DNA from: Artemia franciscana
Taxonomy: Eukaryota; Arthropoda; Branchiopoda; Anostraca; Artemiidae
Assembly (NCBI RefSeq): GCF_032884065.1
Contig: NC_088867.1
Span: 45,385,453 to 45,449,452, forward strand
Direction: 5' to 3'
DNA: 64,000 nucleotides
The translations under genes and the position numbers were made by a program. Of the stretch, positions 1 to 64,000 are shown one piece after another (within the stretch, counting starts at the first letter, position 1; every line of letters begins with the position of its first letter). Below the pieces are notes generated by a model. The model did not search any database and was not told where the DNA came from. It was given only the letters and a program-made list of their open reading frames with translations.

Positions 1-305
1 CAATCTTGACAGGGCCTTTTGATGGTGAGGCTGTTCTTATTCCTCGCATTCCCATGGTTCCAACGGATCTGCCTTTTCAATTTAAAAGATTACAATTCCC
101 AATTCGATTAGCATTTGCAATCACCATCAACAAAGCTCAAGGTCAATCATTAGAAAAATGTGGTACAGATCTTAATACTGATTGTTTTTCCCATGGACAA
201 TTGTACGTTGCATGTTCGAGGGTCGGTAAACCTGGCAATCTATTTATATGCAGCGACAATTGGACAGCGAAGAATGTTGTATATTCGCAAGTTTTACGCA
301 GTTAA
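1..305 (+). pseudogene. Helitron RepHel helicase, C-terminal end (partial)
   Basis: This open frame enters from the left edge and ends at TAA 303-305. It encodes the last ~99 residues of a PIF1-type helicase as found at the C-terminus of Helitron RepHel proteins. Visible motifs are TINKAQGQSL (superfamily 1 helicase motif V region) and GQLYVACSRV (motif VI region, with the conserved arginine). The tail NVVYSQVLRS recurs in other fragments in the first 7 kb, which ties them to one Helitron family. The rest of the protein lies outside the window, so whether the copy was intact cannot be judged. A cellular PIF1 is less likely because the same tail repeats next to Helitron ends. Confidence 0.85.
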
Positions 306-316
306 TTTGTATTGTA

Positions 317-585
317 TCTATCTATATAAAAACGAGTTGTGTGTATGCATGTTTGTTTGTTTGTAAAAAGAGCGTTTGCATATGACGTCATTATAAGTAC
401 ATAAGGCTTTGTATATGCACAGACAATGGGAAAGCCAAGAATGTTGTATATACGCAAGTTTTACTTAGTTCAAAACACATATATAAATCTAACTATATTC
501 ATAGGTGGTACACAGGGACACAACTACAATGGCGCGTAACGACTTACGCGCACGGGGGGGCTTGGGGTCGCGCAAAGCACCACCC

Positions 586-590
<5 letters not shown>
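317..590 (+). mobile_element. Short internally deleted Helitron
   Basis: It starts with TC followed by TATATAAAAACGAG, the 5' terminus type seen elsewhere here (655, 1235, 4349). It then jumps to a copy of the helicase tail DNA (about 405-470) and to the 3' block with ACGACTTACGCGC, a G run and a decayed GC-rich hairpin near 564-588. The final CTAG seen in sister copies is missing. The structure suggests a deletion derivative whose 3' end has mutated. Confidence 0.55.

Positions 591-654
<64 letters not shown>
591..654. repeat. (TA)n microsatellite
   Basis: An uninterrupted TA dinucleotide tract lies between a Helitron 3' end on the left and a Helitron 5' TC end at 655. Helitrons insert between A and T, so such tracts are ready targets. 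Confidence 0.95.
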
Positions 655-657
<3 letters not shown>

Positions 658-1234
658 ATCTATCTATATAAAAATAAGTTGTCTGTCTGTGGATGTGTGG
701 ATGGATGTGTGGATGGATGTGTCAGGTGACGTCACCTGAAAAAACTGGATTAGGTGACGTCAAAACTGAAAAAACTAAAAAAAGGCAAAAACTACAAAAA
801 AAAACTAAAAACTAATAAAAAAAATAAAAAAGCTAAAAAACTAAAAAAACTATAAAGGTAAAAACCAATAAAAAACTAAAAAAAAAACTGAAAAAACTAA
901 AAAAAGGCAAAAACTACAAAAAAAAACTAAAAACTAATAAAAAAAGTAAAAAAGCTAAAAAACTAAAAAAACTAAAAAAACTAAAAAAAGGTAAAAAAAT
1001 AAAAAAAATAAAAAATAAAAAAAAACTAAAAAAAAGGAAAAAACTGAAAAATAAGCTAAAATAAAGGTAAAAACCAATAAAAAACTAAAAAAAAAAAGGA
1101 AAAAACTAATAAATGACGACACTCAAAGAGAAAGCGACCAGGACAAAAGGAATGTTCGATTAGCAATCAACAAAGCACCGGGACACAGGGAGTATAAATG
1201 ACGACCAGGACATAAGTAAAAAAAAAAAAAACTA
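655..1234 (+). mobile_element. Helitron 5' end with A-rich minisatellite, truncated
   Basis: It begins TC TATCTATATAAAAATAAG followed by GTCTGTCTGTGGATG repeats and a GTGACGTCACCTG palindrome (about 724-738). From about 745 it becomes an A-rich minisatellite built from units such as AAAAACTAAAAA and AAAGGCAAAAACTAC. It is interrupted at 1235 by a fresh Helitron 5' end, so it looks truncated or nested. There is no coding potential. Confidence 0.6.
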
Positions 1235-2112
1235 TCTATATATATAAAAATAAGTTGTCTGTGGATCTGTGGATCGTGGATCAGGTGACGTCACCTGAAA
1301 AAACTGGATCAGGTGACGTCAAAACTGAAAAAACTAAAAAAAGGCAAAAACTACAAAAAAAACTAAAAACTAATAAAAAAAATAAAAAAGCTAAAAAACT
1401 AAAAAAACTAAAAAAAGGCAAAAACTACAAAAAAAACTAAAAACTAATAAAAAAGCTAAAAAACTAAAAAAACTAAAAAAAAGGCAAAAACTACAAAAAA
1501 ACTAAAAACTAATAAAAAAAATAAAAAAGCTAAAAAACTAAAAAAACTAAAAAAAGGTAAAAAACTAAAAAATAAATAACGACCGGGACACAGGGACACA
1601 ACTACAACGGGGACACCGGGGGAAACAGGGGGATATAAATGACGACCGGGACAAAAAAACTAAAAAGAAATAAAAACTAAAAACTAATAAAAAAAACTAA
1701 AAAATCTAAAAATCTAAATAAGCTAAAAAAGAAAAAAAAGGAAAAAAATAAAGGAGAAAAACAAAACTAAAAAACGAATGTATATACAGACCGGGACACC
1801 GGGATACAAATGATGACCGGGACCCGGGACACAGGGAATATAAATGACGACCGGGACACAGGGACACAATTACAACGGGGACACCGGGGGAAACAGGGGG
1901 ATAACCTGACAATCTATTTATATGCAAAGACAATGGGACAGCAAAGAATGTTGTATATTCGCAAGTTTATATAACATAGGGACACAACTACAATGGCGCG
2001 TAACTATTATGGCGCGTAACGACTTACGCGCGCGGGGGGGCTTGGGGGGGGGCGCGAAGCGCCCCCACCAACTAGGTGTTGGGGTGGCGCGAAGCGCCAC
2101 CCCAACAGCTAG
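1235..2112 (+). mobile_element. Non-autonomous Helitron with both ends
   Basis: The 5' end is TC TATATATATAAAAATAAG at 1235 and the 3' end is CTAG at 2109-2112 after a GGGGTGGCGC/GCGCCACCCC hairpin. Between them are a GTGACGTCACCTG palindrome, an A-rich minisatellite (about 1320-1590), GACGACCGGGACA-type repeats, and a short stretch of helicase C-terminal DNA (about 1900-1965). A second hairpin ending in its own CTAG (2072-2075) precedes the terminal one. The ~880 bp element has no ORF and would depend on a partner RepHel. Confidence 0.7.
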
Positions 2113-2787
<675 letters not shown>

Positions 2788-2934
2788 TAGCTGTTGGGGT
2801 GGCGCTTCGCGCCACCCCAAGCCCCCCCCCGCGCGCGTAAGTAGTTACGCGCCATATTAGTTACGCGCCATTGTAGTTGTGTCCCTGTGTCCCACCTGTG
2901 AATAGAGATAGATATAAATATATGTTTTTAACTA

Positions 2935-3080
2935 CGTAAAACATGCGAATATACAACATTCTTCGCTGTCCCATTGTCTGTGCATATAAATAGATTGTCA
3001 GGTTTACTGACTCTTGAACATGCAACATATAATTGTCCATGGGAAAAACAATCCGTATTCAGATCTATACCTCATTATTC
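2935..3080 (-). pseudogene. Helitron helicase C-terminal fragment
   Basis: The reverse strand encodes the same tail as the copy at 1-305: DLNTDCFSHGQLY-type residues, ACSRV, NLFIC, then the TAKNVVYS end and a stop. It is cut off upstream at about 3080, where the CCCGGTCGTC repeat begins. Too short to function. Confidence 0.75.
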
Positions 3081-3480
3081 TAATGATGTGTCCCTGTGTC
3101 CCGGTCGTCATTTATATTCCCTGTGTCCGGTCGTCATTTGTGTCCCGGTGTCCCAGTTTGTAATTTCTCTTTGAGTGTCCCGGTCGTCATTTATAGTCCC
3201 GGTGTCCCGGTCGTCATTTGTGTCCCGGTGTCCCGGTCTGTAATTTCTATTCGAACAATCCCTGTGTCCCGGTCGTCATTTATATATCCCGCCTGTGCCC
3301 CCGGCGTCCCCGTTGTAGTTGTGTCCCTGTGTCCCGGTCGTCATTTATATTCCCTGTGTCCCGGTCGTGATTTGTGTCCGGGTGTCCCAGTCTGTAATTT
3401 CTCTTTGAGGTTCCCGGTCGTCACTTATATTCCCTCTGTCTCGGTCGTCATTTGTGTCCCGGTCTGTAATTTCTCTTTGA
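3080..3480. repeat. CCCGGTCGTCATTT minisatellite
   Basis: Imperfect tandem copies of a 15-35 bp unit with core GTCCCGGTCGTCATTTAT, mixed with GTGTCCCTGTGTC variants. The reverse complement (GACGACCGGGACA) appears at about 1590-1870 and 5400-5525, so it belongs to the Helitron family. Apparent ORFs across it are repeat artefacts. Confidence 0.85.
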
Positions 3481-3718
3481 GTGTTTTTTCTTTTTAGTTT
3501 TTTTTTAGTTTTTTACCTTTTTTCTTTTTTCAGTTTTCTTTTTCTTCTTTATTTTTCAGCGTCACTATGAAGTACATATCGACGAACCTTTGTTTTTTTA
3601 ACTTAAATCTGGTAGGCATTGATGACCTTATCCAAGTCAAAATCCCAAACCCAATCATCATCGCTATCATTTTCAGTTTTGATATGTTTTGACTCTCGCT
3701 GTCCAGGTGGATTTTCAT

Positions 3719-3883
3719 CTAACTGCGCGGTTTTGCGTTCTTTAGCCGCAAGCCTGTTTTCTTGCTGTTCTTGTGATTCCTCGGAACGCTTTCTTTCTTA
3801 CTTTCTCTATCAGCAGCAAGTTTTTTGGCATAAACTCTTTGATCAGCTTCCTCGGCTGTTGCCATTGTAGGTTCTTCAGTCAT
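3719..3883 (-). pseudogene. Helitron Rep ORF, N-terminal fragment
   Basis: Starting at ATG 3883 the frame reads [20 protein letters not shown] and continues in a charged Lys/Arg/Glu-rich stretch to a stop at 3719. Short charged N-termini of this kind precede the Rep/HUH domain in arthropod Helitron proteins. No HUH motif is present. The frame also extends upstream to 3946, but 3883 is favoured because the same MTEEPT start recurs in both tandem copies at 2264-2689. The protein is broken. Confidence 0.5.
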
Positions 3884-4050
3884 TTTACAATTAAACATTT
3901 TTCCGTGAACAAATGTCTTAAATACCATTAATGACGTCACCGTCATAGCAAAAATGACGACAAACTAATTTCATGACGTCAGTCGACACAGAAACATGAC
4001 GTCACCTGATCCACAGACAGACAGACAGACAACTTATTTTTATATATATA

Positions 4051-4204
4051 CTAGCTGTTGGGGTGGCGCTTCGCGCCACCCCAACACCTAGTTGGTGGGG
4101 GCGCTTCGCGCCCCCCTAAGCCCCCCCCGCGCGCGTAAGTCGTTACGCGCCATAATAGTTACGCGCCATTGTAGTTGTGTCCCTATGTCCCACCTGTGAA
4201 TATA
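4051..4204 (-). mobile_element. Helitron 3' end with double hairpin (minus strand)
   Basis: CTAG at 4054-4051 is preceded, in element direction, by a GGGGTGGCGC hairpin, another CTAG-containing spacer and a second GGGGGCGC hairpin, then the shared ACGACTTACGCGC and TAGTTGTGTCCC block. Its CTAG abuts the 5' end of the Helitron at 2787-4046, so two elements sit head to tail. Confidence 0.7.
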
Positions 4205-4348
<144 letters not shown>

Positions 4349-5634
4349 CTATATATATAAAAATACGTTGTCTGTCTGTCTGTCTGTGGATGGATCAGGT
4401 GACGTCACCTGAGAAAACTGGATCAGGTGACGTCAAAACTGAAAAAACTAAAAAAGGCAAAAACTACAAAAAAAACTAAAAACTAATAAAAAAAAATAAA
4501 AAAGCTAAAAAACTAAAAAAACTAAAAAAAAGGCAAAAACTACAAAAAAAACTAAAAACTAATAAAAAAGCTAAAAAACTAAAAAAACTAAAAAAAAGGC
4601 AAAAACTACAAAAAAAACTAAAAACTAATAAAAAAAATAAAAAGCTAAAAAACTAAAAAAACTAAAAAAACTAAAAAAAGGTAAAAAACTAAAAAAACTA
4701 AAAACTAAAAAAAACTAAAAAAAAAGGAAAAAACTGAAAAATAAGCTAAAATAAAGGTAAAAACCAATAAAAAACTAAAAAAAAAACTGAAAAAACTAAA
4801 AAAAGGCAAAAACTACAAAAAAAAAACTAAAAACTAATAAAAAAAAGTAAAAAAGCTAAAAACTACAAAAAAAACTAAAAACTAATAAAAAAAGTAAAAA
4901 AGCTAAAAAACTAAAAAACTAAAAAAAGGTAAAAAACTAAAAAAAATAAAAAAAAACTAAAAAAAAGGAAAAAACTGAAAAATAAGCTAACATAAAGGTA
5001 AAAACCAATAAAAAACTAAAAAGAAAAAAAGGAAAAAACTAAAAAAAATTTTCATCTAAAAAACTAAAAAAAACTAAAAAAGGTAAAAACTAAAAGAACT
5101 AAAAAAGAAAAAAATAAATGACGACACTCAAAGAGAAAGCGACCAGGACAAAAGTATTGTTCGATTAGCAATCAACAAAGCACCGGGACACAGGGAGTAT
5201 AAATGACGACCAGGACATAAGTAAAAAAAAAAAATAACAAAACTAAAAAGAAGGTAAAAACTACAAAAAACTAAAAGAAAAAAACTAAAACTAAAAACTA
5301 ATAAAAAAACTAAAAAATCTAAAAATCTAAATAAACTAAAAAAGAAAAAAAGGAAAAAAATAAAGGAGAAAAACAAAACTAAAAAACGAATGTATATACA
5401 GACCGGTACACCGGGATACAAATGACGACCGGGACACAGGGAATATAAATGACGACCGGGATACTGGGACACAACTACAACGGGGACACCGGGGGAAACA
5501 GGGGGATATAAATGACGACCGGGACAAAAAAACTAAAAAGAAAAAAAACTAAAAACTAATAAAAAAACTAAAAAAATCTAAATAAGCTAAAAAAGAAAAA
5601 AAATAAAGGAGAAAAACAAAACTAAAAAACGAAT
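4349..5634 (+). mobile_element. Helitron 5' end and A-rich minisatellite arm
   Basis: It begins TC TATATATATAAAAATACG with GTCTG repeats and the GTGACGTCACCTG palindrome, then runs through A-rich minisatellite. That is interrupted by GACGACACTCAAAGAG (about 5118) and GACGACCGGGACA (about 5410-5525) blocks. It abuts its own reverse complement at about 5635. No coding sequence is supported; the ORFs in it are repeat translations. Confidence 0.65.
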
Positions 5635-6496
5635 GTTTCTTTTTAGTTTTTTATTGGTTTTTACCTTTATGTTAGCTTATTTTTCAGTTTTTTCCTTTTT
5701 TTTTTAGTTTTTTTTTATTTTTTATTTTTTTTAGTTTTTTACCTTTTTTTAGTTTTTTTAGTTTTTTTAGTTTTTTTAGTTTTTTAGCTTTTTTACTTTT
5801 TTTATTAGTTTTTAGTTTTTTTGTAGTTTTTGCCTTTTTTTAGTTTTTTCAGTTTTATTTTTAGTTTTTTATTGGTTTTTCCTTTATTTTAGCTTATTTT
5901 TCAGTTTTTTCCTTTTTTTTAGTTTTTTTTAGTTTTTAGTTTTTTTAGTTTTTTACCTTTTTTTTAGTTTTTTTTAGTTTTTTAGCTTTTTTATTTTTTT
6001 TATGTTTTTAGTTTTTTTTTGTAGTTTTGCCTTTTTTTAGTTTTTTTAGTTTTTTAGCTTTTTTATTAGTTTTTAGTTTTTTTGTAGTTTTTGCCTTTAT
6101 TTAGTTTTTTTCTTTTTAGTTTTTTTGTAGTTTTTACCTTCTTTTTAGTTTTGTTAGTTTTTTTTTACTTATGTTTTTTTACTTATTAGTTTTTTTTAGT
6201 TTTTTCAGTTTTTTTTAGTTTTTTATTGGTTTTTACCTTTATTTTAGCTTATTTTTCAGTTTTTTCCTTTTTTTTAGTTTTTTTTTAGTTTTTAGTTTTT
6301 TTAGCTTTTTACCTTTTTTAGTTTTTTTTTAGTTTTTTTAGTTTTTTAGCTTTTTTATTTTTTTTATTAGTTTTTAGTTTTTTTTTGTAGTTTTTGCCTT
6401 TTTTTAGTTTTTTTAGTTTTTTAGCTTTTTTTATTAGTTTTTAGTTTTTTTGTAGTTTTTGCCTTTATTTAGTTTTTTTCTTTTTAGTTTTTTTGT
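5635..6496 (-). repeat. T-rich minisatellite, inverted partner of 4440-5634
   Basis: Units such as TTTTTAGTTTTT, GTAGTTTTTGCC and GGTTTTTACC are the reverse complement of those at 4440-5634, so together they form a very long imperfect inverted repeat. It ends where a Helitron 3' block on the minus strand begins (TAACGTAAGTCGTTACGCGC at 6497). Confidence 0.85.
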
Positions 6497-6805
6497 AACG
6501 TAAGTCGTTACGCGCCATATTAGTTACGCGCCATTGTAGTTGTGTCCCTATGTCCCACCTGTGAATATATATATATATACTAGCTGTTGGGGTGGCGCTT
6601 CGCGCCACCCCAACACCTAGTTGGTGGGGGCGCTTCGCGCCCCCCCCAAGCCCCCCCGCGCGCGTAAGTCGTTACGCGCCATAATAGTTACGCGCCATTG
6701 TAGTTGTGTCCCTATGTCCCACCTGTGAATATAGATAGATATATATATATATGGTTTTAACTACGTAAAACTTGCGAATATACAACATTCTTTGCTGTCC
6801 CATTG
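6497..6805 (-). mobile_element. Two stacked Helitron 3' ends (minus strand), cut by the gap
   Basis: 6497-6565 is a 3' block lacking its terminal hairpin. A second complete 3' end follows: CTAG at 6583-6580, a double hairpin (about 6587-6650), the ACGCGCC block, and the start of a helicase C-terminal fragment at about 6757-6805 that disappears into the N run. Confidence 0.65.
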
Positions 6806-6905
6806 NNNNNNNNNNNNNNNNNNNNNNNNNNNNNNNNNNNNNNNNNNNNNNNNNNNNNNNNNNNNNNNNNNNNNNNNNNNNNNNNNNNNNNNNNNNNNNN
6901 NNNNN
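6806..6905. other. Assembly gap (100 N)
   Basis: Exactly 100 N bases, a common placeholder for a gap of unknown size. The helicase fragment on its left side does not resume on the right. Confidence 0.99.
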
Positions 6906-8981
6906 TTAGTAACTGTTTTACTAATTCATAGAAAAAGCTGTTACTAACTGAAACCACTATGGAATCAGGAACCATGGAACAATCATGGTTTCACGAGTCA
7001 TAAAATAATTATAGGACAAATATTCTGAAATTTTCTTAACATTTCGATACGCTGTTGGAGGAAATTATGATTTGAAAAGTGAAAAAAAAAATGGTGAACT
7101 AATTTTGCAAAACTCCTTTTGTATATTCAATATTGAATGATTTCACATGTAATTCAAATGGGTAATTTTCAATGAGTAATTCACTTTTTTGTTGAATTTT
7201 TTATGTTGAATTTATGTTGAGTTTTGGTTTATGTTGAATTTTAAAAGTTGTCTTGGAATTTTAATGATGTTTTATATCTTTTTTAATATGGAGATGTTTT
7301 TCAGATGTCCTGCCTAGCTAATAGTTCTCGGTTATTTTTTTTTTTTTTTTTTTTTGCTAAACTTATGCAACAGTCTGATTCCCATGAGAGAATAGAAAAA
7401 AAAAATATTTAGGACGGTAGAAGCAGGGTTATCTACTAAAATGAAGCCACAGTTTTCAGCCGTGTGCTTTGTTGTTTTTTGTAATAATAAGAATAAAGTG
7501 AATAGCGCTAATAATGCTATGACCCTCTCACTGGTTTGGAAAGATTTAAGTGTTTTCTTTATGATTGTTGTAATTGTTTTTACATCTATTAATAACTGAT
7601 TTATATTAATTACATATAAACTTTGTTATTACTATTATTTTTTTAATCTTTTAATAAATTTCAATATCAACAAATGATAACAAAAGCGCCTGTGATAAAA
7701 TTTGTACCGTAGACAAGCCTATATGCATGCAACTATACTAGAAAAGAACAATTACATAATTAAATTCATTCTTATGCACCATTAAAATTTTAAAAATATC
7801 AGAGTAGTAAAACAAGAAGAAGAAAGGACTGGAAATAAACAACAAAAAGACGATGAAGAAAAATAGCAAAAATGGTCGCAAAAAGACTGTTACATCAGTG
7901 ACTATGGCTGTCATGGGGAGATCCAGACGATGATGTCAGGGGGTATGTACCCCCTCCCTCTTACCCAGGAGGGTAAAAATTGCACGGATTAAAGGAGTAA
8001 AAATACCAAGGAGGAGCTAAAGTTTTGTTGGTACCCCCCCCATAAAAATATTAATTCTGTACTCCGCCCCTAGTCTGTGTACGTGATTACGTGCAAGAAA
8101 GAGTTCTTTGGAATATAATTTATGTGTGTATCATATGGTCTGTTAAATGCATTGATTTTAGGGTTAAAAACTCTTCGTATGGTTATATATTTGCTTATTT
8201 GTATTAACTAAAAATTATTATAAAGAAATTACTGCTAGTATAATTACCATAACGCAAAGCCGATACATTAATTAATTTGTATTATAAATGTATTTGTTTG
8301 CTGTAACTAAATAATTGCACAAGTATTTCTCTGCCATTTTGTGCTGAAGCTAATTGTTAATTACAAACGATGATTGAGTTCTGGAACAAATTCTTCCTCT
8401 TTGGTTTTGGGGAATGGAATATCCCACTTATTATTTTTCTAGCCAGTGTTTTTGATAAGAAAACAATAATTACGTGTAAGATTGAAATTATACTCAAACC
8501 TACCAGAAAATAAGTGGATTATTCTGGGAGTGGATTCAAGGGGTAGTTTTTAGAGGTATTCCTCCAGAGGATCAAAAATGGGTACTAATTACAGGGTTGA
8601 TGTGCAAAAGAAAAACTGATGGAGAAGCCATATTTTCTTCAGTGTTCTCCTCCCTCCCAAACATTAATTCTGTATCCGTCCCTGGATTATTCCTTATTTC
8701 CTCTTCGTAATACTTTTTTTTATAAGTTTTGTTAAATGCACATATTCTTTTTAGCATAATTTTTACATATCATTATACAAATCTTCCCCCCTTTTTTTCC
8801 TTTTCAACTCCTTCTTGAAAGTCACTGTTATTTCTGGTGGCTTATAAGAGCTTGTGGAAATATCGTTGGGTTTTTTAAAATGTATTTTTATTACAATGGC
8901 TGACGAGGTTTTTTCAATCGAATTGAAATAATGGATATACCTAATCACAAGATTTAACATTCCTTTGTTTCAATATTTTAG
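6906..8981. other. AT-rich sequence without recognised genes
   Basis: Low-complexity AT-rich DNA with short T and A runs. No ORF has recognisable motifs and no clear repeat structure is seen. The region ends with a pyrimidine-rich stretch and TTTTAG just before 8982. Confidence 0.6.
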
Positions 8982-9275
8982 GTGGCGGTGTTTTGCCTTA
9001 TTATTATCCTAATTTAACCGATCCTTATGCCCGTCACCCATTTAGTTACCCTAGCTACCCTAGCATCAACCCTGCTAAGACCTTTGCATGTGAATATAAC
9101 CCTTTAACCCCTTTACAACAGTTCAAATACGACACATATGCCACCCCATGGATTTCAAATACAGGTCACATGGCCCAGTAGCAGATAGGTCCTCAATCAA
9201 TGGTGCCTCTTGCAGTGCCACACTATCAGGATATTGGAGTGCTCCAATACGCCGTGGGAAAAAATTATCTTCAAG
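8982..9275 (+). pseudogene. Candidate internal host exon, Pro/Tyr-rich, with in-frame TAG
   Basis: An acceptor-like CAATATTTTAG ends at 8981 and a donor-like CAAG|GTAGGG follows 9275. One frame reads VLPYYYPNLTDPYARHPFSY, continues Pro/Tyr/Ser-rich to HMAQ, meets TAG at 9179-9181 inside CAG-TAG-CAG, and continues in the same frame through QIGPQSMVPLAVPHYQDIGV to the donor. Low-complexity Pro/Tyr-rich sequence is common in secreted, cuticle-like or transcription-factor regions; I do not recognise the family. The TAG could be a real stop, a nonsense mutation of a Gln codon, a sequencing error, or a sign that this is not coding. Confidence 0.4.
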
Positions 9276-10135
9276 GTAGGGTAGTAGTGTATTTACATTA
9301 TTCTGTTGTATTTTTTTTGTGTTTTTTTTTATTCATGAATTTATTCGTACCCAAAGTATGTATCGGTGATTTCTACCTTGTTTACTGCTTTGCACTTTTT
9401 ATTCAATCTTACAGCAAAATTGACCAGATTTTACTTTCTTTTCATAGCTCAAAATTTGATATAGCCACAACGGGTAAAAAAATGATCGAATCATTTTCTT
9501 ATCTACATTTCCCTTCAAATAGCTTTCAGGACTGAATAACTATTTAAATTACTTTCACACACATGCGTCGTTTGGGAGGGTGGTCACTTTCCCACTAATA
9601 ATTTGGAGAAAAAATTATCATATAACCCGTGCCCCTTGACTCTCCGGATGTAGACCCTTTTGCCCCCCCCCCCCCATCAAAATCTGCCTTAGTTATGCCC
9701 TAGGATGGATGCTATACTATCATCAAGATGTGATCATTTTTTATACAACTCTGAAAAGTTTTGCCAGATTGGCTTCTCACAGACACTATCTGTCTTGGCT
9801 TTACTCTAATTAGCCATGGCTCTCAAGTCTTTTATCATTTCCACCCAAGCTGGTAATTCAAAATGGAGTGTTATAATGATAATAATAATAATTTATACAT
9901 GTCTTCTATTACATAGATGAATGTACACAGAGGAGTATAGGAAATAAACGATAAGAAAAGTAAACTACAAAATTACACTTCTGACGAAAAGGACGACAAT
10001 AAGTAGCTTACAATACTCACAATAGCTCATAAATATACATTAAATAGCTCGATAATACATAACACTAAGATACTCGTAATACATAACGCATAAACACGCA
10101 TAATAAATAGCTCAGTTTTTCTAAGGTTATAGTGA
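9276..10135. other. Unannotated; possible non-LTR 3' tail at 9886-10130
   Basis: No supported gene. At about 9878-9890 there is a (TAA)n run like the one at the 3' edge of element A (14465). It is followed by about 240 bp of A-rich sequence that could be the 3' UTR of another minus-strand non-LTR element cut by the minisatellite at 10136. This is a weak inference from the tail alone. Confidence 0.3.
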
Positions 10136-12226
10136 TGTGTCTGTAGTCGTGTGTGTTTAGTTTTATGTGTGTGTAGTCGTGTGTGTTTAGTCGTATGTGA
10201 GTTTAGTCGTATGTGTATTTAATCGTATGTGTGTTTAGTCGTATGTGTGTTTTGTCGTATGTGTGTGTAGTCGTATGTGTGTTGTCTTATGTGTGTGTAG
10301 TCGTATGTGTGTGTAACTGTGTGTGCGTAGTCGTATGTGCGTAGTTGTATGTGTGTGTAGTCGTATATGTGCGTAGTCGTATGTGTGCGTAGTCGTATGT
10401 GTGCTTAGTTGTATGTGTGTGTAGTCTTATGTGTGTGTAGTCGTATGTGTGTGTAACTGTATGTGTGCGTAGTTGTATGTGTGTGTAGTTGTATCTGTGT
10501 GTAGTCGTAAGTGTGCGTAGTCGTATGTGTGCTTAGTTGTATGTGTGTGTAGTCGTATGTGTGTGTAACTGTATGTGTTCGTAGTCGTATGTGTATAGTT
10601 GTATGTGTGTGTAGTTGTATCTGTGTGTAAGTGTGTGTACGTAATCGTATGTGCGTAGTTGTATGTGTGTGTAGTCGTATGTGTGCGTAGTCGTAAGTGT
10701 GCGTAGTCGTATATGTGCTTAGTTGTATTTGTGTTTAGTCTTATGTGTGTGTAGTCGTATGTGTGTGTAACTGTATGTGTGCGTAGTTGTATGTGTGTGT
10801 AGTTGTATCTGTGTGTAGTCGTATGTGTGCGTAGTCGTATGTGTGCTTAGTTGTATGTGTGTGTAGTCGTATGTGTGTGTAGTCGTATGTGTGTTTAACT
10901 GTATGTGTTCGTAGTCGTATGTGCATAGTTGTATGTGTGTGTAGTTGTATCTGTGTGTAGTCGTATGCGTGCGTAGTCGTATGTGTGCTTAGTTGTATGT
11001 GTGTGTAGTCGTATGTGTGTGTAGTCTTATGTGTATTTAGTCGTATGTGTGTGTAGTCGTATTTGTGTCTAGCTTTATGTCTGCGTAGTCGTATGTGCGT
11101 AGTTTTATGTTTTTGTAGTTGTGTGTGTCTGTAGTCGTATGTGTGTGTAGCCGTATGTTGTGTTTAGTCGTATATGTGTTTAGTCGTATGTGTGTGTAGT
11201 CATATGTGTGTGTAGTTGTATCTTTGTGTAGTTGTATGTGTGTGTATTCGTATGTGTTTGTAGTCGTATGTGTGTGTAGTCGTGTGTGTGTGTAGTTGTA
11301 TGTGTCTGTAGTCGTATGTGTTTGTAGTTGTATGTATGTATAGTTGTATGTGTGTGTAGTCGTATGCGTGTGTAGTCGTATGTGTGTGTCGTTGTATCTG
11401 TGTGAAGTCGTATGTGTGCGTAGCCGTGTGTGTGCTTAGTTGTATGTGTGTGTAGTCGTATGTGTGTGTAGTCTTATGTATGTTTAGTCTTATGTGTGTG
11501 TAGTCGTATGTGTGTGTAACTGTATGTGTGCTTAGTCGTATGTGCGTAGTTGTATGTGTGTGTAGTTGTATCTGTTTGTAGTCGTATGTGTGCTTAGTTG
11601 TATGTGTGTGTAGTCGTATGTGTGTGTAGTTTTATGTGTGTTTAGTCGTATGTGTGTGTAGTCGTATGTGTGTCTAGCTGTATGCGTGCGTAGTCGTATG
11701 TGCGTAGTTGTATGCGTATGTAGTCGTATGTGTGTGTAGCCGTATGTTGTGTTTAGTCGTAGCTGTGTGTAGTCATATGTGTGTGTAGTTGTATCTGTGT
11801 GTAGTTTTATATGTGTGTAGTCGTATCTGTTTGTAGTCGTATGTGTGTGTAGTTGTATGTGTCTGTAGTGGTATGTGTCTGTAGTGGTATATGCCTGTAT
11901 CTGTGCGTAGTCGTATGTGTGCGTAGCCGTATGTGTGCTTAGTTGTATGTGTGTGTAGTCGTATGTGTGTGTAGTCTTATGTGTGTGTAGTCTTATGTGT
12001 GTGTAGTCGTATGTGTGTGTAACTGTGTGTGTGCGTAGTCGTATGTGCGTAGTTGTATATGTGTGTAGTTGTATCTGTGTGTAGTCGTATGTGTGCTTAG
12101 TTGTATGTGTGCGTAGTCGTATGTGTCTGTAGTCTTATGTGTGCGTAGTTGTATGTGTGTGTAGTTGTATATGTGTGTAGTCGTATGTGTGTGTTCGTAT
12201 GTGTGTGTTGTTGTATGTGTGTGTAG
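10136..12226. repeat. 2.1 kb TG-rich minisatellite
   Basis: Well over 100 imperfect copies of a ~16 bp unit, GTAGTCGTATGTGTGT, with variants (GTAGTTGTAT, GTGCTTAGTT, GTGTAACTGTATG). The AACTG variant recurs irregularly near 10314, 10455, 10567, 10769, 10898, 11518 and 12029, suggesting higher-order blocks spread by unequal exchange. The minus-strand ORF in it, with Thr/His/Tyr repeats, is an artefact. Confidence 0.95.
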
Positions 12227-13454
12227 TTAAAAATTGTCAAAGAATTATGTAGAAATTACATATAATTATGTTAATCTTTATTCTAGTTTCCTTTTTTATT
12301 TCCTTTTTTTGCTGACAAGTGCAAAGAAAATTTACGAATGGAATTAAGGCCAATTTTAAACAAAACACTTTGTACCTCGATGTTTTGTAATTGATAATCG
12401 ATACTCAATCGATAATCGATGTTTTTGTAATTGACATCGATAATCAAGTCTACACAATTATATGTAGGAAAAAAATGGTATGCTATTGTTTGCCGTATTA
12501 AGTTGCCCTTTTTGAAAAAAACGTCGCATTTGACCTAATACCACACTGCCCCAGTTTAAGAACAATGTACTCTCCACTATCAGCAGTATTAACCTTTGAC
12601 AGGTTTGAATAGAAATAGTCGCAATAAATTTGCAAGGAAGCGTTTTCTAGACTTTCTAGATTCTTCTTTTTGGCCGGATCTTTCAAATCTATTTCTTGCA
12701 AATTTTGAAGGTTAAAACGATTATGTTAGGTTATGGTGGCTGAATTGTACAAGGACCCCTCTATTCCCCATTGACAGTTAGACGTTTTTAGAGTGCTAAC
12801 AGCCGAGAGACGTCGCTGAGTCAATTTGGGCTGGTATCTGTAAGCGAAAGTAAATTTTGAAACCTTCTAAAAGAAAATACACAGGTACATTTTTATCAGT
12901 ACATAAAACAGGGAACTTTATTGATTTTAGTCACAGTTTTGCCGGTTGGATAAGCTTCTTTTTAAATTTCATCCAAAACAAAAGTGAAATTAATGTTTAC
13001 CCCCACCCCAATGAAGATATTTTGTTTAGTGGTGAACTGAAGTTAACTGCTGAGGTAGAATTCGAATCCTTTCAGAACCCGCAGGCAAGGGCTCATAATT
13101 GTGAAAAAAAACTAAATTTTCGTAATCTAGGCTCATATTTGATCCATTTTCTAGAAAAAAAAAGTTCACAAAATTCGTATTTTGCTTGCCATCAACTGAA
13201 AATCGTTTTTTGTATCAGTAAAAAATCAATTAAATGTTGAGGGTTATTTACTGAAAAGTAGACAAACTAGAGCATTCCAATTTTCAGAATTATCTTTTTT
13301 GTTTAGTGATTTCTCATTTTTTACGTTTTATTTTTACTTCCAGCTTGGTCACTACATTGCTCCTGTATTTTTTTTAAGCCGCCTTTCACTCTTTCTCGTG
13401 TCGTCGTTTCAGGTAGCTTAGGTCTATTAAAACAATCTCAAATCTGCCGCACAT
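12227..13454. other. Unannotated AT-rich sequence
   Basis: Only a short cluster of ATCGATAATCGAT-like repeats at about 12390-12450 stands out. Two open frames (12498-12701 minus and 12857-13240 plus) lack motifs, usable splice context or copies elsewhere, and I do not call them genes. Confidence 0.5.
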
Positions 13455-13780
13455 AGTTTGTCCATTATATACAGTATATTGGAGAGTGTCTATTCTTCAC
13501 AAACTCTATATAAAGATAATTCCTGAATTTCTCGCCTTTGCTCACTTTTTTCTTTCATTTTATTTCTCTACATTCTTTTTTTCCACTATGGTCTTTATAC
13601 ATAGTATATTGGAGAGTGTCTATTCTTGACAAACTCTTTATATAAAAGAAAGTCCTTAATTTTTCACCTTTGTTCACTTTTCACTTTTTTCTTTCATGTT
13701 ATTTTTCTATATTCATTTTTTCCAGATTGGTCTTTATGTGTAGTATATTAGAGTCTCTATCCCTGGAAAACTCTGTATTC
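13455..13780. repeat. Tandem ~150 bp repeat, about 2-3 units
   Basis: The segment TAGTATATTGGAGAGTGTCT recurs at about 13470, 13599 and (decayed) 13740. Each is followed by TCTTGACAAACTCT, CTTAATTTTTC, GCTCACTTTT and CTACATTC blocks. Further copies lie at 19010-19214 and a remnant at about 23890. It is a dispersed repeat in which element B is inserted. Confidence 0.8.
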
Positions 13781-13783
13781 AAA

Positions 13784-14464
13784 CAGTTCGTGGTAACGAA
13801 CTGTAGTAAGGAGCGACCCGGCTCAATAGTAACCAAAACTCTAAAAAATTGAATTTTGATATCAATAGCTACATCAAAAGAATTGCATTTTAATGCTTAT
13901 TTTAAATATATAAGTTTCATCAAGTTTAGTCTTACCCATCAAAAGTTACAAGCCTGAGAAAATTTGTCTTATTTAGGAAAATAGGGACAAACACCCCCTA
14001 AAAGTCGTAGGATCTTAACGAAAATGACACCATCAGATTCAGCGTATCAGAGAACCCTACTGTAGAATTTTCAAGCTCCTATCTACAAAAATGTGGAATT
14101 TTGTATTTTTTGCCAGAAGACAAATCACGTGTGCGTGTTTATTTGTTTTTTTTTTTTCTTCTTCTTCTTCTTTTCCCCAGGGGTCATCGTATCGACCAAG
14201 TGGTCCTAGAATGTCGCAAGAGGGCTCATTCTAATGGAAATGAAAAGTTCTAGTGCATTTTAAAGTGACCCAAAAAATTGGAGGGCATCTAGGTCCCCTC
14301 CCACGCTCATTTGTTTCCCAGAGTCAACGGATCAAAATTTTGAGATAACCATTTTGTTCAGCATAGTCAAAAACCATAATAACTATGTCTTTGGGGATGA
14401 CTTACTCCCCCACATTCCCTGGGGGAGGGGCTGCAAGTTACAAACTTTAACCAGTGTTTACATA
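13784..14464. repeat. Left half of a dispersed repeat split by element A
   Basis: It opens with a small perfect hairpin, CAGTTCGT-GGTA-ACGAACTG (13784-13803). It contains a module at about 14240-14360 (GAAAAGTTCTAGTGC, AATTGGAGGGCATCTAGG, CCATTTTGTTCAG) that recurs, diverged, at 18505-18635 on the other side of element A. It ends at TTTACATA (14457-14464), where the (TAA)n tail of element A begins. I read it and 17946-19003 as one repeat interrupted by the retrotransposon. Confidence 0.6.
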
Positions 14465-14611
14465 ATAATAATAATATTAATAATAATAATTTATTTTTAA
14501 CCCACATCATAACAAGTTATGGCACTTGTGGAGTAACAAAAAGAAAAAAAAATGAAATACACTACAAGTAAAATACACTACAAATAGAAAAAACATTATG
14601 CTACAATGAGA

Positions 14612-17257
14612 TTAACCGAACAGACGGACCAAAGGATGATGAGACGATAAACGATAAAAAGCTGATTCGGACAACCTTCCATACATGAGGGGCAACTTTG
14701 CACTTATATCAGGGACATCAAACTTACGAATTATCTTCCTATTGCTATACCGAGGGGGGAGATAAAGTAAAAATTTACAATATCTGAAATAAAAAATCCG
14801 AATCTGATTAATATCTTTTTTCTTTAGAAGGGGATAAAGACCAGAAAGATAAAAGACAGAATGATCACAAAATATAGCATATAGTCTACCGAGTGCACGT
14901 CTATTATACTTCCCTCGATTAGCAACTATCTTAGAATAGCCCGTTTGAATTTTCTTTTGAACATCACGAACAGTGCACTGCCGTAGGCAAGAAATTGAAT
15001 TCGTAACAGTAATACCCAACCACCGAAAGGTGGAAACAAAGGGTATTGAAAAACCGCGACAGGCTAAGGGAGCATTAGAGGAAGTCGGACCATTAAAAAC
15101 TAGAAATTCACATTTCTCAACATTAAGAGAAAGACCAATATTAGAAAATAGACGTGAAACTTTTGAGACCATAAACGAGAGACCTTGCTTATTTTTACAC
15201 AAAAGTAAAAGGTCATCTGCATAAGCAAGATAAGAAACATCTGAGAGTCCAATAAAATAATTTGATCTAATTTCATCTAAAATACCAGAAATGCACATTT
15301 TGAATATACTAGGTGATAAAACCCCTCCCTGCTTGACACCTCGACATAAACGGACAAACGGAGATCCAGATTTATTAATTCGGAGAAAAGAATTCTCATA
15401 CCAAAAACGAAGAAGAAAAATGACTGAAAGATTTACACCATTATTAAAAAGGGAAAAAAAAAAGCTTGACTGTGAACTACATTGTCAAAAGCTTTAGAAA
15501 GGTCCAAAGTACACATATAAAGTGGCGACCCCTCAGCCATGCTATTCTTAAGGGCGGAAGAAAGAACACGGTGTGCATGTTGACAACCAATACCAGCTTG
15601 AAACCCGAATTGATTCGATCCGAAATTTATATTTTCATTTAAATGAGGAATTAAAATATATTCAAGGATTTTATTCAAGTTACACGTAGTGGTTATAGGG
15701 CGATAAGATGAACTTTGAGAAGGGAGTTTTCCCCGCTTTAGAATTGAGGTGACATTTCCACAAAGAAAGCTATCCGGAACCAGAGAAGATGTTAAACACA
15801 TTTGGAACAACAACTGCAAATGAAATAAAAGAACAACACACTTTGGATTTATATTATTTACACTAATACCATCAATATCAATGGATGAAGATTTTAGTTG
15901 CTTAATTGCATTTTCAACAGCAGTTATTGATACTGGAATAATATGGCCCTGATGAAGCGAAGGCAGTAGAATCTTAGAAAGTAACCGAGAATAATGTGAC
16001 TGCACAAAAAAATTAATTTTGGAAAAAATTTCCGAATAGTAAACATACCAAGTTGAACTAGAAATCGAATCACTATTATAAAGATCACTTTTATCCAGCT
16101 TCTCAGAATTGATCAATTTAGACCAATCCTTTTTAGAGGCTGGAAATTCCATACCCTTATAACGAATAGATTTAAGGTATTTTTTATAATCATTCTTTGT
16201 TTTCTGCTTTATATCCGCAACAGACCCCGTTATAGGTCTACCACAATCAGCCCAAATTCCAAGCCAAAGTTTTGCCTTATTTTTAAAATTCTTTAATTCA
16301 GGATCGGCAGCCCATATAGATTTCCGCGTTTTTATACGAATACGTTCCTGGGGAACCGCAATTTTTTCAGCTTCTTTCATACATCTAATTATATCATCAT
16401 AATATCTATCAAGATCACGCTTACTACCCTTTACTTGCAATTGGAGTAGATGATAAGGCACACGAATACAATTAAGCAGTGTAGATAAAGACAATATATA
16501 TATAAAGCAATATCGGCTCTTTTCCAATTACTACATTTAAACCATTTAGAATTCCCAATAGGGGCAACATTGCAAAGGTTACGTTTCAGTTCAGTAGTAA
16601 ATGAAAGCGATAGATGGTCAATGTCATCAGACTCAATATCAACATGAATAATCGAGCATTTTAGCTGTGATGAACTGATTATATGATCAATATTAGAAAC
16701 ACTACCAGATTGATGGATATAGGAGTATGATACATCTTTTTTCAGAATCACGTAAGGGGGCATGCACTCCAATATTTCTCGGGATCGATAACTTTGTTCA
16801 TCCAAATCCGTGTTAAAGTCACCAAGAACTACAAAATCAAGTTTATTTTCCTTGACAAGATTCATCACGGACTTTAAAGACTTGCATGTAATAGCAAATT
16901 TATTTATTGATTCCACTGTATTATTTTTATATGGAAGATAAACATTAGCAAACACAGTACTATTTACTCTAACAGCAAGAATGTGCTTATCCGAATAAAA
17001 AAGGGATGGGTTCGAAAGAACAATACTTTTTTTTTAAATACAGGCCAGGCCTCCAGAAGGGCGGCCACGCGTGGTAACAGCATCGAAGTAAAAACCGAAT
17101 GAACAGAGCTTCGATGAAGGAAATTTCTGCTAGAGGCAGTTAACAAAGTTTCTTGCGGGCAGATAACGTCGAAGTTCTCGTACAGATCGTCAATATAAGC
17201 ATCTTTATTTTTTGTGCCATTGATATTGTGCGATATGATTGAAATTTGTAAAGTCAT
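14612..17257 (-). pseudogene. Element A ORF2: endonuclease-reverse transcriptase, frameshifted
   Basis: The start ATG at 17257 overlaps the ORF1 stop. The APE endonuclease begins ISHNINGTKNKDAYIDDLY with the catalytic QE motif (CPQETLLT), then DFVVLGDFNTDL and a later IESDDIDHLSL segment that matches the SDH position. Reverse transcriptase motifs are LDLSKAFDNVV, GVKQGGVLSPSIF and LAYADDLLLL (YADD active site). The frame shifts at about 17030 (T/A run), about 16500 (TA repeat) and about 15455 (A run), all in homopolymers or microsatellites. An intact protein of this family copies its own RNA at a nicked chromosomal target. Confidence 0.8.
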
Positions 17258-17658
17258 TTAGAGGTTTGTTGACTAGCAAAACCACGGAGAACGGAGCATG
17301 ACATGCTAAAGGACACGTGTTCACCATTGCAATTGGCACATTTTGGTGAGGCATTGCATGGATTTTCTTTTGAACTAATATGAGGGCCGGCACAACGAGC
17401 ACATTTTGGCACAGGACTGGGACAAGAAGACTGGAAGTGATGGGGCGATTGGCACTTAAAACAACACTTTGGAATTTCCTTAAACTCACTCAGTCTAAAG
17501 AATTCATAACCAATTCGTACACGTACAAGTTCAGTGACCTTGTTATTTCGCAACAATTGCCTTGGAATTATAGAGACTTTTAATCCTGACCTATGCTTCA
17601 TAATTAATTCAGTAACCTTGTTATTTCGCAACAATTGGCTTGGAATTTGTAATGTCAT
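17254..17658 (-). pseudogene. Element A ORF1 (gag-like) C-terminal part
   Basis: 134 residues ending at TGA 17256-17254. The C-terminal half has CCHC-type knuckles: CFKCQSPHHFQSSC, then CARCAGPH and CANCNGEH with their cysteines, as in ORF1 of Jockey/I/R1-type elements, where they bind RNA. The N-terminal half holds a short internal duplication (QLLRNNKVTEL twice, about 25 residues apart). The true N-terminus is missing from this strand because the inversion breakpoint falls at about 17660. Confidence 0.7.
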
Positions 17659-17664
17659 ATTTCA

Positions 17665-17945
17665 GTGACCTATATTTATAAATTGAACGGTTTAAATTGT
17701 GTGGTGGTTGAAAACAGGTGCCTTGAAAAGATGCCAAGTATTAGCGAACAATCGGAGGATCTGAATGACTTTGAACTTATATATTCGCCTGTGTTAAATT
17801 TTGTCCAAAGTAATTGGCAGAATTCGATTTCTGAGAAGGAAATTATTGAATATGGAGTGGATTTTTTGGCTTCACCAAAAATAGTCGAAGCTAAGGCTGA
17901 CTTATGGTCGAAACTTGCGCCTGATGAAATTCCCCACTATATAAC
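17665..17945 (+). pseudogene. Element A ORF1 N-terminal segment, inverted
   Basis: The plus-strand open frame contains MPSISEQSEDLNDFELIYSP, then VLNFVQSNWQNSISEKEIIE and a helical stretch ending near LAPDEIPHY. Short helical N-terminal modules of this type occur in ORF1 proteins of arthropod non-LTR elements. The opposite orientation to the rest of element A and its exact abutment at 17660 make it the inverted 5' end of the same insertion. Assignment to ORF1 is inference; it could instead be an older fragment of an unrelated element. Confidence 0.45.
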
Positions 17946-18730
17946 CATATAGTTATGGTTATTGGGAAGTGTACAGACGTTTTCAGGGGGATTTTATTTT
18001 TTTGGGGGGCGAGGCTGAGGAGAGGGGGCTGTGTTGGAGGATCTTTCCTTGGAGGGATCTGTCATGGGGGAAGAAAAATTCAATGACAAGGGCGCAGGAT
18101 TTTCTAGCATTACTATAAGAAAACAATGAAAAATAAACATGAAAACGTTTTTTCAAATGAAAGGAAGAAGTAGCATTGAAACTTAAAACGAACAGAGATT
18201 ATTACGCATATGACGGGTTCTAAAAATACTTTAGCATAAAGAGTGCGGTATTTAGGAGGAGATAAATACCTTGCTCTTTATGCTAAAGTATTTTTAGTAA
18301 TTTCAACTATTTATTCTACTGCCTTTCTGATTCAGGGGTCATTTTTAAAGAATTGGGACAAAACTTACGATTTAGTGTAAAGAGCGAGGTATTAACGAGG
18401 GTAAAACCCCCCTCGTATACATAATAAAAATACAAGGTTATGAAAGTTTGTTACGTAAGTTAATTCTAAAGTTACGTATATTTTTTACTATTAAAAACGT
18501 CCGTTAAAAATTAAAAGTTCTAGTTGCCTTTTTAAGTAACCGAAAAATTGGAGGGCAACTAGGCCTCCTTTTCCACCTCTTATTTCTCAAAATCGTCTGA
18601 TAAAAACTAAGAGAAAGCCATTTAGCCAAAAAAAGAATTAATATACAAATTTCATTTTAATAATTTATGTGCGGAGAGCCAAAACCAAACATGCATTAAT
18701 TCAAAAACGTTCAGAAATTAAATACAAAAA
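17946..18730. repeat. Right half of the dispersed repeat split by element A
   Basis: It resumes with GTTATGGTTATTGGGAAG. It holds a hairpin at about 18223-18297 (AATACTTTAGCATAAAGAG with its complement) and the second copy of the TTGGAGGGCAACTAGG module at 18505-18635. No gene is present; G-runs around 18000-18070 are low-complexity. Confidence 0.6.
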
Positions 18731-19003
18731 AACTAATTTTTTTAGCTGAAAGTAAGGAGCGACATTAAAACTTAAAACGAACAGAAATTACTCCGTATAT
18801 GAAATGAGTTGTCCCCTCCGCAATCCCTCGCTCTTTACGCTAAAGTTTGACTCTTTGCCACAATTCTACTTTTTAAAACAATTAAAAGCTTTAGCGTAAA
18901 GAGCGAGGGTTTGCGGAGGGGACAACTCATTTCATATACGGAGTAATTTCTGTTCGTTTTAAGTTTTAATGTCGCTCCTTACTTTCAGCTAAAAAAATTA
19001 GTT
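18731..19003. repeat. Foldback palindrome with ~115 bp arms
   Basis: The left arm (18731-18849, AGCTGAAAGTAAGGAGCGAC onward, ending CTTTACGCTAAAGTTT) and the right arm (about 18888-19003, ending GTCGCTCCTTACTTTCAGCT) are near-perfect reverse complements around a ~38 bp loop. Related but more decayed palindromes are at 54425-54715 and 55645-55935. It carries no ORF and looks like a foldback transposon or MITE. Confidence 0.85.
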
Positions 19004-19009
19004 TTTTTT

Positions 19010-19214
19010 CATTTAATATATAAAGGGAAGTCCTTAATTTTTCGCCTTGGCTCACTTTTCACTTTTTACGTTCGGGTTATTTCTCTACATTCATTTTTTT
19101 TCAGTTTATTCTTTATGTATAGTATATTGGAATGTCTATTCTTGACAAACTCTTTATATAAAGGGAAGTCCTTAATTTTTCGCCTTTGCTCACTTTTCAC
19201 TTTTTTCTTTCATG
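19010..19214. repeat. Copy of the 13.5 kb tandem repeat, target of element B
   Basis: It contains TATAAAGGGAAGTCCTTAAT and GCTCACTTTTCACTTTTT twice, and the TATTGGAATGTCTATTCTTG segment, matching 13455-13780. It stops at TTTCATG (19214) where element B's tail begins. The continuation TTTCTCTACAT appears at about 23894, on the far side of element B. Confidence 0.75.
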
Positions 19215-19549
19215 TCAAGTTCAAGTTCAAGTTCATTTATTTATAAATCGCACATACATGTATATATAAATGACATAGGCCCATGGGGAGACAAGCTCGA
19301 AAAACTAGGCCTAGACAAAGATAAAATAATAACACACTACAATACAAAGATAAACATGACGGCAAAGATACAATAGCACAACAATAATATGAAAGTAGCA
19401 GCTAGCCCAGGATCATTCAATACTATTGAAAAAATTAAAAATGTCCATATTATTAAATATAAATTAATACTGGAAGATAGCTGAGAGGCCCATAATCACC
19501 CAGAGCAACGAATCATACAAAAACTTTGCCTTACTAAAAAGATACATAA

Positions 19550-21613
19550 TTAAAAATAATCCTGAACTAAATGAAATTTAAGTTTCCTTTTTATTAAATG
19601 GATAGAGGAAAAATTATCAATAAGAGTCTTGTGAGCATCCCAGCACCGAGCTATTGACACAATTGGAGCGAATTTAGATCTCTCAGTATTATACTTGTCA
19701 ATGTAGATACCCTTTTTTTGTCGAGTGTTATAATTATGTAAATCTTGTGATTTGGAGAACAAACTTTGATGGAGGTAATATGGCGGTAATTTCTTAATGT
19801 CATAATTGATTTTGAAAAGAATTGCTCCAAAAGCAAATTGTTGAGAGACTGGAAGTATATCTAGATAAGTATATAAAGATGCAGTAGAAGACTTATTTGG
19901 AAGTTCAATAGGTGATGGAATAAACAGTTTAAGGATTCTTAGGGCTTTATTTTGTAAAATCTGTATTGGTTTAATATGGCTTTTAAATGTAGATAAATAT
20001 ACTAGAGAACAATAATTAATATTAGTCTGAATCAGAGCAAAATAAATACTTCGTAAAGCAGAGTAGGGCAAACAAAGCTTCAACCTTCGCATTAAACCAA
20101 CATACCTTGAAATCTTTAATCGTAGATTTTGAATGTGTGTTTTAAAAGATAAGCTTTCGTCAATCACAAGTCCAAGGTACTTTATCATTTTCACACGAGA
20201 TATTGATAATAGATACTTTGAAGAAGTAACTTGGGTAATACGAGGGCAGATATTTGACTTTCTGCCGTAAATTATGAAATTAGTTTTTGATACATTCAAA
20301 GCAATAAAACTTGAAGAACACCAATCAAGAACATTAGAAAATGCAGTATTCAGTTTTGCCTCCAGCTCCTCGTCATTCTTTTCAGAAATTGAAACTGCCG
20401 TATCATCAGCAAAATGTGTGTTGAGACACGGGGATGTAAAAGCGCGGTGAAAATCATTTATATAAATTAAAAAAAGGAGAGGACCTAGGACAGATCCCTG
20501 AGGTACCCCAACCTTCGAAGACTGAGGTACAGGTGAAGAGAGGAAATTGCCCCCATCTAATCGTTGCTTTCTCTTATCAAGATAAGATTTAACTAGATCC
20601 AACGCCGGTCCACGCACACCACAATTATCCAATTTACTAAAAAGAATACAATGGGATATTGTATCGAATGCTTTTTTAAAATCTAAATATATTGTTGCTG
20701 GAATTTCACCTCTATCTAAGCATTCATGAATATATTGGATGAGAGCAACGACAGCATGTTCAGTGTTGTGTCCAGACCGGAAACCAAACTGGGAATTTGT
20801 GAAGAAATTAGACGATTTAAGAAAGTCATAAAACCTCTTATAAATTGCCTTCTCAAGTATTTTAGAAAATGCTGATAGAATAGAAATAGGGCGGTAATTT
20901 GATGAATTTTCAGGAGAGTCACCTTTGTGAAGCGGAACTATCCGCGCTTCTTTAAAAGCAGATGGGAAAACTCCAGTTTTAAATGAAAGATTAATTATAT
21001 GCTGTAATGGTAATATTATTTCAGACAGTATTTCTTTAACAATTTTAGAACTAGACCCGTCAATTCCCTCTGATTTACCTGGATTTAGATCACATACTAT
21101 TTTTGTTATTTCAGAATGAGAAATAGGCCCGAGAAAAATTGAATTACTTCGAGGAGATGGAACGTATGAAGAAAAATGTTTATTACTACGTGAATCAAAC
21201 TGGTTCATTACTGATAAAATAATTTTCTCTCCTATTTTAGCAAAATAAGTATTCAAAATATCAGCCACTTTCTCCGATTTATTAGTAGTCGAACCATCTT
21301 CTAAACTAATAACTTCAGGACAATTCGACTTACTTTCTTTTTTTAAAAAATAATTAATTAAAGACCACGTTTTGCGAGGAGAATTTTGAGCTTCTTCGAA
21401 GGACTTTTTATAATACAATTGTTTTGACAAACGTATCATTGTGGTTAATTTATTTTTGAAAATTCTAAAATTTTTAATATTATAATCAGTTGGATTCTTT
21501 AACTGCTTTTTAAATAACTGATTTTTTTTCTTAACTGATATCAAAATTCCAGACGTTATCCATGGCCTTATAGGAAATTTATCTCTGCAAATTTTAATCG
21601 TAACAAATGGCAA
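19550..21613 (-). pseudogene. Element B ORF2, reverse transcriptase part
   Basis: A 687-residue open frame. The RT core shows REARIVPLHKGD-like and NYRPISILSAFSKILE (finger region), YLDFKKAFDTISH (motif A with the catalytic Asp), VPQGSVLGPLLF (motif B), HFADDTAVS (FADD active site, motif C), and YLGLVIDESLSF (motif E region), then a long C-terminal domain ending in a Lys/Arg-rich stretch. The frame is open at its 5' side without a good ATG, because it is the continuation of the endonuclease frame broken at 21610. It copies element RNA into DNA at the target nick. Confidence 0.9.
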
Positions 21614-22488
21614 CTAGAATCAAGGCAGCAATTGAAATTTCTTAGAAAATTATCAGTTGCCATATCTGAATCCTCCGTGGATATTACCTCCTGCCAATCC
21701 AATAGTCGAAGGCTTTCATTCAGGTGCTTTAATGTTATTTTATTTATTAACCGTCCTTGACGTTCCTTACTTACCTGTGGTATTTTATAAGTAAGAGCTA
21801 AATCTGAAACCAGCAGGAAATGATCCGATATATCACTTAAAACAGCAAAATTTGCTTGAATAGGTAAAGATGTAAAAATATTATCAATGAGAGAAGCAGA
21901 ACTAGGTGAAATTCTTGTAGGTATCAGGCAAGTAGGAAGCAGACACGCAGAAAAGCAAGAAGACAATAACTCAACAGAGGATTCATTTGAAGCTTCTAGA
22001 AGGTCAATATTGAAATCTCCGGAAAGGATTACATCTTTATTTTGAAAATGGGGTTGATGCAAAAAATCATGGAGTTTAGAGAGGAAAGATTTGACTGGAG
22101 AAGAAGGCGGTCGGTATACTACGCAAAAAAAAACATCTTTTTTTCCAAGACTAATTTCAGTCACCATTACTTCAAAAAGCATTTCCTCATGAGAACCTTC
22201 CAGATTTGCAATGCGTCGAAAAGAGATACCTTCTTTAACTAGTACTGCTAAACCACCCTGGCGCCTAGTCAATCGGTTTTTAAAAATAAATTGATATCCA
22301 GGAAAAACAACCTGAGGAGTCAGGTCTGTAAGAAAAGTCTCACAGAATCCAACGACATGACAAGATAGTTTATGAACTACATCGACAAGATCATCCTGTG
22401 AACTAAAAAAACCCCTACAATTTAAAAATCCTGTTCTCACAACACCGGTACTGGGAAGATCAGAAACTTCGGAAGGTAATTTATATTT
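21568..22488 (-). pseudogene. Element B ORF2, APE endonuclease part
   Basis: The frame opens after TAA near 22491 and reads through GFLNCRGFFSSQDDLVDVVH, GFCETFL (catalytic Glu), YQFIFKNRLTRRQGGLAVLV, VVYRPPSSPV, VILSGDFNIDLL (metal-binding Asp/Asn) and ISDHFLLVSDL (SDH motif), i.e. a complete APE-like endonuclease that nicks the target. No convincing ATG is present before GFLNC, so the start is uncertain (GTG at 22440 or upstream). It runs out of frame at 21610, where copy 2 (53457-53459) has one more G. Confidence 0.88.
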
Positions 22489-23043
22489 TTAATTTGGAAA
22501 GTTAATTAGCCCACCGTCATTTATCTTATTTCCTGAAAATTTATCATGGCTCTGGAATATGGAAAAATCAAAAGGGTTAGACTCAAGGTATCTCAGTCTA
22601 TCCCCAATACAATTATCATCCAATGTACAAAATCAGAATTATGATCCGAACTAGCAGAAACTTTCGCAAAATGCATACCGTCTGAGTCTTAAAGTAGCAA
22701 AAACAACTGAACCAGTGAGAACTCGAAAATAATGAAAGAAAAAGAAACTGCTTGAAAATAAATAGAAACAGGAGAGAGAAATGGAACATATTCATTGTAA
22801 GATGAAATGCAGACACTGAAAAATTATTGCACTCAATTACTTCATATAAATAGAAACACACACAAAAAAAGAAAGAAAAAGACATAAAATAAACACATAA
22901 TAAGCTACAGAGGGACGAAAAATGGAACGTTTTTTCCCTACAGAGGAAAAAAAAAATGCAATCGTATGAACAGAGAAACATTACATACTGTAAAATAATA
23001 AAAGTAATCTCACCAAATGAAATGTCATTATTAATCACCGTAA

Positions 23044-23757
23044 CTAGTCAATCTTAATCCACTGTGAAGACGGAGACTTTTTACATTCTAGCGATAATTT
23101 GCTCCCTTTTTGTTTAATACGTGTAAGATGAACCGAACCTGAATCACGCATCTCCTTTCCCTTAGACAATAGCTCATTCCGTAGAAAATTTAGCTTTGGT
23201 GGGAGATCACTGCAAATGCGAATTCCACTACCCTTCAACTTATTTACCTCACTGAGAATCGACTGAATGCTACGATCCGTGTCTAGCGATATAAAAACAG
23301 GGGCCGGTCGAACACTAGTTTTCCTACTAGTAATGTTTGAACTGCTATTTCTCTTAAGGCGATAACACTTTGTAAGAGAAATGTCCTCGGTAACTTGCAA
23401 TTTGTCAGAAAGAAGAGACAATACGTTGCTAGTCACTGATTGATTATGCTTTTCAGCAGGCAGACCATGAACAATCAAATTTAATCTCCTTTCTCTCACT
23501 TCGATTTCCAAAAGCCTAGTCTCCAAATCGTTATTCCGCAATTTTTCTTGCTCTAGATCATTTCGAAGCTTTTTTGCTTCATCTTGTAGATTAGCATTTT
23601 CTGTTGATATTTTCCTAACTTCGTCTTGAAGAGCAACTATTGAGACCGAAAAACTTTTCTGTTCTGCTAATATTTTATCCAGTGACATTTGAAGCCGTTT
23701 CATTCCTTCATCAAACTTTGCTTGAGTGATCGCCATAATAATTGCTATAATCCGCAC
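23044..23757 (-). CDS. Element B ORF1, coiled-coil nucleic-acid-binding protein
   Basis: 237 residues, complete ATG to stop. Residues ~10-90 form a heptad-rich coiled coil (AKKLRNDLEQEKLRNNDLET and neighbours). This is followed by RRLNLIVHGLPAE, the RRM-like entry typical of L1-type ORF1p, and a basic C-terminal domain (KLNFLRNELLSKGKEMRDSG). Such proteins trimerise and coat the element RNA with chaperone activity. An in-frame ATG also occurs at residue 8 (MAITQAKF), equally plausible as the true start. It lies about 550 bp upstream of ORF2. Confidence 0.8.
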   Translation of the reverse strand: MRIIAIIMAITQAKFDEGMKRLQMSLDKILAEQKSFSVSIVALQDEVRKISTENANLQDEAKKLRNDLEQEKLRNNDLETRLLEIEVRERRLNLIVHGLPAEKHNQSVTSNVLSLLSDKLQVTEDISLTKCYRLKRNSSSNITSRKTSVRPAPVFISLDTDRSIQSILSEVNKLKGSGIRICSDLPPKLNFLRNELLSKGKEMRDSGSVHLTRIKQKGSKLSLECKKSPSSQWIKID

Positions 23758-23889
23758 GTAGAAGTCTATTATTGCATCAAATTACGCAATAAAAAGTCCA
23801 AAACAATATCAAATTTAATCCTTTTAACTTGAAAAAGTAATCCGATTATAGGAGTTCACTCTTCAATAGCTAGTGAATGACTGATTCAA

Positions 23890-24970
23890 TCTCATTTCTC
23901 TACATAATATTTTTTCACTAGCAATCGATGTGAACTTTTGGTATTACATGGCATTATTCTTTCATGTCAAATTCATTGATGTTTTTCTTATATTTTTCAG
24001 CAAGCGGTGTGAATGATCTACGACACAGAGCTTTACTACATTCTTAAGCTTAATTCGAAGTTCAATGTCAATCTGTTTATTTTTTATTGTTTCTTATTCC
24101 TGGTCGTGTTTCAGGTTAATTAAGTGTGTTATATATTGTACATATTATCTATAATTATCTTTTATCTTTCTCGGACATGTCATTTTATCATTCTATATTC
24201 ACCTTTTATTTATCTGTGTCTATCTTTTATCATTTTCGGACATGTCATTTTAGCATTCTAGTATCTACTGTAAAGGGCGTGAACTTGAAATGTGCGAAAA
24301 TAAGCGTCGCAACCATTGAAACCCGGTAACCGAAGTTGAACTATCTCAAGCAAATGTTCCTCTATTCCATTGTATTTTGCATATCCCAGATTGCGTACAG
24401 CCCACAGAAATTCAGTCTATTGAAGATATTGTTCAAATCTTAGTAATAAAGAATTAGTAAATCGTGGAAATATGAAGCCAAATATTTGTATAATGAGTTA
24501 ACCATGAGAAAAGTCAGCTAGCTTATAGCTAAATAGAAAAATAAATATTCCAATATTGATGATTATATAGGCTATTTATGGTACCCAAAGAATAATGGAA
24601 ATTACACGCACCTTTGCTTATTTACTTTGTATATTTTGTTTATGTGCAGGGATTTTTGGTCTCCTGAGAGTAAAAATTCGTTTTTGGCCATATAGATTAG
24701 AAGATAAAACATTTTCATCATTTATTAGGATGTAAATTGTTTGCATGTTTAGATATGTAGGATTGCAACTCTCTTTGAGAGTCATGGAAGCAGCTCTAAC
24801 CGCACTACTTACGAACGTGGGAAGACTCGAACTTCAAGGTCGATTTTTTTTCAAATTTTTCGCCAGTACGTCAGTTTATTCTCAAGACGCTAGGTTAAAT
24901 CTCTTAAATATATCGTAATTTCAGTCAGTGCTAAAAAAAAAATGAGTTGTATTTTCTAAGCTGTTCCCAG
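23890..24970. other. Mostly unannotated; short direct repeats
   Basis: The element B target repeat resumes at 23890-23920. A strong acceptor-like TTTCTTATATTTTTCAG ends at 24000 and leaves a short frame (SGVNDLRHRALLHS, then stop), too short to call. At about 24150-24260 a CTTTTATC..TTTTCGGACATGTCATTTTA segment is repeated. Confidence 0.4.
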
Positions 24971-25048
24971 GATAAGCTATTCATTGCCGCAACAAGGATT
25001 GAGCTATGGTACAGGCTTAGCAGCAGTTATGAACTTAGAGGGAGGTTT
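24971..25048 (+). CDS. Candidate 26-codon host exon (unknown gene)
   Basis: An acceptor-like GCTGTTCCCAG ends at 24970 and a good donor GTAAGA begins at 25049. The interval is exactly 26 codons, phase 0 at both ends, reading DKLFIAATRIELWYRLSSSY then ELRGRF. The amphipathic aromatic/basic pattern resembles one helix pair of a TPR-like repeat, but I do not recognise the protein. It may belong with the exons at 26145-26535. Support is splice signals plus open phase only. Confidence 0.35.
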
Positions 25049-26144
25049 GTAAGAAGAATATTAAAAGTTTCGAGGAAATTAATATTTTTTTTTTCGCAAA
25101 AGTTGCTCGTATTTTAAAGCTTGTAAATTAATTTAAGGAGAATAACTATGATTTTTTTCAGTATGGGTTGTACCCCATTATTTTATACCCTATGCTTGGG
25201 TATGGGTCTTCCAAACCATCTCTCTGGTATGCGTAGAATATTAATTAATCAATAAAGCCATTTCTTTTGGTTGCAACTGTGCTAATTCACGAAAATTTTG
25301 AGGTTTTTTTTTTTTTGGGGGGGGGGGAATTTATTTTATTAAATCTAAGAGTGTGGGCAATCATTTTTAAATTCTTTCTATGAGAGTACAAAAAAGGTTT
25401 TATATGGAACAGGGGGGAGATTCTACCTTCCCCTCAATTGGTACTACTGTTATGTTGCATAGTTATCAATATCTCCGTAATGAAAATTTTCACATAGCCA
25501 CATCTAGAGGGAATTCTACCTTTCCCTCAATTGGCACTACTGCTATGTTGCGTAGCTATCAATTCCTCCGCAATGAAAATTTTCACGTAATCACCATTTT
25601 AGCTTCAAATATTTTTTTTTGCTATTACCACAGCCAAGCTCACGGTGTCTACTAAGCTGAAAATACAGGCAAATGAAACACAATTCGAGGAAAATGAAAC
25701 GCATTTTAATATTTCCATTCTCATTCCGATGCGCCGGTTAATTCTGAAAATTAGAAAAAATGAGGTATTTTTAACTTTCGAAGGAGTGATCGGATCTTAA
25801 TGAAATTTATTTAGAAGGACCTCGTAACTCAGATCTCTTATTTTGAATCCCGACTGGATCTGGTGTCATTGGGGGGAGTTGGGGGGGTGGAAATGAATGT
25901 CTTTTCATTTAATGTTCTTTCACTGCAATATCTCTTGAAATATATTTGATGGCTTGTCTGTTTGTTCAATTGTATTATCAACCGTATGATTTTGTTTTTA
26001 ACTTGTGCATTTTGATTTTTTTAATTTCTTGAATATGTTTCTTACGAGCAACAGACTGGTATTCCAAAGGGTGTTTGAAGCACTCCAGGGCCAATAGACC
26101 GAACAATGTTGCCACTTCTAAAGTTTTTGTATATATATATGCAG
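25049..26144 (+). repeat. Intergenic/intronic; two 93 bp in-frame direct repeats at 25420-25600
   Basis: Two tandem copies with a 93 bp period, each coding STFPSIGTT, ML, SYQ and LRNENFH within an open frame (25380-25655). The period is a multiple of three, and several differences between copies are at third codon positions (GGT/GGC, AGT/AGC, CGT/CGC, TTC/TTT). This could be a fragment of a repetitive coding sequence or a dispersed satellite caught in frame. The rest of the interval holds no supported gene. Confidence 0.4.
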
Positions 26145-26242
26145 TTCCCCAGTCTGAAAACGCAGGGCCTGAAGTCCCGCTTTTGGGCAAAATTTGCCAA
26201 TCTAGGGAAGTGGTTCAACGTCGGTGGCAAAAAGAGATTTTG
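26145..26242 (+). CDS. Penultimate exon of an unidentified host gene
   Basis: The acceptor TTTTTGTATATATATATGCAG ends at 26144, and the donor TTTTG|GTAAGTGC follows 26242 and matches consensus. The exon starts two bases into a codon and reads PQSENAGPEVPLLGKICQSR then EVVQRRWQKEIL, ending in phase 0. The following exon also starts in phase 0 and gives a natural C-terminus. I do not recognise the protein. A longer exon start upstream cannot be excluded because the same frame is open back to about 26030. Confidence 0.5.
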
Positions 26243-26400
26243 GTAAGTGCCAATTTAGTTTTGCAGACGGACTCTTTAGTTTTATTAGTTCAATAGTTTC
26301 AGTTTCCATTACAAATAGTACACTTTAATCCAAGCATTAGTTTGACACTGAAAATAAAGCATTAAGGGATGGTCTCTCTGCTTTTCAAACTACCATATAG

Positions 26401-26535
26401 GATATTAAAGCATCCCCTTCCACAGCCTCAACTATAGCTGCTAATCGGAAGAGTTCACTGTTCGCTCTGGGTGATATGGCCAAGATATCAAGAGCTGGTG
26501 AAGCTTTGTCGACGATTAAATCAGTTAAGCATTAA
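26401..26535 (+). CDS. Terminal exon of the same unidentified host gene
   Basis: The acceptor CAAACTACCATATAG ends at 26400. The frame reads DIKASPSTASTIAANRKSSL then FALGDMAKISRAGEALSTIK and SVKH before TAA at 26533-26535. It joins the 26145-26242 exon across a 158 bp intron without phase change. Ser/Ala/Lys-rich, no domain recognised. A possible polyadenylation signal AATAAA lies near 26857. Confidence 0.5.
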   Translation, partial: DIKASPSTASTIAANRKSSLFALGDMAKISRAGEALSTIKSVKH

Positions 26536-27167
26536 GAACATTTGCTACTTTCTATATGTAAAAAAAACTTGAAAGGATAGTTTATTCACAAAAAAAAAAA
26601 AAAAAAAAGTTCCAGATTCTTACTTGCTTTACCTTAAACTTTTTCACGACTTGTACCAGTGCTTTCCTAAGTGTCCAGTTTCAGCTAGATGTCATATGAT
26701 TTTCTTATGACTAAGAAAACATTATTTATGAAAAAGTATTAAAAGAGCAATTAAACTGGTAGGTGAATTGTAGTTTTTTTTTTTTACTTTTTGTAGGAGC
26801 CTGAAATTCTATTATTATTGTATGTGCATATTTTCTACATATATAGCCGAAGTTTTGAATAAAAGCAGCATTTAAAGTGTTTGAATGTCTTATTACTTTT
26901 TTAATACATTTTTGAAGCATGTCCTTTGTGAAATGTTTTTCATGGGGTTAGATCACTAAAAACTTAGGGCTGAGTCGCCACTAGACCACATTTTCCTTAG
27001 ATACTTTTTTATAGGATTTTGTGTGTGGGATTTCATTTTGAAAGAATCAAATCAGATTTTTAGGGATGACATCTGTCGGGCGAACAAAACAGTGAAATGG
27101 TCGATATAGCTCGTAAGAGGAAGGATATTGGATTAGTTTATATAGAATGACCGATTGATAGAATCAC
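26536..27167. other. Unannotated AT-rich sequence
   Basis: Contains an A run at 26590-26608 and an AATAAA near 26857. It probably includes the 3' UTR of the preceding exon. Nothing else is recognised. Confidence 0.5.
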
Positions 27168-27726
27168 GAGGCATGCGTGTCTAGCTAGAATCCCATGTCT
27201 AGACATGTGTCTAGTAAGAAATCAATGTCTTGGCAACTACCATTCACAAGTAAAATTTGGTGCTTGCTTAAACAAGTTACTGGCAAGCATCCAGTTCTGG
27301 ACCCTAAAACTCAAAAGTGTAGGATTTTCGACTACAGCCAATCAGAATGTGTCGAAGTTCCACTATTTTCATCACCTAAATTTACGGTGTTAAATTGAAA
27401 TTTAATTTTTGTTTCTTCATTTAATCTTTTTTTTCATTTTAAGCAAATATGCAAAATCAGACATAATTGTGAAGCACGATAAACCAATTGCTGGCTTATC
27501 TCATCCAATACCTCAGTGGCAACAAAAGCAGGAATTGCAATTTGAAAGTTTTTCCAGCATAAGTTCATTTCATTGGTTAGATATTATGACTTTAATTCAT
27601 TTGAAAATGAATTTGTAGTTTTAACTAACCAATGAATTCTAGTTGTGAACGGTTATTGCCAAGACTTTGATTTCTGGCAAGACACGTGTCTTGACATTGG
27701 ATTCTATCTAGATACGCATGTGAACG
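27168..27726. mobile_element. MITE-like element with ~80 bp terminal inverted repeats
   Basis: 27171-27250 (GCATGCGTGTCTAGCTAGAA onward to GTCTTGGCAACTACCATTC) is an imperfect reverse complement of 27645-27726 (GAACGGTTATTGCCAAGAC to GATACGCATGTGAACG). The ~390 bp interior has no transposase. Another stretch with related end sequences (CACGCCCGTTCAGC, then ATGAACGGGG) lies at about 27838-27985. Confidence 0.7.
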
Positions 27727-30700
27727 CCGCTTATTGCTAAACTGAAGAATTTCAGCCTTCACGGGGTATTCTCAGGAGGTAAAGCCATTGGGAGTAGTAA
27801 AAAGAGTATGATAGCTTACAAAACTTAAGCAGCTTCCACACGCCCGTTCAGCAAAACCCATGCCTATACATGTGTTTCAGGCCATGCAGTTGCTCAAGCA
27901 TGGAAATTCTAGACTCAAGAACTGGATACTCAGCCGTAACTTGTTGCAGCCAAGCAACAAATTCTACATATGAACGGGGACCACCTAGTTGTTAATGTTC
28001 AGACATACACGTGACTAGACATGCAAGTCTAAATATACATACATCTCTGTGCTGCTCTGATAACATCGAGTAGAAATTTCATCAACAAACTCTTATGATA
28101 AACTATCGAAAATTCTTGCTTTATAAAAAGAATATTATTTTAATGTATCTCTGTGCCAGAAAATAACCAATTCTTGTTTTTGACTATTCAGATAATGCGG
28201 AATCTAGCTTATCATGTGTTGTCTACTGTCCTTATCACTAAGAAGCTGTGACTCCAGGTATACGGAAAAGCTTGATTAACAGAGCCCAATTTTTGAATTA
28301 CAAATGTATTTCTCTTGAAGATGTAGGGATTAATTGAGAAGGAGTGGTAGTTTTTTTCTTCTTTTAAACGAGAAGGCATTGAAATGTTGGAATTAGGCAA
28401 ATCTAAAAATAAAATTTGAAATTGATTTAGACCTCCTTGCCATCAGGAGAACATTGTCATGTCCAAAATCAAAGGGCGCTTCTCACACATTCTTAAAAAT
28501 GACTCAGGCTCCTAAGAGCGTTGTAGTCATGCGTGTCAGCAAGGGCGGAGGCATGCCCCCCCCCTGGAAATTTGGAGCTATAAAGTAACTGTAAGCAAAC
28601 CAAAGGAAAGAGAGCAGAATAGGAAAAAAACGTGTGTTGCCTTATTATTGGCTGCCTGCCAATAATTTCTGACCTTTAATAAAATAAGCATAAGTTCTAA
28701 TTTCTGACTGAGTGAGCTTTCTCTAGTTTTCCACAAACATTTTTCTTTATGATTTGGTTAGAACAATAACAAAAAATCAAATTGTTACATAGTAATGAAT
28801 GGTAATTGAATAACGACCCTTGTCAATAACGAGAGTATGTGAATCTAACTATTAAATCGAAGAATCAGCTATTTATGGTGATCCTAAATATGCATTTGTT
28901 TATCAGTAATTAGTGCAGTTGCTAGTACACAAGAAAGTTCGTATTATTATAGAAAACAACTCAGCAAGGGGCAATTTCGGTAAGAATATGGCGTTAACTT
29001 TTGCTTCAATTGCAAAAGTACCCATGAGCTGACATGTGAAGCCACTATAACCAGAAATGTTCCCCCTGAACCACATGTTGCGAATTTCTGTCTTCCCTCT
29101 GAACGGATACGTTTTATTATCTTTTTTTCTCCATAAGCGATAGTATACATCTATTTGTCACTTTGAAAAATATTTAATTTTTTACAGTTATGAAGTATGA
29201 AGTTTTACAGAAGTCAACATTGGACAAAAAATTTATTGGTTTTCTTAATCTTAGCTTTAAAGTTTTACGTTGAACACACTACTTTGATAAAACAAGACTC
29301 GAAAACAAATTTTTGACAGTAAAAAGAAGTGAACATTTTGCTTTTCAGCCCCGTTGTGACAGTACAATCCTGAAATATCATCTCGACAGCCTAAAGAAGT
29401 TAGGATTTTAAATTTCCCCTGCTTGTTATTAAGAAATGAAGATTTTCGCATCCCTGTTGGCTTTTGTGGTAATACGGACAGATTCCCTTGATAAACCTAA
29501 ATTTAATTAAATATTTTTTGACAGTATGCAACATTTGTAAAATCTAACAGAGACCGCACAAAGTGAGTGAAACCTTGCTTCAAACTTGTTTCCAAAAGAA
29601 ACAGTCTTAATGATTAAAAACTTATTAAAACCTCAACTATTAAATACCAATTACAAAAAAAATCGTCCCAAAGCAGAGCAAACAGTCCCTACCACAAATC
29701 CACCACCTTTTCAAGGGGGGCGCCACCCCCCCCCTCCGCGCCTCAACCTGGATCCGCCACTGCAGGGGCGTGATTCTGATGCGAATTGGCTGAAGTTACC
29801 TATTCAAGAACCCAGAAACAGAAAAACTTAAGTAAATTTTAATTTCCCAGAGGACGACAAAATGTTATCAATGAAGAAGCTGTAATTACTTTAAACAAGG
29901 CGTCTTGTTTTTAGCTGTCTTTAGTACTTACCCATTTATCCTTTTTTATAGCCTTGGTGGTGAAACAAAAAAAAAATGTTCCGTAAATGAGAGGTTTTAG
30001 CAATATATTGGACCAAGTACAGGCTTTCAAAGTTCTAAGATTAAACTTGGCTAAGATAAGTTTGATAAATGATGATCAAAAATGGGCCAAATTCGCACTT
30101 CAAAGACTATAAATAAAAAAATGTATAAAGATCAACTTATTGAAAAGTTTAAAGAGAAAAACAAAGCTAAAACTTGCATAATGAATTAAAACGAATAAAA
30201 ACCAAAGACAAGTTAGTGATATGAGCGGTGTTACAGCCCAATTAAGTAAAAAGGCTTTAAAAGTAATTTAATAAACTCAAATAAATAGAATGATTATTAA
30301 AAAAGGGGGGAGGGGTATCTCTCAACTTCTGATGAACAGTGAGCATTATGTAACTAGTTCATTGTGACATATTGTATGAAGTTCAACATAAAAAGGGGCG
30401 TTTTTGGGTTGTTTTACGATCATAAAGTCTTTTCAAGTCATTTGTTTCACCATTGGGATATCTGACTGTTCAGTCTGTGGAGAGAAGATGGTGTAAACCA
30501 CAGGTTCACGAGTAAACTAAAAGGTGTGCAGCCTCAGAGACTCATTATAATTAGTGAACGAAAGCAAAAGAACCACCAACAAGTTCAAGACTCGGGTTAT
30601 GTTATTGTTTATGCCATATTACCAACAAAAACTAGTAGTAACTTCAGCATCGAGATCCAACCAATATCGCGTTGAACCTAATAAGGCAGAAACCCAATTT

Positions 30701-31899
30701 AAGATAAGGAATGCTCAAAACAAATATACTAAAAGTAAATATATTTACAAAGAATAAATTCATCACATTAATGTCGAAATTTTATATTTATGAGAATTGA
30801 CAAGGCTGTCACCACACAGATCTTTTTCATGTATGGATTGGATTTTCATGTATGGATTGGAATGTATGGATTTGGGCTATCAAATAAAATGTTAGGTAAA
30901 ATAAGTTAGTTTGACTTGACTCAAAGGTCCATCGATGATATTATTTACTTTCTATTGTCGTTTCTCAATTTGGCAGGGACAGATTACTACAAAATTACGC
31001 CATTGAGTAAGTGATTATCACATAGACTACTCACAAACATTAGCCCATTTTTTCAATGTGCTAAGATCTTACAGCTCACTAGTATTAGCAAATAATCAAA
31101 TATTTCTGTCCAATAAAACTTTGAAGAGAGAACTTTGATGGTAGTCTCATCAAAGTCCTCAGACCACTGGCCAAAGCAAATTGAAGGGAAATGTTTTCAA
31201 TAGAACAGTCTTAAGAGGTAAAATTAGACCCCTTATGTTTTCATTAAAGCTGTTTTCTAGTAACAGATATTAGAAGATAGAATTGCTGAGAAAAACGGGG
31301 CTATTAGCTATAGTATAATCTGGCTTAGATTAATTTATTAATTTAGGCATACAGATTTAAACTCATAAAAATAAATTTACCAACACATAAGTTAAATCAT
31401 CAAATCGGTATAAATTTCACCGAAAACATATAAAAATGAAAAAAAAATATTACAACATGGACCATTTTCAAATTTTAGGGATTTCCCCCCCCCCTTCAGA
31501 TAAGCTTTATTGAATGGAGATGATGGGGCTATAACATTGAAAGTTAGCTCTGAGTTAAAGTAGATTTGTTTTACAGGGCTAATTCTGAAGTAATTTTAAT
31601 CTTTATTTACATCCTACTGCTGTTTATTGATGATTTTATTTCTCTTTGTTGAGAATAGATTAGCCTGTTATGAAAATACGCCACTCAGGAACTGATAGTT
31701 TAATGCTCATATACAGTAGTTTGTTAATATTTTGGAAAAGAAAGTAATGATTGATTTAAAAAAAATATTTTCCTTAAAATTTTCTTTTATGAAACATACT
31801 TCGAGAAGAAGTTGATTCTTTTTCCATTTTCTTGTGAATTGAAATCCTTTATATTTATAACATTAAGAAAAGTCAGTCATTATAGAATGCAACAAAAAT
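27727..31899. other. Long stretch without recognised genes
   Basis: AT-rich sequence with scattered C/G runs (28553-28563, 29716-29736, 31485-31495) that sit in short dispersed-repeat remnants, including CCTGGATCCGCCACTG at 29748. A small tandem TTTTCATGTATGGATTGGA occurs at about 30825-30870. Open frames are short and lack motifs. The last ~40 bp before 31900 are probably the 5' UTR of the BOD1-like gene. Confidence 0.5.
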
Positions 31900-32028
31900 A
31901 TGGACAATAATGAAAAAAGTATTCAACCTGGAGATGCTGTACTGGTTGAAGATATTGTTAATCAGTTAAAATCTCAAGGAATATTTGGTCAGTGGAGAAA
32001 AGACTGTCTAGCTGATGTAGACACAAAG
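31900..32028 (+). CDS. BOD1: BOD1/BOD1L-like (Shg1 family), first coding exon
   Basis: ATG at 31900 opens 43 codons ending in a donor AAG|GTAAAA, phase 0. After a short acidic leader the exon reads VEDIVNQLKSQGIFGQWRKD then CLADVDTK. This matches the start of the COMPASS-Shg1/BOD1 domain, whose vertebrate members share the DCLADVDTK signature at an exon end. BOD1 proteins regulate PP2A at kinetochores, and BOD1L1 also acts in replication-fork protection and SETD1 complexes. The next part of the domain was not found in the window. A 16.65 kb LTR element starts 480 bp downstream, so the first intron probably contains it. BOD1 and BOD1L cannot be told apart from this exon. Confidence 0.8.
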
Positions 32029-32508
32029 GTAAAATTAAATGGGCCTGCTTTGAATTAACTGAACAGAAGACAGGGTAGGGTGTAGCTTACCAGTTTCTGG
32101 AATCTAAAAATATCGTTTAGGTTTAAATATAGATGATACAATATACAGTTATTAAAGTTCATATAAGATATACCACAGAAAAGCTTCTGGACTAGGAATT
32201 TGAAATTCACTAGCTTATAGGCTAGTCAAGCTATAGGCCATATGTTAGATACAATATTCCTATTGAGGAATTTGTAAAAGTTTGTGAAGCCCCATATCTA
32301 ATTTAAAGTTTAGCTAACTTTGCTAGGCCTAGGGTAAAGTTCTAGTTTTGGGGCTTCTTGCTACCTTGGAAAGCATTTAATTCAGGTAAATAGAACTTTC
32401 AGAAATGAATATATGGTCTGAAATAGGCTATAATTCATTTGAAAAAAACTGACAGTTTTGAAAATTTAAGCTGAAAACAATTTTGTTGTACTTTGTTCAA
32501 GCAGAAGA
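32029..32508. other. BOD1-like intron, ending in a dispersed repeat
   Basis: The last ~70 bp (TTTTGTTGTACTTTGTTCAAG, CAGAAGAT) match, in reverse orientation, the repeat copies at about 61930-61985 and 62475-62530. They form the left flank of the LTR element. Confidence 0.55.
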
Positions 32509-33350
32509 TTACGGGGGGAGGGGGGGTTTCTTCTAGCGTTGTTGGATTGTAGAGTTTTTTATGAATTGAAGTTGGATTGTGGCATGGGAGCTTTATAGAT
32601 AAGGGAAACAGACTAGGAGGGTTCTATTGACAAGTCTCTATAACCATGGAGATGAAATCATTATCATGACGTTTTGGTCTGCCGAGATGGGCAGATTCCC
32701 TTGGGAACTAACCAGTAGACAATAGGATCTGTACCTGTACATTGACGCAAAGACAAACACAATTATTAACAATAATTTTATTTTCTTACTTCATATACAA
32801 CTTTAGGTAAAATGACTCCAATGAAAGATAGCAGTATAATGTGCATCAGAGAGTGACTACCAAAAACTGAATTGCACTCCTAACTTTTGGTTCACCTTAT
32901 ATATCCCGAATCAACCCGGATTTCTAAATTAAGCACTGGGTAGACCTCAGAAATGTTGCAACACAACTCTTATTTTGATTATACAACATAAATCTAATTT
33001 TGGTAGTCAAAAAAAGTATCATTTTGTATTGTTTTCGACTACCAAAATTGGTAGCTGTAAAATTTGCTGTAATTGCGAAATTGTAACCAAAATTGCTTGC
33101 TGTAAAACTATCATTAAAAACTATCAAAAAAGGTATTATTTTCGACTACCAAAATTGGTAGCTGCAAAACTTGCTGTAATTGCGAAATTGTAAGCAAAAT
33201 TGCTTGCTGTGAAACTTGTGCCAAAAAAGTAAAACTTTGTTTTACTTTTGTAAAATTTTTGTTTGAAACCTTCTAAAGTGAACGAAATGAGAGACTTGGT
33301 TTTGAGTTCTGAAAGGAGGGGGGGAGGGGGTTGCTGGTCCATATGTTACA
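32509..33350 (-). repeat. 3' LTR of the gypsy-like element
   Basis: Shared with 48318-49160 from TTACGGGG to GTTACA. It contains an internal ~140 bp duplication (CGACTACCAAAATTGGTAGC twice, at about 33039 and 33143). The outermost bases read GATTACGG instead of TGTTACGG as at the inner edge of the other LTR, so the exact terminus is uncertain. Confidence 0.93.
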
Positions 33351-33366
33351 TATCCCCTATCCCGCT
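33351..33366 (-). other. Polypurine tract
   Basis: On the minus strand AGCGGGATAGGGGATA lies directly upstream of TGTAACATATGG, the start of the 3' LTR. Its position and purine richness (13 of 16) fit the plus-strand primer of a gypsy-type element. Confidence 0.6.
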
Positions 33367-35083
33367 GTAGATTGACGCCCTCGTCAATCAGAACGTTCCC
33401 TGTCCTTAAATTTTATCTTTCATACAGTTTCTTATTGTCAATATATTCTTATTTTAATTCTTTCACCACAAAAATGATTATTCAAAGAGAACGTATATCA
33501 AACACCTTGTATTGAACCTACACCTTACACTTGAATTATATTAATACATCACTTGACATGAATAAGGTTTATACGTGAATACCTGGTTTCAAAATTTTTT
33601 TATTTTTTTTGTATTTATTTAGTTTTTAATTGATCACAGGTATTCTTACAATAAAGTGTAAAATATACAACATTATATAAAAAGAATTACCACTTGCACT
33701 TTTATTAAGTTTCAACTATTCACTACTTGGCACTTTTTAATTGTTCATCACTTAGTATTTCGGGAATATTACACACCGATCACAATTCTCGTGTCCTTGC
33801 CCTATTTACTGATTGAACTAATATAATGTCATTCTTTAATTTATCACCCTTAAGTTTTTTTTGTTTCTTGAAAATTTAGCAACCGTACAGTCTGTCTTGT
33901 TATTACGCTTTTACAAAATGGGAAGTGCAGGACTTGGAACACCTATCCCCAGGAGTTTAAGTACAAAAGTACACACGGTACTACGGTTCTTCCGTTCCTT
34001 TCCCGCTCCCTTCTGTATTTTAAGCGTTATTCTTATTGTCTTTAATTTATTTGACTGAGGTAGTATTTAAAACCTTACTTTGTGGTTGACTCTAAAGTTT
34101 ATAAGAATAGGAATTTAGAATGTTCTGTTTGAATCTTCATCTAGGTCTGATGTTGCTGATATCGGGTCTCCATGTTGAATTAGGTTACCATCTTTGGTGC
34201 CTTCGTGGGTATGTTGTGGTTGTATTTGCTGGCTGGAGGTTACGTCTTCTCTAGCCTACGGTGTTCAGTCAGAAAGATGAAAATGATTGTAGTATGGTAG
34301 ATGGCGCTATTTGAGGTGTCATGTGGGTGATAGCCTTCTGGTTGAATCAGGTGTTTTCGGGCATTCTTCGGCGGTTGACGAATCATGATAGGCGTTTTCC
34401 AGTTTTTGACCATGACGTATCGTCGGTCAATGTCAAGAGTATGCCAAGTTCTGTAATAAAAAAAAATTTCCAGGCAGAATCATATGGTTATTAAATAGAA
34501 TAGTAACAATAGTATATAATTATAAAAGCGATGGTTGTAATTAACATTAACTATTGTGACATTTAATTGCACTTGTTTCAAGAATGATTGAGTATATGAT
34601 TAGTATATGATTATATGATTAAACAAGTAACACTGTTTAAAAGCGTTGGTTAAGAACATAATTAATTTTGAGGTTTTTTCTTTTTTTTGTATCTTTCTAA
34701 TCCTTTATACTCCCAACGCAAGGCTTTGTAGAAAAGTAACGTCTTTTTATAGCGTCATAGCCTTTCTATTGCCATGTATTAGGAATATTTAGTTTAGGAA
34801 CACAATATCGAAAATTACAAGAGACAACCTCCACTCTCTTGTTTATATTAAAAAGGGACAAGTGATTTATACTTGTCAGAGGTCTAGATTTTACATAAAA
34901 ATTTTCTGCCAAATATTTATATTTTTGATGTAATTCCGCCAAAAAGAAATACAATTAAATTGTATCTTAGCCTTTTAGCTGTAATACACCAACAATATTT
35001 ATTAAGGTAGGGACTGGATATATGAATATATGGGAAAAAGACCTCGATTTTCCTATACTGTTATATCCTCCCTTTATAATGGC
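33367..35083 (-). other. Region between env and 3' LTR
   Basis: About 1.7 kb, mostly AT-rich and non-coding. The exception is a higher-complexity stretch at 34115-34450 described separately. Possible regulatory or 3' UTR sequence; no motif recognised. Confidence 0.5.
34115..34450 (-). CDS. Small ORF after a splice-acceptor-like site, 3' of env
   Basis: On the minus strand TTTTTTTTATTACAG ends at 34451, a strong acceptor. The following frame is open for ~69 codons (TWHTLDIDRRYVMVKNWKTP, then MIRQPPKNARKHLIQPEGYH) to TAA 34242-34240. A second frame just downstream is open to 34117-34115 with Gln/Thr/Asp-rich sequence ending DLDEDSNRTF. The base composition is clearly richer in GC than its surroundings. 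It could be the last exon of a small spliced accessory protein, possibly now frameshifted; no homology is recognised. Confidence 0.35.
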
Positions 35084-38000
35084 TTAAATATAATCAGGAG
35101 CCGTAGGGTTTAATTGGTGCATTTCTTGTGCATCAATTACATCGTTTTTTTTTCGTCTCAAGAGCTTTCCATAGTTTACTGTGAGTAGCGCTCTCATTGT
35201 TAGAGATATAAGAAATACCATAAATATGGTGATTATTATATTGTACCAGGAATTTGGTGAGAATAATCCGTATTGACTTTCCACATACTTTAATCTTTGG
35301 TCTTCGGTCGTGAACAACGGTATTTGTAGGTCTAATGCCTCTTTTATTTTTGCTAACTGCATAGTACCCTTAATTTTCTCTATCCTGGGCCATAGTGACA
35401 TTTTTGATTCTTCGTTGTTCATGTTTTGTATCGTATAAGACAAATTTATTCCTTGGAAATGTATTATTTTTGGGCTCATAACATTTGTGCTAGTTGTGAT
35501 CAAAGGTGTTTGTACAGTTGTTTCTTTTGTCACGAGTCGGCAACCTTGTTTTATTGTAATTGTTCCAACGTCCTGTAATAGTATTTCGGTTCGATAACTG
35601 GGGTCAATCTTTTCTGTATTGTTATAGCATGATAGAGTTCCTACCGTCTTTCTAGGTACAGTAAATAGCCATAAGTCATTTCGTAAATTAATGAAGATTT
35701 CTCTTTTTGTGCTTCCTACTAAAGCATCACATAAGCTGGGAATATCTTGCTGTTGTGATTCCTTTAGGTAGAGATCTAGTATGCATAATCCGATTTTTAC
35801 ATTATATATAGGTAGCGTTAGTTGGCAGACTAAATTCTTAAGAGATACGCATTCTTTTAAATCCTGTGAATTGGCTAGTGCATATTTCCTTCTGTCTTGA
35901 TCAATTAGCATATATTCTGCTTCAGGCGTAATGCTCATGAAAGAATTGGTCTCTTTAATATTAATTGGAAAAGTAGATATTTTGTATAGATCAAATATGG
36001 ACTGTTGATTAATTAGTGGGATTGTTACGACAGCAAACAGTTGTTTATTAATTTCAGTAATATGCACCTTTAGTTTGGTATAATATAAGAACAAGTTAGC
36101 TACTTCTGGTTCTACTGGTAAGCCGAGACCAAAGGTTAAGTGAGTTTTTATTTCGTTTAGGATGTTCTTAAGGTCAGAAGGATCTACTAAGTCGTAAGAA
36201 AGGGCTCCTCCTGTTAATTCAAATAACGCGAATTCAAATTTATTGACATCAGTAGCTAAGTTCAACAAAGACATAATGACAATGTCGAGTGATACCATTG
36301 TTAGGCTGGAATCGGAGATTATTCTGTCTACTTCATTTTTTAAATAATTCATTGTGTTGACCGTTCTTGAGATTTTTTTAGAAATGGCCTCAATTTTGTC
36401 TTTTTGATAGTTGGCTATACTTGCTTGTATTTTTTGTACATGGAGTGTTGTATTCATGGCTGTATTGAGCCTTTTAACATTATCTCTCAATATATTTAAA
36501 TCTTCCTCGGTTGACAAACCGAATAATCGAGATGCAAGCTCCCCTACTATTGGGATTAAACTTGTTGATCTTTTATATTTACTCCTACGGAAAAATACTT
36601 CAAATATACGTGCTGTGCTTTGTTTAAGTTTTTGTATTTCTGTATTGAATAGTTCAAATAACGCTTCCAACCTTTGTCTATATAATATGAGGAAGGCCTG
36701 ATGGGTTGATATTTTATGAGCATTTTCCATGGTTAATTCCGGGAGGGGTTCTAATTCAGTCTTCGCTGGTTCGTCAGCCATGGCTAGTCGTGCGCAAGTT
36801 TTTTTACCGTCTATACTCCAACATTCTCTCCAGTGGTTTTCATCTTGGCATTTTTTGTCCCCTTCCATGCATTCTGTTCTGCTATAATCGGTGTCGACGA
36901 AAGGGATTTGCCATCTAACTTGTATTCTGCCTCTTTTCTTTGACGTCGAAATTAAACTAGTGGATCGACATGGTTGCCTTACTGTTATTAAAATTTTATT
37001 ATTTCTACTTGGTACTAGTACACTAGGGACAATTTCTGTAGTAATTTCTCACATTGAAGTGTCTAATTCTATTGGTTGTGGGTCATTAATCAGAGGGTTT
37101 GATGTGGGGAATGTTTCTGCCATTTCTATTATTGGGTTAAGTTCAGTTTCGATCGTTGTTGGAGTAAACTAAGTTTCTGCTGTGGTTTCCTCGTTCTGAG
37201 TATTGTACTTCCAGAAGGTCGTCGTTTCATATTTCCTTGAAGTGCTTTTAGAAGTCTTCATTATTTCGTTTAAGTTTTCTTCGGTATTAGAAGTAAGACG
37301 TGGAATATGGGAGGTCGTGTTTATTTTGGTAGCTTCTGTTGTAACGTGTATTATTCTACAGAAATATTGACATTTAAATTTGTATTTCGGTTTGCTGGTA
37401 CCATTAGTGGAATTTGATCCTACTTCAATATTTTCTATACCCCTTATTATCTCTGGTATTTTATTTGTTCGTGTTACAAGGTCAGATACAATGTTTGTTG
37501 TTTGGGTTTCAATTGCAGCGGTTTGTTGTGTGTTTGGGGAAATATTTGTTATATCTTTCTTTTCAACTTCTGTTGGCTTTATTTCAGAAAAATTTATTTC
37601 TCCTTGTACGGGTTTATTCTCAGCCTTGATAGCTCGTTTTGGTCCATTCCATAGTTCTTTGAAGAAATTCCATACTGTGGGCAATTCGTTTAATAATGCA
37701 TATTGTCCATCGTAAAATTTTCCTTGTCTAATTTGGGTCTTATTTGGTTTGATTATGTTTTGGGTCTCTTTATCGTTGTCTAAGTTTTGGTTTTCACTAA
37801 TAGATCTCTTTTTTCTTTTTTCAATAGCTTTTCTGAGTCCTATAGCTTTATCAATTTTGGCCATTTTTGTATCAAAATCATCAACTATTTTCTTTATTTT
37901 GATTTTGGGATAGGTAGGAGATGGATAGGTAAGGGAAGGTATATCTTTCTTTTCTTTATGGTTGCTTTTGCTTGCTTGCAGTCCCTTGTCCAATTTTAGA

Positions 38001-38221
38001 AATTGAAAGATTGATTCCTTTAAGTCATAGGTATTTTTCTCTAGCCTTAATACTTGTTGAAATAAAGTTTCGAATGGTTTAGGGTCTAGTTTCATAAATA
38101 TTTTCCACGCGTTGTTACTGGTCAGAAGTGAGTTTTCATGCTTGAAAATCATTCCATGTTTTATGATATCTTGTGTGTTGGAATGGACGCACAGGGTCAT
38201 CAATATTGTTATCAACTTCAT
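35084..38221 (-). pseudogene. env: F-type envelope glycoprotein frame with two in-frame stops
   Basis: One reading frame of 1046 codons. It starts with a signal-peptide-like segment (MKLITILMTLCVH) and is interrupted by TAG at codon 351 (37171-37169) and TGA at codon 391 (37051-37049). The C-terminal part, open for 594 codons from an ATG at 36868, has a furin-like site (RRSKYKRS), a following hydrophobic fusion-peptide-like stretch, heptad-rich sequence, a membrane anchor near the end (WYNIIITIFMVFLI) and a ~35-residue tail. This is the layout of baculovirus F / errantivirus Env proteins. The N-terminal ~450 codons, Lys/Thr/Asn-rich with a second basic site (KKRS), exceed the usual length of that family. 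The stops make this copy non-functional. Confidence 0.75.
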
Positions 38222-38460
38222 TATTTCTAGAAGAGTTATTTCAGTGATTAGCGGAAATAAGATTTTTTATTTTTTTTTTTGGGGGGGGGGGTTGTGTTAA
38301 ACTTTGTTGGAGCTATACCACCTTAATTATTTTTTTTTCCTTTACCACTTCCGCCAATATTAGGTGTTAATATCATTAGTATATAACACAAACCGTATAA
38401 AGTAAATTAATTTTCTCTTTTCCAAGGAATTATGTTAGTCTTCTCTCTTTAAATTAAAGT
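38222..38460 (-). other. Spacer between SOCS-box ORF and env
   Basis: Low-complexity AT-rich sequence with T and G runs at 38265-38290. It may hold the splice acceptor for an env subgenomic RNA, but none is clear. Confidence 0.4.
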
Positions 38461-39012
38461 TTAAGTTTTTTTTACAGATTTTTTATTATTTATATTAAAG
38501 ATAGGTCCTTTTTCATCAATTTCTTTAAATTCTGATTTTAAAGATTCACTTGTTCTAAAATTTATTATTAGTATATGGTCGCTGTTTTTTATATTAATAT
38601 ACATAAGATAATCTACAAGACATTTTGGTATTTTAAAACTTTCTAATGTATGGTTAGTGCTAAATTTTTGCATAATTGTCCGTATTTTGTTTCTACATAG
38701 TCCTTTTAAACTTGATTGATTAGTTGTATTGCAATTTATTTTATATTTGAATAAATTATAACCAAAAGAATGATTGACAAATTCTACTATAGTTTCAGAT
38801 ACGATGATGTCTGTTCCCGGAAAGATTTTTGACCATAAGTATTGTTTATTTTTGTAAAAATGTACAGTTAGTTTCTTTAGTGCATCGTAATCTTCTCTAT
38901 GTAAAACGGGACATCCTTCTAAGATTTCATTTTGTAAATTATTATTGACGTATTTGTTGTAAACTGAGAGAATTAAGTTTGATTTAATTGATAATTTTAA
39001 GTCTTTTTCCAC
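38461..39012 (-). CDS. SOCS-box accessory protein, C-terminal part
   Basis: A 183-codon frame. Residues ~100-140 read SLKGLCRNKIRTIMQ, ten more residues, then LESFKIPKCLVDYLMY. This fits the SOCS box: an elongin-B/C-binding BC box (L-x3-C-x3-hydrophobic) followed by a Cul5-box-like hydrophobic-Pro-x2-L-x2-Y-L. It resembles the box that ends ankyrin-repeat/SOCS-box (ASB) proteins, where it recruits a Cullin5-RING ubiquitin ligase. Here ~40 more residues follow it. The frame starts by a shift from upstream coding sequence (39472-39060). It is intronless and lies between the ANGEL-like gene and env. The substrate-binding part is not identifiable by eye. Confidence 0.65.
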   Translation of the reverse strand: MEKDLKLSIKSNLILSVYNKYVNNNLQNEILEGCPVLHREDYDALKKLTVHFYKNKQYLWSKIFPGTDIIVSETIVEFVNHSFGYNLFKYKINCNTTNQSSLKGLCRNKIRTIMQKFSTNHTLESFKIPKCLVDYLMYINIKNSDHILIINFRTSESLKSEFKEIDEKGPIFNINNKKSVKKT

Positions 39013-39059
39013 TAATATTAATATGAGATGTAAAGGCCAGATAATTGTGAAGTCATTTA

Positions 39060-39472
39060 CATCACAAAATATCTAGATGTTCGGTAATTAGTTCTCCTAT
39101 CAGGGGGTAATTCTTATTGGTGATTTTATCAAGTATTGTTTTAAATGTTATTGATGAAAATTTTCTTATATACTCATAACCCTCCCCGACTACTTCTTCT
39201 CAAAATTGACAATTTAATATTACATTCATTACATCCTTAATTAAATAGCTTTTAAATATGATTGGTGTTCTTAAAAATTTATAATTTAGATTTCTCACTG
39301 CATTAATAATCAAGCTGTTCCAAATTCCTTCGTTTAATTCATGGTTAAACTTGTATAAATTAGGTAAACTATAATAGTTTTCATGAGAAACAGGTTTTAT
39401 TTGGTCTAGGAGGTTATATTGTGTTTCATTTTTCTCGAGATTAGGGTTACTCCTTGTTCTTCTTATAGGCAT
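39060..39472 (-). pseudogene. N-terminal part of the SOCS-box accessory gene, broken
   Basis: ATG at 39472 opens 90 codons (MPIRRTRSNPNLEKNETQYN, then helical sequence) to TGA at 39202-39200. The same frame then continues open for ~45 more codons to about 39062, where it abuts, one frame over, the sequence leading into the 39012-38461 ORF. So one gene of roughly 330 codons appears broken by one stop and one frameshift. Ankyrin-like helices are possible (a DVND..WPLHL-like stretch near the junction), but no clear repeat is seen. Confidence 0.5.
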
Positions 39473-39661
39473 TTTGTTAGTTTTATTAATTCAAGCAGGA
39501 TATAATTTATATTTACCTGTTATTGTGGGATTAAGTTGTGGCTTATCTAGAAATAGTATTATATTAATATATATATTTTTTTTATTTTTTTTTTATTTTA
39601 GAATTTAAATTTATTATTTCTATAGGGTCTTTTATTAAAAAGTATTTAACAAAGTATATTA

Positions 39662-40786
39662 TTATTTTTTTTCGCAATTCCAACGAAATCTTGCTTCAAG
39701 GTAATAGTGGTCTGATCCATTTTGACTATTAGGTAATGATCCTATTTTTAAGCAGTCCGTGTATGTTGGGGGACGAAGCCTTTCTAATAGTATTACTTCT
39801 TGTTTTTCATGTTTGTTCAATTTTTCGTCAATATTACTGTAGAGAATATAGTCAACTAAATTGTAACAAGTCGAATTCAAACGAACTTTTGGAAATTTAT
39901 CTGAATTATAAACACTTGTAAAGGCAAATTTATGCGTTAATGTACCGGATGAAAAAATTTCTTCTTCAATGCAGTTATTCTGTTTTAGTTCTTGTAAGTA
40001 ATGACAAGAATCAGAAATATATAGCTCCTTTGGGAGAAAGGTTTTCCCAATTTTTTGTGAACCACAGTCAGTTAGTTTTTTTATATCTAGGTGTTCATAC
40101 TTAAGCCTTCCTTGGCTTAAAAAAGAGTATAATTTGCTTGAAGGGGTTAAATTTAAATCACCACAAAGAATAACTGGAAAGTAGTTAGTATTTTTGCAAG
40201 CAACGCGGTTAATTTGTGCAAGAAGTACTTGGAGTTGGGCTAAACGCACATCTTCTCTTTTACGGTTGTATAACAAATGCGTGTTTACAATGCATATCTG
40301 TTTATCCGGGATCTTAAATGGGGTGAGAATAGAAATAAGTGCAATGTTATCTCGATTAAGTAGATCTATTCCATTCTTTAGCATTTCTAAGGAATGATCT
40401 TCTTTTAGGCTAAATTTACATTTCTTAAAAAAGGTGGCACACCCATCAATCTTTCCTTGGGTTTTTTGTTTAAACACTCCGTCATACCCCTGAGATTGAA
40501 AATACGATAAGTAGGTTTTATAATAATAGTCAGCCCCCACTTCCTGTAAGCATACAATATCTGCGTTTTACATTTTGAACTGGTTAAAGAGTCTTTTTTT
40601 TCTATCTGGCCATTTTAAATTTTCTTCGTTACATTTATAGTACAAATACGGCATTGTTTCGATATACCCTTGAGCTAGTACATTATATGACATAATTGTA
40701 AAATTTAAAGATTGAGTTTCTTGGTTTTCGTTTGGCCTTTGACAATTTCTTGGAGTTTCCCACTTTCTGATTTCCGTTAGATTCAT
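39662..40786 (-). pseudogene. ANGEL-like (CCR4-family) EEP-domain nuclease/phosphatase
   Basis: One frame of 375 codons from ATG 40786, with a single in-frame TAA at codon 73 (40570-40568). Before the stop it has FTIMSYNVLAQGYIE, the conserved EEP opening with the catalytic Asn. After it come CLQEVGADYYY (catalytic Glu), DGCATFFKKCKFSL, NTHLLYNRKREDVRLAQL (a signature of the ANGEL branch), LCGDLNLTPSSKLYSF (catalytic Asp/Asn), NLVDYILYS and GSDHYYLEARF (terminal Asp-His). Order and spacing match ANGEL1/ANGEL2, relatives of CCR4 deadenylases; human ANGEL2 is reported as an RNA 2',3'-cyclic phosphatase. It is intronless and within the LTR element, so it was probably captured from a host mRNA. 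All catalytic residues I can locate are retained. Confidence 0.85.
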
Positions 40787-41990
40787 TTTCTTACAATCCT
40801 TCCCTTTTTTGAACTTGGTGTTAATTGGTATTACTATTAAGCAGTATATAAGTTTAAGGTTACCTGTTTGGCTTGGTATTCAGTTGATGATCTGGAAATA
40901 TTATGGTGTTAATTTATTTATGTCAGAAGGACTTAAGGTATTTTACTTCTATATGCAAATTTTTTTGCGGCGCACAATGTGGCACAATATGGCGTAAGGA
41001 ACAGCGCATTGAGTGTTTTTCACTCAGCGCGTCGTAACCATTCAATGGACATATTTATTAAATATATAACGATGTCTTGAACTAGTTAACATTTTAAGTG
41101 TTAACTAGGTTAATAGGTAAACCTAATAGTTTCTATTTAATGAATATAAAATGATTGCACTTTTTAATTTTTTCTTGAATATAAACTTTGGTTAGCCAAA
41201 GTGTAGTGAATATTTAAGTGCGATCTTGATACCGCAGGGAGGATGAAGTAGATTTGATGCCAAGTATGAATGTCTGTTAGATATTGCAAGTTATGGCTAT
41301 ATTAATGTCGTTTTTTAGCTAAAAATTATTATTCGAAGCCACTAAATTTATTTAATAGTAGGGAGGCGAACTAAGAATATGCCCGAAAGGAGTATGACAA
41401 TTATAAAATTGCAAAGTAAATTTGAACAAGTTTGGCTATGACTACAATTTACGAAGACGCTTGTTGTCACTTGACTATTTGTAATAATTTTTTGTTAAGG
41501 CTACTAATGAGTTTTTATTTACTATTATTTGATGGTTATCTCTATAAGCTTTATGTTTTGCAATATTTTAGTTTTTATGGTAGATAAAGTGACAGCGATT
41601 CCTATAGGGCAGGTGTTAGTTATAGTTGTGTTAATAAGCTTTTGCGTTAAGGAATTATTATTGCGGTAGACTATAGTAACAAATTAGTAGCAAAAATTTT
41701 TTTTTTCGTTATTCTTGTTAAATAAAATAGTTTTGGGACCTACTCACAATACTTAGCGGTTTTTGATGAAACAGGCCAATTTTTCAATTTTTGATTAGGC
41801 AGACTTCCTGAAAAGTATTTTCTTTAGGGACTATATATTACAGGATGATTTCTTAGCGAAACCAATTACAATTAGCAAAAAAAAATGACTATTTTTTTTT
41901 TTCCTTTATTTTATCCAAGGCTGATAGATTTTTTATATTAAAAATCTAATTTATCTGCTTTTTTGACAACCCGGCCGGATCTTGTTGTTA
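40787..41990 (-). other. Non-coding spacer between pol and the ANGEL-like gene
   Basis: About 1.2 kb of AT-rich sequence with no frame of note. It could contain promoter or splice signals for the downstream accessory genes; none is recognised. Confidence 0.5.
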
Positions 41991-42065
41991 TCTGTTCTTC
42001 TTTAGGCTCCGTTTTTTTCTTTGGTTTTGCTAGTGATATTAAGTCAAATTTTTTATACTGTTTTT

Positions 42066-44359
42066 TCAGAAATTTTGACCTTTTAATTGTGCTTTTTTTG
42101 CCTGGGCCGCTGCACTGGGTGGTCTTATTTCTTCCGATTCCTTGAACTTATCTGAGTCTGATTCACTATCCGTATCTGAGGAACTAGTATTTGTGGATTT
42201 ATCGCCTGGTTCTTTTGAAGAAGAAGAAGTTTGAGATTTAGGCGTTGATCCTGCTTGTGCTTCAAAAATTTCTTCGCCTCGCGAAGTAGAGGGTCTACTA
42301 ATAGATTCGTCCTGTTGATTTCTGGGCTCGGGAGAATTGAACGATTCTTGGAAGCTTTGGGAGGATTCAAATGTCTTCTTGGGGTGCCTCCATTGCTTGA
42401 AATCCATATCTTCCGGGGGGTGGGGGGTTTTGCATTAAGGTTTCCTTCCAAGATACCCAGTCCTTTGGTTTTGCCTTTGAGACGGTTATATCGTGATACT
42501 GTTGTTCATCAGTAGCTGGATTAGTATAAAATGTATTCTGTCTAGTCTTAATTGGGTAATTAATGATAACCATTGCTTCTCTTAATGTTTGTTTTTGGGG
42601 TTGTATGTCCTTTTGTGACTCTATGTCCCCAAGAGTCTGTATAGCCTTATTTAATTCATCGTGTAACGATAAAGGTCTGTCTATCGGTGAAACAGGGTTT
42701 ACCAGATTGTCGGGGAAACGGTTTGGGGGGTAAGGGGTTGAAATTTTATCTGGAAAAAATTGTGATTTTGGAGAAATCGTATAGTCCAATCCTTCTGACT
42801 CCTCACTGGAAGATGAATCACTATTCCTCCGTCTCCGCGTAACGGGGGTACTTTTTTGTGGGGTAACCATATTTGTCATAGTTAGAAATTCATTAAATTT
42901 TTCTTCGTCACTACTGTTTTCAAAATATCCTTGTTTAAAATTAAAAGGTTTAAGCTCACTTGGTCTAGAACGAGGTGGTTCATTTTCGTCCTCTGAGGTA
43001 TTTGATGTTGAAGGTTGGGGGGTCCATGTTTCTGTGAATTTTGCCCTTTTTATACGACTAACATGCGTTTTATAGGTTTTTCCTGTTTTTGGTTTTAATA
43101 GTTTAAATGTAACATTATTATCATATCTCTTAATTATTCTTAACGGTCCCAGGTATCGGTCCGAAAGCTTCTTGCCGTCCGATTTGTTTTCATTTTTTAA
43201 GTAAACGCAATCTCCTACTTGGAAATCGAGTTTACCTTTGACGTTAGGAATACTTTTTGCCTCTTGCTTCCTTTTTGATTTTTCTATTTCTTGTTTTACA
43301 AGTTTATAAGTTTTCCTCATTCTATTGATAAATTCCTGTTTATAATCTTGAGAATCATTATAAAATTGTCGCGACTGTATAATTTCATTATAGGGGATTC
43401 TAAAGTCTCGTCCGAATAATATATTTAAATGGGTTATCGCGTATGACATGGGAATAAGCTGTATTAATTATATTTGTTAAATAAGGTAAGGTTTCGTGTC
43501 AATCCCTGATATTTTCTTTCGTATAAATACTTAAAATATTAGAGAATAGTTTGTGTCTGTTCTCTATTTTCCCATTGGCCTGGGGGTGATAGGGGCTCGA
43601 TACCAATTTACTTATTTGAAGAAAAGACATTAAATCCTTGGTTACTTTTGACACGAAGTTAGGGCCATCATCGCTTAATACTGTTTTAGGAATACCGAAA
43701 TTAAGGAATATTTTAGCGAGAGCTTTTGACGTTGCATACGCGCTTTGACTTTTTAATGGTTTAGCAAATGTGAAACCGAAAAAGTGATCAATTATTGACA
43801 GTACACAGGTGTGTTCTTCATTAGACGTGGGTAGTCCTCTGCTAGTATCATATGAATCAAAAGAAACTATATCAAATAGGAACCGGGCCGTAGGCGTTCT
43901 TCCTATCGCTGGATTAGGGTAGACTTGAGGATTTTTTCTTAAATTACATGTTTCACAATTATTAACGTGATTTTTTAACTTTGTTAAGGCTGAAGTAACG
44001 AAAAAGTATTGTTTCAATCTATGGAAGGTCTTATCTATTCCCAGATGACCTCCCACTTCAGAAAGAAAAAATTCAAAAGCGGGTTTTTCCAAAATTTGGG
44101 GTAACACTGGTACAATAGAAGTTTGATTTCTTTTATCGCTATCGGTCATTATTTTACATAGTATTTGTTCATCTAAATCGTAATAATAATTATCAATTTC
44201 TTTTTTAAAAGATTTCATTTCAACGGGTAGTTCTTTATCATATAAGAAATATTCTATTAGAGCAGCACAAATGTTGTCTTTCTTTTGATATATTTTTATA
44301 TTATTTAAAGATAGTGGGCTGTCTTTGTGTTTTTCTTCTACCAAATTATTGGTCTGCAT
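42066..44359 (-). pseudogene. pol: Integrase and long acidic C-terminal tail
   Basis: 44359-43499: zinc-binding region GGHLGIDKTFHRL and NNCETC, then the catalytic core with FDIVSFDSYD (first Asp), VLSDDGPNF (second Asp) and HPQANGKIENRHK (Glu). After a short break the 43449-42367 frame continues the core end and has a GPY/F-like segment (DRYLGPLRIIKRYDNNV). It then becomes a ~250-residue Ser/Pro/Glu-rich tail that shifts frame in a C/G run at about 42415 and continues, Ser/Asp/Glu-rich, to 42066. Integrase inserts the cDNA. The tail is unusually long and may be a chromatin-targeting or protein-interaction region. Confidence 0.85.
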
Positions 44360-44476
44360 TTTTAAATTTTTATTTTTTGGAGCATGTTTTCCTTTTATCG
44401 TGTTAATTTCTTCATTTTCATCTTCTAAGGGGGCATTATCTGGAAATCTACTAAGGTAGTCGCATGGGGCGTTTTG

Positions 44477-45902
44477 TTATCCTTTGAGATGTTCAAATTC
44501 ATAATCTAAATCCTGGATTTTCAGAATCCATCTCGCGAGTATTCCCGTTGGCTTTTTGAAAGTTTGTAGGTATTGAAGACTTTTGTGATTGGAACGTAGT
44601 TTAAATTTTCTTCCTACCAAGTAATGTTTAAATTTTTCTAAATGGTGGATAATCGATAATAATTCAAGTTGTGTCGCAGAATAATTACTTTCTCCAGGTG
44701 TAAGAGTACGCGAAGTATATGCTAAAACTTTTTCTTCCCCGTTTATTATTTGGGAGAGAATCGCCCCAATTCCCTTGGTTGAGGCATCCGTAGTAACAAC
44801 GAATTGTCCTGTTTGGAAGTCGGGTAAACATAAGATAGGTTCTGAAGTCAAAGCCTTTTTCAAATGATCTAATGAATTTTGAGCTATTTTAGACCACGTA
44901 ATTTTTTTGGTGTTTCCTCTTGTGAGGTCCGTGAGAGGTTTTGCTACTTGTGCGTAATTTCTTATAAATTTTCGAAAGTAGCTCATTAATCCTAAGATTT
45001 CTCGCAATTGTTTAATTGTTTGAGGGGGTTTTATATTTTTAACAGATTCTATCTTTTCAGGGTCTGGGGAAATTTGTCCTTGTGTTACAACTACTCCTAA
45101 AAATTTTAGTTTGGTTTGAAAAAGATTTACTTTTTCTGGTCTACATTTTAAATTGCCTTCTCTAAATTTCTCAAAGACTTTTGCTAGGGTTACTAAATGG
45201 TCTTCAGTATCTTTGTCCATAGCTATGACGTCATCAACAAAATGAATTATGTTATTTAGACCTCTCAATAAATGAAGGAGGGGTCTACACAATGCACTTG
45301 AACTGGTTTTTAGTCCAAATGGTACTCTTAAGTATTCGTAAGAACGACATTCTGCTGTTGAAAAAGCTGTTTTAAAAATATCGGCCCCTTTTATATTTAC
45401 TTGATGATAACCTTGTGTCAAATCTAGGGAAGTAAATATTTTATTTTTATTTGATATTGAATCTAGAATTTCGTCTATTCTAGGCAGGGGAAATGTGTCA
45501 CTTACTACCTATTTATTTAAAGCTTTATAATCTACCACTAATCTAAGGTCATTATTCTTTTTCGGGACTTAAATAACGGGGGGCGGAGTATGGGCTTATG
45601 CTTGGCCTTATGATTCGATTTTTTCTGAGCTCATGTATTTTGTTTATTAGCCATTCTTTATGTTTATAAGGAATCCTGTATGGTTGTTTTGCAACTGGCG
45701 GCCCCGTAGTTTGTATTGCGTGTTCATAAAATGGGATAAGTCCTATGTCGTCTTCAGATGTCGAAAAGACATCTTTATATTCCCACAATAAGTCGCATAA
45801 TTTTCGTTTTAATGAAACATCGGTTATGTGACTTATTTCAAATTTTTCAAGAAATTGAGATCTCGTCAGTGGATATTCTTTGTCAACTTTGATATTATTC
45901 AC
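44477..45902 (-). pseudogene. pol: Reverse transcriptase and RNase H
   Basis: The frame 45902-45552 holds the RT N-terminus (EHAIQTTGPPVAKQPYRIPY, then IIRPSISPYSAP). After a frame change, the LDLTQGYHQV motif and the core from 45421 follow (YEYLRVPFGLKTSSSAL; active site HFVDDVIAM), then the thumb and RNase H (VVTTDASTKGIGAIL with the first Asp, ATQLELLSII with the Glu). An in-frame TAG lies at about 45511 and a TAA at 44479-44477 before the spacer to integrase. In RNase H the position usually TDH reads SNH, so a metal-binding Asp may be lost. Confidence 0.85.
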
Positions 45903-46197
45903 TAAGTTTTTTTTCCGAATTTTTCCAATTATTAATATCGGATTCCGATACCATTTGTATCTCTACTAAACATGTACCTTTACTTAGGGTGATTAGGTCG
46001 TTTTCGTGGGTGTTCGTTACCCAAATATAACCTTCACCTTTTTCGTAATTTATAATTTGTTCTTCGCAAACTACATTTTTCGAGAGATCTTCCGACGGCG
46101 ATGCTACCCAAATTTCATTTTTATCATTAACTGGTTCTAACATTTGTGATATTTGGACCCTCTGCATTGACTTAGGGGGAATTTTAGTTTTTCTCAC
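45895..46197 (-). pseudogene. pol: Protease-RT linker region of pol
   Basis: A 100-codon frame (MRKTKIPPKSMQRVQISQML, then GYIWVTNTHENDLITLSKGT) just upstream of RT, overlapping it by 8 bases in another frame. The pattern of short beta strands resembles the region between protease and RT in gypsy elements. There is no catalytic motif of its own. Confidence 0.55.
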
Positions 46198-46389
46198 TAC
46201 GAATCCATAATATTTTTCGTTATGACTTTCTTTTATTGAGTTTAGGATATTATCTTCTGGTTTTTTTTCTGGGAGTTTCTATATTCACTAGTTTTTTCCA
46301 TAAATATGTAATTTCTTGAATTTGTTTTTCTCTATACTCCTTCATGTTGCCTATGTTTTTTTTTTACCTTGTTTGCTCGTATGTTATAT

Positions 46390-46746
46390 ATCTCTGATTT
46401 GTGTCGGATATATAAACTTTGAGTTTGCTACATCTAATAATATTTTATTGGCTTTTAAAAAATTAGCGCCTATTATTGCCTCGTATGGAAAATTTTTACA
46501 AACTATAAATCAAGTATAGAAATTTCTGTTATCTTTGCGCAAGGCTAGGTACACCGTGCCTTTTACATCCAGGTCATGTCCAGTCACACTTGATAAATTG
46601 GGACATATATTGCTCATTCGTCGTTTAATATAATTGGGTAATTTGTTAAATACGGATGTATTTATCCCATTGACGGTTGCCCCTGAATCTATAAGGGCTG
46701 AGAAATAAATATTTCCTGCATTAAAATTTTCAAATACTGGTAACAT
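46390..46746 (-). pseudogene. pol: Aspartic protease
   Basis: FSALIDSGATVNGINTSVF contains the DSGA active site. The frame meets TGA at 46512-46510 and continues in the same phase with YEAIIGANFL, the second conserved element of retropepsins (hydrophobic-hydrophobic-G), to about 46390. It would cleave Gag-Pol after assembly. The stop inactivates it. Confidence 0.75.
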
Positions 46747-46879
46747 ATTATTATTATTTGCACTTAAAAATGGTATTATTACTGGAGGGGACCTATAAAT
46801 TATCTTGCCACCAAATTTTGGTCCTACGAATTTTGGGGGCTTATATCGTTTCCCTGGGGCTCCCAGATGTCAGGTGTAG

Positions 46880-48004
46880 AACTTTCATTTGTTCTATTTT
46901 GGGTTTCTTGATTATTATTTGAGTTTTAGCTATTATATGGCTGCCATCGGCTGATATTTTTTCCTCTTGTATTTCCGTTCCAACTATTACTGGGTTGATT
47001 CGTCCTTTCACGATACCCTCCGCGATATTGATACGTATTGCGTTGGAAATTCTGATTTGGGGTGGGGTAATTATTTCTTGTTACAAAGGTGTTCCCTCAA
47101 TTGTCTCTAGGGGCGTACCCACAATAGTTTGTCCCCCTGGACAAACGGTTACCCGTTCCCCTAATATTTGGGCAATAAATATTGTTTCCGAAACAATTTC
47201 TTGCGATATGTCCTGACCGGTTGCAGGTGTAGCACCTAAGTGGTTCATTAATGGCTTGTGCCCTCATTTGATTATTGGGGGCAAAGCGTACTTGTCTTGG
47301 AGGTGTGGTGGTTCAAACTTGATTTCGAAGCGGTTTTGGCAATGATTCTCTGAAAAAAAATTGCGGAGAGGGATCTCTTGATTTTATAACTGTTTTACTT
47401 TCTACTGCATTTATTGACAGTTTTTGATGCTGCAGGACTATGGAATCAATTTCCACGGCTGTCTCTATCTCCTGAACTGCCAGTTCTAAGTCGTCGATAT
47501 TTTTGGAAATTAAGAGACGATATAATTTTGGGTTGAGTCCCTCTTTAAATGCGTTTAGTATTATTTTTTCATACAATTCCCCTTCACCTGGACCGTATCG
47601 CGCTTCTGTTGCAATTCTAATTTTATTTAAATATTCCCTGACGTTTTGGGTCTGTTCGAAAGTTAGTAATCCATGTTTTAGTTTGTTCAATGAACTAGTA
47701 TCGATGAATCTCTTTTGAAAAGCCTGTTGTAATAACTCTATTGAGTTAATTGTCGAGGTGGCTTCTGTTCCTACGGTATTTTCAATTTGTTTTAAAAATG
47801 TCAAAGCCTATCCTTTTAGTCTTAAGAGTAGCATGTTTTTTAGTACTTTAAGTCGATTTTTGTCATTTCCACGAATTGTCCTAAATGGATGTTGAATTGA
47901 TCTACATCTGTATCCCCTTCATAATCAGGTAATGATTTGGTAATTTCTACCGAAGTTGCAAGAATTTGTTGCGCTTTTAATAATTCATCTTGCTTCTGAG
48001 CCAT
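46880..48004 (-). pseudogene. gag: Gag with CCHC zinc knuckle
   Basis: ATG at 48004 (MAQKQDELLKAQQILATSVE), with a frameshift near 47868 and TAG just above 47804. The 47804-47313 frame (FLKQIENTVGTEATSTINSI, then QTQNVREYLNKIRIATEARY and KIILNAFKEGLNPKLYRLL) is a retrotransposon Gag capsid domain. After TGA at 47315-47313 the same phase continues to a CX2CX4HX4C knuckle, CYTCNRSGHIARNC (47234-47193), and a basic Asn/Arg-rich end with more stops. It binds and packages element RNA. Confidence 0.8.
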
Positions 48005-48302
48005 ATTTGTTATTTTAGTTCAGTTTTTATTTAAAGAATTATTGAAGCTATTCGGTATATAATAATTTAGTTTTTTATAAAATTTATTGGTATTTCATTT
48101 TAACTACTGAAGATTCTAATTATTTTTAGATGGGGTACTCAAAAAAAAGATACACAAGTAGAAATAAAACTATACTGCACTTAAATAATGTAAAATTAAA
48201 TGCACTTAAAATCAAAAAATAATTTGTGAATAATCATATTTGTCTAGGGTAGCAGGTAGTCATGTTGTCAGGCATATACAGTTCCGTTAGTGTCTTTATT
48301 GA

Positions 48303-48313
48303 CGACCGTGCCA
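48303..48313 (-). other. Primer-binding site
   Basis: On the minus strand TGGCACGGTCG begins two bases after the 5' LTR end (CCGTAACA). TGGC-starting PBS sequences complementary to a tRNA 3' end (CCA) are usual in Ty3/gypsy elements. The matching tRNA was not identified. Confidence 0.65.
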
Positions 48314-48317
48314 AATG

Positions 48318-49160
48318 TTACGGGGGGGGGGGTTTCTTCTAAAGTTATTGGATTGTAGTGTTTTTTATGAATTTAAGTTGGATTGTGGCATGGGAGCTGT
48401 ATAGTTAAGGGACACAGACTAGGAGGGTTCTATTGACAAGTCTCTATATCCATGGAGATGAAATCATTATCATGACGTTTAGGTCTGCCGAAATGGGCAG
48501 ATTCCCTTGGGAACGAACCAGTAGACAATAGGAACTGTACCTATACCTTGACTCAAAGACAAACACAATTATTGACAATAATTTTATTTTCTTACTTCAT
48601 ATACAACTTCAGGTAAAATGACTCCAATGAAAGATAGCAGTATAATGTGCATCAAAGAGTGACTACCAAAAACTGAATTGCACTCCTAACTTTTGGTTCA
48701 CCTTATATATCCCGAATCAACCCGGATTTCTAAATTAAGCACTGGGTAGACTGACCTCAGAAATGTTGCAACTCAACTCTTATTTTGATTATACAACATA
48801 AATCTAATTTTGGTAGTCAAAAAAAGTATCATTTTGTATCGTTTTCGACTACCAAAATTGGTAGCTGTAAAACTTGCTTTAATTGCGAAATTGTAACCGA
48901 AATTGCTTGCTGTAAAGCTATCATTAAAAACTATCAAAAAAGGTATTATTTTCGACTACCAAAATTGGTAGCTGTAAAACTTGCTGTAATTGCGAAATTG
49001 TAAGCAAAATTGCTTGCTGTGAAACTTGTGCCAAAAAAGTAAAACTTTGTTTTACTTTTGTAAAACTTTTGTTTGAAACCTTCTAAAGTGAACGAAATGA
49101 GAGACTTGGTTTTGAGTTCTGAAAAGGGGGGGGGAGGGGGTTGCTGGTCCATATATTACA
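48318..49160 (-). repeat. 5' LTR of the gypsy-like element
   Basis: Direct repeat of 32509-33350, with roughly 30 substitutions and a 4-base indel by eye (about 96% identical). It contains the same internal ~140 bp duplication (about 48845 and 48949). AATAATTTTATTTTC and TATATATCC stretches could serve as promoter or polyadenylation signals, but this is not certain. Confidence 0.93.
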
Positions 49161-49610
49161 GTTTCACTTTTTAAAACCCACATATTTTTAAAGGTCAGGA
49201 CCCTCTAGAGGGAGGGGTAATGGAGGTAGGAGCTTCAAATACCTTCCCAGGACATAATTTAGCCTGTGACCCATCCCTGAAAGTTTCATTTTCCTAACCT
49301 AACCCCTTTCCAAGATAGCAAGAAGTCACTTAACTAGAATTTTCTGTATTAACAGAGCAGGCTATTCAAATAGCTAAGAAATAAACTTATCTTTAGAATT
49401 AGATTTGGTAAAATTCTAGTTAATTGACTTCTTGCTATCTTAAGGGCCCTCTAAAGGGAGAAAGAGTGGAGGTTGGTACTTTAAAATACCTTCCCGGGAC
49501 ATACTTTAGCCTGTAGACCCATCCCTGAAAGTTTCATTTTCCTAACCTAAACCCTTTCTTAGATAGCAAGATGCCAGTTAACTAGAATTTTACCTCATTG
49601 TCACTTCACC
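49161..49610. repeat. Dispersed repeat flanking the LTR element
   Basis: Contains GACCCTCTAGAGGGAG, ATACCTTCCCAGGACATAAT, CATCCCTGAAAGTTTCATTT and AAGATAGCAAGAAGTCA twice, with inverted AAATTCTAGTTAATTGACTT ends. The family recurs at 61655-62890. The first ~80 bp match the sequence expected to follow the left flank at 32508, so the LTR element split one copy. Confidence 0.75.
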
Positions 49611-50180
49611 TGTAAATTAAATTGACTATGACAAAATTCAGAATAAGTAATTGCATGGGAAATGTATAGGCTAATGTGGGCTTTATATTTAACTAAGGTT
49701 AAAAAGGATATGTCAGGTTAACATAGAATTTGCAACATAAGCAATGTTATATTTGGATTCAATATACATTGTTGATTAGGCTATAGAGGTGATTTTGTTT
49801 CTTAGATATCTGAATACTCCATTAATATAAATATTTACCTTCAAGTACATATAGAACTAGCATAAAAAGGAAAATGGTACCATTTTTGATTCATTATATT
49901 TTGCTTTGTTTCAACATAATACTCATTACCCTGACAATACACCTCTCCTCCTGATGGTTGCATTTATTGTTCTTTCCATTGATCGATTTATTATGAAACT
50001 GGTCATGCTGTGTAGACTCAAAATATCCAGTTCAGTCTGAAGTATTGTGCTGAATAAAGAATACCATTTTAAATGAATAAAAAATGTAAATGATAATAGA
50101 AGGAAACATGATAATATGATGAATATTAAACAAACTGCATATTAAAAAGCAAGACTTTCATTGTGTTTGCTTTTTTTTAG
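49611..50180. other. Unannotated AT-rich sequence
   Basis: No motif or repeat recognised, apart from a final T-run and TTTTTTTTAG that form a good splice acceptor at 50180. Confidence 0.5.
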
Positions 50181-50372
50181 CTAGATTGCCAACATGTCCT
50201 AAGGCTATGTATAAGATCAACAGGGGACTTTGGAGAAACTTTCACTAATGTGACTTTAACCATAAAAGAGCATAAAATTAGTAATCTAAAAATACCTCTT
50301 TTTATTTCTAGTATGTCTTCTTCTGAGAGTCACTATTCTGCATTTTTACCAAAATTGTATTCCATTGCTTAA
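50181..50372 (+). CDS. Candidate terminal exon (unknown), 63 codons
   Basis: After TTTGCTTTTTTTTAG a frame stays open for 63 codons (LDCQHVLRLCIRSTGDFGET, then FTNVTLTIKEHKISNLKIPL) to TAA 50370-50372. This is longer than expected by chance in DNA this AT-rich. It does not resemble the continuation of the BOD1 domain. No start codon, domain or homologue is recognised. Confidence 0.25.
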   Translation, partial: LDCQHVLRLCIRSTGDFGETFTNVTLTIKEHKISNLKIPLFISSMSSSESHYSAFLPKLYSIA

Positions 50373-51087
50373 ATTGCATATGTCAACAAAGTAAGGCAGT
50401 GGTCCACCTATTATTTCCTGAGTCTAAAGGCCCATTTTATGCCTCAGACATTCACTTTTTACTTTAAAGATGGTAACAGGGGAAGGATGAACTTTAATTT
50501 TTCAGTTGTACAAATTGAAAATCCTTGAATGATTCCACTTCAAACAAGGAGTAAAATTCATAGTTCTTCATTAAAAAGTTAGAAACAGGGGGAGGGGTAG
50601 CTGAGGGTATAAATGGTCCTTTTTGTCTCCACCCTTCAGCTAAAAAGTAGGAATGAAGAGAAAAAGGCAAGGCAAAGGGGCTGCAGACCCATTTATTGCC
50701 TTGAACATCTTTCAGCATCAAATCAGAAGTTAGCTTGTTTTTGCACTAAGCCAGGACTTAGTTCACTTTACCTTAAATTACCTTAAATCACAGCTTGGAG
50801 CAATATAAGTATTTTCCATCCTTGTGATGCTCCAGTGATGAAAAATTTCGTTTGGTGTAGGTTGTGGTTGTTGATCTAGACCCTTGTGGAGGAATCTGCA
50901 GCTTCCTATCTACACTAACTTTTTAGTGTAGATGTTAAATGTTTCATGTTTAGATGTTTCAAAACATCTAACTTTTTTCTAATGTTTTGGCTACCATAAG
51001 AAATAATTTATCAGTCCATGAAATTTTCAAATTGACAACTCATAGTTTCACAATCAACAATAGGCTTCTTGTGGACAACTTTCTGTG
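50373..51087. other. Unannotated sequence
   Basis: No gene recognised. A small direct repeat, AGATGTTAAATGTTTCATGT / AGATGTTTCAAAACATCTAA, lies near 50930-50970. Confidence 0.4.
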
Positions 51088-53986
51088 TTTCATTTTTCAT
51101 TTTATTTCATTTATTTATTAATCACACATACATGTATATATAGGCCCATGGGCTCATGGGGAGACAAGCTTGAAAAACTAGGCCTAGGCATACTATAACA
51201 AACTTACACTAGAATACAGAGATAAACATGACGGTAAAGATACAATAGCACAACAATAATATGAAAGTAGCATCTCTGCCTAGGATCGTCCAATATTATT
51301 GAAAAATAGAAAATTTCAATATTATTTAACATTAAATTAATACTGGAAGATAGCTGAGAGCCCCACAATTACCCAGAGCAACAAACCATACAAATAACTT
51401 TGCCTTATTAAAAAAAATGCTTAATTAAAAATAATCCTGAACTAAATGAAATTTAAGTTTCCTTTTTGTTAAACAGATAGAGAAAAATTTATCAATAAGA
51501 GCCTTGTGAGCATCCCAGCACCAAGCTATCAACACAAACAGAGCAAATTTAGATCTGTCAGTATTATACTTGTCAATGTAGATACTCTTTTTTTGTAGAG
51601 TGTTATAATTATGTAAATCTTGTGATTGGGAGAGCAAACTTTGATTGAGGAAATATGGTGGTAATTTCTTAATGTCATAATTGAATTTGAAAAGAATTGG
51701 ACCAAAAGTAAATTGTTGAGAAACTGGAAGTATATCTAGATAAGTATATAAAGATGCTGTTGAAGACTTATTTGGAAGTTCAATAGGTGATGGAATAAAA
51801 AGTTTAAGGATTCTTAGGAGTTTATTTTGTAAAATCTATAGATAAATATTCTAGAGAACAATAATCAATATTAGTCTGAATCAAAGCATAGTAAATACTT
51901 CTTAAAGCAGTGTAGGGTAAATAAAGCTTCAACCTTCGCATTAAACCAACATACCTTGAAATCGTTAAGCATAGATTTTGAATGTGTGTTTAAAAAGATA
52001 AGCTTTCATCAATCACAAGTCCAAGGTACTTTGTCATTTTCACCTGAGATACTGATAATAGATACTTTCAAGAAGTAACTTGGGTAATATGAGGGCAGAT
52101 ATTAGACTTTCTGCTGTAAATTATGAAATTAGTTTTTGGTGCATTCAAAGAAATACAATTTGAAGGACACCAATCAAGAACATTAGAAAATGCAGTATTC
52201 AGTTTTGCCTTGAACTCCTTGTCATTCCTCTCAGAAATTGAAACTGCCATGTCATCAGCAAAATGCATGTTGAGACATGGGAATGTAAAAGTGCAATGAA
52301 GATCATTGATATAAATTAAAAAAAGCTGAGGACCTAAAACAAAGCTTTGAGCTACCCCAACCTTCAAAGACTGAGGTAGAGGCAAAGAAAGGCAATTGCC
52401 TCCATCTAATTGTTGCTTTCCCTTATCAAGATAAGATTTAACTAGATAACACCTGTCTGCACATACCACAATTATCCAATTTTTGAAAAAGAATACAATG
52501 AGATATTGTATTGAATGCTTTTTTAAAATCTAAATATATTGTTGCTGGAATTTCACCTCTATCTAAGTATTCATGACTATATTGGATGAGAGCAACAATA
52601 GCATGTTCAGTATTGTGTCCAGACGAGAAACCAAACTGGGAATTTGTGAAGAAATTAGACGATTTAAAAAAGTCATAAAACCTCTTTTAAATTGCCTTCT
52701 CAAATATTTAGAAAACGCAGACAAAATAGAAATAGGGCAGTAATTAGATGGGTTTTAGGAGAGTCACCTTTTTGAAGTGGAATTATCCTCGCCTCTTTAA
52801 AAGCAGATGGGAAAACTTCAGTTTTCCTCAGTATTACTGAGACAATATCTTTCCTTCAGTATTACTGAAGACAATATCTCTTAAACAATTTTAGAACTAG
52901 ACCTGTCAATTCTTGCTGAATTACCTGGATTTAGATCACATACTATTTTTGTTATTTCAGACTGCAAAATAGGCCCAAGAAAAATTGAATTACTTTGAGG
53001 AGATGGAAGGTATGACAAAAAATGTTTATTACTCCGTGAATCAGACTAGTTCATTGTTGATGAAACAATTTTCTCTCCTATATTAGCAAAATAAGTATTC
53101 AAAATATCAGCCACTTTTTCCGATTTATTAGTAGTCGGTACATCATCTAAGCTAATAACTTCAGGAAACTTAGATTTCCTTTCTTTTTTTTATAAAAGAA
53201 TTAATTAAAGCCCACGTTTTGCGAGGAGAATTTTGAGCTTCTGCAAAAGACTCTTTATAATATCTATGTGTTGACAATTATATCAGTGTGGTTAATTTGT
53301 TTTTGAAAATTCGAAAATTTTTAATATTATAATCAGTTGGATTCTTTAACTGCTTTTTAAATATCTGATTTTTTTTTCTTAACTAATATCTAAATTCCAG
53401 ACGTTATCCATGGCCTTTTAGGAAATTTTTCTCTGCAAATTTTATTTGTAACAAATGGGCAACTAGAATCAAGTTAGCAATTGAAATTTCTTAGAAAATT
53501 ATCAGTTGCCATATCTGTATCCTCTGTTGATATTACATCCTGCCAATCCAACAGTCCATGACTTTCATTCAGGTGCTTTAATGTCATTTTATTTATTAAC
53601 CGTACTTGACGTTCCTTACTTACCTGTGGTATTTTATAAGTAAAAGCTAAATCTGAAACGACGAAATGATCGAATATATCACTTACAACAGCAAAATTTG
53701 CTTGAATTGGTAAAGATGAAAAAATATTATCAATAAGAGAAGAAGAACTAGGTGAAATTCTTGTAGGTATCAGGCAAGTAGGAAGCAGATACGCAGAAAA
53801 GCAAGAAGACAATAACTCAACAGAAGATTCATTTGAGGCTTATAGAAGGTCAATATTGAAATCTCCGGAAAGGATAGCTTCTTTACCTTGAAAATGAGGT
53901 CGATGCAAAAAATCATGGAGTTTAGAGGGGAAAAATTTGACTGGAGAAGAAGGCGGTCGGTATACTACGCAAAAAAAATATCGCCC
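51088..53986 (-). mobile_element. Second copy of non-LTR element B, 5' truncated
   Basis: Matches 19230-22129 end to end: 3' UTR (CCCATGGGGAGACAAGC), RT fragments (51637-51425 and 52469-52068 with HFADDMAVS), endonuclease fragment (53812-53474 with an SDIFDHF version of the SDH motif). It stops abruptly inside the endonuclease at 53986, a usual 5' truncation. Many substitutions, indels and stops break all frames. It lacks the AAGTTC tail of copy 1. It keeps GGG at 53457-53459, where copy 1 has GG. Confidence 0.88.
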
Positions 53987-54424
53987 TTGAGTATAACATG
54001 ACCCGCCCCCTCCACAGCCCCAGGGTAAAGGTGTTTAAGTTATAAAATGTATCTATTGTTTACCAATAATAGTTGCTATTAGGATGCATGTATAAATTTT
54101 CAGGGGGAGGGGGAATTTTCTGCTTGGGGTTTTTCTATGGGGTTGAAGTTTCAAGGGAGTGAACTTGTCAGGGGAAATTACAGACTGTGGAAATTTGCTA
54201 GAATTCTCATACAAAAATCTTTTTATATGTATTGCTCTCTTTTTCCCGTCTCAATCCTAAGCATGGAGTGGTTAAGAGTAATTTTTTGGGGTAGATTTTA
54301 ACCAGGATTGAATTATATAGAAGATATTTCTATGGTAAGGGGGTTCCATCCGTGGAGGTGGGATCAGATTTCCTGGAATTATTTAAAAATAACCAAAACT
54401 CAATAAAAAAAAAGTTTTTTTTCT

Positions 54425-54715
54425 ATTGAAGGTAAGGAGCAACATTAAAACCTATAACAAGCAGCAATAATTACTAATATGATGGGGGTTGCCCTCTCCT
54501 CAGGAAATCCCTCGGTACGCTAAAGTTTGAATTGTGTCCCAATTCTTTAAGAATGATTCCTGAAACACAAAAACATTGATTAGAACAAAATGGCTTTTTA
54601 AAAAGTACTGAAAAACTTTAGCGTAAAGACCGAGGTTTTGTGGAGGGGGCATTCCCCTTCATTTACGCAATAATTTCTGTTAGTTTTAAGTTTTAATGCC
54701 GTTCCTTATTTTCAG
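54425..54715. repeat. Decayed foldback palindrome
   Basis: The arms GTAAGGAGCAACATTAAAAC and GTTTTAAGTTTTAATGCCGT, and the internal CGCTAAAGTTTGAA / AACTTTAGCG pair, mirror the 18731-19003 foldback but with many mismatches and a longer loop. Confidence 0.7.
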
Positions 54716-54789
54716 ATTTGTCAAGAAGAAAATTGTATTTATTTAATTTTTACCATAGAATTCACTTCATTTTAAACAAATCATAATTA

Positions 54790-55330
54790 AAAATAAGTTT
54801 ATTGGCCCTTAATTTAGGGACCTGGCTATTTTTTAATGGCTAAGGACGGCTAAAAATATTTATTTTTTACCTTAAATATGCTTTACTGTAAATAAATCAT
54901 ACTTACAAATAAGTTTATAGGCCTTTAACTAATGGGCCTGGCTATCTCGTATTAGCTAAGGACTGCTAAAAAATTGTTATTTCTACCAGAAAAAACACTT
55001 CAATTATACAATTGTACTTACAAATAAGTTTATAGGCCCGTAATTTAGGGGTCTTTCTATATAGCAATAGCCAAGGACATCTAAGTTTTTTTATTTCTTT
55101 CATAAAATACACTTTCTTCTGCATGAATCAAATGTACAAATAGGTTTATAAGCCCTTAATTATGGGACCTGGCTATCTCATAATAGCTAAGAACAGTTAA
55201 AAATCATTATTTCTACCATAAATTACACTTCATCTTAAACAAATGGTATTTACAAATAAGTTTATTTTCCATTAATTTAGGGGTCTGGCTATTTCATAAT
55301 GGCTAAGTACTGCTAAAAAAAAACTTCATT
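54790..55330. repeat. Tandem satellite, about five units of ~115 bp
   Basis: Units begin with CAAATAAGTTTATAGGCCC and contain TTAGGG.CCTGGCTAT, TAATAGCTAAGGAC and TTATTTCTACC. Starts are near 54797, 54913, 55021, 55137 and 55252. The units are diverged, so the array is not freshly amplified. It lies between two foldback palindromes. Confidence 0.85.
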
Positions 55331-55644
55331 TTTAACATAAAATACTATTCATTTTTAACAAATCGTACTTATGTAAAATTCTTAAATAAAAATCCTTAAT
55401 AAAATTCAAAACTTAAATAAAATTCTTTTTATTTGGCTTGCTTTCTCTTTTCCGTCTCAATTTTACACGAGGAGTGGTTAAAAGTAATTGTTCGGGGTAT
55501 TAAAAGTAATTGTCCGGGGTATTGAATTATCTAGAGGATACTTTCATAGTAAGGGGGCTCCTCCGTGGAGATGGGGTCATATTTTCTGAAATTATTAAAA
55601 AAAAGATCAAAAATATAGTAAAAAGACAAGTTTTTTTTTTCAAC

Positions 55645-55935
55645 TGAAAGTAAGAAGGGACATTGAAAATTTAAACGAACCAAAATTATTCTGTCTGTGA
55701 ATGGGGTTGCCACCTCCTCAAAACCTCTCTTTACTCTTAAGTTTGAATTTTGTTGCAATTTTTTAAGAATGATTCCTGAAACACTAGAGTCGTTTAATTA
55801 GAACAGCAAGACGCTCTTTCCAAGAACTAAAAAACTTTAGCGTATAGAGTGAGGCATTTAGGAAGGGACAATCCCCTTCATTTAGGTATTAATTTCTGTT
55901 CGTTTTAATTTTTAATGTTGCTATTTACTTTCAGT
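55645..55935. repeat. Decayed foldback palindrome
   Basis: The arms CTGAAAGTAAGAAGGGACATTG and TTTTAATGTTGCTATTTACTTTCAG, with inner TCTTAAGTTTGAA / AACTTTAGCG segments, are related to the palindromes at 18731 and 54425. Confidence 0.65.
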
Positions 55936-58900
55936 TGAAAAAAACTTGTCAGTCTGAAAACAAGACGTTTTTAAATGTTGGACCTTTATCTTCTGGTTTT
56001 TTTGTTATTTTTGTAATTTTATTTTATTTTTAATTTTCAAATACACAACAAAATGATTTTTCAGAATAGGTCAGGTGTCATAAGACTACTATTGCCCCAA
56101 GTCTAGCTAAATTAGCAGCAAACAAGTGTCATCTTCCTCAATGAGATGATTTTGAATATTTGAACTTTTTTGTATTACTTTTCTATTCTAAGTTCGACAG
56201 CTAGTTTAAAGATTTTGTCAAAAAACAAATAATTATCTAATAGTAATAATATCTAAGAAATAATAATATCTACAAATGTAGATAATTTTGTTACTTTGTT
56301 ATACTTTATAAAAAAAATTGTTTTAGTAATAACATCGATTTTTCTAATTCCCTGCTTTCTTTAGTTTGACTTACGAAAAAAGTAGATGTATTATGTTTTT
56401 ACTGTTTTCTGTTTATTTGGTTTTGAAATTTGAAAGTAAATAATCCGCTGGGGGATCTGAGGTATATTTTTTCATGAAAAGGGACGGTTGAAGAAGTAAG
56501 TTTGGGAAGGACTATGTTAGTTAAAGAACAAACGCGACACAGATGGGCCTATTTTTTGGGGAGAAATACCTCAATCATCTCTGATCAAGGTTAAGGCAAA
56601 AGGAAAAGACAACATATAAAAAATAAGTATTTTGATGAAACTTGTATGACGTTGATTGTTTTTAGCTAGATGGCGTTGGCTATTGTTCTCATTTTCTATT
56701 ATCATTTCCTCTTTTGGTCACAGAGAGACGGCTGAACTATTTAGACCCTGAAAGGTCTAACTTAATAATTTGAGCCGTTTTTTAGATATTAATTTGTCAC
56801 CCTTTTGACAATATTCATGATAAATGTTCGTTTTGATTTAGTTCAACGTCCGTATAAATGTTCCTTGAAAGCTTCAGCGTAATACCCTCTGTTTATTATG
56901 TAGCAACAGTTGTAGTATGAGTAGTAAACATTTTTAAAATGAAATAATAAATATCCTTCCGTGATCTTTCTTTCGGGAAAAAAAATCACATTTTTGTTTA
57001 TAAGAGTTTGAAACCTTTACAAGAGGGTTCTCTGATACCCTCGGTCTGATGGTGAGATTTTTATAAGGATCACTTGATGTTTTATGGTTATTTCCCACCT
57101 TTTTCAAAATCCGGCAAATTTTTTGAGGTTCCAAGTAGGCATCCTTTCCATTTTTGTTGTGGTTGAAATTCTATGTGGTTGATTGAAATTGTATCTGTAG
57201 TTGCTAATCAATCTGGCTAAGGCTTGTAAGGCGTTTTTTCAGTTAAAACTACATTTTTAGTACAACAAAATAAAACACATTATAAGCGTAAAAGCGAGGA
57301 CATCTTTGAAGAACTAAAAACGAAGGATGGCCAAAACGAGCTTTTTTTTAGGTTGAATTTTAGAGCTGAGAAATATTTCCTAACGAACTCTGTGGAATCG
57401 AGATAATTATTGACCCTGCTTTGCTAAAATTCTTTTCTATTCTTTCACCGTCCAAGCGCTTGACTAAAGACATTATTTTTTTTGCAGATCAAATGAACTC
57501 ATGCTTTTACTTAATGGTTGTTTTTTGTTCTATTTTTAAAATTTGCTAATTAATATTTAGTGTCTCATAGGTTAAGTTTTGTTTGTGTTAAATGTCTTGA
57601 CGATGCAAAATTCTTACCCACTTTTTAACTCTGTGGTTTCCGTTCCCTATATGATGAGTTCTTCTAGCTATTTGCTTGTTCGATAGCTCCCTTTTTGACA
57701 TTTTGTATCTTTTCTAAGCTTTTTAACCTGACCGGAATTCCTTAGCCTTTCCCAGTCTTAAATACAGATTACACTGTGCTTTTCTAGGGCTTCTCGGTTT
57801 CATCTACCAGTTACTTAACTCAGTAAAGTTCTAATTGCTGCCCAATGCTCTGTTCTTGCCTAGCAAAAGACAATAAGATCTTTTTGATGAATTTATTGTC
57901 CTCCATTCTTGTGTTTCAACCAATGATCCTCTAGTGAGGACATCTTAGTAGAACTAAAAACTAAGGATGGCTAAAACAAACAAAGATTTTAATTTTGTCC
58001 TCTATATATAGGGTCGGTTTTAAGTTTTAGAGCTGTTCTTTTTTTCTTTTTATCACTTCTTTCCTTGTCTTGTATCTCCAATCGATTGACGTCCTTTTCC
58101 TTTTCTATGTTGAATTTTAGAGAGCTGAGCAGTAATTCATAACGAACTCTGTGGAAGACTGTTTGCTTTTGCCGTCTTTTTGTGTAATGGCGTTTATTTT
58201 TACATAAAAAGTCATTGCAACATAACAGGCATCAAGTAATTGTAAAATTCAAATAAAAATCAAGGGTTTTCAATCTTAAATTCATTAAATTATCCGTGAA
58301 ATTCTTGCTTTTGCTTTCTCTCCCCTTCTCAAATTTTAAAAGAAACAGAACTCTTTACATTTTTGGAGTAAATTATCTTTTTTGCTCTCCCCTCACTAAA
58401 AGAATATACTGCTAATCCAAGCTCTTTCACTCCTTTATGGCCAGTATGCTCCTTTTGATCCTTATATGGCCTGTATGTTCCTTTTGCTCCTTGTATGGCC
58501 TGTATGCTCCTTTTGTTCATTTTATGGCCTTCCTAAGCTAAGAAACCGCTTTTGGATTCAAAAAACAGTAAAAATAAAGAATCCAGGACATTTTATTTTT
58601 CCTTTATTTTATTAATAATTAAAAAACTTGTTGAAGTAGAACTTTATTACATCGTTTTCTTATAGCTTATCATATACTTACTACTTCATGTTCTTAGAGT
58701 TAGGTTTTATAGAAGAGACCCAGATAAAAACGTTGAATAAATTGGGAAGACAATCTTGCTCATAATCCTATTCCTAGAATTCGTCATTGTTTTTTATCTT
58801 AGAAAAAGAAGTGCAGTATCTTTGCGCTCTTTAATCTATACTGCTAAATTAATAGATTAATAATTATAAAATAAATAAAATAGTCTCTTACTTCAAATAT

Positions 58901-59619
58901 AATTATAGTGCAGTTAATTGGAAAAGCGAATCTTTCAGTTTGATTACTTACAGGAGTGCATTTATGCTCGTAATTTTTAAAATTGTGTCTTCTTTATGCT
59001 GAAAAGAAAGCATAATTTTAATTTGATTGATTTTTTTTTTGAAATAGCATCGTTTTTGTGTAAACAGTGCTTTTATGTTGGGGATAGAATCAGGTAGACG
59101 GAGAAGTGTTCAAAGCTGGAATACTTGTTGTTTTTTGATGGGTATCTCTAAGTTCTGTTTTGAAGGCCAGAGCAAATTTCCGAGATAGAAACGCTAATGA
59201 AAATACTATAGAAGAATCTCAACTATGCTACAATAGAACTCTACAGAATTTTAACGAAAAACTAGGAGTGTCCTGCCAACCACTCTTAAATATTGCCGAA
59301 AATGATCGTTGAAAGAGGGTTTTTTATAGATAGGTATATTATTCAAAAAAAATTTTATTCTACTTCTTGTCTAATTCTTTTTTTTTCTTTTATCCTGTGA
59401 TGATTGTTCTATTCTGAGATAATCTAAATTTAAATCCCTTTCATGTTTCCTCTTTCTTTTCTTTTATGGAAAATAAATTTGTTGCCATCATATATTTCTT
59501 ACAGTTATCCTACATTTTGTTCACTATTATGACTTTTCTAACCTATATATACTCAAAAAATTCCAATTAATAAAATCGGATGCGGCAACAATAAATCCAT
59601 TGCTATGATATTTTAGATT
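55936..59619. other. Long stretch without recognised genes; minor repeats
   Basis: A block with GAGGACATCTT..GAACTAAAAAC.AAGGATGGC and GTTGAATTTTAGAG..CTGAG plus AACGAACTCTGTGGAA appears at 57295-57405 and again at 57935-58165. A three-copy ~29 bp minisatellite (GGCCTGTATGCTCCTTTTG) lies at 58438-58525. Otherwise AT-rich with no convincing frame. Confidence 0.55.
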
Positions 59620-60610
59620 GTCATTTCAATGATTTTTTTCAATTTATTTATGCTACCCATAATTGTAATGATTGTCACTTGCAGACAAAAATTTTTGACT
59701 TTCACACCATCTCTTAGTAACAGCTCCAGCGATTGAGCATAAGCAAAACTTTGTTTTACAGCACAAGAGTTCCTGAACCTCACAGTCTCTTTGACTCCTG
59801 GGCCCTCTTTAAAAAGCAAAACATCAAAGTAAGCGTCGAAATAGACAGCAAGCTAAGGTACTTACAAGCGATGACTTTTGCAGTAGCATTTTCCAATATG
59901 TTTGGTATGGCATTACAGAAATCTTTGGAGACGGTTTTATCCAGCTTAATCACTAATTTTTCCCGATTTGCCTAGACACTAGTCATTGTATCATGACTAG
60001 AAAGGCTATCAAGTAATTTTTTACACCTTGCTGGATTTTTACTTCAGCAGGTAACTCGGTTATTGCAACAGTAACGTCATCAGAGATTATAGAATTCACC
60101 ATCGCACCTGATGAAAGCTTAGGAAAGTATTCAATGTAACCAGCCAACTGAGTCGAAACGACATAAAGAAGTTGCTCACACGTATTACCTTTAGATGAGG
60201 GGTGAGAGTAAATCACTTCTGGAATATAGGGTACATCGGCTGGGCGGTAAACTACGAAATTGGGGATATAGGTAGTATTAGCATGACATTTGCTGAAAGG
60301 GTCAAAAATGTTTTCAGATTATTCAGTTTTGCATTTGTTCCAAACCACTTAAAGACCCAGTCATTTGCTAAATTCTTACTTCAAAGATTATGCTTCACTT
60401 TGAAAATTTCAGTGCTATCAAAAGAGGCCAAAACATAACGGATAATGTCATCTTAATTAATTCCCGTGTTAAAAATCCTTTGAACAAAATTCAGCATCGG
60501 GGAAATTATCAGTTTATCTTGATTGTCCGTTTCTCGCATAGCTGAGCTCATAGGTTATTATTGGCTGCATGGAATCATTCTACCTCCTGGATATAAGTTG
60601 GGTGGCACGT
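59620..60610 (-). pseudogene. Unidentified decayed reading frame
   Basis: Translated on the minus strand from about 60610, coding-like sequence appears with repeated stops and shifts: DVPPNLYPGGRMIP, then ISPMLNFVQRIFNTGIN, YVLASFDSTEIFKVKHNL, NDWVFKWFGTNAKLNNLKTF, then an open 77-codon frame (60216-59983) with TCEQLLYVVSTQLAGYIEYF. A further frame, LDKTVSKDFCNAIPNILENA, runs to about 59780 and a last one ends at 59613. ISPMLNFVQ resembles SPVLNFVQ in the inverted ORF1 segment of element A, so a retrotransposon ORF1 is possible. A viral or host pseudogene cannot be excluded. Confidence 0.4.
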
Positions 60611-60630
60611 CTTTCAAAACTGTTGTATGC

Positions 60631-60730
60631 TTTTTTAATATAGGGAGGATATAGAAATTATAGCTTCGAGCTTAAAACCTTTTTTTAATATAGGGAGGAT
60701 ATAGAAATTATAGCTTCGAGCTTAAAACCA
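60631..60730. repeat. Perfect 50 bp tandem duplication
   Basis: TTTTTTAATATAGGGAGGAT..GAGCTTAAAACC occurs twice with a period of 50 and essentially no differences, so it is recent or an assembly artefact. Confidence 0.85.
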
Positions 60731-61654
60731 ACAAGTCCGTCACACGGAAGGCTTATGGCCTTAGGAGACGAATTGGAAAGGTTATACTTAACTAGCCACC
60801 GATTTCTTAGCATGGGTGCTGAAATTTAGTTCACCGTAAATAAAAAATCTCACTCGTTATTTACAAAGAGAATTGGATGGCTTCAAAGAAAATAGAATTG
60901 ACAAGTATTCATTTTGCTGATATGAATGAATTGACAATTCTTTATAAATAAGTCAAAAAGCCACAGCTTATTTAATCTACCAATTAAAGGCAAGCCGACA
61001 CATCAATTAAGACAGGGCTTAAGTGTGACATTTACGATACTCAGGGAACATATTCATAGACAGAAAACTTTGCAACGCTGGTCGGATAGTCCTTCCATCA
61101 CCATTATCAAGTTTTCCGACATTTTGTCTTAGCACTTGGGCTGCCTTTTCAGCCAGCCCTTTGGCTGGCTGAGAACTAAGAAAATAAATAAAAGTGGTAA
61201 GTATAAAGCTCTTTGTACCTTTTATAGATGTATAATCGACTTGTTTTAATGGAAAACTAGGCTAACAAAAGCTGCAGGCCTTAGGTTTGTATGATTAGCC
61301 TATATTAACAGAGGTCAGACTCCACCCCATTAATGTGCAAATATATACCCTGCATTGCGTACTGAATCCAAATTCATTGTTCTCGATCAAGTAAAACAGA
61401 AGGCTTTTTTGTAAATACGGGATAGTCTATATTTCTTACTTTAAATTAAAGAGTATAGGTTACCACTTCATGCTTTTTTTGTTATTTACAAATTTGGCTG
61501 TTTAGTTTACATTTTGTTTTAAGCACTTTATATATCCATGTAAATAATAAATTTCTCTTCAGTTTTTTGGTCCCTAAATGGGTTAAATCATTGGCATCAA
61601 ACTTTCAACCTTATTGTTTTATTATAGATTCATTTTTAAGGTGTAATAAGCATT
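60731..61654. other. Unannotated sequence
   Basis: AT-rich, with a short hairpin CAGCCAGCCC-TTT-GGCTGGCTG at about 61151-61172 and no supported gene. Confidence 0.5.
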
Positions 61655-62890
61655 AAGGTAAAATTCTAGTTTAGTGAGTTCTTGCTATCTTGGAAAGGGG
61701 TTAGGTTGGGAAGGTGAAATTCTAGTTAATTGACTTCTTGCTATCTCAGAAAGGGTTTAGGTTAAGAAAATGAAACTTTCAGGGATGAATCTACAGATTA
61801 AAGTATATCCTGAAAAGGTATTTTGAAGCAACTACATTCACTTCTCCCTCTATAGGGCCCTGACCTTTGATGACCTTTGTAAATATGTGTGTTATAAAAT
61901 TAAAACCCTGCTAAATATATCTTCTGCTTAATTGAAATACAACAAAATTATTTTCAGGTTCATGACTTTGCTCAATTCCTTTTTATAAGGTTTTAAAGAT
62001 ATGCAAATAAATTTCCTAAATTAAAAAAAAAAGATTGAAATGGCTCCAAATTCTACTCAAATAACAGGAATTACATTTTCATAACTAAAGGCAGAGAAAA
62101 AGCAACTAATAACTGAAAATTAAGGTAAAATGTTGTTTTGTCAAAATTTCTATTGGTATAGACCTGTCATGTAGGCAAATTTCAGGGCCCTCTAGTGGGA
62201 GAAGGAGTGGAGGTGGGTACTTTAATATACCTTCCCAGGACATAATTTAGCCTGTAGACCTATCCCTGAAAGTTTCATCTCAACCCAAACTCTTTCCAAG
62301 ATAGCAAGAAGTCAATTAACTGGAGTTTTACCAAATAAAACTTTCAGGGATAGGTTTACAGGCAAAATTATGTCCCAGGAAAGTATTTTGAACTACCTAA
62401 CTTCACTCTCTTTGCCTCTAGAGGGTCCTAACCTTTGATGACCTTTAAAAATATACGTGTTAGAAAGGTGAAACCTTGCAAAATAGATCTGCTGCTTGAA
62501 TGAAGCACAATAAAATTGTTTTCAGCTTCACATTGCTCAATCCCATTTATAAGGTTTAAAGATATGCTAATATATTTCCTTAATTTTGAAGAAAAAAATT
62601 TTGATATGGCTCAGAATTCTACTGAAATAACAGAACTAAAGGCAGAGAAAAAGCAACTGGTAGCTGAAAATTTATGTAAAAAAGTGTTTTGTCAAAATTT
62701 CAATAGGTATTGACCTGTCATGTAGGCAAATTTTAGGGCCCTCTAGAGGGGGAAGGAGTTTATATGGGTACTTTAAAATACCTTCCTGGGATATACTTTA
62801 GCCTGTAGACCCATCCCTAAAAGTTTCATTTTTTTAACGTAACCCCTTTCCAAGATAGTAAGAAGTCACTAAACTAGAATTTTACCAGTA
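61655..62890. repeat. Cluster of dispersed repeats, including a ~560 bp duplication
   Basis: GGTAAAATTCTAGTT..GACTTCTTGCTATCT ends occur in both orientations at about 61660, 61715, 62290-62332 and 62845-62890, enclosing GGGCCCTCTAG, TACCTTCCCAGGACATA and ATCCCTGAAAGTTTCAT blocks. The segment 61890-62190 is repeated at 62455-62740 with ~80% similarity. Each copy includes a start ATGGCTC.AATTCTACT.AAATAACAG, and the right copy stays open as MAQNSTEITELKAEKKQLVA. Copies also flank the LTR element at 32508/49161. Confidence 0.7.
62583..62713 (+). pseudogene. Short coiled-coil ORF inside the repeat
   Basis: ATG at 62606 (MAQNSTEITELKAEKKQLVA, then ENLCKKV) opens ~35 codons that end at TGA 62711-62713. 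The left copy at about 62041 has the same start but is disrupted. It may be the first codons of a transposon ORF1 whose remainder is deleted. No function is assignable. Confidence 0.25.
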
Positions 62891-62939
62891 CTGGTTTGTC
62901 ATGATTAAGTTAAAGAATCTTAAATTTTGACTAAATGTC

Positions 62940-64000
62940 TAAATATATGTTTTTATCAAATTGGGATTGGTTGGATCAATACAGCAGATGACCCAATAAA
63001 TGATGACCAAAGGCTGCATATTGTCTTTGACACATTAGAAAGTTTGGGAACTGCATGTACCTTCTTCTTGCCTCTAATAACTGTTTCTTTGCAATTGTAC
63101 ATTCATTGTTCCACTGAAAACTCAGTTTACAGTGACTAGGAACTCTTTCACTATTTAGTCAGTTCTTGTGCAATTCCTAGGAGTGAATTTTGAAATGTCT
63201 TTATTTTCCCATTGACATCTTCATAACAGTTCACTTGTGACTTGACGTCTGTTTCTTGTAATTAATTCTTAAAAGCTTCCCAGTTAATTTTCTTCAAATT
63301 AACTTTATTATGTTCTTCATAATTTGTGTATATACTATTATCTAGAGAAATCTCTACCAAAATGGGAAAATGATCACTATATTGGGTAGATTCCTTATCA
63401 CTTATTATTGAAACTTTTGGAGTGAAATGATGAAGCTTCTAATGAAGCTGACCCTATGGTCACTGATCTTCCTGTTCCGCTATTGATTCTAGTTGGGAAA
63501 TCCTTTGGGGTAACCAGGCAGATATCTGATGTTTTAATTAAAAATTCAAGGATTGTTTTTTCATTTCTGTTATCATTTCCACATCCACACCAAAGACCAT
63601 TTTGCACATTTAAATCTCCTATAATGAATAGTTTCTCCCCTCCAGGCACTGTATCTCTAATTTTCATGGTCACTTCAGAGTAAGTTACTGTCTGGTATAT
63701 TAGTATTGAATATATTCAGCTTTACTTTATTTTTAAGATTTAGTTTGCATCCATCAACCTCCATTTGATAACCCTCCTGCATTGACAAATAAATTGTGAT
63801 ATAATTGATGTTCTTATTAATTCCAATAATCACCCCACCTCTCTCTTTATTCCATCTATCTAATCCTGCTATTTTATAATCTCTGAATGATGGATTTATA
63901 TATAGCTTCAATAATAATTAATAGTTCAATTATTATTAATAGTTCGGGTATTAATCTCCATAAATATCTGCAGTGCCTTCTTTTCAGTATTAATCCAAAG
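62940..64000 (-). pseudogene. Non-LTR element C: APE endonuclease and linker, partial
   Basis: On the minus strand from the right edge: LDRWNKERGGVIIGINKNIN and FNTNIPDSNL, then KLFIIGDLNVQNGLWCGCGN (GDxN metal site, with the xxLWG-like following residues of Jockey/R1-type elements), then PTRINSGTGRSVT and, after a frameshift, SDHFPILVEI (SDH motif). The linker before RT (WNNECTIAKKQLLEARRRYM) is visible to about 62950. No RT follows; the sequence runs into the dispersed repeat at 62890. Several stops are present. The ORF start lies beyond the window. Confidence 0.7.

Follow-up and report, generated by a model that had tools for sequence, protein, structure and literature searches.

On the minus strand of the window, the whole 64,000-nucleotide stretch of Artemia franciscana DNA that was analysed (G000:C5:45385453-45449452), an LTR-bounded element with gag, pol, an ANGEL gene, a SOCS-box gene and env extends from 49160 to 32509. 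We read it as a decayed copy of an env-bearing Ty3/gypsy-type endogenous retrovirus family of Artemia, in which a cassette of accessory genes is kept by selection for the element and counters host defence by means of Vif-like ubiquitin-ligase adaptors and two enzymes; to this reading as a whole we assign a probability of about 0.5. The first-pass annotation had proposed an LTR element with gag, pol and env on one strand, which is confirmed by Pfam matches and the alignment of the LTRs, and host-type ANGEL and SOCS-box genes between pol and env, which are indeed present there in an env-bearing element of gypsy type.

All parts of the element lie on the minus strand in the order 5' LTR, gag, protease-like piece, RT-RNase H, integrase, ANGEL, SOCS, env and 3' LTR (Table 1). 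The copy is decayed: pol is split into several frame pieces, and the ANGEL, SOCS and env genes are each interrupted as listed. The start of ANGEL has been corrected to ~40879 and the reach of the SOCS gene to ~39490.

Table 1. Parts of the window copy (positions in the window)
Feature	Position	Strand	Basis
5' LTR, beginning TGTAA	48318..49160	-	96.4% identity to partner LTR, K2P 0.037
Possible primer-binding site, beginning TGG	48300..48313	-	Suggested by sequence adjoining the 5' LTR
gag pieces, with CCHC zinc-knuckle piece at 47100-47312	47100..47804	-	Retrotrans_gag, E 2.4e-4, below its Pfam cut-off (47313-47804, Pfam search of window); knuckle by eye
Protease-like piece with DSGA motif	46513..46869	-	Open piece; motif unscored, which we take to be a protease mark
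Reverse transcriptase and RNase H	44477..45421	-	RVT_1 E 5.5e-16, RT_RNaseH E 4.6e-31 (Pfam)
Integrase	43499..44359	-	Integrase_H2C2 E 6.4e-11, rve E 2.9e-8 (Pfam)
Integrase C-terminal extension	42367..43449	-	SH3_Tf2-1 E 3.3e-4, below cut-off; colinear in siblings
Deletion scar, 25 bp of SOCS-A	41187..41211	-	blastn against sibling stretches L009 and L027
Intronless gene for an ANGEL-like EEP phosphatase, interrupted by one in-frame stop	39662..40879	-	Exo_endo_phos E 2.7e-6 (39662-40540)
SOCS-C gene, C-terminal SOCS box, stop and frame change	38461..39490	-	SOCS_box E 1.6e-4, just subthreshold (38461-39012)
env, two pieces	35084..38266	-	Basic cleavage-like site, then hydrophobic stretch (by eye)
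Post-env region, probably non-coding	33351..35083	-	Sibling comparison
3' LTR	32509..33350	-	Outermost bases unlike the TG...CA form of another copy

Searches of the 1.27-Gb A. franciscana assembly with the LTR, the integrase, 2H and ANGEL find many siblings; several copies sharing one layout were what, according to the first-pass annotation, would establish a family. The LTR search returned at least 103 matching rows, including a second copy, on contig C97, that measures ~20.5 kb from LTR to LTR, and the integrase search lists 136 places of 1465 candidates, the window's included, many of them in long open frames; family copies with uninterrupted genes exist. Stretches of 10 kb downstream of 20 of the 136 listed integrases, chosen by hand and mainly high-scoring, were examined, and it is to the examined stretches that all counts of SOCS genes and env refer. 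A gene designated X is present in 18 of the 20, one or more SOCS genes in 18, a gene for a 2H phosphoesterase in 14 (one of them partial) and ANGEL in 12, with X, SOCS-A, 2H, ANGEL and SOCS-C all together in nine. The order in this first subfamily is X, SOCS-A, the AKAP7-like 2H phosphoesterase, ANGEL and SOCS-C, with variations: SOCS-B sits between 2H and ANGEL in L013 and replaces SOCS-A in L019, L022 and L023. Two further stretches represent a second subfamily with the order X, SOCS-B, SOCS-D, 2H, complete after pol in L029, while L030 has SOCS-D, 2H and an open env after pol and is without X or SOCS-B; ANGEL was not seen in either stretch. The accessory genes are absent from two of the 20 stretches (L012 and L028, the latter with env directly after pol), which means that such copies either do without the cassette or have lost it.

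Compared with these siblings, the window copy has lost a large segment. By blastn, window positions 42498-41209 align with 1861-3139 of L009, positions 41211-41187 with 5276-5300, inside SOCS-A, and positions from 41186 onwards with 7355 onwards; the 25-bp scrap also matches SOCS-A of L027. This split alignment and the scrap of SOCS-A mark the window copy as a deletion derivative: a segment of ~4.2 kb bearing X, SOCS-A and 2H has gone from between pol and ANGEL, and the scar rejects the view of it as an ancestral two-gene form. Thus, of the ANGEL and SOCS pair to which attention had first been drawn, both members are real, whereas the pairing is a remnant of a larger cassette.

Linkage was counted over the places listed for integrase, 2H and ANGEL. 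A same-strand 2H place was found within 12 kb downstream of 74 of the 136 listed integrases, against two upstream and none on the opposite strand in the controls, and this arrangement takes in 73 of the 150 listed 2H places, at distances mostly near 4.4-5.0 or 5.5-6.0 kb. The ANGEL search gave at least 95 rows, of which eight are exons of two cellular copies and the other 87 merge into 54 places; among these 54 listed places, some of which are fragments or perhaps other EEP genes, 29 are preceded by an integrase within 12 kb and 36 by 2H within 6 kb, 40 by either and 14 by neither, the controls being 2, 0, 0 and 0. Independent, nested insertion of the accessory genes is rejected by these counts and by the recurrence of the same genes in the same order and strand across many copies; the first-pass annotation had named such insertions, confined to this copy, as what would undo its proposal, and that objection fails, even though copies without the genes do exist (the two stretches mentioned above). 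It might still be supposed that the accessory genes are host gene clusters hit by retroelement insertions, or assembly chimeras, since an upstream integrase is missing from the listing for 77 of the 150 listed 2H places, and such places cluster, for example 10 within ~68 kb on one contig. Missing integrase neighbours are, however, expected, because 136 of 1465 integrase candidates are listed, and order, strand and spacing recur unchanged at numerous places spread over many contigs, the controls being close to zero, so that this explanation is largely refuted by the linkage counts and must be considered extremely improbable.

On its sequence, the ANGEL gene is firmly assigned to the CCR4/EEP family, where it groups with cellular ANGEL, although the window frame is broken. 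The window gene matches the structure of 'Protein angel homolog 2' (6rvz) with E 4.7e-45, the best protein match of its frame is 'protein angel homolog 2-like [Artemia franciscana]' (93%), and an alignment inspected by eye indicates that the EEP motif residues, the same as in cellular ANGEL2, are kept in an element-type ANGEL, P0001. The cellular gene of Artemia (P0004, C7:58063567-58073085) consists of four exons encoding residues 1-99, 96-155, 154-397 and 395-453; another copy, nearly identical, lies ~228 kb away. Most element ANGELs begin near residue 73-79 and reach 449-452 in a single piece that is contiguous over all three exon joints; they are thus intronless and, for the most part, lack the N-terminal ~77 residues of the cellular protein, to which they are mostly 61-72% identical, with some heavily interrupted copies down to 43%. 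In a 31-row tree, P0004 and five rows that are from elements or element-like form a group at 100/100, inside which the five unite at 100/98 and P0004 is outermost. Because four cellular exons correspond to uninterrupted element copies, the data fit capture of ANGEL from a spliced mRNA of the Artemia lineage, and the earlier suggestion of capture from host mRNA is upheld by this comparison of exon structure.

The SOCS-box proteins have a BC-box-like SLKxLCR motif followed downstream by a proline-plus-helix segment. Relative to the curated Pfam SOCS_box cut-off of 23.5 bits, SOCS-A (28.2), SOCS-B (26.9 and 29.1) and P0066 (26.1) score above, and the window copy (22.3), P0069 (21.5), SOCS-D (20.4) and SOCS-C of L018 (19.4) below. 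SOCS-B, SOCS-C and SOCS-D are 46%, 33% and 37% identical to SOCS-A, respectively, within a range of 31-46% for the paralogues. The best PDB match of SOCS-A is the SOCS box of ASB9 (E 0.003; a profile of the four paralogues reached E 0.16 only), and the box therefore appears nearest to the ankyrin/SOCS-box (ASB) type. The N-terminal part of SOCS-A is modelled as helices with middling confidence and has no match above noise; an ankyrin fold is absent among the matches listed for this model. In the lentiviral genome the Vif gene is located between pol and env, and Pfam includes a Vif family. The element SOCS proteins resemble Vif as accessory proteins encoded in the same position with a SOCS box and the BC-box-like motif, but the Vif family is not among the Pfam matches of the window or sibling proteins, so that the likeness would be functional rather than one of sequence homology, and the element has four paralogues instead of one. 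Vif itself is described as binding Elongin B/C and Cul5 via its SOCS box to destroy antiviral proteins (PMC2880568).

By its domain and its two HxT motifs, the 2H protein of the siblings, a gene lost from the window copy, is classed as a predicted AKAP7-like 2H phosphoesterase. It matches AKAP7_NLS with E 1.6e-37 (Pfam) and the AKAP7 structure 5jj2 with E 8.1e-24, while the diverged version of the second subfamily, ~50% identical, matches AKAP7_NLS with E 8.3e-37; both HxT motifs were recognised by eye in both versions. The element thus resembles nidoviruses and rotaviruses, for which captured AKAP7-like phosphodiesterases are described (PMC10835031), in having an AKAP7-family 2H gene in a virus-like genome; it differs in being a reverse-transcribing crustacean element and in that, in one subfamily, the gene adjoins ANGEL. 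By word count, 'retrotranspos', 'retrovir' and 'invertebrate' are absent from the main text of that paper. Gene X is less tractable. Its 11 relatives in the protein collection have no informative name or Pfam domain, Pfam and NCBIfam searches gave nothing convincing, the PDB profile matches are weak (a pre-mRNA splicing protein, E 0.05; an oligoribonuclease, E 0.76) and the structure model is poor (mean pLDDT 37), on which grounds assignment to a known family was rejected. Three motifs picked out by eye, IDTE, TDLLL and HHPLxE (the third having E in place of the usual D), hint weakly that X could belong to the DEDDh-like exonucleases.

When copies are pooled, pN/pS comes to 0.21 for X (6 copies), 0.19 for SOCS-A (8), 0.24 for 2H (10) and, over the C-terminal part, 0.37 for ANGEL (6), with frames taken as they stand and four interrupted X copies dropped; these are small sets chosen by the author, of non-independent pairs with several near-identical copies, and the ratios describe the history of the source copies. 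That the genes are passive passengers, copied by a successful lineage without function, would agree with the many broken copies, the window's included, and with the two stretches that lack them, but it accords poorly with such ratios in four genes, with both HxT motifs kept at ~50% identity between subfamilies and with the EEP residues retained in P0001, and we regard it as very unlikely. Low ratios show usefulness to the element alone and say nothing of the target, and the genes might instead serve the element's own RNA life, namely processing, stability, translation or repair of the tRNA primer end, a view to which the work of ANGEL-family proteins in RNA processing and decay, as described for them, lends some credit. 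This alternative is doubtful, though to be taken seriously: it leaves unexplained both the several SOCS-box paralogues and an AKAP7-type enzyme whose viral relatives are reported to block RNase L (PMC10835031, PMC8406329).

The counter-defence reading is preferred because of the precedents of Vif, of AKAP7-type enzymes and of ANGEL2. Viral and mammalian AKAP7-type enzymes are reported to cut 2',5'-oligoadenylates, leaving 2',3'-cyclic phosphates and preventing activation of RNase L (PMC8406329), and ANGEL2 to remove 2',3'-cyclic phosphates and thereby lower ligation by RTCB, which also serves 'SOS splicing' against transposons (PMC13247085). By analogy, the SOCS proteins would bring a host factor to an Elongin B/C-Cullin 5 ubiquitin ligase in the manner of Vif, 2H would cleave 2',5'-linked oligonucleotides into products ending in 2',3'-cyclic phosphates, the groups that ANGEL would take off. 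The two enzymes could work one after the other on a nucleotide signal, 2H presumably first; alternatively, ANGEL alone could strip the ends of cleaved element RNA and deny them to RTCB ligase. They need not cooperate, because both stretches of the second subfamily have 2H without ANGEL. A target of the cGAS type is weakened because the AKAP7-type enzymes tested do not cut 2',3'-cGAMP (PMC8406329); for locusts, a study reports a link between cGAS-like signalling and a gypsy element, while acknowledging that it has no direct evidence as yet (PMC13299631). An OAS search of the Artemia genome gave no match and carries no weight, since its control gave none either. We can speculate, and regard it as rather unlikely in this specific form, that a crustacean endogenous retrovirus lineage carries a modular cassette in which a 2',5'-phosphodiesterase is followed by a 2',3'-cyclic phosphatase, together with Vif-like adaptors multiplied within the element. 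If so, brine shrimp would use a 2',5'-linked nucleotide or 2',3'-cyclic-phosphate RNA signal against retroelements. AKAP7-like capture, as described for nidoviruses and rotaviruses (PMC10835031), and SOCS-box hijacking, as described for lentiviruses (PMC2880568), would then meet in one invertebrate element family, and both enzymes and the adaptors, with a nameable cellular donor for ANGEL, would illustrate convergent routes of counter-defence. What 2-5A-cleaving enzymes do in invertebrates is, according to PMC8406329, unknown, and the elements offer a natural entry to this question.

The LTRs of the window copy (32509-33350 and 48318-49160) share 809 identities over 839 aligned sites, yet K2P between the two is 0.037, larger than the 0.020 and 0.025 that separate the 5' LTR from LTRs of another copy. 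No target-site duplication was seen at the outer ends. These observations and the deletion scar would suit a patchwork, with the ends or part of the interior derived from recombination between two family copies and the composition accidental. We consider this unlikely, and it would bear on the window copy alone; on C97, the five-gene cassette sits in an element with TG...CA termini that is flanked by CATT at either end. The earlier concern that the two LTRs might belong to different elements keeps some weight, given the affinity of the 5' LTR and the missing duplication.

Membership of Metaviridae (Ty3/gypsy) agrees with the LTRs and with the position of integrase after RT-RNase H. The element has LTRs, gag, the pol order RT-RNase H-integrase and then env in common with Errantivirus and insect endogenous retroviruses, and it differs from them in the ~20.5-kb length of one sibling and in the additional genes, as many as five or six, that separate pol from env; the label 'errantivirus-like' denotes gene order and the presence of env. 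Neither the window env pieces nor the 1036-aa env of one sibling, a single open frame, have a Pfam match. Capture of genes by giant gypsy-like elements is already known from the planarian Burro elements, likewise giant, of gypsy type and with domains suggesting interference with apoptosis or ubiquitin, although the domains reported there are MATH/TRAF, BCL2-like and ubiquitin-like and lie mostly inside the polyprotein (PMC6431247). No description of an element such as the present one was found among the papers listed in literature searches, as judged by titles and abstract openings, most subscription papers being outside reach.

The possible small ORF noted earlier after env does not correspond to a conserved gene, which was rejected as a candidate: the 62-aa piece carries stops in all three matched siblings and the 79-aa piece is broken up or has gaps there, while the post-env DNA itself is 88-91% conserved in three siblings.

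The frame of the accessory gene ANGEL, which lies between pol and env, is split in its N-terminal part, near residue 65, in six of the sibling stretches found downstream of integrases elsewhere in the genome (L014, L016, L017, L018, L026, and L027). In each of them the split point is at or near a run of seven to nine A residues, with the run having seven bases in split L027, as it also does in the unsplit ANGEL of L009 and L020. Slippage or an assembly error is a possible cause of this split. In sibling L028, env directly follows pol and another gag is located about 3.3 kb further on; this stretch shows head-to-tail copies that are devoid of accessory genes.

The four-exon cellular ANGEL gene has a second, near-identical copy on the same contig (G000:C7:58291454-58307743), about 228 kb from the first. 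Either the gene was duplicated recently or the assembly holds the same locus twice. Ten places matching the AKAP7-like 2H phosphoesterase fall within about 68 kb (G000:C3608:246451-314530) among the matches listed, with no integrase there among those listed. They would be either decayed elements standing in an array or clustered genes of the host.

The window also holds several repeats, including one within both LTRs of the element, present in approximately 1.8–1.9 copies of its 107-bp unit. The tandem array is characterized by strong GC skew. The non-LTR retrotransposon-like frames, one of them a fragment, resemble by eye an endonuclease and a reverse transcriptase.

Repeats and retroelement-like frames in the window
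Feature	Position	Remarks
LTR repeat with 107-bp unit	33026-33227; 48842-49037	One repeat stretch in each LTR
Short motif family	49268-49594	Direct and inverted orientation; adjoins the element
Repeated motif	61655-61775	Resembles the short motif family
16-bp tandem array	10135-12227	About 133 copies
Non-LTR retrotransposon-like frames	19550-22440; 14612-16955; 52068-52469	Judged by eye
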